DNA from: Ctena decussata
Taxonomy: Eukaryota; Mollusca; Bivalvia; Lucinida; Lucinidae
Assembly (NCBI GenBank): GCA_963989385.1
Contig: OZ022509.1
Location: forward strand, 55,347,431-55,411,430
Reading direction: 5' to 3'
DNA: 64,000 nt
Shown here: positions 1 to 64,000 of the stretch, in pieces
Layout of the letters: each line of letters starts with the position of its first letter
How positions within the stretch are numbered: the first letter of the stretch is position 1
The notes under the pieces: model-generated
Seen by the model: the letters and a program-made list of their open reading frames with translations, nothing else
Told to the model about the DNA's origin: nothing
Database searches by the model: none
Translations under genes and position numbers: made by a program

Positions 1-1129
1 GGATAAAATCTCAAAACATAATGATTTCCGACTACTGGTTATAAGCGAATGTTTGTACTCTCGATTCAACGCTATGAAAACCGGAAGAGATTGTACATGT
101 AGTTCGGATACTGTGGTTACGCCAGCCAGGTAAGAGGTTCACTGTTAAACAGATAGGTTTAAAAATTACAGGTAAACCTGGTTCCCCCTTTTTATATGCG
201 ATACTGTATCAGAAGCAGGGTAAAATCGCACCAAAGCAGATAATAAATACTAACATTTTTCCGATATTGTTCAGTTTATACAAATCTATTGAAAGAGTCA
301 CATCGCTTCACTTTATAATGTTTATACAGGCGTATTGTTAAAAAATGTAATAAAGTTTGGCTTTACAATTACACTTGAAAAGAACTTTATCTTAACAATT
401 TTATGATTTTAAAGACAGTGGCGATAAATAACTATTTATTGTGCGCTTACAGTGTCACAATTTTTTCTATTTTGTTTGACTGATAGGATTTGACTTGAGG
501 CCGTTTAACTGTCGCTTATCAACAAAATCATAGCCGCTAAATACTTAAGTACCGTAATACTTTCATATACTGTCGTCTGCTAAATAAATTTATCCTAAAC
601 AGTTACGCTGCCCCTCAAGTATGAAATAAAACACTTGGTACAAGTTTTAAGCCCATTTTCATAAAACTTTCAAGATACTGTTATCACCATTTCATGTGGT
701 TCATATTCATCCAGGTCATAATGGGACCCTTCTTTTCAGAGTTATGGCTCTTTATGTGTTAATCTTTTGTATGTATGATACTAAATTTCCATAATTTGTA
801 TTCGATATGTGTTTTTTTTAAGTTAATCATATGATCAGATATTCATCAGAATTATCTTCTTTGATCATCACTCAACTTGTAGCCACGACTGTTTTCAAAA
901 TCAAATTTCCCCGTTACTGGCATATCCACATGTCGTGGACGTTTGGCCTTTAGCCTTATATTTTCATAAGCATATAAGACCATAGGAAAAACATTGTATA
1001 TATGGCTTACATATTATATTTCAGATTCGCTCTTCAATCAATAAAACAAGGAGCCCACTGATAGCAAATTAAAATACACCAAAAGGTAGGAATTTTAGAA
1101 TACCTTTATATCATACGACACACTGATCT
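1..1129. other. AT-rich stretch without a recognised gene
   Basis: No reading frame with recognisable similarity, no inverted terminal repeat and no tRNA-like element could be found on either strand. The stretch lies downstream of the minus-strand integrase, so it may hold the outer end of the Polinton relic, but no matching inverted copy was seen to the right of the polymerase. Confidence 0.4.
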
Positions 1130-1133
1130 CTAA

Positions 1134-1330
1134 ACGGCTTGGTAGCTCAGTATGTTAAGCACTGGCCGGCTTAGTTTTGAGTCCCAGGAGAGGAGGAAAT
1201 CATTTTTTCCATAATCGGATCTACACTGCACACAGCCTTTATCACTGGCCCATTTTTCTGATATGACCGAAATACTGTTGAAAAGGACAAAAGTCGCAAA
1301 TCATCCATCCGTATTATCAGGAAATACAAA
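1134..1330 (+). repeat. tRNA-derived SINE copy
   Basis: A tRNA-like head (GGTAGCTCAGTATGTTAAGC, an A-box-type match near 1141) is followed by a decayed B-box region (TTTTGAGTCCC) and a non-tRNA body containing GCACAGCCTTT and a final AATCATCCATCC. The same head and body order occurs at 27,866-28,052 with a better B box. Shared tRNA-related and unrelated parts indicate a SINE family rather than a functional tRNA gene. Confidence 0.65.
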
Positions 1331-2155
1331 GAAAAATAATGTATTGTAGTTTATGTTATTTATTTGAATTGAAGTAACATGCATACTATGTAAATATAAT
1401 AAATGCAAATTGGTGCGCGCATATAGTCAAATACATTTATGAGCAATCTGATAAGAAACAGACATAAACTCATCGTCATTCTAAGTCACTGGCTTTTATC
1501 CAGCTATCAAATTTCTTTGGGTAATATTTCCATTTCACAAAGTACTGTTTATTTCGTCCTTTGCCTCTACTTTTCAAGACTTTTTCTATTTTATAAGTAA
1601 CGTTAGCGGGATCAATATCCAAGGGAATTAATTCGCTGGTATACCACCCGCCCTTTATATCGTCACCTTGAAGGTCTGTCAGCCTATAAACAGGCAGGTT
1701 TCCTCTGTAATACCGTTTTGACACTTGGAATATTTCTCCAGAATAATTCTGATCATATGCGCTGGTGAATGCACCTTTAAGGTAACTGACTCTCACATAC
1801 TGTCCTAGCTTGTATTTGAAAGGTCTTTTCTTGGGTAGTTTCTCCTGTTTCAGTTTATTATTATTCTGCGCAAAGTATGCCGAGAGACGAACTTCTTCTT
1901 CATTGGTGTTTTTCACATCAGCTGGTACCATTCCGATAGTCCTGTGATATGTTTTATTATAGCTGCGGGCAATGTCTTTTAAAACTGGTAAATAACTGTA
2001 GTCATCCTTGTAAGTAAAATAACGACGGATTTTCATTTTTATTGTTAATATGGCTCTTTCAGAAGTAGAAGCTTTCGTTTCATTTTGTGTTGGGAAATAT
2101 GTGACGTCCTTCTTCTTCATAAGGTCTTGTACTGCTTTAGCACGAAATTCTTGGC

Positions 2156-2346
2156 CTGAAAAAAAATGTAGTAGTACATTTTAAGCTTCTTGTCGAGGTA
2201 CTGCAATAGAAACCTTACTTTCATATTTATTATATAACTACAGAAGTATAACAAATGATCAATTTGTGTCACAGTTATGAATCTTTGATACGCAGATATT
2301 GAAATCACAGATGTACTATAAAATATGTAAACAAAAATATACAAAC
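2156..2346 (-). other. Intron in the integrase gene
   Basis: The donor (AAAG followed by GTTTGTAT) and acceptor (TTTTTTTCAG-like tract ending at 2156) on the minus strand join two halves of a conserved integrase motif in frame. The intron is 191 nt. Confidence 0.75.
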
Positions 2347-2665
2347 CTTTGTCAGTTATAATTTCGGTTGGCACTCGTCCACCTGTTTTGAATATATCTT
2401 GGAAGGCTTTTGATACATCTTGTCCAGATTGATTTTTCAATGGTCTCAGCCATACATATTTTGAGAATGTATCTATCACAAGCATTATGAATTTATATCC
2501 ATCATTCCAGTCCTTATATTTCACCATGTCTATGAGGTCTGCCATCCAAAGGTCATCCTTGCCCGCGCTGACCACGTGGTTTCTTTTAAATCGTCTCCTA
2601 ACTGGTTTGTGAAGCCCATACGATTCTTGATTGTGTAAATAATGATAAAAGTTTAGATCCCTTAA

Positions 2666-3010
2666 GAGCAAAGAAAACATTCATAAGTAAGAAGTTGGGC
2701 CATACCGCGGTTTCGGCTATTCAAGCCTCATCAGTGACCCTTTAAATCTGGCACAAGGAGCCAGAGGAAAAAAACAGTAAATTTGCAGGTTTAACATGGC
2801 AGTCGTCTCAAAGACTGATATAAGTCGAAAAATACCAAAATATTTCAAATTTGTTTAGAAAATGAATCTAAACGTATGATCATTTCTGACTTCTCAGAAT
2901 ATATTCCATGATCTCAAAGGACCAAAAGGAAAATATAATCTGCACTATAGATGAGTGCGGGGAGACTTTTTACGGCCGCCACACGGCACAACATCCAGCT
3001 GCAGTGATAG
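2666..3010. mobile_element. 345-bp insertion in the integrase with a 30-bp flanking direct repeat
   Basis: The sequence is flanked by 2636-2665 and 3011-3040, which are 30-bp direct repeats differing at one base, consistent with a long target-site duplication. The insert contains TTACGGCCGCCACACGGCAC and a TCAGTGACCCT block. Parts of it recur at 20,110-20,815 and 39,155-39,475, so it belongs to a dispersed family. It splits the integrase coding exon exactly between identical copies of the integrase sequence. Confidence 0.75.
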
Positions 3011-4281
3011 TAAATAATAATAAAAGTTTAGATCCCTTAAAAACTTTCTTATTTTGTACATTCCAATGTTGAATTTGCCTTCATCTTTTATCACTTTTTA
3101 TTATATTCTGAGGGCCTGCAAAACTTGCTGGGTGTTTTGGATCATAATATATTTTCTTTAAGTAATCCTGCCAGGATGCCATGGCTTAATAGCTGAGTGT
3201 CTAAACAAGAAATGAGAAAAAGTTGAAATGTCAAACAGTTTTATTCGGAATCCTCCATCTCATCTTCATCTACCGAACTACTTTCATTGACTGAGCCGCT
3301 TTCATCATCAGAATCCATGTCATCTGCTTTGCACGTATATATATGTCTTCAAAAGCTTTGCTCTCTAGATCTTCCGGTACTTGTCCTCCTTTTCCTTCTT
3401 TGCGAAAGTGTTTAGGCTGATAGTCAAAGGTTTCATCATCGTCAGACATTTTTCTTTTTAGGCCTGCTTCCTCTCCCTCTGGGCACCATCCTCGTGTTAA
3501 ATGCCTTTGCACATCATGGGCTGTGTCAAATAACAATCCACAGCCGTCACAAGCCTGCGTTTTATCTGCCATGGTATCTTCTATTTCCGAATTTTCGTTG
3601 AAGTGAACAGTGTGTAGTCCAATTGAGGAATGATGTCCTTCAGTAAACGGGTCTTCTTTTATAGTTATCTGTTGTGGTTCTTGCACCTGATTGGCTGTTT
3701 CGTTTTTATGGGAAGTCATGCTATCAAAACGCTGCCATTCTAAATCGTATTTCAATCGATCGCTTTCATTTATGAATGGTTTTAAGTCCACTAGCAAATA
3801 GCCATAACAGTATTTGGTTGCTTTTTCAAATGCTTTCAGAAATTTATCACTATTTTTTGGGTAAATCTGACACTCAGTGATTGACGATCCACAGGATTAT
3901 TGTATAATATCAGATAGTGACAATTTCTCCTTTGAGTGGGATCTTTGTTTCCAAATATGTTTTGATTAATTGTTATCACAGATAGTGACCTATGGTGCGA
4001 CCCCTCTGTGAATAAATCTGTTATTCTTTTGTCTTTGCCAGATTCTTGGAACAAATCATCCATGATGAGCAAATTGTTAATTTGGGGATCAAAGAAGTCT
4101 TCATCATCTAAATCTGTTGGTATTCCTTGTATAAACTCTACTTTGGGTTGAACACTCTTTTGAATGTCATCATACAAGGGTTGCCATCGTTTATAGAGCC
4201 ATACTATTCTTTGTATATTAGGTCGGATTCTTTGGCCATGATTCAAGAGAAGTTTTTTCACAAATGTAGTCTTTCCACTTG

Positions 4282-4493
4282 CTGAAAAATAGAAAAAGAT
4301 CAAGACTTAAGATAAATAAACAGCTTTCAAAACATATTTAAGCGTATATTTATTTAGTCTCTGAAAGAAGAAGTTATGAAATGATCAATTTATACGTTTA
4401 TTTTTACACATTTATATGAGCTACACTTAAAGCAATATTTCAATGTTTGCACTAACGAATCTTAACAAAACAAATACTAAGAAAAATATATAC
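4282..4493 (-). other. Intron splitting the ATPase Walker A motif
   Basis: Donor ACAG/GTATATAT and acceptor TATTTTTCAG/CAAG on the minus strand. Splicing is phase 1 and creates an alanine codon across the junction, giving a standard GxxxxGKT Walker A. The intron is 212 nt. Confidence 0.8.
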
Positions 4494-4673
4494 CTGTAGG
4501 CCCCGAAATCATCATAGTGAAAGGGTGTTGAAACACCATGACAGATCTGTTACAAGCCTCAACTGGTGGTTGTTGTGGTTGACTCTGACATACCGGTAAA
4601 GCAGGATGAGGCATTTCCTCATGAGGAAGTGATGACACGCTTATCCGCGTCTGCTGCTGCAGTGCTTTGCCAA

Positions 4674-4911
4674 CCGCCAGAGGCGGTGGCGGTATGCCTT
4701 CCTGCGGCGGTGGCGGTATGCCTTCCTGCGGCGGCGGTGGTATGCCTTCCTGCGGCGGCGGTGGTATGCCTTCCTGCGGCAGCGGCGGTGGTATGCCTTC
4801 CTGCGGGGGCGGCGGCGGTGGTATGCCTCCCTGCGGCGGCGGCGGCGGTGGTATGCCTCCCTGCGGCGGCGGCGGCGGTGGTATGCCTCCCTGCGGCGGC
4901 AGCGGATACGC
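4674..4911 (-). repeat. Proline-rich minisatellite inside the ATPase gene
   Basis: About eight tandem units of 24-30 bp encode [G/E]GIPPPP(PP)Q on the minus strand. The tract is far more GC-rich than its surroundings, with G runs on the plus strand. It joins the N-terminal zinc finger to the ATPase domain and is probably a length-variable linker. Long open frames on the other strands here are by-products of the repeat. Confidence 0.85.
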
Positions 4912-5034
4912 TCCACTACTCTGCGGATACGCTTGATGGATTTTGCTGCCAGAATGTGCATTGCGTCTGTGCCTTAACATCACGTCTCTCCTTGACAGTA
5001 TTTTTGAACAGTCGGGGCACGATGTCTGGGACAT

Positions 5035-5579
5035 GTTGCTCCTCCGATGACTTACTTCAGAATGATAACGTGCTGCAACCTGTGTTGTTAAATCATTTTA
5101 GTAATGATTCTTCTATTTTTGAGAACCAATCAAATCCCTTCATTAAAAAACATAGTGCGCATGCGCTAAGGGGTTATCTATATACACCGGTTTTCAGGCT
5201 TAAGTTCATTAACAGAGTGACTACTCTCTTAAACGGATATATAAAATTGTTAAGAAGATATTTATGAAAAACCTTGAGAGTTCAACAATATAAGGTGACT
5301 GTTTTTGAAGTGTTTAGTCTCATTTGGTTCTTGTAGTCTCGCCTGTATTTATTTTTGATTAAGTAGGTCAATCATCTTGCTGAAAGTTTGATTATAAGCA
5401 GGATTTATAACATGTAACGTTTAGTCTCATCTGGTTTTTGTAGTCTCGCCTGTAGATCATTCATCTTTTTGAAGAATTGACAACAAAATTATAACCAGTG
5501 ATTACTCTGAGTATGCCGTTATTTACTTATCATTGCAAATAGTAATTCGATTTTTTTTTATTTCAGGTGCTGTATAATC
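5035..5579. promoter_or_regulatory. Shared upstream region of the divergent ATPase and polymerase genes
   Basis: These 545 bp separate two divergent Polinton genes, so a bidirectional promoter is expected. Visible features are a 30-bp-class direct repeat (GTTTAGTCTCAT..GTAGTCTCGCCTGTA at about 5318-5353 and 5420-5455) and a polypyrimidine tract with ATTTCAG (ending about 5566) just before the polymerase ATG. The last suggests that a 5'-UTR intron ends there. No confident TATA box was chosen. Confidence 0.45.
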
Positions 5580-8500
5580 ATGACGTATCGATGTGAAGAA
5601 TGCGGCTCCTCATTCCCAAAACTGAGTCAGCTTCTGCAGCACAGACGAACACAAAACCACTGGAAGAAGTACACTTGTTCGAGATGCAGTAAAGTATTCA
5701 ATAGAAAATCAAACCTTGATCGTCATTTGTTGAAACACGAAAATGAGAATTACTTTCACTGCCAAGAGTGTTCCAAAGTGTTCGTTAGTGAAAATGCCCT
5801 TGAAAATCACTTACTAAGGCACAAAAATCAGACTGGAGGAGCCGCTAAAAGGCCACGTGAAGAAGATGAGGGAGGACATAATAAGAAAATGAGGGCAGAC
5901 AGACTAAGTGATTCAGAAAACCTTTATAATATAGAGAAAGTGAGTGAAAGGAAGATAGAAAAGTTCAACACAACCGCCTCATATTATAAGATAACAGTTA
6001 AAGATATAGAAGTACAAGGAATACCTGAGATTTTAAAAACTTTAAAGAGACTATTCCAGTCTATAATCAACCGCATCGCTAGTGATATACCACCGAACGA
6101 CCTAATCAGACTTACCATGGATAACCCGGAACTCGATTATCCTATAGTTATGCCGTTTATGAGACGATCTGCTCTGACAGTAGATAGGACTTTGTCAGAA
6201 ATAGAACGTGTGTTACAGTCTTATGAACAATTTGTGTTAGATGAAACATTTGGTGTGGAATTCGTTCATGTACATTTATTGAAAGGAGCTGGCCAGAAGC
6301 GAAAACCCTTTGTTGACATCAGTAGACCCCAAGACAATAAAAGGAGTATCATACAAATCCGAAACAAAGATGAATTGTGCTGTGCTAGGGCTCTTGTCAC
6401 AGCTATGGCATGTGTTCAGAATCATCCACAATGGAACAATATAAGGCAAGGCCATAAGATTCAAGAACAATTGGCCAGAGACTTACATAGTAAAGCAGGA
6501 GTGCCATTGAAAGCATGTGACTTAGATCATGTCAAACAATTTCAGATGGTGTTACCTGACTTTCAGATTCACATCCTTTCCAAGGAACATTTTAATGCTA
6601 TTGTATATCAAGGATCTGAAGGTGGAATACCTGTATATCTTTATTATCATGATGAGCATTTTGATGTAATCACAAAAGTAACAGGTTTTCTAGACAGGAG
6701 TTATTTTTGTTTGCAGTGTAAGAAAGGGTATAACAATAAGGAAAAACACAGCTGCAACAATGCATGTCACTTTTGTAGACATATACACAATGATAAGGAG
6801 GAAGACTGGGTGCATTGCAAACATTGTAACTGTAAATTTGTCAATAAGACTTGTTATGATCTCCATTTGAAACAAACAATGTCTGGCAATTCAACTTGCA
6901 AAGCATACTTTAGATGTAAAGAATGCAATCAGTTGATCAATAAAGCAAAACATAAGTCAAATCATATCTGTGGGGAACAATATTGTAAAGTCTGTAAAGG
7001 TTACTTTGCGGAAGGTCATCTCTGCTACATGACCAGCGTAGAAGAAGAAAACTGCAAGCCTTATTCAAGGAAAAAGCAAATGAACTCTCTCAAATATATC
7101 TTTTTCGACTTTGAGTGTAGACAAGATGATCAAATTGAGTGTGACAAAGGTTATAGACCAAACAACAACAAGAAATGTTCCAACTGTGGTAAAGCGACAT
7201 GTGGATCATTTAGACATGTTCCAAATTTGTGTGTTGTGCACAAAGTCTGTGATGTTTGTCTTGATAGGCCCATCTTCCCAACGTGTAAATGTATTCATTG
7301 TGGACTGAACGAGCGGGTCTTTTCTGGTGCTGACACAATTGCTTTATTTTGTAAGTGGCTATTTTCCGAAGAAAATGTAGGGGCTACAGTAATATGTCAC
7401 AATTTTAAAGGGTATGACAGCTATCCAATTTTAAATTATCTGCACGAGAATGCTATTCTTCCAGAGGTGATAACGACAGGTTCAAAATACATGTCTATTA
7501 AGGTACCGGCCTGCAAACTTCGGTTCATTGATTCACTGAATTTCATTCCCATGGCATTAGCAGATATGCCTGAGGCTTTTGGGGAATCAGAATTAGCCAA
7601 AGGTTACTTCCCACATCTTTATAGTCGCAAGGAATTTCAAACAGCTGTTATTAATCACTTACCAGACATTTCGTTTTACAATCCAAATGGTATGAAACCG
7701 GAAACAAGAACAAAGTTTTTGCAGTGGTATGAGCAACATAAATTGAGCCATTTTGACTTCCAGAAAGAATTGCTACGATATTGCAGGTCTGATGTTGACA
7801 TATTGAGAAAGTGTTGCCTTAGACTTCGATCATTGTTTATGGATATGACAAAGAAGGAATCCACAGATGGCATTGATCCCTTTGAAAAATGCATTACCAT
7901 AGCTTCGGCATGCAATTTAGTTTTTAGAAAAAATTTCCTTGAGAATGAAACAATTGGAATCATACCCCCTCATGGATATCGACCTTCGGACAAGCAATCA
8001 GCTATGGCATATCAGTGGCTTTACTACTTGGCTCACAAAAAGAACTTGAGTATACAACATGGCAGAAATGCAGGTGAAAAGCAAATTGGACCTTACAAAG
8101 TTGATGGTTATTATGAGTCTGAGGAAGAATGCATTGCATTTGAATTTCATGGTTGCTTTTGGCATGGTTGTCCAAACTGCTTTTCAAGGACTACAATCAA
8201 CCCTGTGTCTCAGTTGAGTATGGAAGATTTATACACGCAAACAATGGAAAAAAGACAGTACATAGAATCGAATGGATACTCTTATGTATGCATTTGGGAA
8301 TGTCAGTTTAAAAAAGAACTTGAAACTGATGCTGCCATGAAACGTTACGTTGAGAATCTTGATTTTGTCACGCCTTTAGAACCAAGGGATGCTTTTTATG
8401 GTGGACGGACAGAGGCTTTTAAATTGTATGAGGAGGCTCAGCCAGGAAATCAAATCAAATATTATGATGTAACGTCCCTGTACCCTTTTGTCAACAAAAC

Positions 8501-9737
8501 TGGAAAGATTCCTCTTGGGCATCCAGATATCATCACAGAGAATTTTGAGCCGATTGACAAATATGAGGGTTTGATTAAATGTAAAATACTTCCACCTAAA
8601 GGGCTTTACATGCCTGTCCTGCCTGCAAGATGTAGTGGTAAACTCATGTTTAGCCTCTGTCGTTTGTGCAGTGAAGTTAATCAGAAGACTGCATGTAAAC
8701 ATACTGATGAAGAGCGTGCATTTGTTGGGACGTGGGTCACTGATGAGGTCAAAAAAGCAGTTTCTCTAGGATACAATCTTATGAATGTCTATGAGGTCTG
8801 GCACTTTTCAGATATATCTCAGTATGATCCTAGTACCAAAACAGGGGGCGTTTTTACCGAGTATGTCAATACATTCCTGAAAGTTAAACAAGAAGCAAGT
8901 GGGTGGCCTGACTGGTGTGTTGATGAGAGTACAAAGCACAACTACATTAAACAGTACTTTGAAAAAGAAGGCATCCATTTGGACTACAACAGAATTGAAG
9001 AAAACCCTGGGTTCAGGTCTTTGTCGAAATTGATGCTTAATTCATTTTGGGGAAAGTTTGGACAGAGATCAAACCTTACCCAAACAACTTACGTGGACGA
9101 TACCGAACGGTTTTTTGACATAATGACATCAGATCAACAAGAAGTAAAAAATGTACGTTTTGTTAGCAATGAGGCAGTACAGTTGGACTGGTGTTATAAC
9201 GGTGATTTCGTGGAGGCATCATCACGCACCAATGTTGTTACTGCTGCATATACTACAGCACAAGCCAGGCTCAAACTATTTAGTTACCTGGAACCCCTAG
9301 GGAGACGTGTTTGCTACTGTGACACTGATTCCATTATATTCACAACCTCCCGTGGTTTAAGGGAACCTAAACTGGGTGATTATCTGGGTGATCTGACTGA
9401 TGAAACACCAGGAAATGAAATTCTTAAATTTGTTACGGGTGGTCCAAAAAAATATGCATATACTTTAGCAAAACCTAATAAAAAGGGACAAACCTCTGTA
9501 TGCAAAGTTCGTGGAATCACTTTAAACTACAAGAACATGCTTGACATAAATTTTGAAACCGTTTCAAACATGGTTACAAACAACAGAGAGCAGGGCTGTA
9601 TTAAGGTTGTTGATGATAATAAAATATGCCGTTCAAATGGAGTTCTCATAACAAGGACTGAAACAAAAGACTACAGAATAGTATTTGACAAAAGAGTCAT
9701 CAAAGGCAATGTATGTACATATCCATATGGAATGTAA
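5580..9737 (+). CDS. Polinton protein-primed family B DNA polymerase
   Basis: A 1385-residue replicative polymerase (DNA_pol_B_2 class) that copies the element and probably uses protein priming. Domains in order: three C2H2 fingers (residues about 5-27, 33-53, 61-81); a basic KRPREED..HNKKMR stretch; a Cys/His-rich region (about 375-485); 3'-5' exonuclease motifs Exo I (FFDFEC, about 509), Exo II (CHNFKGYDSYP, about 605) and Exo III (YCRSDVDIL, about 733); an inserted Vsr-like endonuclease-type segment (FEFHGCFWHGCPNC, about 850); polymerase motifs A (YYDVTSLYPF, about 960), B (KLMLNSFWGKFG, about 1150) and C (CYCDTDS, about 1244); and GGPKKYAY (about 1287). No stop or frameshift occurs, unlike its neighbours. 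The start follows an ATTTCAG acceptor-like site by 13 bp. A recent copy or selection on the polymerase could explain its intactness. Confidence 0.95.
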   Translation: MTYRCEECGSSFPKLSQLLQHRRTQNHWKKYTCSRCSKVFNRKSNLDRHLLKHENENYFHCQECSKVFVSENALENHLLRHKNQTGGAAKRPREEDEGGHNKKMRADRLSDSENLYNIEKVSERKIEKFNTTASYYKITVKDIEVQGIPEILKTLKRLFQSIINRIASDIPPNDLIRLTMDNPELDYPIVMPFMRRSALTVDRTLSEIERVLQSYEQFVLDETFGVEFVHVHLLKGAGQKRKPFVDISRPQDNKRSIIQIRNKDELCCARALVTAMACVQNHPQWNNIRQGHKIQEQLARDLHSKAGVPLKACDLDHVKQFQMVLPDFQIHILSKEHFNAIVYQGSEGGIPVYLYYHDEHFDVITKVTGFLDRSYFCLQCKKGYNNKEKHSCNNACHFCRHIHNDKEEDWVHCKHCNCKFVNKTCYDLHLKQTMSGNSTCKAYFRCKECNQLINKAKHKSNHICGEQYCKVCKGYFAEGHLCYMTSVEEENCKPYSRKKQMNSLKYIFFDFECRQDDQIECDKGYRPNNNKKCSNCGKATCGSFRHVPNLCVVHKVCDVCLDRPIFPTCKCIHCGLNERVFSGADTIALFCKWLFSEENVGATVICHNFKGYDSYPILNYLHENAILPEVITTGSKYMSIKVPACKLRFIDSLNFIPMALADMPEAFGESELAKGYFPHLYSRKEFQTAVINHLPDISFYNPNGMKPETRTKFLQWYEQHKLSHFDFQKELLRYCRSDVDILRKCCLRLRSLFMDMTKKESTDGIDPFEKCITIASACNLVFRKNFLENETIGIIPPHGYRPSDKQSAMAYQWLYYLAHKKNLSIQHGRNAGEKQIGPYKVDGYYESEEECIAFEFHGCFWHGCPNCFSRTTINPVSQLSMEDLYTQTMEKRQYIESNGYSYVCIWECQFKKELETDAAMKRYVENLDFVTPLEPRDAFYGGRTEAFKLYEEAQPGNQIKYYDVTSLYPFVNKTGKIPLGHPDIITENFEPIDKYEGLIKCKILPPKGLYMPVLPARCSGKLMFSLCRLCSEVNQKTACKHTDEERAFVGTWVTDEVKKAVSLGYNLMNVYEVWHFSDISQYDPSTKTGGVFTEYVNTFLKVKQEASGWPDWCVDESTKHNYIKQYFEKEGIHLDYNRIEENPGFRSLSKLMLNSFWGKFGQRSNLTQTTYVDDTERFFDIMTSDQQEVKNVRFVSNEAVQLDWCYNGDFVEASSRTNVVTAAYTTAQARLKLFSYLEPLGRRVCYCDTDSIIFTTSRGLREPKLGDYLGDLTDETPGNEILKFVTGGPKKYAYTLAKPNKKGQTSVCKVRGITLNYKNMLDINFETVSNMVTNNREQGCIKVVDDNKICRSNGVLITRTETKDYRIVFDKRVIKGNVCTYPYGM

Positions 9738-9873
9738 TTGAAATACAAATGGGAAAATAAGGAACACGTTCTTGTTGTTTAACTAATTGTATAAACATGT
9801 ATAAACTGTAAATTGTATCAATTTTGTATGTATATACGTGTACACCTGTCTTGTTTATGTCATTAAGCCTGTA

Positions 9874-9879
9874 AATAAA
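9874..9879 (+). terminator. Poly(A) signal AATAAA for the polymerase
   Basis: AATAAA lies 137 bp past the polymerase stop and is the first consensus signal downstream on that strand. Confidence 0.55.
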
Positions 9880-9929
9880 AAAAAGTAAATTCCATGTTGT
9901 TCTATTTAAGTACCCAGCTCCACTAACCA

Positions 9930-10479
9930 TGTTTCACTGATAAACACTTATAGTCATGTAGCTAGCCAATGTTGTCAAAATAAAACTGTTTCATGGAAAG
10001 CCCTGTGAGTCCCACAATAAAATAACACAGCGTCTCCTGAGCACCAAGAGAAAGAGGAAACCTTTGTGAATTGTTTGGTCATATCGAAATAAAAAAAGCT
10101 GGTCCTATATTTAGCGCATAAATTGGACTTTCACAAGAGCAATCCTGGATCACCGAAAAGGCTATAATTAGACGTCGTTGCATTACAAAACGTTGCATCA
10201 GCTTTTCATCGATCGAATGCTAAAAATAAACCATTGGTCATCACCGCTGACCTTGACCGAACCGGTTCTGACCGGTTTCAAAATTTGTCTCATTTTTGTG
10301 GTCTATACTAGCAACCCTGACTACTTTTAAGATTCCATGCCTGGCCTGGCTAAATTCATGAGAACGTTTCTGTTGCTCTGCAAAAGTGTCTCTGGACTGG
10401 CAAAAATAAGTTCATAAAAGCCCTTGCTGATATCTTTAAAAAAAGATTTCTGATGAGTTCTTTTCCAAGTCACTACTTT
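9930..10479. other. Stretch without a recognised gene
   Basis: No coding similarity or terminal repeat was seen. If the polymerase is near the end of its element, the right terminus would lie here, but no inverted match to 1-1475 could be found by eye. Confidence 0.4.
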
Positions 10480-10662
10480 TCATTTGACTTTCTCTGTAAG
10501 ATACACGGCTTTAATACCCTTATCTGTCAATTTTTGCACCTGCGCTTTCATAAACGCAGCTAAAGGAGACACTACTATGCAAGTGCAGTCTTTTTGTTTT
10601 TGAAGGGCATAGTTAACAGCTTCTTTCATAGCCATGATTCTACTGTAATTAAATCCATTCAT
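10480..10662 (-). pseudogene. RecQ-like helicase fragment
   Basis: The 60-codon frame contains IVVSPLAAFMKAQVQKL and GIKAVYL, which match the motif Ia region of RecQ-family DNA helicases (VVVSPL..LM.DQV..L..GI.A). The Walker A segment expected between the upstream KEAV helix and this motif is absent, so the fragment is deleted internally or split by an unseen intron. No other helicase motif was found nearby. It is probably the relic of a dispersed RecQ-like gene. Confidence 0.6.
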
Positions 10663-10856
10663 ATATGTTGTGTTGTGTTTACTCTTTGAGTTTCACAGAG
10701 GTAACTGTGGCTTATCTCATACCAGATGGTATCAATAATCTGTGGAAGCATCAAGGTAATAAAGCCATACTGGCCTACTTTGTAACTGTTAATGTCCTCG
10801 GAGGTAGCCATCATTTCTTGCTAGGCGAAGAAGTTGAGCCAGAGAGTATAGACTAG

Positions 10857-12265
10857 CTACAAATAATAAACTTGGATATTAATTATAAAAATGAAGTAAT
10901 AAGGTGAAAATTCTTCTTCGCCTAGTAGCTAGGCTACCAAATAACCTGAATTCTTGTGTATGATAAAATGAGCCTTGTAAAGAGAAAACCTGTCTTCGGG
11001 GTTTCTTAACAAGTTTGACAAAACCTGCCTGCGTAGCCACAGAAAGTAGCTAGAGGCTTGAAATTTAATATATGGAATCTTAATACATCATACTAGCATC
11101 ATCGCAACGAACAACAAAGGCGCTGATTAGACAGCGGGGATGCACAGTCTTATCTGCGCCAGGGCTTCGACTAACTTTCAAAATTTGGAAGTCCAGACTT
11201 CCTCGTCTTTGCTTCTTCAAGGTGTTGAAATTTGATTTATGTGTTTACCGTGATGATTCATTGACGAGTTAGAGGGTTATCATGCGAACCGAACAACCAA
11301 CTAAATGTTTTGTGCCACTTCAGAAACTGAGGGTGAGGTTGGGCCTGTAAAATCGATTTAAGCCCCCCAGTAATTCATTACTGACCGTTCCAAGGCGGTA
11401 GTTCTGTTGTGGTTCTTTGTTGCCTGTTTTTGGTGTCAGAGTTTCTGTGGTGTTTTGCCTTATGTGTGTTGTTGTTGTTTTTGGTTCGGTTTGGGTTGCT
11501 GAGTGGCCACCTTTTGGGAACAAGCTGCTCACTCGGTTGGCCATATGTTCTCTGTATCTTGATTATTTGTAATCTTAGTTGTTTCCAACTATGGTTTGAG
11601 GGCTGGATTTGGATTTTGATTGTTTCAGTTCCTGGTCTTTGCAAATTTTTTACTTTTTTTCCATGGTGTCAGATTCGGACGTAGTGAGAGAATTTTTTGG
11701 AAGTCCGAAGTTTAAAGGAATGACTTATGCATGGTTATTTTTACCTCACCCCCCCCCCCCCCCCCCCCCCCCTCCTTACACATCCCTCTCTCTCTCTCGG
11801 GACAAGATCGAACGGCCGTATGTGACAATTATCGGGCGTATGCAAGACGCCAGAGGTCTCATTTCTCGACTTACGGGAGCAAATCCTGGGCGTAATATAC
11901 GGTCATACGCCCGTTAACGGAAGCCCTGAATTTTTCTGCACAGTTGTTGTTCACATATGGCATAAACAGGTTTTCTCCTGATGAGGCTCAAATGAAGATT
12001 TTTCAGTAGCCAACCTTAATATATGTACAGGTATAGTATACCTGTAATTGAGAGTAAATCAGCAACACTTTACTAGCCTAGAGGCACAGGGTGAATGTAT
12101 GGCTAGCGGGCTGGTGCCAATTTCAACCACTTCGTTTTTCCCTCGTTCAAGGAAACTGATGTAGCTGTATTCTGCAAACAGAACATGTGTTTGGCTTTCT
12201 GGCATTCATGAAATGAAAGAATTTGTTGTACAAAAAATGACCTTAGGGTTTCAAACATTAGCACC
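10857..12265. other. Repeat-rich stretch without a recognised gene
   Basis: Apart from a C24 run (11,749-11,772), the stretch has two segments repeated elsewhere in the window: 11,325-11,400 (inverted match at 49,725-49,800) and about 11,600-11,645 (inverted match at about 60,560-60,610, inside the TIR element). Frames at 11,320-11,917 on both strands show no domain and are interpreted as chance. Confidence 0.45.
11749..11772. repeat. Poly-C run (C24)
   Basis: An uninterrupted run of 24 cytosines followed by CT dinucleotides. It has i-motif/G-quadruplex potential and is a likely place for length errors in assembly. Confidence 0.9.
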
Positions 12266-12269
12266 TAGT

Positions 12270-12545
12270 TAGTGGATTAATTGATTGATTGCTTTAAGTG
12301 TTACGGCCTTTGAGGCAGAATTTCAGTCTATTTCGGGCCGTCTCCAAGAGATAGGGAGAACGAATGAGAGAAATGATGTCCAGGGAGAACGAAGAGAGAA
12401 ATGATGTCCAAACAACCCCCACCCGCACCTACTGAAAGCGCAGTAGGCCCTTTTACGATGTTCCAAATCAGTAAGACGCCCAGGCACTGACGTTAAACAC
12501 AGCACCATCGCACCACCCGACCATCCCCTCCTATTTAAAGGCGCC
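12270..12545 (+). repeat. Fold-back repeat family, copy 1
   Basis: This is a member of the most frequent dispersed family in the window. Its signature is TTGATTGATTG, then GGGTTTAACGGCC, CAGTCTATATCGGGCCGTCT, CCGCACCTACTGCAAGCACA and CATCGCACCACCCGACCACC. Other copies lie at 12,955-13,446, 14,005-14,060, 15,235-15,945, 33,777-34,005, 45,527-45,680 and 63,010-63,215. It has no coding capacity. Confidence 0.8.
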
Positions 12546-12577
12546 AAGGGGAGAACATAAACTGTACTTTTCTAGGG

Positions 12578-12832
12578 TTGTCATCTGGCTTCCATGTGGG
12601 AGCTTCCATTGAAAATATGGCTAGCAGAATACTTAACTATATGGTCACAAACCGTCTTGCTGAGAAGTACAATTGGACTGATGTTAACAAGTCGGCCTTC
12701 ACAAGTTTGACAATACCTATTTTGTTGAAACGTAAAGTCGATTATTTTAGTCACTATATTTATCAGGCTCAGTCATGTGTTTGCAAGAAGACTCAACAAG
12801 GTTTTCAGATACGAGAAACTACGTATTTTTGA
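12578..12832 (+). pseudogene. DUF4806-like fragment
   Basis: The segment NMASRILNYMVTNRLAEKYN followed by W and NKSAF resembles the DUF4806 pattern (ILxxLxTNxLAxxxNWxG...K.AF), a domain common in cnidarian and lophotrochozoan predicted proteins, often near transposons. Only about 60 residues match. No upstream exon was recognised, and the fragment is flanked on both sides by the fold-back repeat family. Confidence 0.45.
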
Positions 12833-12954
12833 GGATAAGAAACAAGGTAAAGAATTTAGAAAATCAATTTTGTGCACTATCTTCTAAGTCAGTCAGAGCA
12901 CCACAAAACCAACAAAAGGGAGTAGCCTGTGCATCCATCATTTCACTTCTTGGA

Positions 12955-13446
12955 TAAGTTACACGCAACACCTTCGCACCACCCGACCACCCCCTTCTTG
13001 GATGACGGGGTGGTTGGGTGGTGCAAAGATGCTGCGTGTAACTTCCAGTGACGGGGCAGTAGGACAAGGGCTTACTATGCTTGCAGTAGGTGCGGGTGGG
13101 GTGTTTAGATTTTTTTCTCCCCTCTATCTCCCATTCTCTGGGAGACGGCCAGATACAGACTGATTTGATTGATTGTTTTGGGTTTAACGGCCCTTTGAGA
13201 CTGTTTTTAAGTCTATATCGGACCGTCTCCCAAAGAGAGGGAGAAAGAAGTGAGAAATGATAGACGAGAGAAAAAATGTCCAAACAACACCCACCGCACC
13301 TACTTGCAAGCACAGTAGGCCCTTGTCCTACTATTATCCAAATCAGTAGGACGCCCCTGCACAAAAAGTTACACGCAGCACCATCGCACCACCCAACCAC
13401 CCAAGATATTGACTGAAAAACTGTCTCAAAGGGCCGTTAAACCCAA
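12955..13446. repeat. Fold-back repeat cluster, head-to-head copies
   Basis: Copies of the family described at 12,270 occur here in both orientations. Minus-oriented sequence at about 13,006-13,160 is followed by a plus-oriented copy at 13,163-13,405 and a short inverted end to 13,446. The arrangement makes a large imperfect palindrome. Confidence 0.75.
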
Positions 13447-14620
13447 AATCAACCAACCTTCTTGGACGAGAGCTAGGAAATAATACTGCAGCTTTACGTA
13501 AACCATAGATCCATGGACTCCAAAGAGGTTGATCAGAATGCAGATGTATATGTTGAGCTGAATATTTACTGGGTCTGTCTGTTTGTTGTGCTTGGTATAA
13601 TTTAATTACGTATAATAACTATTTTCAGGTGCCATTAAAACAACCTTCAGACTATTGTCTATGGCAGAGAATGAATCCTGTATAAAATCTTTCCTCAAAT
13701 CGTTCCCATCCTATTATTTATATTGTGTAAATGTTTAAATGTATTGAAAAGTTCGAAATAAATTATATTTAAATCGACACCAGCTGCAGTGCAGATAATA
13801 CGTGAAATTATTTTCTGGGCTTTATCCCATTTATCAATTGAATATAAATAAATAAATAAAATGAAATAAAAAGGAGACACAGTTTCTTGTGCAGTTCAAA
13901 ATTAAATCATTTATAAAGGAGACAGAGTGTCTTGTGGAGTTCAAAATAGCATTTCGAGCGAACGATACATGTACCGTCTTTTTCATTCAGCACATTCTGT
14001 ATGAGTATTGATTGATTGTTTTGGGTTAAACGGCCCTTTGAGACAGTATTTCTCAAATCAGCTTCCTAGGTCAAGCCGTTCAAAAGTTGGAAAAATGCCA
14101 AATTGGAACAAGGGCCATACCTCCATCAAAATTTTATGGAATTCTCCCAAAAGATAATCAGGTAATCTTCTCCTCATACCCAGACAGTATGCCAAATATC
14201 AAAGCCATAGCTCAAATACTTTTTGAGATATCTTGCTAACAAGATATTCATCTCATTTTAACTCCAAAAAGGGGCATGACTTGAAGAAGAAAAAAAAATA
14301 TGTCAGCTATTTTTTCACAAGGAATCCATATATGAAATTTCAAGATCCTAGCTGGCAGGGTTACAAAGTTACAGCAGGCATGTAAAAGTAACTCACGCAC
14401 GGACAAGCCAAAAGCAATATGCCACACCAACTTTTTCAAAGCTTGGGGCATAAAAAATGTGAGAAGCTTTTGCATTCCGAAAGCTTCTGACATAATTTCA
14501 ACACAAAATTTCAGTGTATTTGGCTATAAAAGTGTAAAACACCGCGTTGACCTCTTAACGAGCTCGTTAGGGTTACGATGCTTTGAACAACTGGGCCCTG
14601 ATGTCAAGGCCATAGCTCAT
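13447..14620. other. Non-coding stretch with a molluscan-type simple repeat
   Basis: 13,447-14,000 shows nothing recognisable. A short fold-back family fragment lies at 14,005-14,060. From 14,060 to 14,460 the text (CTCAAATACTTTTTGAGATA, AAAAAGGGGCATGACTTGAA) resembles the unit of the 59,330-60,320 array. No gene was seen. Confidence 0.5.
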
Positions 14621-14628
14621 ATACCGAC

Positions 14629-15190
14629 ATGTCTTTTCTAGTTCAAACACGTCTTTACTCCAAACCCATCTGGTACAATAGAGAGAAAAATAAAAAAATA
14701 AAATGGATGTTACCTCTTTCAAAAGCTTTCTGGACTTTACATAAAGCATCTGACAGTGCTGAAGTCCAAATAGATGTCAATAACTCAATGATGCAGACTA
14801 GGATAAATACAATTGAGATTAAAAATGATCAACGCAAAAGCCTCTTGACAGCAGGAAAAAATGCTCATGAGGCAGTTAAAAACTCCTTAGACTCTCATCA
14901 AGGGGAGACCAAAGTCTTGAAATCTGCTTTCTCCAAAGACAATAAAAAACATCTGTGTGAAGTGAGGCAACAGAAGGAGATAATACTAGACCTATGAGAC
15001 CAGATTAATGTGCTCACTGCAAAGAATAGTGAGCTTCGTAGCAAACTGGAGGAGCTCAAGCTTGCTCGTGAGTATAAACTTGATGACTATGACGAAGTTA
15101 ACGATTATAAAGAGGAGACCCCGGAAGAGAACCGCGAAGAGAGAACAGAGAGGCATGTAGTGCTGAACAAAAAATCAAAGCATTTCTAGT
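14629..15190 (+). pseudogene. Coiled-coil acidic protein gene, copy A
   Basis: This is the paralog of 28,457-28,936. The frames encode a polar heptad-like region (KNSELRSKLEELKLA) and an acidic stretch (DDYDEVNDYKEE), and end in ERHVVLNKK. Breaks include an early frame change after SFKSFLDF and a TGA at 14,996, where copy B reads Arg (LDLRDQ). Acceptor-like TTTACAG at about 15,974 followed by GGGCTCACC matches the next exon position in copy B. The family is not recognised; coiled coil is inferred from composition. Confidence 0.6.
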
Positions 15191-15234
15191 AAGGTATGTA
15201 GCAGTTTACTTTATATTAAATTCAACATAGTATC

Positions 15235-15945
15235 AACTGATCGATTGTTTGGGTTTAACAGCCCTTTGAGACAGTATATTAGTCTATATCGGGCCGTCTC
15301 CCATAGAGAGTTTGATTGATTGATTGATTTGGGTTTAGCGGCCATTTGAGACAGAGAGAGACAGAAAAAAGTGAGAAATGTCAGACGAGAGAAAAAACGC
15401 CCAAACAACCCCCCCCCCCCCCCCGCACCTACTGCTAGCACAGAAGGCCCTTGTCCTACTTATATCCAAATCAGTAGGACGCCCCGGCACTGGAAGTTAC
15501 ACGCAACACCACCGCCCCCCCCCCCCCCGGGAATGGTCGGGTGGTGCGATGGTGCTGTGTGTAATTTCCAGGGCCGGGGCGTCCTACTGATTTGGAATAT
15601 AGTAGGGCAAGGGCCTACTGTGCTTTCAGTAGGTGCGGGTTGTTTGGACATTTTTTCTCTCGTCTATCATTTCTCCTCTTTCTCCCTCTCCGGGAGACGG
15701 CCCGATATAGACTGAAATACTGTCTCAAAGGGCCGTTAAACCCAAATCAATCAATCAATCCCCCCTCCCCCACAGAGAGTGAGAAGGAGGAGAAATGATA
15801 GGCGAAAGAAAAATGTCAAAACAGCCCTCACCTGCATTTACTGCAAGCACAGTAGGCCCTTGCCCTACAACATTCCATATCAGTAAGTCTCACCGGCACT
15901 TGAAGTTACACACAGCACCATCGCACAACCCTACTACCCCCAACA
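15235..15945. repeat. Fold-back repeat cluster within block A
   Basis: Three adjacent copies of the fold-back family lie here: plus (15,310-15,530), minus (15,530-15,755) and plus (15,755-15,945), with poly-C tracts at about 15,410-15,424 and 15,516-15,528. Block B has no counterpart, so the cluster arrived after the duplication. Confidence 0.8.
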
Positions 15946-16417
15946 TAGTATCAAATTATATTCTTCATTTACAGGGCTCACCAAAAGAAGGGTAAAATAC
16001 AGTAAAGCAAGAACCATCTCAGTATGTTAAATGTTTATTTAAGTTTAAAAGAGCTTTAAATAACAAGGCATAATAAAGATAAAGTATGTTATAAATGACA
16101 TCAGCTATGGAAAAATGCTATTAAACATAAAATAGTCTTATCTTACCTTGTTATTTTAACCCTTTCGCTGCCGTAGGCGACTCAAGTCGACTGCCTGGCC
16201 GACTGCCATATGCGACTTGCGTCGACAAAAGCTAGTACTTGTTTTTAGTAAGTTTCACAGTACAGTAAATATCACGCAGCACCCGGAAACTACTTTCACT
16301 TTGAAAACAAAGAAAAGTAGTGTGTTTACACATTTTGTTTGCAGAGTAGAAAGCGGAATTAAGTGAAAAAACTTTGATAAATAATACCTAAAAAAAAGTA
16401 AATTTTGTAAGTTCAAA

Positions 16418-18980
16418 ATGGCGTCTGGAACAAGGAAACGATCATATACACGTTCTGAAGTGCTTGATGCGATTTTTCAAGACAGTGACAGTGGGGGAAA
16501 TCAGTTAGAAAGTGATTCAAGCGATTCGGACAATGGGTCCAGTGCCTCTTTGGAGTCGCAAAGTGAACATGAGACCGACAGGTCAGACCCAGACTCAGGT
16601 GAGTGGTACTTTTAGAACCAAATTTTAGGGTGTCATATAATAAAAAGCATGTTGCATGTTATTGCCAGACTGCATTCATAATAACAGTCAAAGATGTTTC
16701 TTGCATGTTTACCTTATATTTTCAGCATGCAAAATGCATTTATTTTGCAGAGCAAAAACATGTACGAAGCAAAACAAAACAAGTATAACCTTGAAAAAAA
16801 AAAAGATGGCGCAGAGTGCTGATTTGAAAGTTAGCATATTTTAACATTATTGTGCATGCTATTGTCAACTATTGGCTGTGCATGCATGATCTTGTTAAAA
16901 AACTTGAATCTGCCAATTTCATGCTTCAGATAATGACAATGACCCTGGGGACCGAGGGGAGAGGGGAGGATCCAGGGGTAGGCGTGGAAGAGGTCGCGGT
17001 CGTCCTCGTGGACTTGGTCGTATACAAAGAGGACAAAATGTTCCTGGGCGAAACGTGCACAGAGCCAATGGCCATCGTAAAAAACTTAAATCTGCCAATT
17101 TCATGCTTCAGATAATGACAATGACCCTGGGGACCGAGGGGAGAGGGGAGGATCCAGGGGTAGGCGTGGAAGAAGTCGCGGTCGTCCTCGTGGACTTGGT
17201 CGTATACAAAGAGGACAAAATGTTCCTGGGCGAAACGTGCACAGAGCCAATGGCCATCTTGGCCATGCCCCAAGGATGCAGATCAACCGACCTCGGTGTG
17301 GCAGAATTGCAAACAGAGGGGGCCGGGGTAATGCTAATGTACAGAATGGTCAGGGTCAGCTGCCGAGACAAGGAGGGATCTTGAACTTGGAGCCATATGA
17401 TATTATAGATCCGTTTGAGAGTGACTGGTTACCAGATTACACACAAAGAAGAGGAGTTCTTGTTGATGCATCTGATTTCAAACCAGTTGATTATTTCAAG
17501 CTATTTTTTCCGGACAGTGCATTTGATCTCATTGCACGGGAAACAAACAACTATGCGATGTATTTCTTGGAAAATCCGATAGACCTTCCGCGGCATTCAA
17601 GATTTTCAAGTTGGGTAGACACCGATCCAGATGAGATACGGGCCTATACAGCATTGCAAATTGCAATGAGATTTTGCCAGAAAAATGCATTCGCAGACTA
17701 CTGGGGGAAATACTGGCTCTCTGCAGTACCATTTTGGGATGTAATGTCGAGAAACCGGTTTGAACTAATAACTTCGTTTCTGCACTTTGCAGACAATACT
17801 GCTGACAGACCTGAAAGAGGCCAGCCAGGACATGATCCTTTGTGGAAAGTAAGGCCACTTTTGGATCTCTGTGAAGAAAAATATACAACAGTTTACACCC
17901 CGACATGTGAGTTGTCCATTGATGAAAGTATGATAAATTTCAAAGGACGGGTACATTTAAGACAGTACCTACCCTCAAAACCATATAGGTGGGGAATAAA
18001 ACAATATGCCCGTTGTGAAAGCAAAACTGGCTATGCATTAAAACTCATTACTTACTGTGCATTAAAACTCATTACTTACTGTGGAAAGGGCTCTCAGGAA
18101 CTAGTACCAGGATTTTCTATCACAGAAAGTAATTGTCTCTCACTGTTGGATGGATATGATAATCGCGGTCACAAAGTTTTTACGGACAATTACTACACAT
18201 CTCCGTTACTGTACCAGGAACTGGAGAGAAGAGGGATTGGTGCATGTGGCACTGTTAAAGTAGAAGGAAATTCATGCCTTTGGATTAACATCCATATAGA
18301 TAACATCTAGATAAAGGTGACGACCCTGTATTTATGAGGTGTGACAATTTAGTAGCCTGCGCCTGGCACGACACAAAACGTGTCCATTTTCTTTCAACAA
18401 TAGCTACAAACAATACTTTAGAAAAAAGAATGAGGTCCAGAGGTGCTGAAGGGCGGCACAGGTTAGTTGAGAAGCCTGTAATGGCTGAAATATATAATCA
18501 GCATATGGGAGGAGTGGACATAATGGATCAAAAGCTAGGAACTTTTGCATTTCCGCATAAAAACTCAAAGTGGTATTCTGCCATCTATCACAGACTTCGT
18601 GAAGTTGCTCTAACGAACGGATATACTGTGTACTGTCAATCAAATCCAAATGAGTACCACCTAAAGCCTTCAGAGAAAACGTAATAGATGGTCTTCTGCA
18701 AGGGTATGAGAAAAAGAAGTCAAAAGTTGGACGCCCAACAAGTGTAGAGCAACCCTTGCGGTTAACGGAACGACATTTTGTCACGCAACATGAAGACCCA
18801 AAACATAAACCAGACTGCGTTGTGTGTAGTAGCAGGACAAAACAAGGATGGAAGAGAAAACAAACCAATTATATTTGTAGGCAGTGCAACTTGCCAATGT
18901 GCTTTATTCCATGCCATGAAATCTACCATACATACATTGACTTTCACGCAGCTGCAGCGAACATTGTGTACAATATGTAA
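16418..18980 (+). pseudogene. piggyBac transposase
   Basis: A DDE transposase (DDE_Tnp_1_7 class) that cuts and reinserts the element at TTAA. Exon 1 (16,418-16,598) starts MASGTRKRSYTRSEV and is acidic/serine-rich, ending at GTGAGT. A downstream exon encodes an Arg/Gly-rich stretch (GRRGRGRGRPRGLGRIQRG). Core motifs are LSIDESMINFKGR (first Asp), VFTDNYYTSPLL (second Asp) and GGVDIMDQ (third Asp region). The C-terminus has a Cys-rich finger (CVVCSSRTKQG, CRQCNLPMC, PCHEIYHT). Damage: a 182-bp tandem duplication of the RG exon, a 24-bp in-frame tandem duplication (ALKLITYC twice, about 18,034-18,081), a frame break at about 18,285-18,312 and another near 18,680. Confidence 0.92.
16906..17271 (+). 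repeat. 182-bp tandem duplication in the transposase gene
   Basis: The acceptor CATGCTTCAG plus the following Arg/Gly-coding exon occurs twice with a 182-bp period (exon starts 16,930 and 17,112). The copies are nearly identical. Only the second runs on into the catalytic domain; the first is followed by GTAAAA, which could serve as a donor. Confidence 0.9.
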
Positions 18981-19539
18981 TTACAAACAAGTGCCTATAT
19001 CATGTGCCAGAGCTTATAAAGTGCCAATTGTTTTACAAAACAGAGTCAATGAAATGAATTTATACATTTATACGATTAAATAAGTTCAATTAATGTTGGA
19101 TATTTACAAAAATGTGGGGTGTTTGCGGCAAAATGGCTAAAATCAGCTCATAATGGATATTTACGTGTTGAAAGGCCGTAAAATTTTCAATAATTGATTT
19201 ATTTAAATATTGTATTTGAATAACCAATAAATTGTCTGTTTACAGTCCAAATTTGAGCATGATATATTTATTCGTTCAAAAGATACAAGCATTTTACCTA
19301 AACCACCCAATAAATTTCCAAAATTTAAAAAAATATATATTTGGCAGCGAAAGGGTTAAACTCATTGAACACAATCAATAAAAATCTATTTAATTTGTAA
19401 AAGTACTGTTCAAGAAGACATAATAATAAAAAATACTACATGTGTAATAGTAAGGCTTGAAATGGAAATACAAAGATGTAAAATCTACTTAAAACTATTT
19501 CTAATCAAATTTAAAGAGTAACTACACTTCAGGAACTGA

Positions 19540-19703
19540 GTGAGTGAGTGAACTCGGGTTTAACGTCCCACCAACAACGAGGTCATACGGAGACGGGACC
19601 TCGGTTTAAAGTCTCATCCGAAAGACCGGAGAAGCGGGGGATCGATCTTGCGACCCCTGGATTGGTAGTCTGGAGTGTTATCCACTACACTACAGTCGCT
19701 CCT
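19540..19703 (-). mobile_element. tRNA-derived SINE with 12-bp target duplication
   Basis: Read on the minus strand, the SINE has an A box (TAGTGTAGTGG) and a B-box-like AGATCGATCCC. The flanking TTCAGGAACTGA (19,528-19,539 and 19,704-19,715) is a target-site duplication. The empty site, ACACTTCAGGAACTGACTG, is present at about 46,627. A second copy lies at 55,291-55,453. Confidence 0.88.
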
Positions 19704-20030
19704 TTCAGGAACTGACTGAATCAGATCCCAAACCCTATCCACATTATCAAAGGGAAACATTGACAAGGACATCCCCACAAACAATAAATTACAAGTGATA
19801 AGCCGAGTCAGCTGCTCTTTCCCAAATAGGTGGCAACTCAGCTATCTTTATTGAACTAAATAATTTAGACCTACAGAAGGTTACAACAGACTAAGCAAAT
19901 TATACGAAAAACATTTAACAACTATTTTTACCTACTTTCTGTATTTATTATAGAAGGATTAAAATGAGAACACAATGAATTAAGCAGCACCTAACATAAA
20001 ACGAATGCAACCGCAACGAAAACTACTAAA
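19704..20030 (+). repeat. Dispersed repeat C, copy 1
   Basis: Contains GATCCCAAACCCTATCCACA, CAAACAATAAATTACAAGTG and TCCCAAATAGGTGGCAACTC. Other copies are 46,616-46,862 continuing at 49,633-49,705 (plus) and 26,560-26,830 (minus). This copy is uninterrupted at about 19,940 where the 46.6-kb copy has a 2.8-kb insertion. Confidence 0.8.
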
Positions 20031-20109
20031 AACCATTTCTAATCATAACTATTTGAATTGTAAAAGTACTTTAAAATAAGACATAATGAGATATAATCAT
20101 CAAAAATAT

Positions 20110-20815
20110 ACTATGAGTATGTTCTGAAAAGTAGGATACTTTGGAAGTAAGGAACACATCAAAGAATAGAAAATAAGAGCCTCGGTTTGAGTCTGTTCAT
20201 GACTAGAAATGAAATGTGCGACACCAGCCAAGCTCCCTAGCACTGGCTTAAGCGGAACTCTATTTTCATAATAACTCAAATGAACTCGATGACCCCAAAA
20301 GGAACAGAAAATATAATCTGCACTATGATGATGTACGGGGAGAGTTTTACGGCCGCCACACGACACAAACAACATCTGCAGTGAAGGTAAATAAGTTCTG
20401 AAAAGTAAGATCCTTTGGAAGCAAGGAATACACCAAAGAATAGAAAATATCAGACTCGGTTTAATTGAGTCTGTTCATGATTAGCTATGAAATGTGCTAC
20501 ACCAGCCACGCCCCCTAGCACCAGCTTAAGCGGAACTGTGTTTTCAAAATTACTAAAGTGAACTCAATGATCCCAAAGGACCAGAAAATAACTGCATTAT
20601 GTTGATGTACGGGGAGACGTTTTACGGCCGCCACACGGCACAAACACCAGCTGCACAGAAGACAAATATGTTCTGAAAAGCAAGATCATTTCACACCAAA
20701 GAATAGAAAATAGCAGACTCGGTTTAATTGAGTCTTTTTATGACTAGTAATGACTTGTGCGACACCAGCTTAAGCGGAACTCTATTTTCAACATTACTTA
20801 AATGAACTCTAATGC
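20110..20815 (+). repeat. Three-unit tandem array (about 275-bp unit)
   Basis: Units at about 20,120-20,392, 20,393-20,668 and 20,669-20,815 (last truncated) share GTTCTGAAAAG, CACCAAAGAATAGAAAATA, AGCTTAAGCGGAACT and TTACGGCCGCCACAC. Block B lacks the array (29,600-29,640 is continuous), so it is an insertion. The ACGGCCGCCACAC part is shared with the 345-bp insertion in the integrase. Confidence 0.82.
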
Positions 20816-20914
20816 TTGTAATCAAAATATACAGTAATTGTTAAATCTACTATAAAACTATTGCTTTTAAACATATATTCATACAGATTTCAGCAGTACT
20901 GTTAGAGAACAGCA

Positions 20915-22945
20915 TTTTTAGCTCACCTGAGCCGAAGGCTCACAGGTGAGCTTATAGTATAGGCAGGCATCCGTCGTCCGTCGTCCGTCCGTCGTCCGTC
21001 CGTCAATATTTTCAAACGACATCTCCTCTGAAACTACAAGGCCCATTGTTACCAAATTTTATATATAGCATCTATAGGCAGGGGGAACCAATAATACTGT
21101 TTTTTTTATCAAAATCGCTTCAGAACTTTGGTTGCTATGGCAACTTAAAGTTTCCATTGACTTGTATGGGAAAAATTGAAAATTTGCATTTATTGCTATG
21201 TCACTGCAGATATTTTGACAAAACTTTTACAGAAATGTTCCTTTAGTATTCCTCTATCAACCACATGAACTTTATGTAAATTGCACAATTTGGCTGGTTG
21301 CCATGGCAACTGAATGGTTAAAAATCGAAAAAAATATTCAAAAATCATCTCCTCAGAAACTATGCAACCAATAAAGCTCAAACTTCATAGAAAGGATCTT
21401 AGTACTAGCTTCTATAAAAGTACTGTTTTTCTTGGCAATTGCTCTAACAGTTTGGTTGCTATGGGAACTGAAAGTTGCCATTGACTTATAATGGCAAAAT
21501 GGAAAATTTGCGGTTATTGCTATGTTACTGCAGATATTTTGACAAAACTTTTACAGAAATGTTTCTTGAGTAGTCCTCTATCAACCACATGAACTTTATG
21601 TTAATTGCACAATTTGGCTGGTTGCCATGGCAACCGAATGTTTAAAAATAGAAAAAATATTCAAAAATCATCTCCTCAGAAACTATGCAACCAATAAAGC
21701 TCAAACTTCACAGAAATGATCTTAGTACTAGCTTCTATAAAAGTACTGTTTTTCTTGGCAATTGTTCTAGCAGTTTGGTTGCTATGGGAACTGAAAGTTG
21801 CCATTGACTTATAATGGCAAAATAGAAAATTTGCATTTATTGCTATGCCACTGCGGATATTTTGACAAAACTTTCATAGAAATGTATCTTGAATAGTCTT
21901 TAACCAGCCATGTTAAATTTATACAAATTGCGCAATTTGGCTGGTTGCCATTGCAACCGAATGGTTAAAAATAGAAAAATATTAAAAAATCATCTTTGCA
22001 GAAACTATGTGGCCAATAAAGCTCAAACTTTACAGGAAGAACCTTAGTACTAGCCTCTATAGAATAACTGTTTTTCATGGCAGTTGCTCCAGCAGTTTGG
22101 TTGCTATGGCAACCAAGAGTTTCCATTGACTTATAATGAGGAAAATGGAAATTGGCAATTTTTGCTGTCTAACTAACTGCAGTTATTTCATTTTTTTTCT
22201 ACAGAAATATTTCTTGAGTAGTCCTCTACGATTCATATGAATTTTCTCCAAATCGCTGAATTTGATTGGTTGCCATGGCAAACTATAGTGTAAATTTCGA
22301 AAAAAAAAAAATCCTCTGCTCAGAAGCCATATAGGGGATGAAGCTGATATTGTGCAAACGTGTTGATGACAGTAGTTTCTACGTAAATTTTATTCTTTTT
22401 CTTCCAATCCCATAAGAACTTTGGTTGCTATGGCGACTTATAGTTTCCATTGACTCATAATGGGAAAAGTGAAGCCATGAGGGGGATGAAGCTGATACTT
22501 AGCATACATATTGATAATTTTAACCTCTACCTAAAGTATGTTTTATATTATCATTGCCCATGTGAATTTGTTGCTATGGCAACTTAAAGTTTCCATAGAC
22601 TTATAATGAGGAAAGTGGACATTTGCTATTTATTTCTGTGTTACTGCAGATATTTTGACAAAACTTCACAGAAATGTTCCATATGAATATTTCCCAAACA
22701 CCTGATTTTGATTGGTTGCCATTGCAGCTGAAAGGCCAAATTTTCACATTTTTTTTTTTTTTTGCCAAAGATCTTCTGAGAAGCCATTAATGGGGGATAA
22801 AGCTTATTTTTTTGCATAAATGTTTGTGATATTATTCTCTACATAAATGGTGTTTTTATTGCTGTTGTGCATGGTGTTTTGTTGCTGTAACCTCAGTGCC
22901 TCAGTGCTCAGGTGAGCGATATAGGGCCATTGGCCCTCTGGTTCC
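20915..22945 (+). repeat. 2-kb hairpin-ended repeat element, family A, copy 1
   Basis: It begins with a hairpin (CACCTGAGCCGAAGGCTC..AGGTGAGC), then GTCCGTCGTCC tracts, then about six diverged units of roughly 320 bp (TTTGGTTGCTATGG, CTGCAGATATTTTGACAAAA, CTCCTCAGAAACTATG), and ends in CTCAGGTGAGCGATATAGGG and GGCCCTCTGG. It is non-coding. Block B is empty at the same place (about 29,720). Other copies: 35,294-37,505 (minus) and 47,655-49,368 (minus). No transposase was recognised, so it is non-autonomous or unclassified. Confidence 0.85.
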
Positions 22946-23062
22946 ATTTACCTCAAGCCTTGATGAATTTATCTATGGCTTAAATTAAACACACACACAC
23001 ACGAACAAGAGGTAGCAGACCCATTGAGCAAACAATTATGTATCACATTATCTAACTTTTGG

Positions 23063-25039
23063 CGATAGGTCATTTGAGAACATTCCTAATTCGAGCTTAC
23101 GAAACCTAAAGGAGAAGACACTAAGATACAAATTCCGCATGATTCACATCCCGGGCGTCAAGCATCTTGCCACAGATTGCATATCCCGCCATCCTAGTGG
23201 GAAACCTGAAAAGCTGTTGCTTACAGATGACATAGCATCCATTCATTCATCCCTGGCCTGAAAAGCTGTTGCTTACAGATGACATAGCATCCATTCATTC
23301 ATCCCTGGCCACAATCACACATAGTCCTTCCGTTACGTATGGCCTTCGAATTCCCGCTACAAATACATGCATTGAATACACAGCGGTCATCTCAGCCATA
23401 TCGTCCAAAAGCACACTAGAATTTAAATGTCACTTGGGACAGAGTTCGGACAGCTACCTCAAGTGATGACAATATGCATACCCTCATTGAGTCCGGATTA
23501 CCTGAACACTGTCATGAGCTGCCTGAGAAGTTGAGAGAATACTTTCAGTTTCGTGAGAGTTTGCACACAGCTGACGGAGTTATCCTATACAAAGATCGGG
23601 TTGTCATCCTTCACTCAGGAATTAAGTCATCTCAGCCCTTCATTCAGCACACCAAGGTGTAACTGCGATGACGGCCCGGGCTGAATCATCTGTGTTCTCA
23701 CCAGGAATTACCCCTGCCATTATTGTTTCACGGGCCTCCTGCAAGCACTGAAACCGTATTGCCCCATCGAACCCGAGCGCACCACCAACCCCTTTATTTA
23801 ACCCAGAGTACCCCTTTCAATGTGTGTGTGCTGACCTCTTCCACTATAAAGGCTGTAATTATCTGGTCGTAGTAGATCGCTATTCGAACTGGCCTATTGT
23901 TGAAAGAGCTCAATCGGGTGCACCAGGTTTAATAAACTGTCTTTGACTGTCTTCGCTGCACGTTTGTTACATTTGGCATTCCAGACGACCTAGCATCAGA
24001 TGGCGGACCAGAATTTACAGCTGCCGGAACACGAAGATTTCTGAAGGATTGGGGTGTCCACCACCGCCTTTCATCTGTTGCTTTCCCCCACAGTAATTGT
24101 CGTGCCGAAGTTGGGGTTAAGACCATCAAAAGAATGATCATGGACAATACTAACCCAGACGGTGGCACTGACACCGACTTATTCCAATGAGCTATGTTAC
24201 AGTACAGGAATACGCCAGATAGGGATACCATACTGTCACCTGTTTTGTGTGTGTTTGGCCGTCCAATACGTGACTTTATTTCCATCTCACCAGGCCGTCA
24301 CAAGCCCCATAATACTTGAAGTGAGACATGAATTGCACGAAAAGAGGCCCTCAGAAAGCGTCACATGCGTGAAGCTTAACGTCGTACAGAGCAAAGTAAA
24401 AGACTCCCTCCACTTTCTGTCGGAGACCATGTTCTAATACAAAATCAAATGGACCCGCATCCATTGAAATGGGACAAGACAGGGGTTATTATCAAGGTCA
24501 GGCAGTTTGATCAGTATGTACGAGTTGATGGTTCAGGCCGTGTCAATATCCGTAACCGGAAGTTCCTCAGGCGATACATCCCTGTGCGCCCTAGTCCACC
24601 ATGTTTGACAATCACAATGATCTGGGATGATGGAAGCCTTACCCCTCAAACTATCCCTTACGTGGAGACCCCCCTGGGCAACATTATCACATCGCCAACA
24701 AAATCTACGCAAAGTCCTAGCTCTAACAAAAATAGGTTGAACCATCCAAAGGATAAAAAACCCTCTAATTTCTCACAAAAGGCACTGTTTCCAGATACAC
24801 CTGATGCCACGCCTTACTCTGATGATGACTTTCAATTGCTTAACACTGACATGTCCACTTCATTAACAAGGGGCCCTATGACACATTCAGAACATGATCT
24901 TCCAACTGACCCCGAGACCCCTTTGGCATCCCCTAACACAATGTCATTGAGCTCGCCATCACATGCTGACCCACCACCAGCTGACCCAGAGCCCCCGAGA
25001 CGCTCAGCCCCATCACTTAAAAACCATCATGGCATATAA
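23063..25039 (+). pseudogene. Ty3/gypsy-like pol relic (RNase H end and integrase)
   Basis: The start encodes the RNase H/connection end (IHIPGVKHLATDCISRHPSG). The integrase core follows in shifting frames: first Asp in VCADLFHYKG..LVVVDRYSNWP (about 23,825), second in LASDGGPEFTA (about 23,992), Glu in HSNCRAEVGVKTIKRM (about 24,095). The C-terminal frame at 24,449-25,039 is intact (PLKWDKTGVIIKV..DQYVRVDGSGR) and Pro/Ser-rich. At least one frame break and several stops are present. Gag, protease and reverse transcriptase are missing, and no LTR pair was identified. Confidence 0.8.
23205..23308 (+). repeat. 52-bp tandem duplication in the gypsy relic
   Basis: Two consecutive copies of a 52-bp unit beginning CCTGAAAAGCTGTTGCTTAC, essentially identical, hence recent. 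Confidence 0.9.
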
Positions 25040-26555
25040 TGACTATGAAATGTGAACAATTATGCTAGTAGACCAAACTTACACTGTCATTTCACATGTG
25101 AAATGTCACCATGTTGAGGGTCACAGTTATCTTTTTTTTCCCTTTTTTTTCATTAGTATTATTTTTCTTTCCGTATCTTTCTCTTCATTTTTCTGTTTTA
25201 GGGAATTATCTATCAGTCCTTTACTAAAAAGGATCATAAAAGACTTGGGGGGAGATAGAGGATTATTATTGTTGTTATGCTCACTAAATTGCAGCTGTAG
25301 GTATAAAAGGGGTTTTCCAAAGCTTGCAGTTGCACTTATACGTGCTAGGGTATAAAGAGTTATCCGTTATTATAAGGGCACAGCCTAGATCACGTTTGCT
25401 TACAGATTGACATATTTTTCCAAAGGTGTCCAAGCACCTTTATAAGTATTGCTTTAAATCTGCCATTATTCCGTGAATGCCATTTTGATTCGTTACTCAA
25501 AATTGTCTTGTCATTGTCTTTTTCAAGCTGTATTCATTTTTCCGGTAGATGTCGAATACACTTACAAACAAATAGGCAGCGTTCTTATTTAATGTCTACT
25601 CGCAATTGTCATGTCCCCGTCTACTGGTATCCACGTCCGAGTTTTACGACTACTTTGTGACTGACTTTTGCGGAAAATACAATAAAGGACGCGATAATTA
25701 AAGTCTCTTCGTTTTGTTAATTTCTTCAATTTCACCCCATCAGCAATATCATACCTCGCTCCTGCTACCAGCACGTAAAGTATTTGCCTTATCTGAAGCG
25801 TATAATAGCGAACACACGAAGTATGTTCGCTTTACTGTATCAGTTTGGGTCCTATATAATTAGACAGATAAATTGTGTGGCAACGATCATGGTTGCGGCC
25901 ATCTTGGATAACCGGAAGTTCGAAAGTTATCGCGAGACTAGTCACGAACCAAGTGCTCTTATTGAATTTTACGAGTCAAAAAAGATTTTTGCAATCTCTC
26001 TATAAAGGAAATGTACACTAAATATTTCTCGCTACAATAATTCTCGTTTTTTTAGATATGTTCGAAAAAAGAATAGCTCAAACTGTAAACATTTTTCGTT
26101 TGAGGTTATGTCGTCTGCTCGGGACCGGAATTTCGTCAGGACCGGAACTGAGTTCCTAGGTAAAACCCCGTACCGTGGCGCGTCATATGAATTGGAAATG
26201 ACGGCGCACCTGAAACCGCAACAGAGAGCCCACCTAGGTTTGAATGGAGCAGAAATGGTATGTTTAGCCAATGTTAACAAACACATTGATGAAAAAGTTG
26301 ATTTCTACGACTTATTTTAGTAAAATAATCATGACACAGCCTTAACATCTATATTTTAGCACATTTCAATTATCTTTGAAACTGAATAAATAACAATCAG
26401 ATACAAAAACGAATTCTTTGATTTGCTAATCAAAGCAACCATCATGTGTACAATTTTAAACACCATATAAGTCATAACTCAGAATTACAGTTATTATCTG
26501 AAGTGTCTCTCAGCTGCGGAATATAAGGTTTGCTGAGAGAAGGCAGCAGGATTGA
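25040..26555. other. Stretch without a recognised gene; possible LTR-like promoter
   Basis: A GTATAAAAGG TATA-like element lies at about 25,299, followed downstream by short open frames without similarity. The position just 3' of a gypsy integrase would suit a 3' LTR, but no partner LTR was found. 25,900-26,330 holds weak overlapping frames with no domain. Confidence 0.35.
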
Positions 26556-26559
26556 CTTG

Positions 26560-26830
26560 CGATAACATTATTTTAAAGACGGTTGACTCCCTGCCTCTTA
26601 ATGGTGCAGATCACTGAGGAAAGTGTGGACTGTTGGTCAAAATCATTTAGTTCAATAAAGATAGCTGAGTTGCCATCTATTTGGGAAAGAGCTGCTGACT
26701 AGGCTTATCACTTGTAATTTATTGTTTGTTGGGATATCTTTGTCAATCTTTCCCTTTGGTGTTGGGGATAGGGTTTGGGATCTGATTCAGTCAGTTCCTG
26801 AAGTGTAGTTACTCTTTAAATTTTCAAGAT
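26560..26830 (-). repeat. Dispersed repeat C, minus-strand copy
   Basis: The reverse complement of the 19,704-20,030 type, recognisable by GAGTTGCCATCTATTTGGGA and CACTTGTAATTTATTGTTTG. It is shorter and diverged. Confidence 0.75.
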
Positions 26831-27440
26831 GATTAGTGCACCCCACCACTATCACAAAGCAGCTTAATATTGTGACAGCAGACCATAACGACACCTTAGG
26901 GAGGCGAACCTAAATATGTTCCGTTCTATCTGCATACTGACCAAGTCTGCTGCGGTTCTTTCTTAATGGGCACTGCGGTTCTTCTTCCACATTTAAATTC
27001 AGACTCTAACCGATACTGACATGACGTTCAAGCCCGTCTTAAGGATTGCAAAACCAGCTTTAAACCCTATAAGGTGTTTTTTCTTTCCTTTTTTTTTTTT
27101 TCATTTCCTTTATTTTTCTTAAACTTTTTTTTCTTTATTCTTTCTTTCCTACTATGCATTACTCCAGTGCATGACCCCCTTGTTGATGCCCCTTCCTGCA
27201 CAATGAGGCTCATGTCGCGCATGGGTATTGGCAGCTTAGCAACGTCTTCAATCAAATCAAATCAGTTAACTGTTCTTAAATCCAGTTACAGGACTGACAC
27301 TAAGTCCAGTTTAAAACATACAATAAATAAAAACAATTGGTACATGCAAGTGATGTATTTTCTGACCATGACAGTGTATGGCTTACCTACTATATATAAT
27401 GTTAAAGTGAAACATCTCCAGAGGAAACAATTCAGCTATT
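26831..27440 (+). other. Degraded open frame of unknown origin and pyrimidine-rich tract
   Basis: One plus frame from about 26,905 reads YLHTDQVCCGSFLMGTA, then crosses one stop and a T-rich tract (27,075-27,150) and continues to 27,454. The local preference for a single frame suggests an old coding relic, but no family is recognised. It could equally be chance. Confidence 0.25.
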
Positions 27441-27444
27441 CAAT

Positions 27445-27840
27445 CTCTGAGTAGTAGTAAAATAGGGAATCAAAAGTCCTGATCCTCAGGTTTTCTGATC
27501 CTAATTCAGGATTTCTGATCCTGTGCAGGGAATCAATTCTCTGATTTCAGGGATTCGAATCCTTAAATGCAGAAAGTCGCCTAATTTCATTTTGTAAACA
27601 TGACAATCTCATAGGCCAACGAACTCTCGAGTGGTTTTATATTATCTGAAGTGATCCGTTATCATTTTGAAAAGCAAACAAAATTAAAAATCTTCAGTGG
27701 TGATATTTTCTTTAAACAAAACACTTCAAAGGCTAATGTCACGACGATAGTAGTCTACTTCTGATTTTAGTAAAAACATATTCTAGGGCATTAACCTTTT
27801 ATTCTTCTACATACATTTACTGCTGATCTCAAAGTACTCC
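27445..27840 (-). repeat. Dispersed repeat D, uninterrupted copy
   Basis: The reverse complement of 42,840-43,100 plus the bases after 44,065. It contains a run of imperfect CTGATCCT/GATTCAGGAT motifs (about 27,478-27,560) and the junction ATTTTACTACTACT (minus strand), which is the empty site of the mariner-type MITE at 43,101-44,065. Confidence 0.8.
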
Positions 27841-27865
27841 ATTTTGCGCATACTGTCTTCCACAA

Positions 27866-28052
27866 GACCTATGTAGCTCAGCAGGTTAAGTGATGGCCTT
27901 CTGAGCTAGCTGTCCTGGGTTCGACTCCCGCTGGAGGCAGAAAGTTTTTCAAAACATCAACAGGGTTTCAATTGCACAGCCTTTCATATCAGACTCCCAT
28001 TGACTGAAACACTGTAAATGAAAAGGATGTAATAAAGGTCATCCATACAACC
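27866..28052 (+). repeat. tRNA-derived SINE, second copy
   Basis: The A box TAGCTCAGCAGG (27,873-27,884) and B box GGTTCGACTCC (27,918-27,928) are well preserved, followed by GCACAGCCTTTC and ending GGTCATCCATAC. Same family as 1134-1330. The tRNA stems do not close cleanly, so it is not called as a tRNA gene. Confidence 0.75.
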
Positions 28053-28373
28053 AGTCCAAATGCCTTGTCTCGGTGGTAAATGTACCATTATCAAGTAAAT
28101 ACAATTTATTTTTTTCAGTGCTCAGGTACTCAAGAGCTTTAGACAAACACTGCAGAGGATAATGTCACCTTGTCAGTATGTCACCCAACATTTGAAGCAA
28201 AATAAGATCACTGGACTTTGTTCAATTTTCATATCAGACCCCACCCATGAATACTTATTCTTGACAGTTTCCACACCTATCAAAAACACTTCAATTAGTG
28301 TATGATGTATTTACTCAACTTTTTATTGGTTGAGCCTTGTTTCCTAAATCAGACTGCAATGGCGGCTATAAAA

Positions 28374-28380
28374 ACCCATG
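28374..28380 (+). promoter_or_regulatory. TATA-like box upstream of block B
   Basis: GGCTATAAAAACCC precedes by about 80 bp the ATG of the coiled-coil gene copy B. The duplication with block A starts just downstream, so copy A lacks this sequence. Confidence 0.4.
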
Positions 28381-28456
28381 CCCTGACATGTCTTTTCATG
28401 TTCAAGCACGTCTTTACTCCAAAATCATCTGATACAATAGATAAAATGAAATAAAA

Positions 28457-28936
28457 TGGATGCTACTTCTTTCAAAAGCTTTCTGGACTTTACAAAAAGC
28501 ATTCATGACAGTGCTAAAGAGCAAATATATGTCAATAAATCAATGATGCAGGCTAGGATAAATACAATGGAGATAAAAAATGACAAACTCTAAAGCCTCT
28601 TGACAGCAGGAAAAAAATGCTCATGAGGCAGTTAATAACTCCTTAGCCTCTCATCAAGGTGAGATAAAAATCTTGAAATGTGCATTGGAGGCTTCCTCCA
28701 AAGACAATCAAAAACTGAAGGAGGAAATACTAGACCTGAGAGACCAGGTTAATGTGCTCACTACAAAGAATAGTGAGCTTCATAGCAAACTGGAGCAGCT
28801 CAAGCTTGCTCATGAGGAGGATGAACTTGACAACTATGACGAAACTGAAGATTATGAAGAAGAGAACCATCAAGAAAACCATGAAGAGAGGACAGAGAGG
28901 CATGTAGTACTGAACAAAAAACAAAGAACTTCTTAA
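28457..28936 (+). pseudogene. Coiled-coil acidic protein gene, copy B
   Basis: ATG at about 28,457 opens SFKSFLDFTKSIHDSAKEQI. A TAA at about 28,590 and an A-run frameshift follow. The frame then reopens at 28,673-28,936 (NSELHSKLEQLKLAHEEDEL; acidic NYDETEDYEEENHQEN; ending RHVVLNKKQRTS). GTAAGC follows the last codons and TATACAG/GGCTCATC at about 29,010 looks like the next acceptor, so the gene had introns. The lesions differ from copy A. Function unknown; a coiled coil is likely from heptad-like Leu spacing. Confidence 0.6.
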
Positions 28937-29341
28937 GCTAGGTAAGCTTCTGTAGCAGTTTACTTTATATTATATTCAACATAGTTTCAAATCATATTCT
29001 TCATATACAGGGCTCATCACAAGAAGGGTAAAATACAGTAAAGCAAGAACCATCTATGTATGTTAAATTTTTATTAAAGTCTGAAAGAGCTTTAAATAAC
29101 AAGGCATAATAAGAATAAAATATGTTATAAATCACATCAGCTATGGAAAAATGTTATTAAACATAAAATATTCTTATCTTACCTTGTTATTTAAAACTCA
29201 TTGAACACAATCAATGAAAATCTATTAAAACTGTAGAAGTACTCTAAAAGAAGACATAATAATCAAAAATAGTCTACATGTGTGATATTAAGGCTTGAAA
29301 TGGAAATAAACAGTAGTTGTAAAATCTACTAAAAACTACTA

Positions 29342-29521
29342 CAGTAGAACTTCGATGGCTAGAACCCTGATGGCTCGTTTACCATGCCTGGCTAGAACTT
29401 GTTCTTGGGTCCCTAGAGGTCAGTTTATATAAAAAAAATTAACCCTGGATGGCTAGAACTACCCTTGGCTGCAACAAATTTTCATAGTCCCAAGCCTGTT
29501 CGAGCCATGGAAGTTCTACTG
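29342..29521. mobile_element. Tc1/pogo-type MITE, TA target
   Basis: Imperfect inverted ends CAGTAGAACTTCGATGG and CCATGGAAGTTCTACTG are flanked by TA on both sides (29,340-29,341; 29,522-29,523). The CAGTAGAAC start resembles pogo/Tigger termini. It is 180 bp, non-coding, and absent from block A. Confidence 0.85.
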
Positions 29522-29776
29522 TATTAACTATTTCTATTTCAAAACTATTTGAATTGTAAAAATACTTTAAAATAAGACATAATAAGGTAATATCACCAAA
29601 AATATACTATGATTGTAAAGCTTGTAATCAAAATATACATTAATTGTAAAATCTATTATAAAACTATTGCTTTTAAACATATATTCATACAGATTTCAGC
29701 AGTACTGTTAGTGAACAGTCTTTCTTCTATTTATCTCTAGCCTTGATGAACTAATCAATGGCTTTCAAAGTTACCT

Positions 29777-29778
<2 letters not shown>

Positions 29779-29826
<48 letters not shown>
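29779..29826. repeat. (AC)n microsatellite
   Basis: About 23 uninterrupted AC units. The homologous site in block A (about 22,989-23,002) has only about seven. Confidence 0.95.
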
Positions 29827-29830
<4 letters not shown>

Positions 29831-29880
29831 TAGCAGAACCATTGAGCAAACAATTACGTATCACATTATCTAATTTTTGT

Positions 29881-31197
29881 CTAATTGGCACAACTCAATT
29901 CTTACATATCAATGCAATGTACGTTGTTTTGTTTGATATCTAAGGGACATAGCTACAAGAACTATATATGAATCATAGCTGACTAGTTTGTGAAATAAAA
30001 ATACTGATCAAAGTTGTTCACATAGGTAAGTTTGCAGTGTGCATTTTACTGCACATACAATAAAAGAGTACACAAACATTAGAACGCTAACTCCCATATT
30101 TTGACAATAGTGTGACTAAATTATGCTGCAAAAAAGTATACATATAAAATGTGCATCAAGCTATCTAGAAAATTAAAAATCTAATGTCACCTTCTTTTCT
30201 ATTCTATACAACTTTAAATTTGTGTAATACCAGCTTATAATGTTTTCTCTTCTTTTTCAGATTCTTTCACCAAATGGAAGAAGTTGCAACAATGGAATGT
30301 GTATGGATATATATGCTTCACAAAAGTGGAAACATGAACATGAACTATCTTCATAAAAGGAAAACTTGAAAATTTAATAACACTAAAGGAATGTCAAAAT
30401 CTATATTTAACACTTAAATGAAACATCAAAATATAACAGCACTAAAATAACACAAAAACAAGAACTTGGTATACCATATTGTTTGGCTATAAGACTGAGT
30501 AGTTTCCATTCCAAAGTACTCAAAAATAAGTAAATCTGTCTTGTTTAATTCAGATTTTCAGGATTGTCTTGGAGGGTGAATCCCAGTCGTATAACCCAAA
30601 TATTGTATTTATGGTAGGCCAAGTTTTTATGCTTGATATGCCAGGTACTAATACATGGTGTAAATATATACATGCAATAAACTGGAGTGAAGGAGGAGGG
30701 AGAGGAGGTTGAATGAGGCGGGAGTTCGGTAAGCAAAGTGAGAGGTATCACTATCCTCAAACCAACACAAATTATGTGGAGAACTTAATTTTATCATGTG
30801 CAAGCCATGAAAAACAGTAACATGACTTTTATTGACAGCTTGTGTTGAATCTGTTGATGTAAATAAATATAAAGGCACATGCTTGTGTTGTTCTATGTCA
30901 TTTAAGGCAACCTGATCCAAGGTCAAGCTTCCAAAAATATGCTGGTTCACAATTTAGCTGAGTACATAGGAGGAAAACATATTTTTTTCCTCATTGCACA
31001 AGAAAATAAACTGTTTTGGCTATATTTCTTAAAAAGAAAGAAGATGCAAATATTTTTTCACAATATTGTCAACAAGGGTGAGGTAGGGGTTGCAAAATGC
31101 TATATGTAAGCTAGTAGTAAACAGCAAACCAATATATTTTTTGAAGTTTGAACCTACAGTACAATGATGTATTTCGGTGCAACTTTCTTAAAAGATC
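29881..31197. other. Stretch without a recognised gene
   Basis: AT-rich. A CTTCTTTTTCAG/ATTC acceptor-like site at about 30,260 has no convincing exon after it. Minus-strand frames at 30,545-30,950 show no domain and could be 3'-UTR of the membrane-protein gene upstream on that strand. Confidence 0.4.
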
Positions 31198-31200
31198 TTA

Positions 31201-31407
31201 ATTATATTGTAGCCTATCTGGAGGTCGTCGATTTCTCGCAGGTAATGCAAGTCTCACATTTTGTACTCTTCTTCTTCCTCTTCTAGCTTTTTGTGGTTTG
31301 ATACTTTTTAAAAGCCGTAATATGAATTTCAGCGGTAAACTGATGACTTTGTATCTTCTAAAGTATTTTACTGCTGCCTGAATCAGGAAAACAGCAGCAA
31401 CTGAAAA
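31201..31407 (-). CDS. Basic C-terminal exon of a membrane-protein-like gene
   Basis: A TTTTTTTCAG acceptor on the minus strand opens VAAVFLIQAAVKYFRRYKV, then a strongly basic tail (KARRGRRRVQN) ending at a stop. A hydrophobic segment followed by Arg/Lys suggests a membrane anchor or amphipathic helix. It is the last of several minus-strand exons between 31.2 and 34.5 kb. The exact exon partners are not known. Confidence 0.4.
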
Positions 31408-31445
31408 AAAATCAGAAAGTTGCACTGAAATCATACATTCACAGT

Positions 31446-31736
31446 CTACTCCAACTTTATCGACTGAAATATAATATCTGAACCAGAATTCAATGATGTT
31501 TCAATGCCCCTAGTGGGTAATGTGTCAATACATTCATTCAGTCTTTTCTTCTTTTTACACCTTCCAAATGCTTGGCAAAGCAAGTACACCAATAGTAGCA
31601 TTGAACTAAGGTTGACAACTGCAACTGCAATTAGGAAAGAAGGTAGAAAATTGTAAATGGGATGCATGGATTGTTTCAGTGCAGGACAAAATGTATAGCA
31701 AAAAAACAAACAAACAAAAAACATACACCACATCAT
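31446..31736 (-). CDS. Transmembrane exon of a type I membrane protein
   Basis: The frame encodes a hydrophobic span (FLPSFLIAVAVVNLSSMLLL, continuing VYLLCQAF) followed by a stop-transfer RCKKKKR and a short Ser/Thr-containing tail. This resembles the span-plus-basic layout at 31,890, 51,222 and 55,480. Probably one exon of a single-pass membrane protein. No signal peptide belongs to it directly. Confidence 0.5.
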   Translation of the reverse strand: MMWCMFFVCLFFCYTFCPALKQSMHPIYNFLPSFLIAVAVVNLSSMLLLVYLLCQAFGRCKKKKRLNECIDTLPTRGIETSLNSGSDIIFQSIKLE

Positions 31737-31889
31737 AAAGCAAAGCAGAGTCTACAATGATTTTACCAAACTAGGATAGCACTATAGTTCTTCATAGATT
31801 AGTACTAACTGAAATTCTGCTAATGTCTGACCTATCATATAATACTGTCTCATATGTGTCTGAATTCTCATTGACCTGTGACCAGCTCA

Positions 31890-32338
31890 TTAACATATTT
31901 GATGTATTTGGCACCAATAATCACTGACATCACTATCCGGGATGGATTTACAGATTGGCTTCAAATTGTGGAATAAACTAACATTCGAAATGAATCGCAT
32001 CATTTTCGACTTTTCTTTTGAAAAGTATTTAATAATAACAATGCAAATGCAAATCGAAACGAAAATCAATACATATATCAAAATATAGTGCGGAAACTGG
32101 TGTTGAACTTTACCAGTATGCGTTGCAGCAATTGATGAACTTACTAAGTTATTAAAGAAATTTCTACATTAATACTGGTTGATAAAGCAGGAGTCAGTTC
32201 ATTGGGACTCATTATACTACTGCTAGTTGATACAGTGGAAGTCAGTTCTTTGCCACTCTCTGATAAGGAAAACAACCTACTGATCAGTATCTGTTTAGCT
32301 GATTCTGTCATGAAACCATAGTCTGTTGGGGACTGCAA
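31890..32338 (-). CDS. Ser/Thr stalk and transmembrane exon(s)
   Basis: 32,338-32,144 encodes a Ser/Thr-rich stalk (SLSESGKELTSTVSTSSS). Then, in a different frame or exon, come a transmembrane span (YVLIFVSICICIVIIKYF) and a basic stop-transfer (SKEKSK). The tail ends at 31,890. A TAA/TAG pair between the two halves means either a short intron or a lesion. It is paralogous in plan to 55,015-55,908. Confidence 0.5.
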
Positions 32339-32549
32339 TGATAAAATACAATGTGCATGTGTTATATGTTCATAAGATCATCCCCTACCACTACCACAAA
32401 GTTCTTAAGTTTTCAGACAGGCAGACTAACGTGAAATGTTCAGACTGCGAACAGACTGTTGTACTATGTGAAATTTATTCACTGCAATATATGGTACTTC
32501 CTCACTGATTTAAGCTAAAGATAATTACTCCTGAAATGAACTTCGCTGG

Positions 32550-33745
32550 TTAACACCTGCAATGAGAGTAATACAAAATATCTACAACTTGTAATTCAAT
32601 CATTTTGATGTTGGTTGCAACAAAAATAACTCCAACAACCCTTTGCCAGTAATGGTTTGAGACTAAAAAGTAAATGAAATCAATGAATAAATAAAGTTAC
32701 TTTGGAAATGGTGTCAGTCATAAAATTCAAACCAGTCCAACCTGCATAAAGCAAACATCAAAGGATTGTTAAGAGAGAGCATATGAAACAACTTTATTTA
32801 TAATCAGCATTAAATTTACAATTTGTTGAAAAGAGCTTGCTTTTAAAAGGTGGATGCCTGATTAATACAAGTGATTTTTATATTAAAATGTGACTTTAAG
32901 GAAGTAAAATGTCTGGTAGCTGAAAAAAGGGTTGCTTGCTTAATAGAGGTGTGCATTATGACAGGTTCTACTGTATCATTATCGTTTCAGCCTCTTTCCC
33001 TGTCTATTGACTTGGTTGATTCACTGTAAACTGTACTTGGGTCCCCTGCAATAAGAATAATACAAAATATCTGCCACTTAAATTTAAATCATTTTTGAAG
33101 TTGCTTGACAGTTTGCAACAACGACAAGTCTGAAAGTCATGGTTTGAGACTGAAAATAAAAGAAAGAATGATAAATGAATAATAAAGTTACTGCGCAAAT
33201 GGTATCAGTCATTAAAGTTACATGATCTGTTTGTCTTTGCCTAGAAATATGTCTGGAAATTTCAGCTATATCACACCGACTCAGTCTAAAAAGCCTAAAC
33301 TATAGTTTGATCTATTTCTAGCGATCAACTATCATCTGATATATCATTAGTAAATTATTCTGATTCTGATCAGTATGTACACGGCCCATCATTTTACCAA
33401 AAAAACATTCCGGTAAATTCATTCTCCCTGTTTTCCATTCTTAAAATAATTGCCTTGATGTAAGAGGTGAGCATTTAGACAGGTTCTACTGTATTATTAT
33501 TGTTTCAGCCTCTTACCGTGTCTATTGACTTGGTTGGTTCACTGTAATCTGTACTAGGCTGCTTTGTCATCTGCAATGAGAATAATACAAAACATCTGCA
33601 ACTTTTAATTAAATCATTTTTTAAGTTGGTTGACAGTTTGCAACAATAACATCCAAAAGTCATGGTTTGAGACTGAAAATAAAAGAAAGAATGATAAATG
33701 AATAATAAAGTTACTTCGCAAATGGTGTCAGTCATTATTAAAGTT
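32550..33745 (-). repeat. Tandemly amplified mini-exon units (three copies)
   Basis: Three units start at about 32,555, 33,040 and 33,570 and share intron text (ATTCTCATTGCAG on the minus strand) and a 3' part (CATTTGCGAAGTAACTTTAT type). The third encodes a 54-bp mini-exon (MTKQPSTDYSEPTKSIDT) framed by CAG and GTAAGA. The second has the same coding pattern (DPSTVYSESTKSID), but its donor reads GGAAAG instead of GT, so it is probably dead. These would lengthen a Ser/Thr stalk. Confidence 0.6.
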
Positions 33746-33776
33746 ACATGAATTGCTCGTCTTAGATGAGATTTGG

Positions 33777-34005
33777 TTGGTTGGTTGATTTGGGTTTAAC
33801 TGCCCTTTGAGACAATATTTCAGTCTTTATCGAGCCGTCTCCCAGAGAGAGGGAGAAAGAAAAGGAAAATAGGACAGATTGGAGAAAAAACATCCAAACA
33901 ACTCCCTCCCGCACCTACTGCAAGCACAGCAGGCCCATGCCCTACTATTACCCAAATAAGTAGGACGCCCCAGCACCATCGCCCGACCCAACCGCCCCAT
34001 CTTAA
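33777..34005 (+). repeat. Fold-back repeat family, single copy
   Basis: Starts TTGGTTGATTTGGGTTTAAC and ends near ACCATCGCCCGACCCAACCG. Same signatures as at 12,270. It lies in an intron of the minus-strand membrane-protein gene. Confidence 0.8.
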
Positions 34006-34164
34006 ACGAGAAATACGCTCTCGTATGTATGGAAATTTCAGCTAAATTATACCGACTCAGTCTAAAAAGCCTCGTCTGAATTTTTAACCATGGTGACCGG
34101 AATCACAGGGGGTAGGGGGGAGGGTTTTTGAGTTCTAGCTGGGTTGTAAATCATATATTTACCA

Positions 34165-34471
34165 CATTGCACAGAGTTTCCTGGTTATCAATAAGAAGGC
34201 GAACACTTCGCACATTATCCACAATATGTCCACAGGGGCTGAGATGGTCGTGAGGTGACTGACTTTGTACAACAACAGTGTGTATATTTGGGAAATTCCT
34301 CAAATTGATTACACTATTCTGCAGCCGGTCAAATATCAGTGATTGTGTTGAAAAGGACTCTGTATTTTCCAGAGTACAGCCCCTCTTCCTTCCAGATGCA
34401 TTGCGGAAATGAGCATACTTCCAACAAATTAATGTGCCGTAGAAGCTGTTACGCAAGCAAGAAGAAAGCAA
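34165..34471 (-). CDS. N-terminal extracellular exon, membrane-protein family, copy 1
   Basis: The exon encodes FDRLQNSVINLRNFPNIHTV followed by a PCGHI motif, and ends at TGTG/GTAAAT, a consensus donor. The pattern (FDRLQ..VxNLxx(L/F)xN(I/V)xxxxV, then PCxH) is shared with the exon at 60,914-61,237, so the two are paralogs. No signal peptide is evident in this frame and the start may be in an upstream exon. Family not recognised. Confidence 0.55.
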
Positions 34472-34599
34472 ATTTTTGGCATTATTCTTTCATTTTCGGT
34501 TTTTTACGTCGCATTTTTTTACGAACAAAAGCTTAGGGAGATAACTACCACACTGTTGTTTTCCGCGATGTCTATTGGCTAATAAGCATATACTATTTG

Positions 34600-35290
34600 T
34601 TCAGCTATCGTGCAATCAGGGAGATAAAAACCGGTACTGCTTTATTCGATCCATACTCCCCAACAGTTGTGTCCCCATCCACCTTTATTGTCTTTCAGAA
34701 AACATTTATCTCCTCAAATCTAGATTCTAATTAAAATTGGTGAAATCATTACTTATGTATAGCTTTTGCACCGACTTTAAATGACACAAGAGACATTTTA
34801 GGGCTAGTTACTCGGTCATACTAAATACCGCACAGTGGCCAAAGAAGCACAAGGTCCCAGAAAGTAGCACAAGGTCTCCTCTTAAAGCATATTTACCGAC
34901 CTACCTACCTGACGGCACATTATGCCTACCCGGTGGATACCTTGCCTACATGGCTACCCATTGTATCTACCTTGCGGGTATCTTGTGCCTATCTTGCAGT
35001 ACCTTGTGCTATCATGCGGTATTTAGAATTACCCATGTGACTTGAATACTTATTTCAACTCAGCTAGGTACCAATTCGAGAGTTTATTACAATATTTCAC
35101 CTAGTGAGGCATTAGGGATATTGGTTAATGAAAATACTGTGAAAATGAGTAGCATCAACTAGTTCAGTATAGCTCGTTGGATGCCACACACGCACATTAA
35201 GACTTGATTTCTTATGAAGAATTATTGCTAAAATGAGTTTGATTTGCTCGAAAGTGGAATATATATCAAAGGAGAAAACAAAAAAAAAAA
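34600..35290. other. Stretch without a gene; degenerate TACCT-rich tract
   Basis: 34,880-35,030 is an irregular repeat of CTACC/CTTGC-type words (CTACCTACCTGACGG, GTATCTACCTTGC, GCAGTACCTTGTG). Nothing else was recognised. Confidence 0.5.
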
Positions 35291-35293
35291 AAA

Positions 35294-37505
35294 CACCCAG
35301 AGGACCCATGGTCCTATATCGCTCACCTGAGCACTAAGGTTATGTTGAAAAACACTTTAAGTTGTCACAACAACAAAACCACAAGCACAACAGCAATAAA
35401 ACACACCATTTATGTAGGAGATATCATAAACATATATGCAAAAAAGATTCAGCTTTATCCCCCTTTATGGCTTCTGAGAAGAAGATTTTTGGCAAAAAAA
35501 AAAAAAAAAAAAAAAAATGAAAATCTGGCCTTTCTGTTGCAATGGCAACCAATCAAAATCAGGGATTTAGGCAAAATTCATAAGGCTGGTAGAGGACTAC
35601 TCCAGGAACATTTTGTAAAGCTTTTGTCAAAATATCTGCAGTAACACAGAAACAAATGCAATATTTCCAATTTCCCCATTGTCAGTCTATGGAAACTCTA
35701 AGTTGCCATAGCAACAAATTCACATGAGCAAAGGTAAAATAAAACACAATTTAGGAAGAGGCTAATGTCATTAACATGTATGCAAAGTATCAGCTTCATC
35801 CCTCATTTAAGGCTTCTGAGGAGAAGATTTTGTAATATTGTTTAAAAAAATTTTCCCTTTATTTTGCCATGGCAACCAATCAAATTCAGCGATTTGGACA
35901 AAACTCATAGGAATCATAGAGGACTACTCAAGGAACATTTTCATAGAAAAACATTCTAAATAACTGGTGTGAGACAGCAAAAATTGCCAATTTCACTTTC
36001 CCCAATATAAGTCAATGGAAGCTATAAGTTGTCATAGCAACCAAAGTTCTGATGGGATTCGAAGAAAAAAACATAATTTATGTAGAGGCTAATGTCATTT
36101 ACATGTATGCAAAGTATCAGCTTCATACCCATTATGCCTTCTGAGGAGAAGATTTTTGAATATGTTTTTCTAAAATTTAGTCTATATATTGCCATGGAAA
36201 CCAATCAAATTCAGCGATTTGGTCAACATTCAAACGAATCGTAGAGGACTACTCAAGAAACATTTCTGTAGAAAAAAATCCAAATAACTGCAGTGAGATA
36301 GCAAAAAATTGCCAATTTCCATTTTCCCCATCATAAGTCAATGGAAATTATGTTGCCATAGCAACCAAACTGCTGGAGCAATTGTCATGACAAACAGTAA
36401 TTATAATATAGAGGCTAGTACTTAGATCATTTCTGTAAAGTTTGGGCTTTATTGGCCATAGAGTTTCTGCTGGGATGAGTTTTTAATATTTTACTATTTT
36501 TAACTATTCGGTTGCAATGGCAACCGGCCAAATTGTGCAATTTGCCGTAATCTAATACAGCTGGTTGGGGACTATTCAAGGGACATCTGTAGTGACATAG
36601 CAATAAATGTAAATTTTCCATTTTGCCATTATAAGTCAATGGCAACTTTAATTTCCCATAGCAGCCAAACTGCGAGAGCAATTGCCAAGAAAAACAGTAC
36701 TTTTATAGTGGCTAGTACCAAGATCCTTTCTGTGAAGTTTGAGCTTTATTGGTTGCATAGTTTCTGAGGAGATGATTTTTGATTATTTTTTCTGTTTTTT
36801 AACCTTTCGGTTGCCATGGCAACCAGCCAAATTGTGCAATTTATATAAATTTCATGTGGTTGATGGAGGACTACCCAAGGAACATTTCTATAAAAGTTTC
36901 GTCAAAATATCTGCAGTGACATGGCAATAAATGCAAATTTTCTATTTTGCCATTATAAGTCAATGGCAACTTTAAGTTCCCATAGCAACCAAACTGCTAA
37001 AGCAATTGCCAAGAAAACCAGTTCTTTTATAGAAGCTAGTACCAAGATCCTTTCTGTGAAGTTTGAGCTTTATTGGTTGCACAGTTTCTGAGGAGATGAT
37101 TTTTGAATATTTTTTCTATTTTTAACCCTTTCGGTTGCCATGGCAACCAGCCAAATTGTGCAATTAACATTAATTTCATGTGCTTGATGGAGGACTACTC
37201 AAGAAACATTTCTATAAAAGTTTTGTCAAAATATCTGCAGTGACATAGCAATAAATGCAAATTTTCAATTTTTCCCATACAAGTCAATGGCAACTTTAAG
37301 TTGCCATAGCAACCAAAGTTCCAAAACATTATTGGTCCCCCCTGCCTATAGATGCTACAAATGAAATTTGGTAACAATAGGCCTTGTAGTTTCAGAGGAG
37401 ATGTCGTTTGAAAATGTTGACGGACGGACGACGGACGACGTACGACGGATGCCTGCCTATACTATAAGCTCACCTGTGAGCCTTCGGCTCAGGTGAGCTA
37501 AAAAA
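35294..37505 (-). repeat. Hairpin-ended repeat element, family A, copy 2
   Basis: The reverse complement of the 20,915-22,945 element, with the same GTCCGTC tract and terminal hairpin at the right end (37,465-37,505). Internal 320-bp units retain two perfect GTTGCCATGGCAAC palindromes (36,810 and 37,134). Confidence 0.88.
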
Positions 37506-37597
37506 CTTACTCAGCAATCTTTTAAAATACGAATGCTTATACTTCATGTTTGACTGACTAAGCGGATGTTCTGTTAAGAATTTGATAAATAACAACT

Positions 37598-37975
37598 ACA
37601 CTTGATATTTCCTTTTAAAAATAAAGACACTTAAAAGCCTCGATGACTACCCTGAGAAACCACTTCAGCTCTGTCATAAACCTTGGGTTTCTTGATGAAA
37701 GAGATTACACCGGAAACCGTAATATTTATTTCCTGTTTTTAATTTTGAAAACATTAATATTTCCTTTTTTAGAATAAGGGCACTTGAAAACCTTGTTAAC
37801 TCGCAGGTGTTACCTCTTCATAATCTTATTAGAGATTATACCGGAAACCATAATATTGATAAAGCAAATCGAATTTGAAAACACTTAATATTTCCTTTTT
37901 GAAGAATAAGGGTACTTAAAAACATTGATAACTCGCAGGTGTCACCTCTTCAGCACTGTCAAAGTGTCGCTTTTA
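37598..37975 (+). repeat. Three-unit tandem repeat upstream of the PC4-like gene
   Basis: Units starting at about 37,605, 37,768 and 37,888 share TTAATATTTCCTTTT, GAATAAGGG(C/T)ACTT, AACTCGCAGGTGT(T/C)ACC and ACCGGAAACC(A/G)TAATATT. Polintons often carry subterminal tandem repeats, so this could be part of the relic's end, but no inverted partner was seen. Confidence 0.6.
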
Positions 37976-38351
37976 TTGACCCTAAAGATTGTATTTGAAG
38001 AAACAATATTGACTAAGCACTTCAAAACCCCTACTTTCAGGTTTAGAAAACACATATTATCTTAGCTACTTCAATATAAATCTATCTTAAATCATTATTT
38101 ACAAGACTCATAGAGAGTTGTCCTTTCGTGATTTAAACAGAGTTTAGTGGATGAAGGCGTCAAAAAGCCGTGAGATTTTATTGATAATTTGATTTGAGTT
38201 ATTTACAACGACTGGTCTGTTATCTGACACCCATAAAACTATTTACACAACATTGCTTGCTTCCATATATAAAGGAAAATTCGTGACACCATATTTAAAA
38301 TCTTCACAAGTTCTGACGGCATAAGTTCTGAGGGTGTACCTAAATTTCGAA

Positions 38352-39045
38352 ATGGAGGTTTTTAACAATGAGGATGGGTCGTTAAAGAAAGTAAGATCTC
38401 GCTTCTCCAGGTCACGAGAAGTGAGTTTGACAAGATGGAACGATGATACCTTTCTCCATTTAATTTAAATGATATATCAAAGTGTTTAACAACGGGGACA
38501 TTTGATAAAACTAAAAGTAAAAGCATATCCATGAAGTGGGATGAGGTTGAGACTCTACGGGATACTTTCTCGGCATTAGTGCCGTACGCCCAGCAAATGA
38601 TATCTGAAATGGTGAGTGCTCTATTTTGTTTCACCATCTTTTCTCTCTACGCCTTAAGAACGTCTTTGAACAGATTTATCTATACTATGCAAAACCATTA
38701 ATGTTTATTATTATTTACTTTTTTATTGTGTATTTCTTGTTATTAGACTTCGGTGCACATATTTTTATTTTAGAAGTTTTTTTATTTCAAGTTCTTTTTC
38801 ATTGTATTTACAGCAAAACGGAATACTGGTAGCACCTCAACCTGTCGTTAGCTTACCAGCTCAGTCAGCAGCCTGTAGCTGCTGTGGCTGCTGCTCAGCC
38901 TATAGCGCAGCAATCACTAGGAACAGCGCCACAGCTAGCGTTACAATCTAACGTGTCACTGGCAGTTCAACCAGCCACACCAAGACCTACCAGACAACCA
39001 GCCAGTAGAATGGCATATGCTACCGGTAGATATGTTCCCTACTAA
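38352..39045 (+). pseudogene. PC4-like small protein gene, copy 1
   Basis: Exon 1 (38,352-38,611) encodes VSLTRWNDDTFLHL, then after a frameshift near 38,465 TFDKTKSKSISMKWDEVETL, and ends at GTGAGT. The layout (β-rich strand pairs, then K-[ST]-I-S-[ML]-K-W followed by a helix) resembles the PC4/p15 coactivator ssDNA-binding fold. Exon 2 (38,814-39,045, after ATTTACAG) is Ala/Gln/Pro-rich with one frameshift, and ends RMAYATGRYVPY. The gene is a close paralog of 62,019-62,700. It lies beside capsid and integrase relics, but membership in the Polinton is inferred. Confidence 0.6.
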
Positions 39046-39154
39046 CTTTCATGAAATCAACTGGTCTAAAGACATTAAGACAACCTACAAAAGATACCAT
39101 TATAAATATTCATTTCATTGGTTACTGAATGTGTCAATCAAATATAATTAAAAT

Positions 39155-39475
39155 CTAAAAAAGTTCCTTCAAGAGCAGAGAATACATACAGAAGTAGGAA
39201 CATGGGCCAGACTATGTATTTTCGGCTAATAAAGCCTTGTCAGTGACCCTGACAATATCTGGTGACGAAACCAGAAAAAAACATACTGTAATTTCTAAAT
39301 TTTAATTGGGCAGTCTATTCAAAGACTGATTAATTTAAAAAAAAAATCCAAATAGTATAAAAGACGATGATCTAGAATAATAGTCTAAATCGATCTCAAA
39401 TTTTAGATTTCTCAGAATCTATCCTCCGATCTCAAAGGATGTAAATAAAATATAATCTGCACTAATATAAGTTAA
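39155..39475 (+). repeat. Dispersed repeat E (member of the integrase-insertion family)
   Basis: Shares TCAGTGACCCT, GAAACCAGAAAAAAAC, CAAAGACTGAT and TATAATCTGCACT with 2666-3010. Its start (GTTCCTTCAAGAGCAGAGAA) recurs inverted at about 62,365-62,430, next to the other PC4-like copy. Confidence 0.65.
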
Positions 39476-39533
39476 TTTGTATTTCTATATGCCTGTGTTC
39501 TTTCATGCAGTTTATTAACTTTTAATTTAAATC

Positions 39534-39800
39534 ATGGCACAAGCGCAGTTAGATGCCGAAAATTTTTCGTTGCAATCTGATGATTTCTTAAACGTAATCT
39601 GTGAATTTCCACAAAGAAGGATAATGTGTTCTTTAGACAGCAATACATGCTTAATTATAAAACGGACGAGGAAAACTACATATATTTTTCTCAGGAAAGG
39701 AAAAACGTATATAAAACTAAGCCCGGAAATTTTTGAATTGATTTGTGACGCTAAAGTTAGTGTTTCTTTTCTTCGGTCATTCTTAGAACATAACATTTAA
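39534..39800 (+). CDS. Small 88-residue protein, possibly PC4-like
   Basis: Preceded by the acceptor-like TTTCATGCAG at about 39,510. It encodes a β-rich middle ([20 protein letters not shown]) and then [12 protein letters not shown], an arrangement resembling the second half of the PC4-like fold. A short acidic frame follows on the same strand at about 39,853-39,945 ([17 protein letters not shown]) after a TTTTGTAG site and may be a further exon. It lies tail to tail with the capsid relic, touching it. Identity uncertain. Confidence 0.45.
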
Positions 39801-40600
39801 AGGCTGTTTAAAAAATGAAAGTCAGACAATGAAGTTCTGCATATATTTTGTAGAAAATGATCTAAATGCAGGCGAAGAGATGGATGATTCAGAGTTAGAC
39901 GCAGCATTGGTAGAAATTCAGTGTAACGAGGAACACAACAACTAGCTGTCGTTTCTGAAGTGTAGTATTTGAAATAAGAGTTAAGGCAGAATGCTGGAGA
40001 ACTTCTATACTGTTTCAACTTTACATCGACTTGATTCAGTATATACCTGGACATGGTAAATAAATCATGAAATATAGGTCCTTGAAGATCTACACATTTT
40101 GACTCAGCAATAAATTTTGTCCTTTCAAACAGTCCGGTATTTGTACCAGAAGGATCTACTACACTCCGATTGGTATGCTTTATGAACAGCTGGGTGGTTA
40201 GAAGCGAAGATTTGGCATCTTGACCATTAGTTAATAAAGTTTCTATCATGGCAAGATATGGGTTATAATTACAAGTGATTACAGCTTTGTTTTGCAGGGT
40301 GACTTCGGTAGATGAAAACAAAGCTTGTAAAACTAAATTTACTGGGCCAGTCTTTTCCGTTGATACTAACTTGTTTCCATTAGCCTTTAGTACTCTTAAT
40401 TTCACATAGAGCTGGGATCCTTTCAAATCCAAATAGTCCATAGAGTTTTGACCACTAATTCGAAAGGGCTGTCACCTGATATTTGAGATACTGGTCGAAT
40501 TTCTTGTAGATGAACATCATTAACAGCCACCTGAGTGGGCGGAAGATCAAACAAAGCCAATTCCCTTTTGACACGTTTCAATTTTTAGATTTATTTCCTG
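39797..40600 (-). pseudogene. Polinton major-capsid-like protein (F54H12.2 type), truncated
   Basis: The N-terminal part, in a slightly different frame, reads ELALFDLPPTQVAVND. Then, after a one-base break near 40,455, the frame runs [20 protein letters not shown], later [16 protein letters not shown], and [15 protein letters not shown]. These are the hallmarks of the nematode F54H12.2-type proteins found in Polintons, which I take to be the double-jelly-roll capsid protein. The C-terminal half is missing or out of frame after [10 protein letters not shown]. It follows the small basic ORF directly, as in other Polintons. Confidence 0.75.
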
Positions 40601-40922
40601 GTTTCAGCTGTTTAGATTTCTTAGTGACTGAAGTCCGTTTGTGTCGACGTGTATTAGACTTCTGACTTAAATTCATCACAGAGTCTGGTTTTATAGTTTC
40701 TCGTTTTAATTCGCTCACAGCTTGTTGAACCGTCTGTTCTGCTGGTGTTACTGATTGAACTGGCATATTTTCAGGCTTGGACTCAATAGCGATGTATTTA
40801 TCAAGCGGTAATATTTTTTGAGTCCTTCCTCCACCACTTTGTTTAACTTTTGCGACTTTATCGAAGAAATTTACCCACTTTTGTGGATTTGGAATATATA
40901 ATTTAGAGGGGTTGATAATCAC
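40578..40922 (-). CDS. Small basic Polinton protein
   Basis: A 114-residue frame that begins with NPSKLYIPNPQKWVNFF and ends in a Lys/Arg-rich tail (RRHKRTSVTKKSKQLKPGNK). A protein of this size, with an IPNPxxWxxF start and basic end, commonly sits between the penton-like and capsid genes of metazoan Polintons. A role in the particle or in DNA binding is inferred. It overlaps the end of the penton-like frame by about 20 bp. Confidence 0.55.
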   Translation of the reverse strand: MIINPSKLYIPNPQKWVNFFDKVAKVKQSGGGRTQKILPLDKYIAIESKPENMPVQSVTPAEQTVQQAVSELKRETIKPDSVMNLSQKSNTRRHKRTSVTKKSKQLKPGNKSKN

Positions 40923-41358
40923 TGTAAAACGGATATTGCTTGAAATGAAATGTCATGTACAAGGGTGAATCCAAAAATGATGCAAATGAACCATCTTCAC
41001 ATTTTATAAACACTTCAAACTCTAGAACTTTTCGTTTAACTGGAAGATAAAAAATGTTATCGAAAGAATAGCTCCATCCATGATCAGTGTTCTTTTGTAG
41101 AAGCCTTAGCAGTGGTCGCTGTTCTCCATTGACAATGCTTTCTTTGCAGATATTTGTAAATAGATATAAAGCAGTTGATCCATGCGAAAGAGATAATCCT
41201 ATATTATTTTGTATGTTTGCGTGAAATTCAGCGAGACCAACTTTCCAAAAACCTTTGAACTGTAGCTGTGTTTTTAAATGAAATCGAAATTTGAACGGTT
41301 GATTATCTGAAAAGTAATTATTGCTTTCATCACTTTTCACATAAACATAACGATCCAT
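40903..41358 (-). CDS. Polinton penton/minor-capsid-like protein
   Basis: 151 codons from ATG at 41,358. It contains FHLKTQLQFKGFWKVGLAEF, the G-x-W-x-VGL-x-E signature of the Polinton minor capsid (single jelly-roll) protein, then LYLFTNIC..GEQRPLLRLL, and ends in MTFHFKQYPFYSDYQPL. The length fits a compact member. The frame is continuous with the integrase chromodomain upstream, with no stop codon between, so the two form one open frame of 287 codons. Whether that is a real fusion or loss of the integrase stop is unknown. Confidence 0.72.
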   Translation of the reverse strand: MDRYVYVKSDESNNYFSDNQPFKFRFHLKTQLQFKGFWKVGLAEFHANIQNNIGLSLSHGSTALYLFTNICKESIVNGEQRPLLRLLQKNTDHGWSYSFDNIFYLPVKRKVLEFEVFIKCEDGSFASFLDSPLYMTFHFKQYPFYSDYQPL

Positions 41359-42455
41359 TCTTAACTGTCGACCGTTTCTTACATCTTTGACATCGGAAGC
41401 ATCTACCCAAGAATTAAAACGGTCAGCAAAACCTTCCCATTTCACATAATACTGAAGTTTCTTATTTTTCTTTCTTTTCTTGAGGATAGTTTCAATGAAC
41501 CATAAACTTGTTTTTTCATCCTTATCTACTCTTTGTAACTCAGAGGTATAAAACAACCCCTTAATATGGTCACTTTTTAAATCCACCAGTTTATACATTG
41601 GTATTCCTTGCTTTAAAAGTCGGCCAGAGACTTTAAAAACTTCGGTTGTATATTGATCCTGATAGGCTCTCCTTAATGGCTGTTTGACGAAACTAATTCT
41701 CACAAGATCACCAACTTGGAATTGAGGTTTTCGCTTTGGCATACTTTTTGGTTTCTTCAGATACATGAAAAGCCCAGAGATCAGCCTCGTTGCCTTTCTT
41801 TACATCATTGAGTGCAATATAATTCAAACTGCGGTGTGGTGTTGAGTTGTAATTAGCGACTATGTTATCTAGGTCATCAATATAGCGATAGCTTCCTTTC
41901 CGTCTCATCATGCGAAATAAATATGTACGTGTAGTACGTTGCGAGCGTTCAATAAAATTTGGCTTTACAGGATTTTGCGTAGTAAAATAATAAATATCAT
42001 TGTCCTTCATGTATTTCTTAAACCACTGATTATTGAACTCAGATCCCTTATCAGATCTTATCTTCATTGGTTTCTGTTCAGCTAGAATTTCCTGCATAGC
42101 AGTGAGAACGGCTTTCGCAGTTTCATTCTTTAGTGGTTTAACCCATAACTTTCTTGAAAATATGTCAATTGCACAGAGCAAATAGTGAATATCGTCGTTA
42201 TCTTTTGCTCAGTTAATGACGGACATTAAGTCCACGTCAAATTGTTCACCAATATAAGTAACTCTTACATTTGCAGTTTGGAATCTATGACGTATCTGTT
42301 TTTGGAGTGAGTATGAATCTTGACTGTTCAACCATCGTTTGATAAAGGTAAGGCTAAACTGTCCTGGATATCGCTTGGCAAGTACCCTGAAAACTTTGTA
42401 TGGTCCTGAAAAAGCAGCCGCATTTTTGGGATTGAAATAGTATTAAGTATTTTTT
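41359..42455 (-). pseudogene. Second Polinton chromodomain integrase, decayed
   Basis: N-terminal FNPKNAAAFSGPYKVFRVLA and WLNSQDSYSLQKQIRHRF, then FDVDLMSVIN with the first catalytic Asp and an immediately following TGA (42,210-42,212). A one-base shift at 42,180-42,183 leads to CAIDIFSRKLWVKPLKNETA, RSDKGSEFNN (second Asp) and NFIERSQRTTR (Glu). The frame changes again near 41,740 before the chromodomain (YYVKWEGFADRFNSWVDASD). The sequence is clearly diverged from the integrase at 1476, so this is a different Polinton lineage and not a duplicate. Confidence 0.87.
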
Positions 42456-42559
42456 CTTTTCGGTTTTTGTCCATTTCGATCGACAGAAGTTTAACAAATG
42501 ATGCACATCAGAAGGAGTAGCGAAATAAATTATATACACTTTATAGCTTAAACATTTTG

Positions 42560-43100
42560 ACTATTAACAGAAAGAAAAGCCAATGTCCTGAAGATATTGT
42601 TTTTCATTAATCAGAATATGACAGATATGGAGGTGACATTACCTGTTGAAGTTTGTGCTTAAAGACATCTCAACTGAAAACTTTTAATTTTGTTTACTTT
42701 TCAAAATGACAACGAAGCACTTCAGATAATATAAGACCACTGGAAAGTTCGTTGCTCTCGGAGATTGTACTTTTACAAAATGAAATAAGGAATATATTTT
42801 TACTAAAATCAGAAGTGGACAGATATAGAGGTGACATTACCCTTTGAAGTGTTTTGTTTAAAGAAAATATCTCCACTGAAGATTTTTAATTTTGTTTGCT
42901 TTTCAAAATGATAACGGATCACTTCAGATAATATAAAACCACTCGAGAGTTCGTTGGCCTATGAGATTGTCATGTTTACAAAATGAAATAAGGCGACTTT
43001 CTGCATTTAAGGATTCGATTCCCTGAAATCCCTGCACAGGATCAGGAATCCTGAATTAGGATCAGAAAACCTGAGGATCAGGACTTCTGATTCCCTATTT
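42560..43100 (+). repeat. Dispersed repeat D, tandem copies interrupted by a MITE
   Basis: Two imperfect units (about 42,600-42,780 and 42,810-42,990) share GGTGACATTACC, TTTTAATTTTGTTTGCTTTT and CACTTCAGATAATATAA. A GGATCAGGA-rich tail follows and ends at the TA used by the MITE at 43,101. Confidence 0.75.
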
Positions 43101-44065
43101 TACGAGGGTCATCCAATAAGTCCTGCAAACGGCCTTTTAGGGAAATGATAATTAAAAACGAACCAAGCAATCCACATTCCTACATTGCATCTTCCTTTCT
43201 TTCCAGTCAACAATTTCCAGAAACGCCGAGATCTTGCAAATGGCGTTGCTAGGCACCTGAAGAATACTACAATTATGTGTGCGGCGGTGGCTCCTAGTTG
43301 TCTGTTTAAGATCCCCTAGCTTATTTCAGAACGCATGTAAATATCTGATGATTGTTGGGAGATACGGAAAATAATACTGAAGTATGTACACGGTACCAAG
43401 GTTAAGATATTGCCGTAAGTCAAGATATTATTATGGTTTAAAGGCAGATCACCATGTTTTTCGGGCAGCTAAAACATCATATAAAATGAGTATATGAAGA
43501 AAACGCTTTCACAGCAGATGAAGTATTTCCTAAACTGCCGTTTATTTGTTATCAAGGAATAGTCCCGATATGCTGAAATGTAGATATTAGAGAAAATGCA
43601 AGCTTCGAGCCTTGTTTAATATCGTTTGCAGCCTTAAGAAACCAGAGGTAAACGTCAAAAACTAGAATTTTGCTAAGATTCTGTAATATTCTCTTGTTGC
43701 CTAGCAACAACATTTATTTGGTAATGTTAAATGAAAACTGTCTCTTATTTGAGTTTTTAAATATAAGGCGATTACTTTAGAACATGAATTCTTGTAATTT
43801 GAAAGAATTATAAGCATATATGCAGGCATTTTCTCTCCCTCACCTCTTGTAAAAGACGTCGTGTTTGTGCTATTTCACCGCCGATATCGCTTACACCTTT
43901 GCATTCAAAACCCTCTCATATCCGAGAAAGGAATGTCACATGTATGATTTTTATCACATATGTGTGTTATATACGTAAGCTGTTACTGTTGTAATTTGAT
44001 TACCCTGCCTCAATTAATAAAGCAGTAATGACGGCGTTTGCAAGACTTATTGGATGACCCTCGTA
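43101..44065. mobile_element. Mariner-type non-autonomous element, TA target
   Basis: The left end CGAGGGTCATCCAATAAGT (from 43,103) has an inverted match at the right end (ACTTATTGGATGACCCTCG). The inverted repeat is about 29 bp with one mismatch and is bounded by TA on each side. The uninterrupted site exists at 27,445 (minus strand). At 965 bp with no transposase frame it is a deletion derivative. The terminal sequence resembles mariner/Tc1 ends from memory. Confidence 0.9.
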
Positions 44066-44309
44066 CTACTACTTCTCTGCGCCCCCTCCAACTCAAGACC
44101 AGCTCCCTTAGAAAAGAATTTGCTCCCATTCATTGGAGCAAACGCTCTCCCCCATAGAAGACCCACCTGGAAGGGCTATGCCTCCCGAGGAAGCAAAAAT
44201 GAAATCATAAAGGCTGTCTACTTATGTAAAAGTGGCGAAATATATGAAGGTCAACCACAGTTAGTTGCACCTGTAGTAGGAAGAGAAAAATCTGTAAAGA
44301 AAATTTCGT

Positions 44310-44392
44310 CGAGCGCCCCGACCGGGGATCGAACTCACAACTCCAAGATTATAAAGCGAGCACACAACCACTAGGTTAAAAGGTCCGGACCA
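44310..44392 (-). repeat. tRNA-like SINE head
   Basis: On the minus strand it reads ACCTAGTGGTTGTGTGCTCG (A-box region) and GAGTTCGATCCCCGG (B box). The anticodon-stem region is irregular, so it is treated as a SINE rather than a tRNA gene. Confidence 0.6.
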
Positions 44393-44395
44393 GTT

Positions 44396-45250
44396 AGACT
44401 GGTCAATTATACACTCTAAATACCCATATACATACTTACACATCACTCATTGGCCGTACTACTACACTCCTCCATCCTACCAAAGAGCATTTGTATCAAA
44501 TGTTAAGGAAATGAAATAATTATAATCCAGATCTGGTGTTTTTTTTTCACACCTTAACTGTCAAAGTATCTGAATGATAACGATAAGGTTAATGAGAACG
44601 CCCTCAGGGAAAGCTTGTTGGCAAACCCAGATTCTGTGACTTCAAAACTGGGGCCAACACCCAAAGGAAGAATTTGCTCCCTATAGAGCAAATTTCCTCC
44701 CTTCAGAGTGGACCCCCCTCCCCAAACACACACACACACACATAGAAAGGCCACACTGCGAACTTGAGTGCCAATGTAAACATGCAAGAAGACACATAAG
44801 TTGACTCCCCTTTGCAAAAATGGCAGAAACTTGCGCACACAGCTATAGTTGCCTTACTTTATTGCAGCATGGATGTCACACGAGCTGCACTGGTCTCTCA
44901 AGGATGTCACCATTACCATTTTAGCATAAGATACAGTTTGCTAATCCAGGTGAGTGCCCCTCGGACCAATTTTAACCAGAATACAATGACAAGATGATGC
45001 CTGGGGTAGCACTTCACCTCCATCAAAGATCTTCAAGGATCGTAAATAGTGTGTTCGCAGAAAGGCAGTGCCTTAATTTCATATTACTGCTGGCATGATA
45101 CATGTACTGTATTTTGCTATTTCTTTTTAGGGAAAGGCAGTCCATTTTAAATTTAAGCCGTATGTGTGATGTTTTTTCACTGGGGAATGGGCGATGGTAC
45201 TTGTTATAACAAGTGCCGGTACGTCATACTTGTTTGGACAAAAGTAGGTA
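44396..45250. other. Stretch without a recognised gene
   Basis: A short (AC)n tract near 44,726-44,742 and frames without domains. Nothing else could be supported. Confidence 0.4.
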
Positions 45251-45253
45251 GCC

Positions 45254-45525
45254 GGGCCGCGTAGCGCAATCGGTAGGGCACCTGACTCATAAGTCAGAGG
45301 TCTTGGGTTCGATATCCGGTCGGGCCACATACTTTCGTTTCTCCTTCCGCTGATTCAAGAAGGGAAGTTGTCAGTTACTAGCAAAAGTATGTGCACTTTG
45401 TACTGGTTAACCGCTTCGGAGGTCTAAGCCTGCCCAGGAATAGTGTGGTTAGGTTAACTGACCGTCCCGACATGACTAAAGCTGTTTACAGTGGGTGTTA
45501 AACAAATCAATCAATAAATCAAAAG
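45254..45525 (+). repeat. tRNA-Met-derived SINE
   Basis: The head (45,254-45,328) has GTAGCGCAATCGG (A box), a CTGACTCATAAGTCAG anticodon arm with CAT, GGGTTCGATATCC (B box) and a terminal CCACA, but a poorly paired T arm. A body follows with GCTGATTCAAGAAGGGAAGT and GTGGTTAGGTTAACTGACCG, and an A/T-rich tail ending in CAATCAATAAATC. The inverted body recurs at 54,768-54,955. Confidence 0.78.
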
Positions 45526-45526
45526 T

Positions 45527-45680
45527 AGGGCAAGGGCCTACTGTGCTTGCAGTAGGTGCGGGTGGGTGCTGATAGACTATTTTTTCACTTGCTAGCATTT
45601 CTTTTTCCTCCTCCTCCCACACCCCCTCCCTCTTGAAGACGGCCCGATGTAGACTGAAATACTGTGTCTCAAAGGTCGGT
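45527..45680 (-). repeat. Fold-back repeat family, partial copy
   Basis: AGTAGGGCAAGGGCCTACTG and GACGGCCCGATGTAGACTGA mark it as a minus-oriented partial member. It abuts the SINE tail. Confidence 0.78.
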
Positions 45681-45937
45681 AAATAGCAACTGCATGTTAA
45701 TTTTTTTGCGAAAATGTTTTGTATAAAAAATATGATGTAGCGCTGTGTTTATTGCATGCGAAACAATAACGATGGTGTAAACGAGAGTATGTAGAGCCTC
45801 ATGGAAAGTAAGCATCCTCAATATAGTAGATACAGATTCTTTGGGAGACAGATTCTAAATAAGTCAACGACTTACTTCTGTATCCTTTTCATACTGTATG
45901 TATGTATGTTATAAAAAAGATTGCTATATGTATGCAC

Positions 45938-46452
45938 ACATATACTCGAAAAAATATTAAAGGGTCAAACTTTTACCCCCGTGATTTCTGGGACATTTCA
46001 AACATTTGGTAAAATAAATCATTTCCACCTTCCATTTCATTCATTTTACAAGTTTTGTATACTTGAAGTTTGAAAATATAGCCTATATCTTGACCAAGTC
46101 CAGGCTTCAACTCACACTACCCTCAAAATCAGAGTCGTTTGAAGTACATAGGGAATAAATTCACCAAAACTTTCGATTTTGCCATTTCATGATTTTTTTT
46201 TAAAAATTGCTCTATAGTAATCAAGTTTAATCATTTTTAAGGTCGGCAAGCTATAAGAAGTTGAAAACTCATAGCAATTTTGGAAGTTATTCCCGACCAA
46301 ACTGACACACTATCAATTCTCTATGGGAATTCAAACAACTTTCATTTTAGGGGTAGTTTGACTTAAGGCTTGACCTTGGTCAAGATAAAGGCTATAGGTT
46401 CAAGAAATCGCAGGGTAAAAGTTTGACCCTTTAATATTTTTTTGAGTATATG
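45938..46452. mobile_element. Fold-back MITE
   Basis: The outer arms (TATACTCGAAAAAATATTAA, continuing to GGGTCAAACTTTTACCC, and their inverse at 46,400-46,452) are about 50 bp. Symmetry continues inside: TATATCTTGACCAAGTCC at about 46,084 pairs with GACCTTGGTCAAGATAAAGG at about 46,370. The element is close to a full-length palindrome of 515 bp with no coding potential. Confidence 0.82.
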
Positions 46453-46615
46453 TACAGTATACCGAATAAAATATTGTTTAAACCAATATAGAAGATAAAC
46501 CTGTTAAATTTAATTCGCAAAAAAATCACATGAAACAATACGACGGCACCATGATCGATGCTGTAAACGAGAGTGTGTTGAGCTCCATGCCTTAAAGGCA
46601 TGGAAAGTAAATTAA

Positions 46616-46862
46616 AATGTAACTACACTTCAGGAACTGACTGAATCAGATCCAAAACCCTATCCCCAACATCAAAGCGAAAGATTGACAAAGACATCCC
46701 AACAAACAATAAATTACAAGTGATAAGCCGAGTCAGCAGCTCTTTCCCAAATAGGTGGCAACTCAGCTATCTTTACTGAACAAAATAATTTAGACCTACG
46801 GAAGGGTTACAACAGACTATGCAAATTATACGAAAAACATTTCACAACTATTTTTTACCTTT
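46616..46862 (+). repeat. Dispersed repeat C, interrupted copy (left part)
   Basis: Matches 19,515-19,940 without the SINE. It continues after the nested insertion at 49,633-49,705 (TTATTATAGAATGGTTGAAA; compare 19,946). Confidence 0.82.
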
Positions 46863-46870
46863 TGTCTTTT

Positions 46871-49633
46871 TCACCCGAGTCAGCGGCTCCGGGGGAGCTT
46901 ATAGGATGGTAAGGCTCCGTCGTCCGTCCGTCCACAATTTCAAACGACTTCTCCTCTGATACCGCTGGGCCGATTGTAAACAAATTTCATATAGAGCCTC
47001 CTGGGACCTTACGAACGAAAAGTTGTTCAAACATGACCAACATGGCCGCCACACTCATATATGGTAAAAACCTTTAAAAATCTTCTTCTCCAGAACCAAT
47101 TGACCAATGGCCTTGAGACTTGGTATGTAGCATTGGGTACTTGAGTACTATCAAGAGTGTTCAAATTATGACCCATTTTTGACCTTGACCTTTTACGGCA
47201 AGGCCAAATATGGAAAAATGCTAGAACGTAAGATTTCATGGAAAGGTTTCAAGATTTTGGCCTAAAAATTGGTATATTCAGTTGTCTTAATGAGGTCATG
47301 AAGAATTATGAGTACAAGAGGTCAAGGACATTTCTTGACGTTTGATCCATATGTCATATTTTGACATTTTCAAACATTTTCTCAAAAGCCAAAGGGCCAG
47401 TTGTAAACACATTTCATATAGAGCCTCCAGGGGTTGATTGAATAAAAATTTGTTCAAACGGTCAAGGTCACATGACCAACATGGCCGCCATTACCACTTA
47501 TGGTATAAATCTTTAATATTTTTCTTCTCCAGGACCAATACACCTATGGCCTTGAAACTGGGTTAGTAGCATGGAGTACTAGAATACCACCAAGACTGTT
47601 CAAATGATGACCTTGGGTTTACCTTGACTTTTTTCGCAGCATGATCAAATATGGGAACCAGAGGGCCAATGGCCCTATATCGCTCACCTGAGCACTGGGG
47701 TTATGTTGGAAAAACTAAGTTGTCACAGCAACAAAACAACATCAACAACAGCAATAAAACACACCATTTATGTAGAGGATACTATCACAAACATTTATGC
47801 AAAAAATGAGCTTTATACCCCCTTAATGGCTTCTGACAAAATGAAAAAATAAAAAATTTGGCCGTTCAGTTGCAATGGCAACCAATCAAAATCAGGTCTT
47901 TTGGTAAAATTCATATGGCTGATAGAGGGCTACTCTAGGTACATTTCTGTAAAGCGTTTGTAAAAATATCTGCAGTAACACAGAAATAAATACCAGATGT
48001 CCACTTTCCCCATTGTAAGTCTATGGAAACTTGAAGTTGCCATGCAACCAGTTCACATGGGCAATGATAATATGAAACATACTTTAGGTAAAGGCTAATG
48101 TTATTAATATGTATGCAAAGTATTAGCTTCATTCTCCTCGTGGCTTCACTTTTCCCATTATAAAATACAATGGAAACTATAAGCTGCCATAGCAACCAAA
48201 GTTCTTATGGGATTGGAAGAAAAACAAAATTCAAGTAGAGGCTTCTGTCATCAACATGTTTGCACAATATCAGCTTCATCCCCCATATGGCTTCTGAGCA
48301 GAAGATTTTTCTCATTTTTTCTTTCTTTTTTTTTCGAAAATTTACCCTATGTTTTGCCATGGCAACCAATCAAATGCAGCGATTTGGAGAATATTCATAT
48401 GGAACAAAGAGGACTATTCAAGAAACGTTTCTGTAAAAAGAAAATCTAAATAAATGCAGTGAGGCAGCAAAAATTGCCAATTTCCATTTTCCCCTTTATA
48501 AGTCAATGGAAAGTCTTAGTTGCCATAGCATTCAAACTGCTGGAGTAATTGTCATGAAAAATAGTAATTCTATAGAGGCTAGTACTAAGGTTCTTTCTGT
48601 AAAGTTTGAGCTTTATTGGCCAAACAGTTTCTGCGGAGATGATTTTTTAATATTTTTCTATTTTTACCTATTCGGTTGCAATGGCAACCAGCCAAATTCC
48701 GCAATTTGCATAAATTTAACAAGGCTTGTTAAAGACTACTCAAGGTACATTTCTATGAAAGTTTTGTCAAAATATCTGCAGTGGCATAGCAATAAATGCA
48801 AATTTTCTATTTTGCCATTTTAGGTCAACGGTAACTTTAAGTTCCCATAGCAACCAAATTACTAGAGCAATTGCAAAGAAAAACAGTACTTTTATAGAAG
48901 CTAGTACTAAGATTCTTTCTGTGAAGTTTGAGCTTTATTGGTTGCATTTTCTGAGGAGATGATTTTTTAACATATTTTTCTATTTTTAACCTTTCGGTTG
49001 CCATGGCAACCAGCCAAATTGCGCAATCTACATAAATTTCATGTGGTTGATAGCGGACTACTGAAGGAACATTTCTGTAAAAGTTTTGTCAAAATATCTG
49101 CAGTGACATAGCAAAAAATGCAAATTTTCAATTTTCCCCATACAAGTCAATGGAACATTTAAGTTGCCATAGCAACCAAAGTTCTGAGGCGATTTGGATA
49201 AAAAACAGCATTATTGGTTCCCCCTGCCTATAAATGCTATATATGAAATTTGGTAACAATGGGCCTTGTAGTTTCAGAGGAGATATCGTTTGAAAATGTT
49301 GACGGACGACGGATGCCTGCCTATACTATAAGCTCACCTGTGAGCCTTCGGCTCAGGTGAGCTAAAAAAGCTAGAACCTCACCTGTGAGCCTTCGGCTCA
49401 GGTGAGCGAAAAAAGCTAGAACAAGATTTCATGGAAAGTTTTGAAGATTTTGACCTTAAAATGGTATATATGGTTGTCTTAATGAGTACATGAAGATTTA
49501 GGAGTACATGTGGTCATGGTCATTTTTTGACTTTTGACCCAAGACTCATATTTTGACAATTTCAGACATGATAAGAAAAAGCCACATTGCCAATTGCTCA
49601 GGTGAGCGATTCAGGGCCTCATGGCCCTCTTGT
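46871..49633. repeat. Nested hairpin-ended repeats (outer element interrupted by family A)
   Basis: The outer element starts CACCCGAGTCAGCGGCTCCG, has GTCCGTCCGTCC and internal units unlike family A (TGACCAACATGGCCGCC, TTGACCTTGACC), and ends at GCTCAGGTGAGCGATTCAGG and GGCCCTCTTG. Inside it, 47,655-49,368 is a minus-strand family A copy. Two adjacent terminal hairpins (49,333-49,362 and 49,378-49,407) mark the nested junction. Removing the whole restores repeat C. The outer element is a related but distinct subfamily. Confidence 0.8.
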
Positions 49634-49724
49634 TTATTATAGAATGGTTGAAATGAGAACACAATAAATTAAACAGCACCGAACATAAAACAAATGCAAC
49701 CGCAACGAAAGTACCGCCTTGGGA

Positions 49725-49800
49725 CGGTCAGTAATAACTACTGGGGGGGGGGGGTGTTAAACCGCTTTTACTGGGCCCAAACCTTCACCCTCACCCTCCG
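49725..49800. repeat. Short dispersed segment with a G11 run
   Basis: The inverted match of 11,325-11,400 (GGACGGTCAGTAAT, TTTACTGGGCCCAAACC). It contains an uninterrupted G run at about 49,743-49,754. Confidence 0.65.
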
Positions 49801-49959
49801 CCGCGGTGCACACAATTAGTTGGTAAGTCGGTTCGTATGGAGGTCCCCTAACTCATCAGAGAGTCATCAAATCAAGAAAAGACTGTGATGAAGCAAGGAT
49901 GAGGACTCGACAGCCGAAACGTGTTCAGACACCTGGAGATCCCTGGGGCATCAGCATCT

Positions 49960-50415
49960 TCAATATAGTAGATAAAATTAAACGTATAAAATTTTATTCG
50001 CAAAACATTCTCATTTTACCCCCATAACCTAAATCTTCTTTTCGACATCTACAGTTAGGTATCCAAGAATTTCATCGAAAGTATGTCCTGGTTCCAGCAG
50101 ACAAGGCCGCAAACAACGTTGTTGTTGTTTGACGGCAACATGTGTGAAGCATTAACATACCTTTTAGGTAATATATACACTAGATTTGGTACTAAGTTAT
50201 ACAGACAAATTGGTGGTATTCCGATGGGTACTAATTGTGCTCCACTTGTAGCGGATTTGTTTTTATTTTGCCATGAAAGAGATTTCATGGCTTCTCTTTC
50301 TAATGATAAACAATCTGAAAATATTGGAGGGTTTAACTCTACATCTAGATATCGAGATGATCTTTTAAATATTGACAATCCTTACTTTGAAGGCATGGTG
50401 AATCAAAGGAGTAGG
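49960..50415 (+). pseudogene. Penelope-like reverse-transcriptase fragment
   Basis: The frame encodes LYRQIGGIPMGTNCAPLVAD, a typical reverse-transcriptase palm segment (GIPMGTN), then FLFCHERDF, and the catalytic block as YRDDLLNIDNPYFEGMV. The expected YLDD/YxDD is present, with Arg in the variable place. Upstream, residues matching the VxAxKA..N.VV region are broken by a stop. Sequences of this type occur in Penelope-like elements of molluscs. The fragment covers only the central reverse transcriptase and ends in a short repeat (GGCCCTGTAAAA twice). Confidence 0.68.
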
Positions 50416-50661
50416 TTCACGAAGGCTGAAAATCGGCCCTGTAAAAACGGCCCTGTAAAATCGTTAAATTTCCAACATATCAAATTAGTGATTTTTTGTT
50501 ACTTTTTATATGGTCAAAAACAGAATTTTCATAAACCATATGATTTTTTGACTCTATGGCCTTTCTCAAACTTGTCCGAGGGGCATAAAGTACACAGAAT
50601 GAACACACTCACACACACACGAAAGTTAAGATCAAAATAGACAAGTATTATAAATCAGAGT

Positions 50662-50782
50662 GACGACACAACAACAAAGTGCCATGTGCACCCAGTGCAG
50701 CCTCAGAGCGAATTGGGTGGATGCCCAGTTCGATCTGAGTCTGCGCCGGATGCACATGGCACTTTGTTGGTTTTGTCGTGTC
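50662..50782. repeat. Inverted repeat around a 60-bp centre
   Basis: ACAACAAAGTGCCATGTGCA at 50,671-50,690 is mirrored by TGCACATGGCACTTTGTTGG at 50,751-50,770, with extension into GACGACACA/TGTCGTGTC. It could be a small fold-back element or a stable hairpin. Confidence 0.75.
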
Positions 50783-50921
50783 ATGGCTCATATTCACGAT
50801 AGAGTTCACACTAATACAAATTGGAGATGACTATGCAGATGACATATGTCGTGTCATGGCTCATATTCATGATAAGAGTTCACTATAATACAAATTGGAG
50901 ATGACTATGCAGATGACATAT
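50775..50921 (+). repeat. 73-bp tandem duplication
   Basis: GTCGTGTCATGGCTCATATT begins at 50,775 and again at 50,848, with the following about 70 bp nearly identical (GGAGATGACTATGCAGATGA in both). Confidence 0.88.
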
Positions 50922-51221
50922 GATTGAATGTCGAATGATTTGTCCATAGAAATCGAGTTCGCGTCTTCGTCTTGCAGGGTAGCGTCTTTCTGGTGTTTGT
51001 CTAATTCTTTGGAAAGCTTTAACAACAGCTTTAAATGTTTTGGAGTTGAACATTTTTTGTTACAAGACTTGTAAGAACTTTAAACATTTGAGATTTGATG
51101 AATTTTTGAAACAGAATTCGTTGCAGACATTCTCTAATGAAATTTACAAAGTGTCAAAATGTAGTAATTGCTGTTAGTAGGAATGTGATGATAAATATGG
51201 CAATACCTGAAATTTTTTTAT

Positions 51222-51431
51222 TTAATCCACTTTGTAAGCAGGTTTAACAAACGCATGTGGAACAGAACTACTCTGTGGTGTCAGCTCAAACAGAGTATCC
51301 ACTGACACATTGAATGCTATATTAGCGATGTCTTCATGATAACGGGTCTCTTGTTGTCTTCTACATTTGATGATTATAATGAGAATGATGAAAATGACGA
51401 TGATTACTACTACTGGAATTGTGATCTTCAT
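51222..51431 (-). CDS. Transmembrane and cytoplasmic-tail exon
   Basis: A span rich in Ile/Val (TIPVVVIIVIFIILIIIIKC), a basic RRQQETR and a short polar tail ending AYKVD. The organisation matches the other minus-strand membrane exons at 31,446, 31,890 and 55,480. It would be the last coding exon of a further paralog. The stalk exon that would precede it was not identified. Confidence 0.5.
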   Translation of the reverse strand: MKITIPVVVIIVIFIILIIIIKCRRQQETRYHEDIANIAFNVSVDTLFELTPQSSSVPHAFVKPAYKVD

Positions 51432-52355
51432 GATGGCTAAAAGAAACTAATAAAAATGCTAATCAGTTTACGAATCATGATTTTGACAACACTTATATGA
51501 GCTGAGCAAAAAAACCACAAATAATAAGTCTTAAAACCTAATTAAAAAAAATGATTTTAAGTACCTATATAACGTGTATTTACCGATCTGCCCTTATTTA
51601 TCATTATCGGTCTAACACCTTAACCCAGGTACAAGTTACGTGCATAACCCCTGTTACATATGACATATAAGCTCAGTCTGATTATGTCAGGACAATGATC
51701 AGGAAAAGGCAGCTTGTGCAAGACTGCGCAATATGCTCATCTGATCCTTGGCTATAAGCAGGTTGACACTATGTCTCCATCGCCTCCTCATCGTCCGGAG
51801 ACTAAGCCCGAAGCCTAGGGGGAGTCTCCGGCCGAGAGGGGACCATAGATGTCACCGCTTTAGTAAGCTAGAAAAGGCTAGTTTGAAATAACTTAGTCTT
51901 TTTTTCAGGGGGAAAAGTCTATGTAAAAATGGCATAGGAGATGTCGTAAGAGGCTTGACAGTAATATGCGTCTGCTATGAGTCTCTTGGCCCTGTATCTC
52001 AAGACCTCACTATACCAGATGCATAACTCTATAGCGTCATTTGATGGCGTGAGTTGCTGTGGCATACTCTTGTTCATTCGGTTCAATTTCTGAGGTTTTA
52101 CAGTAATATGCGTCTGCTATGAGTCATTTGGCCCTGTATCTCAGGCCTCACTATACCAGAAGCATAACTCTATAGCGTCAGTACCTTTTCCGAAGATTAT
52201 GATTCTTGGCTAAAAGCATGATGCATGTTTGTGACTGCATGTAGCTGCCATGCATCTTAATCCATGACGGTTTAAAATTGGTTGAATATAATGTAGAGGA
52301 AACAAATAATTTTAAAAACTGATAAGCCAACACTCAATTACTTTTACAATTTTAA
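51432..52355. repeat. Stretch without a gene; contains a 141-bp tandem duplication
   Basis: ACAGTAATATGCGTCTGCTA starts at about 51,958 and again at about 52,099, each followed by ATAACTCTATAGCGTCA. A GC-richer patch (CGTCCGGAGACTAAGC..GGAGTCTCCGG) at about 51,792-51,831 can form a hairpin. No gene was seen. Confidence 0.7.
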
Positions 52356-52358
52356 TTA

Positions 52359-53590
52359 TCACAAGAATGTAAACAGATCATCAAAAAGATTTCTGTTGTC
52401 TGTGGTTATTGTAAAGCTAGGTTCTGTAACCGTTCCTGATCCTGCACGAAGTGAAATTGCAGTGTTAACCTCTAACGGCTGCCAATAAGTTTCCATTGTG
52501 GCGCCGCTAGATTCCGGCTTTGTATTGGTTACAACTGAACCTAAATCTAATGAAACCTGCAAACCATTATCATAAAAACAACTGGATAATATAGTGTTAT
52601 CCCCCAATCGTTCTTTGGGTGGCAATGCAGTTTCTAAAACTGGTGATTACCCTGCCGTTGATGTAGAGCACACTCTTTTCCACCTTCTATCTTCGTGTAC
52701 AAGTTTCATTCTTTCTACTTTGGCTCTTTTGATTAGCGGCTCCATCTCAGAAATATCGTCAATCCTCTTTCTTTTTCTACAAGACCCCTATAAGACAAAA
52801 AAATAAGACTAAGTAAATGACCTTAAAAACGCACGTGGTTTACAATGAAATATGACACCCACAGGCACAATTTTACTCGCTAGAGTAGAACCATTAACAG
52901 CGATATGATCAAACGATTAAGAAAGGTTAGATATTAGAGACGTTAACCACTCAAATGTGAACAATAAAAGAATTGGATAAGCATACAAATCTATATTACC
53001 AAAGTGATTAATACAAAATAATGTAAAGATGACATCAAATAGGTTATAGAAAATGACAGCACCCGTATTTCAATAAAAACATGAGAATTCCCGTAATGTA
53101 TCATGATATTGGGGCGTGTGTATTGAGATGAATAATCATTTTAAATATATCAAACATATCAAATATAATTAAATCACATACATCTTTCCACCATGCAAAC
53201 GCAACACTGACCTCCTACTGACGTTAGTATGATGTCATCTTAATACTTAGATGTATTGTTTGTGATTAGAAACGGTTAGGAAAATGTTATAAGCAAACTT
53301 TACTTACATTGATACCTAAGACAGGCATGATGATTGGTGGTTCCATCAGTCTCTCCTTTTGTCGCATTAACTCATCTTTTATGCTCCATAATTCTTCCAA
53401 AGTCTCAAAGTTGATGTCTACATTTTTATTCTTTCTTAGATCCATAATGTTCATACGAGTGACAGAAAGGGAGACTTGATATCTACCCTTATCGATGTAA
53501 GATCTAACTTTTTCCAACCTTCCCCTTGAATGATTGAATGCATAAAAAATTTGGCCATTTTGAACAATGTAACTTACAAATGAGTAAGAA
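52359..53590 (-). pseudogene. PC4-like gene, copy 3, on the minus strand
   Basis: Exon 1 (open from about 53,590, ending at 53,308 with GTAAGT) encodes IVQNGQIFYAFNHSRGRLEK, YQVSLSVTR and NVDINFETLEELWSIKDEL: a β-rich part followed by a helix, as in PC4-like domains. Exon 2 (from 52,787 after TCTTATAG) is basic (CRKRKRIDDISEMEPLIKRA), then reaches a TAA at about 52,648. The same frame continues to 52,359 (SFTITTDNRNLFDDLFTFL). Either a splice donor (CAGG/GTAATC) precedes the stop or the gene is broken. The basic stretch could be a nuclear signal. PC4 assignment is tentative. Confidence 0.45.
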
Positions 53591-53596
53591 AGAGCG

Positions 53597-53632
<36 letters not shown>

Positions 53633-53649
53633 GTTGAGAAATGAAGAAG

Positions 53650-53735
53650 TACCCACTGGGACTCGAACCCACGCCGACTACGACAACTCCGCCTAGCGAT
53701 TCAGAGACATGAGCTTAACCGATTGCGCCACCCCA
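53650..53735 (-). repeat. tRNA-like SINE head with a long variable region
   Basis: The minus strand reads GGTGGCGCAATCGGTTAAGC (A box), then TGGGTTCGAGTCCCAGTGGG (B box and T arm), with a long variable section as in class II (Ser/Leu) tRNAs. The flanking AGTTGAGAAATGAAGAAGTA appears again at 53,951. A genuine tRNA-Ser-like gene is not excluded, but acceptor pairing is poor. Confidence 0.55.
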
Positions 53736-53751
53736 AAAAAAGAGTTTCATG

Positions 53752-54125
53752 GAACAATGTTAAGCTTTATTTCTCTGAATGACCCATCGGATAGGGCTAT
53801 TTTATTCAGTTGTGCTACACAATCCGGTATATACATGCGATACAGAAGCTTGGAAATATTATATGATTAAATTTAAGATTTAACAAACTTCAACAGATAT
53901 TCCGGCCCAGGATCATTTTACTGATGCAAGTGCATCCGAAAAAATTGTATAGTTGAGAAATGAAGAAGTACCCACTGGGAGTTAAGCTTTATTTCTCTGA
54001 ATGACCCATCGGATAGGGCTATTTTATTCAGTTGTGCTAACACAATCAGGTATATACATGGAATATCTGGATCATGCGATACAGAAGCTTGGAAATATTA
54101 TACGATTAAATTTAATATTTAACAA
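53752..54125 (+). repeat. Local duplication of about 140 bp
   Basis: GTTAAGCTTTATTTCTCTGA begins at about 53,759 and 53,981. Both copies include CATCGGATAGGGCTATTTTA and end in TTTAACAAAC. The second copy has a small insertion (GAATATCTGGAT). Confidence 0.88.
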
Positions 54126-54767
54126 ACGCAGGTGACTGTGGGCTAAGTTCTATGGCCAGGTCTTTGAATTTGATATTTCTTATGATTTTTCATCGACTCA
54201 AAATAATCAGAATAATACTTATGATGATTAATACACAAATGCCCTATGAGACACCAGTACCAGTCACTGAAAAACAAAAGACCAGGCATGTAACCCTATC
54301 ATATTTATTCAGCTATAAGACAGGATTTCTTTCTCCAAATGTACCCCAAATGTGTAAATCAGCTGTAATTCAGATTTTTTCATCCAAAAGAATCTCAACA
54401 ACCTAGATCCTTCTTATAAGACAGATTGAGATTTGTGAGATTGTTTTAAAGGGAAAACTCCTGTCTTATAACCGAATTTCTGTCTTATAACACAGCAAAA
54501 TTAGTTTTAGCAAACAATGTAGACTCAGATGAGATGAGATGTCTCTAGCAATAGATTGATTAGTGTCTGCATTACCATTTTAGTATGGGAGTAAAATCAA
54601 CTTACCCATTATTCAAATTTTAGGATAATTACATGAATAAGTTATTTTCATATAATTATAGTAGTTGATAAATTTCCTAATAATAGAGTAATCTGAAAGA
54701 TGAAAGCACATTGTCATTGTTTTCAAGATACTACCGACTTACTGAAAGAGCTACAAGAAAGAAAGAT
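54126..54767. other. Stretch without a recognised gene
   Basis: AT-rich; CTGTCTTATAACCGAATTTC and similar words recur at about 54,300-54,490. No domain, terminal repeat or RNA was identified. Confidence 0.4.
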
Positions 54768-54955
54768 TGATTGATTTGTTGCTTAACGTCGACAGTAAAC
54801 AGCTATGCTCATGTCGAGACTGTCAGTTAACCTAACCACACTAGTCCTGGGCAGGCTTAGACCTCCTAAGCGGTTAACCAGTACTAAGTGCACATACTTT
54901 CGCCAGTAACTGACAACTGCCCTTCATGAATCAGCGGAAGGAGAAACGAAAGTAA
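54768..54955 (-). repeat. tRNA-Met-derived SINE, 5'-truncated
   Basis: The reverse complement of the body at 45,330-45,525 (GTTAACCTAACCACACTAGT, AAGTGCACATACTTTCGCCA). It lacks the tRNA head. Confidence 0.8.
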
Positions 54956-55014
54956 GAAAGAAAGAAAAAAATAATAATAAAAAAACAACATAAAAAGCAG
55001 ATTTTGTTTTTCAT

Positions 55015-55908
55015 CAAATTCATTATTGTCATATGTTTCATAAATTACATCATCATCATCATTGTCATAATCAGAATCTTAGCAAACTCGAACCGTGAAA
55101 CAGGCAGGATCTTAGCAAACTCGAACCGTGAAACAGGCTCTTCATAATTTCCATCATCATTACTATTAGACTGAAATACAGGGTTAGTATGTATATTAAC
55201 AGGTATCATGGGACTAGCTTTGGACTGAGTAGATATTCGCTTCAAGGCAAAGGTTCTATGTGGAATAAACATAATTTTTTTTCTTTTTAAGTGAGTGAGT
55301 GAACTCGGGTTTAACGTCCCACCAACAACGAGGTCATATGGAGACGGGACCTCGGTTTAAAGTCTCATCCGAAAGACCGGAGAAGCGGGGGATCGATCTT
55401 GCGACCCCTTGATTGGTAGTCCGGAGTGTCATCCACTACACTACAGCCGCTCCTTTTTCTTTTTAATAGTTCTGCATTGAATAATAATGATAATAATTAA
55501 AGCAATGGAAATAATAGTCATTAATACCAATAAAACCATAAAATATTTCATTAGCAGATCAACTGTAGAGTTAATTTGACTGAATGTGGCGGAAGAATCC
55601 AGTGTTGCAGTTATGACCGGCTTCTTAAGACTGACAGTAGAGTAGAAGGTGCCAGGGCCATAGTTATAAGCGACTTCCCTGTAGTAGCACTAGGACTGAC
55701 CGGCTTCTTAGGGCTGACAGTGGAAGGTGTCAGGGTCATAGTTATGATTGACTTCCCTGTAGTAGGGCTGTCACTTGACAACTCCAATGCAGCAGTTATA
55801 ACTGGCTCGTGGGATGATGTAGTTATGACAGGTTTGTCTCTGGTAGTGGCACTAATTGAAAGCTGCTTTGGCTCATATAAAAAAAAACATCATACTACTT
55901 GCCTTTGA
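55015..55908 (-). pseudogene. Membrane-protein stalk, transmembrane span and tail, split by a SINE
   Basis: Minus-strand order: a Ser/Thr/Pro-rich stalk with an imperfect repeat (TTGKSIITMTLTPSTVSPKK and a diverged second unit; one frame change near 55,620), a transmembrane span (YFMVLLVLMTIISIALIIII), CRTIKKK, then the SINE at 55,291-55,453, then a tail with NPVFQSNSNDDGNYEEPVSR. A 33-bp tandem duplication (VSRFEFAKILP) and a frame change follow, beyond which an acidic Tyr-containing tail is readable. The YEEP/Tyr-rich tail suggests a signalling or endocytic role, but that is inference. The N-terminal exon of this gene is probably 60,914-61,237. Confidence 0.6.
55291..55453 (-). mobile_element. 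tRNA-derived SINE with 13-bp target duplication
   Basis: Nearly identical to 19,540-19,703. It is flanked by TTTTTCTTTTTAA at 55,278-55,290 and 55,454-55,466. It interrupts the cytoplasmic-tail exon directly after the transmembrane span. Confidence 0.9.
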
Positions 55909-55964
55909 TTATGAGATTTCTGTTCAGTTTAGTTGTTACTTCTTCTCAACATCAATATGATCTA

Positions 55965-56129
55965 CAGTGGCGGATCTTGAGGGGATTCGGGGGGTTCAAA
56001 CCAACATCCCTCTCAGACCAAATTATCTTATTTTCATGGGGAATTTCAGAAAAATTGGTCAAACTGCTCAAATTGAACCCCCTCTGCTAATCTGAACCCC
56101 CCTATCTAAAATTCCTGGATCCGCCCCTG
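55965..56129. mobile_element. MITE with CAGTGGCGGATC-type ends
   Basis: The left end CAGTGGCGGATCTTGAGG pairs imperfectly with the right end CCTGGATCCGCCCCTG. GATCTA flanks both sides (55,959-55,964 and 56,130-56,135). It is 165 bp with C/G-rich internal tracts and resembles hAT-type MITEs by its ends only. Confidence 0.75.
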
Positions 56130-56387
56130 GATCTATTTGTGTCTTGTGTTTATTTAAATTCTACACTAATGTGCTTGAACAAGACAAAACATTGACAGCA
56201 TGACTACCATATGAAACATTTAAGGTGTATACTTACATTTGCTCTTTCTGAGGTTATTATTTCCGCACATTTTATATTTTGAGATAAAGATGCTTGAAGA
56301 CACTTGCATTACAATAAAGATGACAGAATGGGTCAATCATCACTAAGCTATACAGAAAGAAATAAGCAGATACATACACATTCTCAC

Positions 56388-56415
56388 CAAATGCAATTTC
56401 GACACTTTGTCCCTG
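56388..56415 (-). pseudogene. 3' part of the disrupted membrane-protein exon
   Basis: These 28 bp continue the coding frame of 60,914-61,237 on the other side of the inserted element, and end at TTTG/GTGAGA, a consensus donor. The paralogous exon at 34,165 also ends shortly after its PCxH motif with a GT donor. The match in frame and donor position supports insertion into a coding exon. Confidence 0.75.
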
Positions 56416-56526
56416 AGTAGTATATAATGTAGATGATGCCCCAGTGTTATGATCATATTTTCGGAGGAAATGATCATATTCGATGAAAAGGTTTGACCCG
56501 GTCAGCGACCCGCGAGCGACATTTCG
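56416..56526 (+). repeat. Left terminal inverted repeat
   Basis: 111 bp, from AGTAGTATATAATG to GCGACATTTCG. It differs from the right copy by a 5-bp insertion (after GATGATGC) and one or two substitutions. It contains a doubled TGATCATATT motif and an open frame that runs in from 56,483. Confidence 0.92.
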
Positions 56527-56650
56527 CTCCGCTACCGCTCTGGTGAATATCGTTTCCCCAGGCAGAGAAATTTTCGTGAGTCAGAACAATATTAAGATAT
56601 TATTGGTATATTCGATACTTAAAAGCGAAAGTTCTGATAAGCTTCTAAAT

Positions 56651-56789
56651 ATGGAACATACACAAAATGAAAAATATATTTTCTTTTATGGGGCTGAATC
56701 TGTCTTTAGTCAGTTTCATTCGTGTAAATTTTTAGAAGCGGAGAAAGAATTCACCTGCATGGAACAGTACATGCATTATCACAAAGCAG
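56651..56789 (+). CDS. NADAR-domain first exon
   Basis: From ATG 56,651 the exon encodes NEKYIFFYGAESVFSQFHSC and KEFTCMEQYMHYHKA. The F(Y/W)G..S.FSQF pattern followed by EQYMxYxKA is the N-terminal signature of the NADAR family (YbiA-like, COG3236). These are small enzymes acting on riboflavin intermediates or ADP-ribose-linked substrates, some of them removing ADP-ribose from DNA. The exon ends at GCAG/GTAAGG. No frame with the rest of the domain was found downstream. Joining to either acceptor at 57,540 or 58,016 would meet a stop almost at once, so the exon may now act as an untranslated or truncated leader. It is transcribed inward from the left terminal repeat. Confidence 0.7.
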
Positions 56790-57059
56790 GTAAGGAAATG
56801 TGATTGATAAGAATTATGTTTAAATTCTTTGTTCTGATCAAACTGATGAAACAATACCGTTAAGCAAATACTTTGAAAACGGAGGAACTTATAGAATCTA
56901 ACTTTAATCTTATCTTTATCTATGCACAATGTACAATGGATGGAAGGCTTGTAATTTTACGTCCTTCTCAGCAGTATTTCAGTTATATCGGGATGGTAGG
57001 GAAATAATGAAAGGTTGTGTGCAACGGCACCACGTTTACGATTGAAAAGATTCTTGCCT

Positions 57060-57131
57060 TATGCGGGGATCGAACCCGAGACCACTAGATCAGCAGGCCA
57101 ATGCTTAATCTACTGGCCTATTGGGGGCTCC
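57060..57131 (-). repeat. tRNA-like SINE head inside the element
   Basis: The minus strand reads CCAATAGGCCAGTAGATTAA (A-box region) and TCGGGTTCGATCCCCGCATA (B box). It is flanked by non-tRNA sequence and was probably acquired by the element. Confidence 0.6.
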
Positions 57132-57544
57132 ATAACGTACAATAAAAATGTAAATCTTAGTGGTCAGTTGTTGTAGTGAAAACAATTATATTTAGACTAA
57201 TTTAAACACTGTTGAGATGAATATTTCTGCGCTTATAAATTACTTTGTCTTTCGATTACACGCTACACGCTAGAGCAGGCTGAAACTACGACTGAGGAGA
57301 GAAAAAAGTAAAAGTAAAATAAATAAACAAACAAGGAAAAAAAACACGTTAACTGTAAGTTGTCTTTTTAACAATACATTTTAACAGTTTTTATATCTTG
57401 ATTTTTTTTAAAGTATTCGTTTTTACATTTTAAATTCATTCCTTTTATTCGTTTTGTTAAAGTTCTTCTAACGATTTTCGAACTGGTGTCGCTTATTAAG
57501 GATTAATATTAAGATGAATTTATTCGTTTGCGTTGCAGATCATT

Positions 57545-57961
57545 ATGGCAGCTAGACTGGAAGATCTGAGCGTGAGCATGCTAATTACCACTCTGTTTCA
57601 AGCAGCACGGATATCCGATGTAGCAATCCGTGAAATTGTTGTGAAACTCCCTTCTTTGCTATTGGAACAAATACGAGGAAACTTGTATGATAATCGTACC
57701 GATATCATAACTGCGTTTGAAATTGACTGGGTTCTAAGATCTATTAAGGACCAGCGCAACTGTAGTTTCCCTCAACTAGACCAAGATTTAGACGGTTTAT
57801 GTACGAGGACAATAGTGAGGGAATGCGCCCATCTTACCATCGATGAAATAAAACAATATTTGTCGCAGATGACAAACGCTCAACTGCACATTTTGGTACT
57901 TTATTTTCCTAGGGGTGTGTGGAGGCAGACGCTTAGAGCAGTTTTAAGATCAAGACGATAG
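57545..57961 (+). CDS. Unknown 138-residue protein, cargo frame 1
   Basis: ATG at 57,545 lies 5 bp after an acceptor-like GCGTTGCAG. The protein starts MAARLEDLSVSMLITTLFQA, is rich in Leu/Ile and probably all-helical. It contains VVKLPSLLLEQIRGNLY and EIKQYLSQMTNAQLHILVLY and ends in a basic RQTLRAVLRSRR. No family is recognised. The frame has no lesion. It is followed after 54 bp by a second acceptor and frame 2, so both may be made from one promoter by alternative 3' splicing of a leader. The helical LP..LLEQI pattern might suggest a protein-interaction adaptor, but this is only a guess. Confidence 0.62.
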   Translation: MAARLEDLSVSMLITTLFQAARISDVAIREIVVKLPSLLLEQIRGNLYDNRTDIITAFEIDWVLRSIKDQRNCSFPQLDQDLDGLCTRTIVRECAHLTIDEIKQYLSQMTNAQLHILVLYFPRGVWRQTLRAVLRSRR

Positions 57962-58019
57962 GATTGTATTCTCTTTTTTTTTTCTCGTATATATAATGTG
58001 TGTATTTTGTTACAGAACA

Positions 58020-58964
58020 ATGGCTCTGAAAAGGAAAGACACTGAAGTGGACCAGATGGTGAAGAACAAAACACTCAGATTGTCGGATGATATGGAAATA
58101 AAAGAAGACTCTTTACTGCTGAGCAGCAAGATTAACGCGGAAATGTGCATCACCTTAGCGTATGACCACATAATGAATGAATACGTAATATGTGTAAACA
58201 AAGAGACAGAATCAAAACAAACGTCCGTCGCACTTTCGGAGGAGGAAATTTCTCCCCTTATAGAGAAGCTGCCTTTGGCAGTTATGGTGGGGAAAAAATA
58301 TCTGAACAAAAAATCGGTGCGACCGATAGACATTCCGTTTGAGTTAATGAAAATCAATAACAGAAACGAATACTGGGCAGTTTTGTTCGGGAAAGAGAAT
58401 TTATACGGAAAAGGTGATAGCATGGTACTTGACTTGAGAAAATGCGGGAAAAATGAAAAGGGAAGCTACATCTATACTAAATGCGGGGTTAGGTTTAGTC
58501 TAGATGTAGCCAACCCTATTGGATTAGCCCTGAAAGAGTGTAAAGACAAAATAGACCAAATTTCCGAGAGCAGCCTTATGCTATTTAAGGCTGCCGAATG
58601 CGTTTTAATAGTAAAAGGCATCAATGAGTTGTTTACGCAAGCCAGTAAAGATTGTAACGGCTGCGCAATCAATCGTAGCAGTCAGCTGCAACACGCTGGA
58701 TCGTCAGGGTGCGCGAAAGCGTGGGACGAGATAGTCGATGACTACTGGGTCCCAGCTTATGCGCATGTCCAGCCTGAGGCGCTGTTTGCTCTGGCAGAAA
58801 AGGCGTCAGCAAACTTGGAAGAACTTCATGGCAATTTATTTTCGTCCTCACAATCCCCTATACAGCGGGCGAGTGAGGATGAAATAAAGTCCATGGTGTT
58901 AAAGTTTCCGGATTCGGAGAAAAATCAAATGATTCTGGCTTGCGAATACGAGGCTTCGTTGTAA
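58020..58964 (+). CDS. Unknown 315-residue protein, cargo frame 2
   Basis: ATG at 58,020 follows TTTTGTTACAG/AAC. The alternative ATG at 57,996 lies in the presumed intron and is not preferred. The N-terminus is basic (MALKRKDTEVDQMVKNKTLR). Two β-strand-then-helix stretches (EYVICVNKETESKQTSVALS; YIYTKCGVRFSLDVANPIGL) faintly recall the PC4-like proteins elsewhere in the window. A Cys/His cluster follows (CNGCAINRSSQLQHAGSSGC), which looks metal-binding and resembles short C-x2-C..SQ..H motifs in orphan proteins of animal virus-like elements (from memory). The frame is uninterrupted. Nuclear, nucleic-acid-related activity is inferred from the basic start and the cluster. Confidence 0.65.
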   Translation: MALKRKDTEVDQMVKNKTLRLSDDMEIKEDSLLLSSKINAEMCITLAYDHIMNEYVICVNKETESKQTSVALSEEEISPLIEKLPLAVMVGKKYLNKKSVRPIDIPFELMKINNRNEYWAVLFGKENLYGKGDSMVLDLRKCGKNEKGSYIYTKCGVRFSLDVANPIGLALKECKDKIDQISESSLMLFKAAECVLIVKGINELFTQASKDCNGCAINRSSQLQHAGSSGCAKAWDEIVDDYWVPAYAHVQPEALFALAEKASANLEELHGNLFSSSQSPIQRASEDEIKSMVLKFPDSEKNQMILACEYEASL

Positions 58965-59020
58965 GCGTGTACATTAACTTTTATCACCGATTACAACCTC
59001 CTTATTTTTCTATACAAATC

Positions 59021-59070
59021 ATAAGTTGTGTCCCCTCATTAGAACCCTCTCCTGAGGAGACACAACCTAT
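59021..59070 (+). terminator. 3'-UTR hairpin after cargo frame 2
   Basis: ATAAGTTGTGTCCCCTCA and TGAGGAGACACAACCTAT pair over 18 bp with two imperfect positions (one G-U type) and a 14-nt loop, 57 bp past the stop. An AATAAA lies further on at 59,149-59,154. The hairpin could stabilise or process the transcript. Confidence 0.6.
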
Positions 59071-59329
59071 GTTTTATCGGAGAAATAAGAAAAAATATTT
59101 CTGAAGTATCCCTTCCTTATCTGTAGCTGGGATAATATATATGCATATAATAAACTGATATACAGTTTTCATCTTTGTTTCGTTTTGTTTTTTTGGTTGT
59201 GCAGGGTTTTTAGATGACGAAGCGTATAAGAAGATCGGTTTTTTTTTCTAGTTTCTTCGTAGAAAAAAACTAGAAAATGTGTTTATGAAACACTATGCCC
59301 CCAACCATATGCTTGTCTCTAGAGAAGGT

Positions 59330-60320
59330 TCATCCAATAATGCTTGTACCTTTGTACCATAGGCTTACAATGCACTAAGTCGAAAAAGGGGCTTAACTCA
59401 GTCAAAAATTTACGTATTGTTTTTGAAAGTTAATCAGGTCATCTACACCTTGGGCAATATCAACCTGCAAAAATCATGATCCTAGCATCAGGGGTTCTCC
59501 AGATATTTTGTTCACAAGCTTCCATAGGCAAATAATGCACTAAGTTGAAAAAGGGGCATAACTCAATCCAAAATTTACAAATTATTTCAAAAGTTAATCA
59601 GGTCATCTACACCACAGGCAGTATCTTCCTGCATAAAATCATGCTCCTAGCATCAGGTGTTCTTGAGATATTTTGTTCACAAGGTTCCATAGGCTAACAA
59701 TGCACTAAGTCGAAAAAGGGGCATAACTCAATCAAAAATTCATGATTTCTTTTCAAAAGTTAAGCAGGTCATCTACACCAGAGGCAGTATCTTCCTGCAA
59801 AAGATCATGCTCCTAACATCAGGGGTTCTTGAGATATTTTGTTCACAAGGTTCCATAGGCTTACAATGCACTAAGTCGAAAAAGGGGCATAACTTTGTCA
59901 AAAATTCAAGAATTTGTTTCAAAAGTTAATCAGGTCATCTACACCTTGGGCATTCTCATCCCGCAAAACCTCATGATCCTAGCATCAGGGGTTCTTGAGA
60001 TATTTTGTTCACAAGTTTCCACAGGCTAAGTTGAAAAAGGGGCATAACTCTGGAAATACATTGCCAGCGGAAAAATAAAAAAATACGGGTCTGCTTATTT
60101 TCCATACTGATCATGTGTATAAAGTTTCAAGTTCCTAGCTCTTATTGTTCTTGACTATATGTTAGGGTACCTTTGTACCATAGGCCTCAATGCACTAAGT
60201 GGAAAAAGGGGAATAACTCGATCAAAAATTCACGAATTTTTTTCAAAAGTTAATCAGGTCATCTACACCACAGGCAGTATCTTCCTGCAAAAAATCATGC
60301 TCCTAGCTTCAGGGGTAATT
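59330..60320 (+). repeat. Tandem array of about 165-bp units within the element
   Basis: About six units recur with TGCACTAAGTCGAAAAAGGG (59,371; 59,536; 59,701; 59,867; a shortened one near 60,024; 60,191), followed by AAAAGTTAATCAGGTCATCT and TCAGGGGTTCTTGAGATATT. Divergence between units is moderate. Similar text at 14,060-14,460 shows this is a genome-wide simple repeat that the element has captured or that seeded its own array. Confidence 0.88.
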
Positions 60321-60808
60321 TAATTACATTTTTCGTATGATTATATTTTGAGATAAAAAAAAAAACTTTTTAGGTACATGCGTCGCGGTTTTATCTTTGT
60401 GACACTCTAAATTGAAAACAATTATGGTCTGTATTTTTAAAATAATTTCTCACAATTTTAAGTTCTTATTAGCTATAGTAATTAAACTCACCCGTCATTC
60501 GATGTGCGTTCCTGCTGGATTTCCGTACAGTTGTGAGATTTAATCTCCTTGTCAGAAGGAAAAAGTATGCAAAGACCAGGAGCTGAAACAATCAAAATCC
60601 AAACCCAAACGTTTTTCCGCATCCGAAACAAAGCACAGCCATTGTAATTTTTTTATATTTTAATTCACTTTTATTAAACACTGGACACTATTCTGTATAA
60701 ATCTGAAATGCACTACAATAAGTTAAAAAAAATCTCTATGCCCTGAGGAAACGTATGTTTATATTCAAAAACTCGCTGATATAATCTCCAGTATATTAGT
60801 GTTAGTTC

Positions 60809-60913
60809 GAAATGCCGCTCGCGGGTCGCTGACCGGGTCAAACCTTTTCATCGAATATGATCATTTCCTCCGAAAATATGATCATAACAGCATCATCTAC
60901 ATTATATACTACT
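60809..60913 (-). repeat. Right terminal inverted repeat
   Basis: 105 bp, inverse of 56,416-56,526, ending CATTATATACTACT immediately before TCCCTG. Confidence 0.92.
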
Positions 60914-61237
60914 TCCCTGATCTAATTTGACGTGCTGACACGGTAACCAAGTGTCATACTGAGATGTTTCTTCAACATAAATGAAACTGACATTCTTTAA
61001 CGCTATAAGATTAAGTGTCACATGTTGCAGTCTATCAAAGTCAATTCTCTGAATGTCAGCATAAGATTCACTTTTCCCGGGTGTAACTAATCCTTCTATA
61101 TGGAAAATACATTCAAGTTCACGGTATAATATTTTAATAGAGCACACATCTTCCAAAAACTCTACACAAACAATACTGCTGCATAAAAAACCCGAAAATA
61201 TCAAGATCATGAATATAATACAAGTTTTTAACGCCAT
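60914..61237 (-). pseudogene. N-terminal exon of a secreted/membrane protein, copy 2, disrupted
   Basis: Start ATG at 61,237 gives a clear signal peptide (MALKTCIIFMILIFSGFLCS). It continues CVEFLEDVCSIK, FDRLQHVTLNLIALKNVSFI and LPCQHV. The FDRLQ..NL..N(V)..PCxH pattern matches the exon at 34,165-34,471. The exon is cut by the TIR element at TCCCTG, with its last 28 bp now at 56,388-56,415. Read into the element it meets a stop after a few codons. Conserved Cys suggest an extracellular disulfide-bonded domain. The family is not recognised. Confidence 0.72.
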
Positions 61238-61407
61238 TTTTTCGGCACAAACCGGGTTGTCTGCCCCTGGGATAAAGTCCAACACTTATAGGCTAGTTGC
61301 ATAATAACCGTGTCTGTATGTTGGGTAAGATGTTTAACCCATATCCGCATCTGCACCTACGTTAGAATATTATGAAGCACTTATATATCAGCAAAATAAA
61401 CGTCGTA

Positions 61408-61533
61408 AAAGCATTGAAATAATTAGATATATGCCCTACCCACTAATTTTGGTTCCGATATTTTATGTTAAAAGCATTGAAATAATTAGATATATGCCCT
61501 ACCCACTGATTTTGGTTCCGATATTTTATGTTA
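61408..61533 (+). repeat. 63-bp tandem duplication
   Basis: Two copies of a 63-bp unit (AAAAGCATTGAAATAATTAG ... TTCCGATATTTTATGTT) with a single visible difference. They lie in the region between the divergent membrane-protein and PC4-like genes. No gene was seen in the rest of 61,238-62,018. Confidence 0.93.
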
Positions 61534-62018
61534 AATATAGAGGTATTTATAAAAAAGAATATATTTTTATTTGACGAATTTGGATAATTTACAACTAACT
61601 GCACAGTTCCGGTAGACAACAAGACGTCTAGTAATTGACTTAAGCTACTCGCAGCAGGTGCCTGTACTTGTTGACAGGGAAGTCCTAATTACGGGATTGT
61701 AATCTCAAAATATTACACAAATACTGTGATCTGATATTTTACTCTAATAGCGGAAATCCCTAATTGAAGGATTTCCTGCATGAATGAAAAAGGCGTCATT
61801 AAGCTGTTTCGTCTAACCGCAATATCCTGATATATTGTCGGTGCCGATGTTCATGATCGAAGCATGAAAGGGTTTGTTTACACAAAAGGTAATCGCATAA
61901 TTAAACCAAATTAGTGGCATGAGTCTCTCGCGCTGTATTTAAGAGCTCCAATCTGACTTTACAGCTCAGAAGTAATATCTGTGTCATATTTACGCTGGTC
62001 TATTATCCTATAGGAAAA

Positions 62019-62728
62019 ATGGAAATTTCTAATGATGAACAGGGATATGTAAACAATGTCAGAGCTAGATTTGGATATCAAGGAAGCGCGTGTTTAACAC
62101 ACTGGAACAACACGGTTTGGGTACATCTCAATGATAATTCGAAGTGCTCGCAAACCGGTGTTTTTGATAAGTCAAAAGGAAAAACGATTTCCATGAAGTG
62201 GGAAGATGCAATAACTCTGAAAAATGCGTTGATCCAAATGGAAGTCTATGCTGATCAAATGCAGAGAGAGGTGGTAAGTTTAATGTTTAACTCTTCCTAT
62301 TTTAACAATAAAACCATTATTTCTAAAACACTGATTGAATTATAGGCTTACTACGTAGTCTGACCCATGTTTCTACTTCTGTATGTATTCTCTGCTCTTG
62401 AAGGAACTTTTTAAGATTTTAATTTTACTTTTGTTTTGCTTTTATATCTCAATCACTAGGGGTAAAATACATTTGCTACCATACATGTGATAATCTTGCT
62501 ACCATACATGTAATGATCTTGCTGCATATACTTACCTCAACATTATCTAATGTTATTTTCAGGTATATGAAGCAGAACAAGTTGTACCAAATGTTCAACC
62601 GCCTGTAGCAGATATTCCACAAAATAACCAAGAGCCACCCATGGTGGCTATAGCTCAACTACCAATTTTATTTCACAATTTAATTTTATTTTTGCCACTC
62701 TTAAACGTCATCAAGTCTGTGAATTGAC
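62019..62728 (+). CDS. PC4-like small protein gene, copy 2
   Basis: Exon 1 (62,019-62,272) encodes VRARFGYQGSACLTHWNNTV, WVHLNDNSK, VFDKSKGKTISMKWEDAITL and a helix ending QMQRE, then GTAAGT. It is uninterrupted, unlike copy 1. Exon 2 starts after ATTTTCAG (about 62,563) with Pro/Val/Gln-rich sequence (VVPNVQPPVADIPQNNQEPP) and drifts into sequence unrelated to copy 1's end, so the C-terminus may be lost or replaced. The K-x-I-S-M-K-W..L helix layout matches the PC4/p15 ssDNA-binding domain. A nuclear DNA-binding or coactivator role is inferred. It is divergent from the disrupted membrane-protein exon. Confidence 0.6.
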
Positions 62729-63009
62729 AATTTCTGTCTTATTCCACGACACACATGACAGTTTAAACATTACTTGTTCAGGTGAATAATTTAATCCAAA
62801 TTTACTTCCTGACACCATGTTGTATTATTAATAACGAAACAAGCTTGTCTAAACTACTAATTTATTCAGCTAGATGTTGCTAGCTCGATGACCAAAACAC
62901 AAGTGGGTTACATGATACAAACAAAAGTATTTAAGAGGCAATGGAACTCTCTCACACTAGCCGCTGAACAATCAAGGTTAATGACCTATCATGATTAACT
63001 TATACAACA
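62729..63009. other. Short stretch without a recognised gene
   Basis: AT-rich, no open frame of note. Confidence 0.4.
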
Positions 63010-63215
63010 ACACACAGCGCCATCGCACCACCCAACCACCCCCTCCCAGAGAGGGAGAAAGAGGTGAAATGATAGAGAGAAAAATGTCCAAACAACCCCC
63101 ACCCGCACCTACTGCAAGCACAGTGGGCCCTTGCCATACAATGTTCCAAATCAGTAGGACGCCCCGGCACTGGAAGTTACATACATCGCACCACCCGACC
63201 ACCCCCGTTGATAGT
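63010..63215 (+). repeat. Fold-back repeat family, last copy
   Basis: Contains CGCCATCGCACCACCCAACC at its start, CCGCACCTACTGCAAGCACA and GGACGCCCCGGCACTGGAAG; both ends show the CATCGCACCACCCGACC signature in the same orientation. Same family as 12,270. Confidence 0.8.
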
Positions 63216-63267
63216 GTAACAACTGGCGCTGAAATGATTAAAGAAAGAAAGAAAACATAATTTATTA

Positions 63268-63560
63268 TTACACTAAATAATTTATCCAGATCTTTTTTTC
63301 CCGCCTGAAGTCTTGTTCAGCATCATTAAGTGAGCGCTTAGATGACTGCACTTGGCGCTTTAATTTCATATTGGAGGTGTTTACTGTTTCTTTTTCCCGC
63401 TTGAAATCTTGACTTGTGTTATTTAAAAAGCGTCCTGATTTGTGTACTTGGCGCTTTAATTTGTAACTGGCGGAATCTGGTATTCCATGCAATAATTTAC
63501 TTGCTTTGCGCTTGTTTTTTGATTTAGCGGTATGTTGGTTTTGTGGTGGGAAAACTTGGG
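63268..63560 (-). CDS. Basic repeat protein fragment
   Basis: An open minus frame with a Lys-rich lead (AKSKNKRKASK) and two imperfect 32-36-residue repeats: YKLKRQVHKSGRFLNNTSQD followed by FKREKE, and MKLKRQVQSSKRSLNDAEQD followed by FRREKK. The basic, repeated composition suggests a DNA-condensing or core-like protein. The family is not recognised. An upstream exon may exist beyond 63,560. It lies near the PC4-like gene, but no shared unit can be shown. Confidence 0.4.
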
Positions 63561-63639
63561 TAAAATAAATGCAGAAAAATTTATTTCGTTTATCTTCTGT
63601 TCCCTTTTCTTTAATTATTATAGCATCCTATCGAGTAGT

Positions 63640-63684
63640 TTGTTGAAGAGACGTTGGTTTAAGATACCAACGTCTCTTCAACAA
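63640..63684. repeat. Perfect 19-bp hairpin
   Basis: TTGTTGAAGAGACGTTGGT and ACCAACGTCTCTTCAACAA are exact reverse complements separated by 7 bp (TTAAGAT). Confidence 0.97.
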
Positions 63685-63751
63685 AAAAGTGGTCGATGGA
63701 ATATAGGAAACAAAGATACAGTAAAAACATAGGAGCATTCACTTAAATACA

Positions 63752-64000
63752 TTGATACTGATTTCCAGTGATTGTAAACATTCCAAAAAGAAAAGAAAAG
63801 ATAGAAATAGCCAAATCAAAGTATGATAGGGAAAATGACATTATATCTTTGTCTAAAAAGATAATGCACTTACTATCAGAAGCCATATCTGCACAAATGC
63901 TGAATAAAGGAAGTGAACAGACTCATAATTTATCGCCTTATATTTTCATCTGCTGGAGCAACCAAGTTATGAATTTTGAGCAAAAACATAAACATAGGCA
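63752..64000 (+). CDS. Open frame running off the window
   Basis: A plus frame without stops from about 63,752 to the end, including VNIPKRKEKIEIAKSKYDRE and ISLSKKIMHLLSEAISAQML. Lys/Glu-rich and probably helical. No start or family is evident. Low confidence that it is a gene. Confidence 0.25.

Follow-up and report, generated by a model that had tools for sequence, protein, structure and literature searches.

How does an element with the ends of a Polinton/Maverick come to carry none of the core genes of one? The 64-kb stretch of Ctena decussata DNA that we analyzed (C12:55347431-55411430; here, the window) raises this question with a 4,498-bp element at positions 56416-60913. An earlier note on this DNA had proposed a non-autonomous Polinton/Maverick derivative, a proposal borne out by a core-bearing copy on C2 with the same ends and colinear arms. 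We therefore consider it very probable that the short element arose by internal deletion from a Maverick family of the same genome and is non-autonomous.

The short element has Maverick ends and lacks core genes

The element is bounded by inverted repeats of 111 bp (56416-56526, plus strand) and 106 bp (60808-60913, minus strand), which differ by one substitution and one 5-bp indel. The left repeat starts with AGTAGT and the right one ends with ACTACT, i.e., (AGT)2//(ACT)2, and the target-site duplication TCCCTG is identical on both sides (56410-56415 and 60914-60919, 6/6). Inverted ends of 105 to 111 bp starting with AGTAGT and a perfect TCCCTG duplication had both been reported from the sequence, and both are confirmed. 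The left repeat also contains the palindromes TATGATCATA (56448), ATGATCAT (56470), and TGACCCGGTCA (56494). According to the portions of PMC8097293 that describe vertebrate Mavericks, their ends are most often (AGT)2//(ACT)2, with 6-bp duplications and end repeats of 46 to 1447 bp; the earlier note had named AG-starting ends and 6-bp duplications as Polinton/Maverick hallmarks. We scanned the window for AG-starting pairs spaced 1.5 to 30 kb apart that had no more than 7 mismatches over 24 positions and an exact 6-bp duplication. The scan returned nine pairs: the short element and eight lying in or within 60 bp of ~323-bp tandem arrays, all eight with self-complementary “duplications” (AGTACT seven times, ATATAT once).

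Seven of the nine open reading frames (ORFs) of at least 60 aa listed for 56001-61400 fall inside the element, among them two here called ORF2 and ORF3, and PolB, integrase, ATPase, and capsid are absent from all seven. A Pfam scan of the seven, with ORF2 and ORF3 taken from their ATGs, gave a sole match at an E value below 0.01, to a NADAR exon, and a search with nine proteins from the C2 Maverick returned no match in the element at E 0.001. The earlier statement that polymerase, integrase, ATPase, and capsid are missing thus holds by both searches. We also inspected all six frames by eye over 56416-57600 and 58941-60913. At 4,498 bp the element falls below the length range of intact vertebrate Mavericks, and the absence of core genes makes it a derivative rather than a full Maverick.

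A core-bearing Maverick sharing these ends

We searched the host genome (G000; 1,657,992,415 bases, or 1.66 Gb, in 245 contigs) with the 111-bp end and obtained at least nine matches, comprising three pairs (C12, C2, and C18) and three weaker single ones. The C2 pair matches at 100% and 99%, spans 22,510 bp, and is flanked on both sides by a perfect TGTAAT. The sequence between these ends, read in separate pieces, includes a 376-aa integrase frame with an rve domain (36.2 bits, cut-off 32.6) and a chromodomain (32.8 bits, cut-off 25.1). A second frame, of at least 1,584 aa and with N-terminal C2H2 fingers, aligns to the window's PolB across a stretch of 128 residues (32%, E 8e-16) as well as along the N-terminal part (19%, E 1e-4); since it matches the window's PolB but not the PolB profile, we term it PolB-like. 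An A32-like ATPase scores 21.2 bits against a cut-off of 22.8 and matches the window's ATPase frame at 32% (E 9e-19), and further frames are related to the window's second Maverick at 28 to 51%. No capsid protein was identified among the C2 frames. As judged from these predicted proteins, the 22.5-kb element is a full-size Maverick. The genome search that the earlier note had suggested therefore recovered a same-ended, full-length relative and a link to the helper type, while the contrary outcome, ends found only here or with an unrelated transposase, did not occur, as the C2 ends bound an rve integrase.

The short element matches C2 colinearly at element positions 1-2854 and 3901-4498. The longer arm (56416-59269, plus strand) is 98.3% and 98.2% identical without gaps to L004 and L016, respectively. 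The other arm (60316-60913) is 98.7% identical to C2 without gaps (L005) in an alignment with a further 59 gap columns, the majority of them probably due to a ~52-bp insert at element positions 4141-4192; a copy of this insert lies near 11.6 kb of the window. By coordinates, the core missing from the short element corresponds to about C2:96620353-96638542, or 18.2 kb. In its place is a 1,046-bp junction stretch (59270-60315), mostly a ~166-bp tandem array (59357-60316), which found no match in the C2 pieces by BLAST with the low-complexity filter on. The two elements are thus alike in their ends (99 to 100%), both arms, NADAR exon, splice sites, ORF2 (98%), and ORF3 (96%), whereas C2 alone has integrase, PolB-like protein, ATPase, and further genes, and the short element alone has the 166-bp array.

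Set beside C2, the short element thus retains both ends, a 2.85-kb accessory arm with the NADAR exon, ORF2, and ORF3, and 0.6 kb of the opposite arm, but has lost the ~18.2-kb core, which includes the genes for the PolB-like protein, ATPase, and integrase, and has the array at the junction. During integration, the integrase of an intact relative would cut with a 6-bp stagger and join the AGTAGT/ACTACT ends there, which would leave the duplication. Because the ends were kept, such a relative could still act in trans on the short form, replicating and integrating it.

A NADAR-derived exon and its splice signals

The NADAR match is a first coding exon of 46 codons plus 1 nt (56651-56789, plus strand; Pfam E 0.0013), which aligns to profile positions 1-49 of 163 and, at 19.5 bits, scores below the cut-off of 35.1. 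We considered a complete NADAR domain of ~163 positions and rejected it, as the match is confined to the N-terminal exon. The claim that the element carries NADAR is thus correct for a NADAR-matching exon but not for a whole gene. Directly after the exon stands the splice donor CAG/GTAAGG (56790, plus strand), the only MAG/GTRAG on the element's plus strand, where ~0.27 would be expected at equal base frequencies. Exon and donor are kept in all three copies examined (L004, L006, and L008), and the C2 exon is 100% identical to that of the short element; synonymous/non-synonymous changes of 0/0, 1/2, and 0/1 are too few to show selection.

An acceptor, ttgcag/, is separated from the ORF2 ATG by positions 57539-57544 (plus strand). 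It is one of 17 acceptor-like sites in the scan, and its cag is kept in five of five copies (L013, L014, L016, L018, and L020, the last of which differs in the surrounding bases). By eye we read another acceptor, gttacag/, separated from the ORF3 ATG by positions 58016-58019 (plus strand), which lies below the scan's pyrimidine cut-off and likewise has its cag kept in these five copies. Because the splice signals are conserved across copies, we infer that one transcript probably yields both ORF2 and ORF3, with the NADAR-derived leader exon spliced to the acceptor before each ATG. It counts against this proposal that such a leader, with the ATG of the NADAR exon in it, should create an upstream frame that hinders ORF2 and ORF3. 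The arm also contains a strong hairpin 3′ of ORF3 (59020-59071, plus strand; z −6.86, 0/200 shuffles as stable), a possible polyadenylation signal, AATAAA (59149-59154, plus strand), which is 1 of 10 plus-strand A[AT]TAAA sites, and a tRNA-like SINE with B-box GGTTCGATCCC, recognized by reading, with approximate limits of 56985-57135 (minus strand), for which ARAGORN made no call.

ORF2 and ORF3 as accessory genes of the family

ORF2 (57545-57961, plus strand) encodes 138 aa and is predicted to be all-helical (structure model pLDDT 69.6); its relative P0002 is 71% identical and its C2 copy 98%. ORF3 (58020-58964, plus strand) encodes 314 aa, with relatives P0001 (71%) and P0003 (41%; four member sequences, possibly copies or repeated deposits) and an open C2 copy at 96%. 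One relative belongs to the bin of a clam symbiont, which agrees with a bivalve host. ORF3 has a putative zinc-binding-like motif, CxGCxIxxxSQxxHxGxSGC...VDxYW, and the three ORF3 proteins have in common C-x-G-C, SQ, H-x-G-x-S-G-C, W, and V-D-x-Y-W. Searches of PHROGs, NCBIfam, and PDB returned no significant match, and the Pfam row DUF1330 appears for ORF3 only at E 0.22. PC4 gave no row for ORF3 or P0001, and its 13.5 bits for P0003 (cut-off 25), a level reached by 6 of 200 shuffles, are not significant. For ORF3, nucleic-acid binding is a weak lead.

Purifying selection acts on ORF3: the comparison with C2 gives 14 synonymous and 14 non-synonymous changes (dN/dS 0.247), and that with C18 gives 70.5 and 53.5 (dN/dS 0.150). 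For ORF2, dN/dS is 0.345 (135 codons) and 0.254 (85 codons) against two C18 copies; 0 synonymous and 3 non-synonymous changes against C2 yield no ratio. Both frames had been described as the element's own conserved open cargo. They are conserved, by their relatives and by the dN/dS of ORF3, but are not peculiar to the short element: cargo special to it is ruled out by the same order within C2's arm. Since C2 has the NADAR exon, ORF2, and ORF3 beside one end, gene order identifies ORF2 and ORF3 as accessory genes of the Maverick family containing C2, which they would serve. In a genome search with ORF3, 60 candidates were scored and at least 41 matches obtained, of which many are fragments. Four distant matches (31 to 32%), on C2, C6, C14, and C3, are without a stop, and near three of the four no C2 core protein was found.

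Other copies and the origin of the short form

The third end pair, on C18 (96% and 94%, 16,454 bp apart), has a right end reading GGTAGT and flanks AAAATT/AAAGTT that agree at 5/6 positions. It has ORF2/ORF3-type arms at both ends, the ORF3 of the left arm being broken between two frames, and carries Penelope-like frames (RVT_1 and GIY-YIG); the nine C2 proteins found no match in the C18 pieces read, which cover all but ~1.4 kb. The single end matches are on C11 (82%), C10 (85%), and C7 (79%). C7 has one PolB scrap between its arms, C10 and C11 have decayed PolB pieces, with an integrase scrap on C11 as well, and the ORF3 copies of C7 and C10 are full of stops. Among six loci with these ends or arms, an open core is present only in C2. 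No second copy with the short form's junction was seen among the at least nine end matches, whereas many 4.5-kb copies with the same two frames had been the earlier note's criterion for a family.

These copies bear on when and how the core was lost. One explanation, to which we give nearly even chances, is that a full-size copy inserted and was later shortened in place, the 166-bp array having expanded at the breakpoint or into it, so that the short form itself never moved. This agrees with the preferred reading on the nature of the element and differs on when it was cut. The lack of a second junction copy among the three pairs and three single matches favors it, as do the differing, independent losses on C7, C10, C11, and C18; nothing speaks decisively against it, the intact duplication and nearly identical ends fitting either history. 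Mobilization of the short form in trans is possible, but no second short copy was seen and a deletion after insertion would look alike. That ORF3 is the recombinase of a new autonomous element is highly improbable. ORF3 has no assigned family, which would suit such a role, but the same ends bound an rve-integrase element in which ORF3 is an accessory gene, and C2 thus largely refutes the idea.

Alternatively, core-less forms could be a recurrent, trans-mobilized class that is kept because ORF2 and ORF3 pay, which we think doubtful. The confinement of an open core to C2, the lack of core matches in the C12 element and C18, the mere PolB scrap on C7, the arms at both ends of C18, and the purifying selection on ORF3 all argue for it. 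However, the inserted Penelope-like genes and split ORF3 of C18 and the stop-laden copies on C7 and C10 point to decay as much as to upkeep, and selection on ORF3 may operate in full-size copies only. A broader form of this proposal, which we regard as unlikely, is that “arm-only” Mavericks are a recurrent class of satellites in this animal that retain the helper's ends and that full-size relatives like C2 copy and integrate in trans, as phage satellites use phages, and that the products of their conserved module, in which the NADAR leader exon would be joined to either ORF2 or ORF3, act on the helper or the host. Under the preferred reading of an internally deleted derivative, the Maverick family represented by C2 is the source of the short form.

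Comparison with known elements

The vertebrate Mavericks described in the available parts of PMC8097293 resemble the short element in end motif, 6-bp duplication, end-repeat length, and accessory genes beside the core, but intact ones measure 12.7 to 24.6 kb with core genes and have other accessory genes. The wosp and krma genes of nematode Mavericks are likewise cargo unrelated to transposition, but they differ from the genes found here and, in the portion of PMC10680173 concerned, the cargo is described in Mavericks and not in a core-less form. Shortened Mavericks are represented by pieces of 600 to 4500 bp in Mayetiola destructor, which, in the account available from PMC8504770, keep only polymerase or integrase parts, whereas here the core is gone and the arm genes are open. 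NADAR domains are reported in the relevant part of PMC12477816 from retrotransposons, namely, from Gypsy in Ectocarpus and, as indicated by matches to Repbase, from the Tx1 LINE ORF1 of the Pacific oyster. These are likewise NADAR sequences in mobile elements, one of them in a bivalve, but they are domains of retrotransposon proteins, in contrast to the single leader exon of a DNA element found here.

The part of PMC2836005 that treats excision reports that its mechanism in Mavericks is unknown. Here one genome contains both a core-less derivative and a full-size relative with the same ends and with arms 98 to 99% identical, so that trans-mobilization of Mavericks becomes directly testable. 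The comparison also describes an accessory module in a Maverick lineage, consisting of two new protein families and a NADAR-derived exon that ends in a splice donor, in which ORF3 is kept by selection.

Two further Maverick-derived stretches lie in the window. The incomplete Maverick at window 1479-9737 carries an rve integrase whose match falls below the cut-off (29.9 against 32.6 bits), a chromodomain, an A32-like ATPase that also scores below its cut-off, and an open PolB frame of 1385 aa; a search for end repeats at this element found none. The second, a fragment at window 39800-42439, comprises an integrase, a chromodomain and a 214-aa frame. Its integrase shares 45-47% identity with that of the full-size C2 Maverick, compared with 34-35% for the element at 1479-9737, and the fragment is the nearer of the two to the C2 Maverick. 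A piggyBac-type transposase frame (DDE_Tnp_1_7, E 2.8e-58) occupies window 17237-18310.

Within the short element, a 52-bp stretch at window 60556-60607 matches window 11604-11655 in inverted orientation at 90%, and was apparently inserted into this copy, because the C2 arm is shorter at that point. A highly stable hairpin (window 59020-59071, z -6.86) lies 3' of ORF3.

Distant open relatives of ORF3 at other genome sites (L022, L023 and L024; 31-32%) indicate that this accessory gene belongs to a wider family. At C10:43927915-43933322 (L018, L019), the ORF2-ORF3 unit is partially repeated several times, consecutively. The C18 Maverick copy (L013, L014; C18:19557500-19570500) contains Penelope-like frames with RVT_1 and GIY-YIG.
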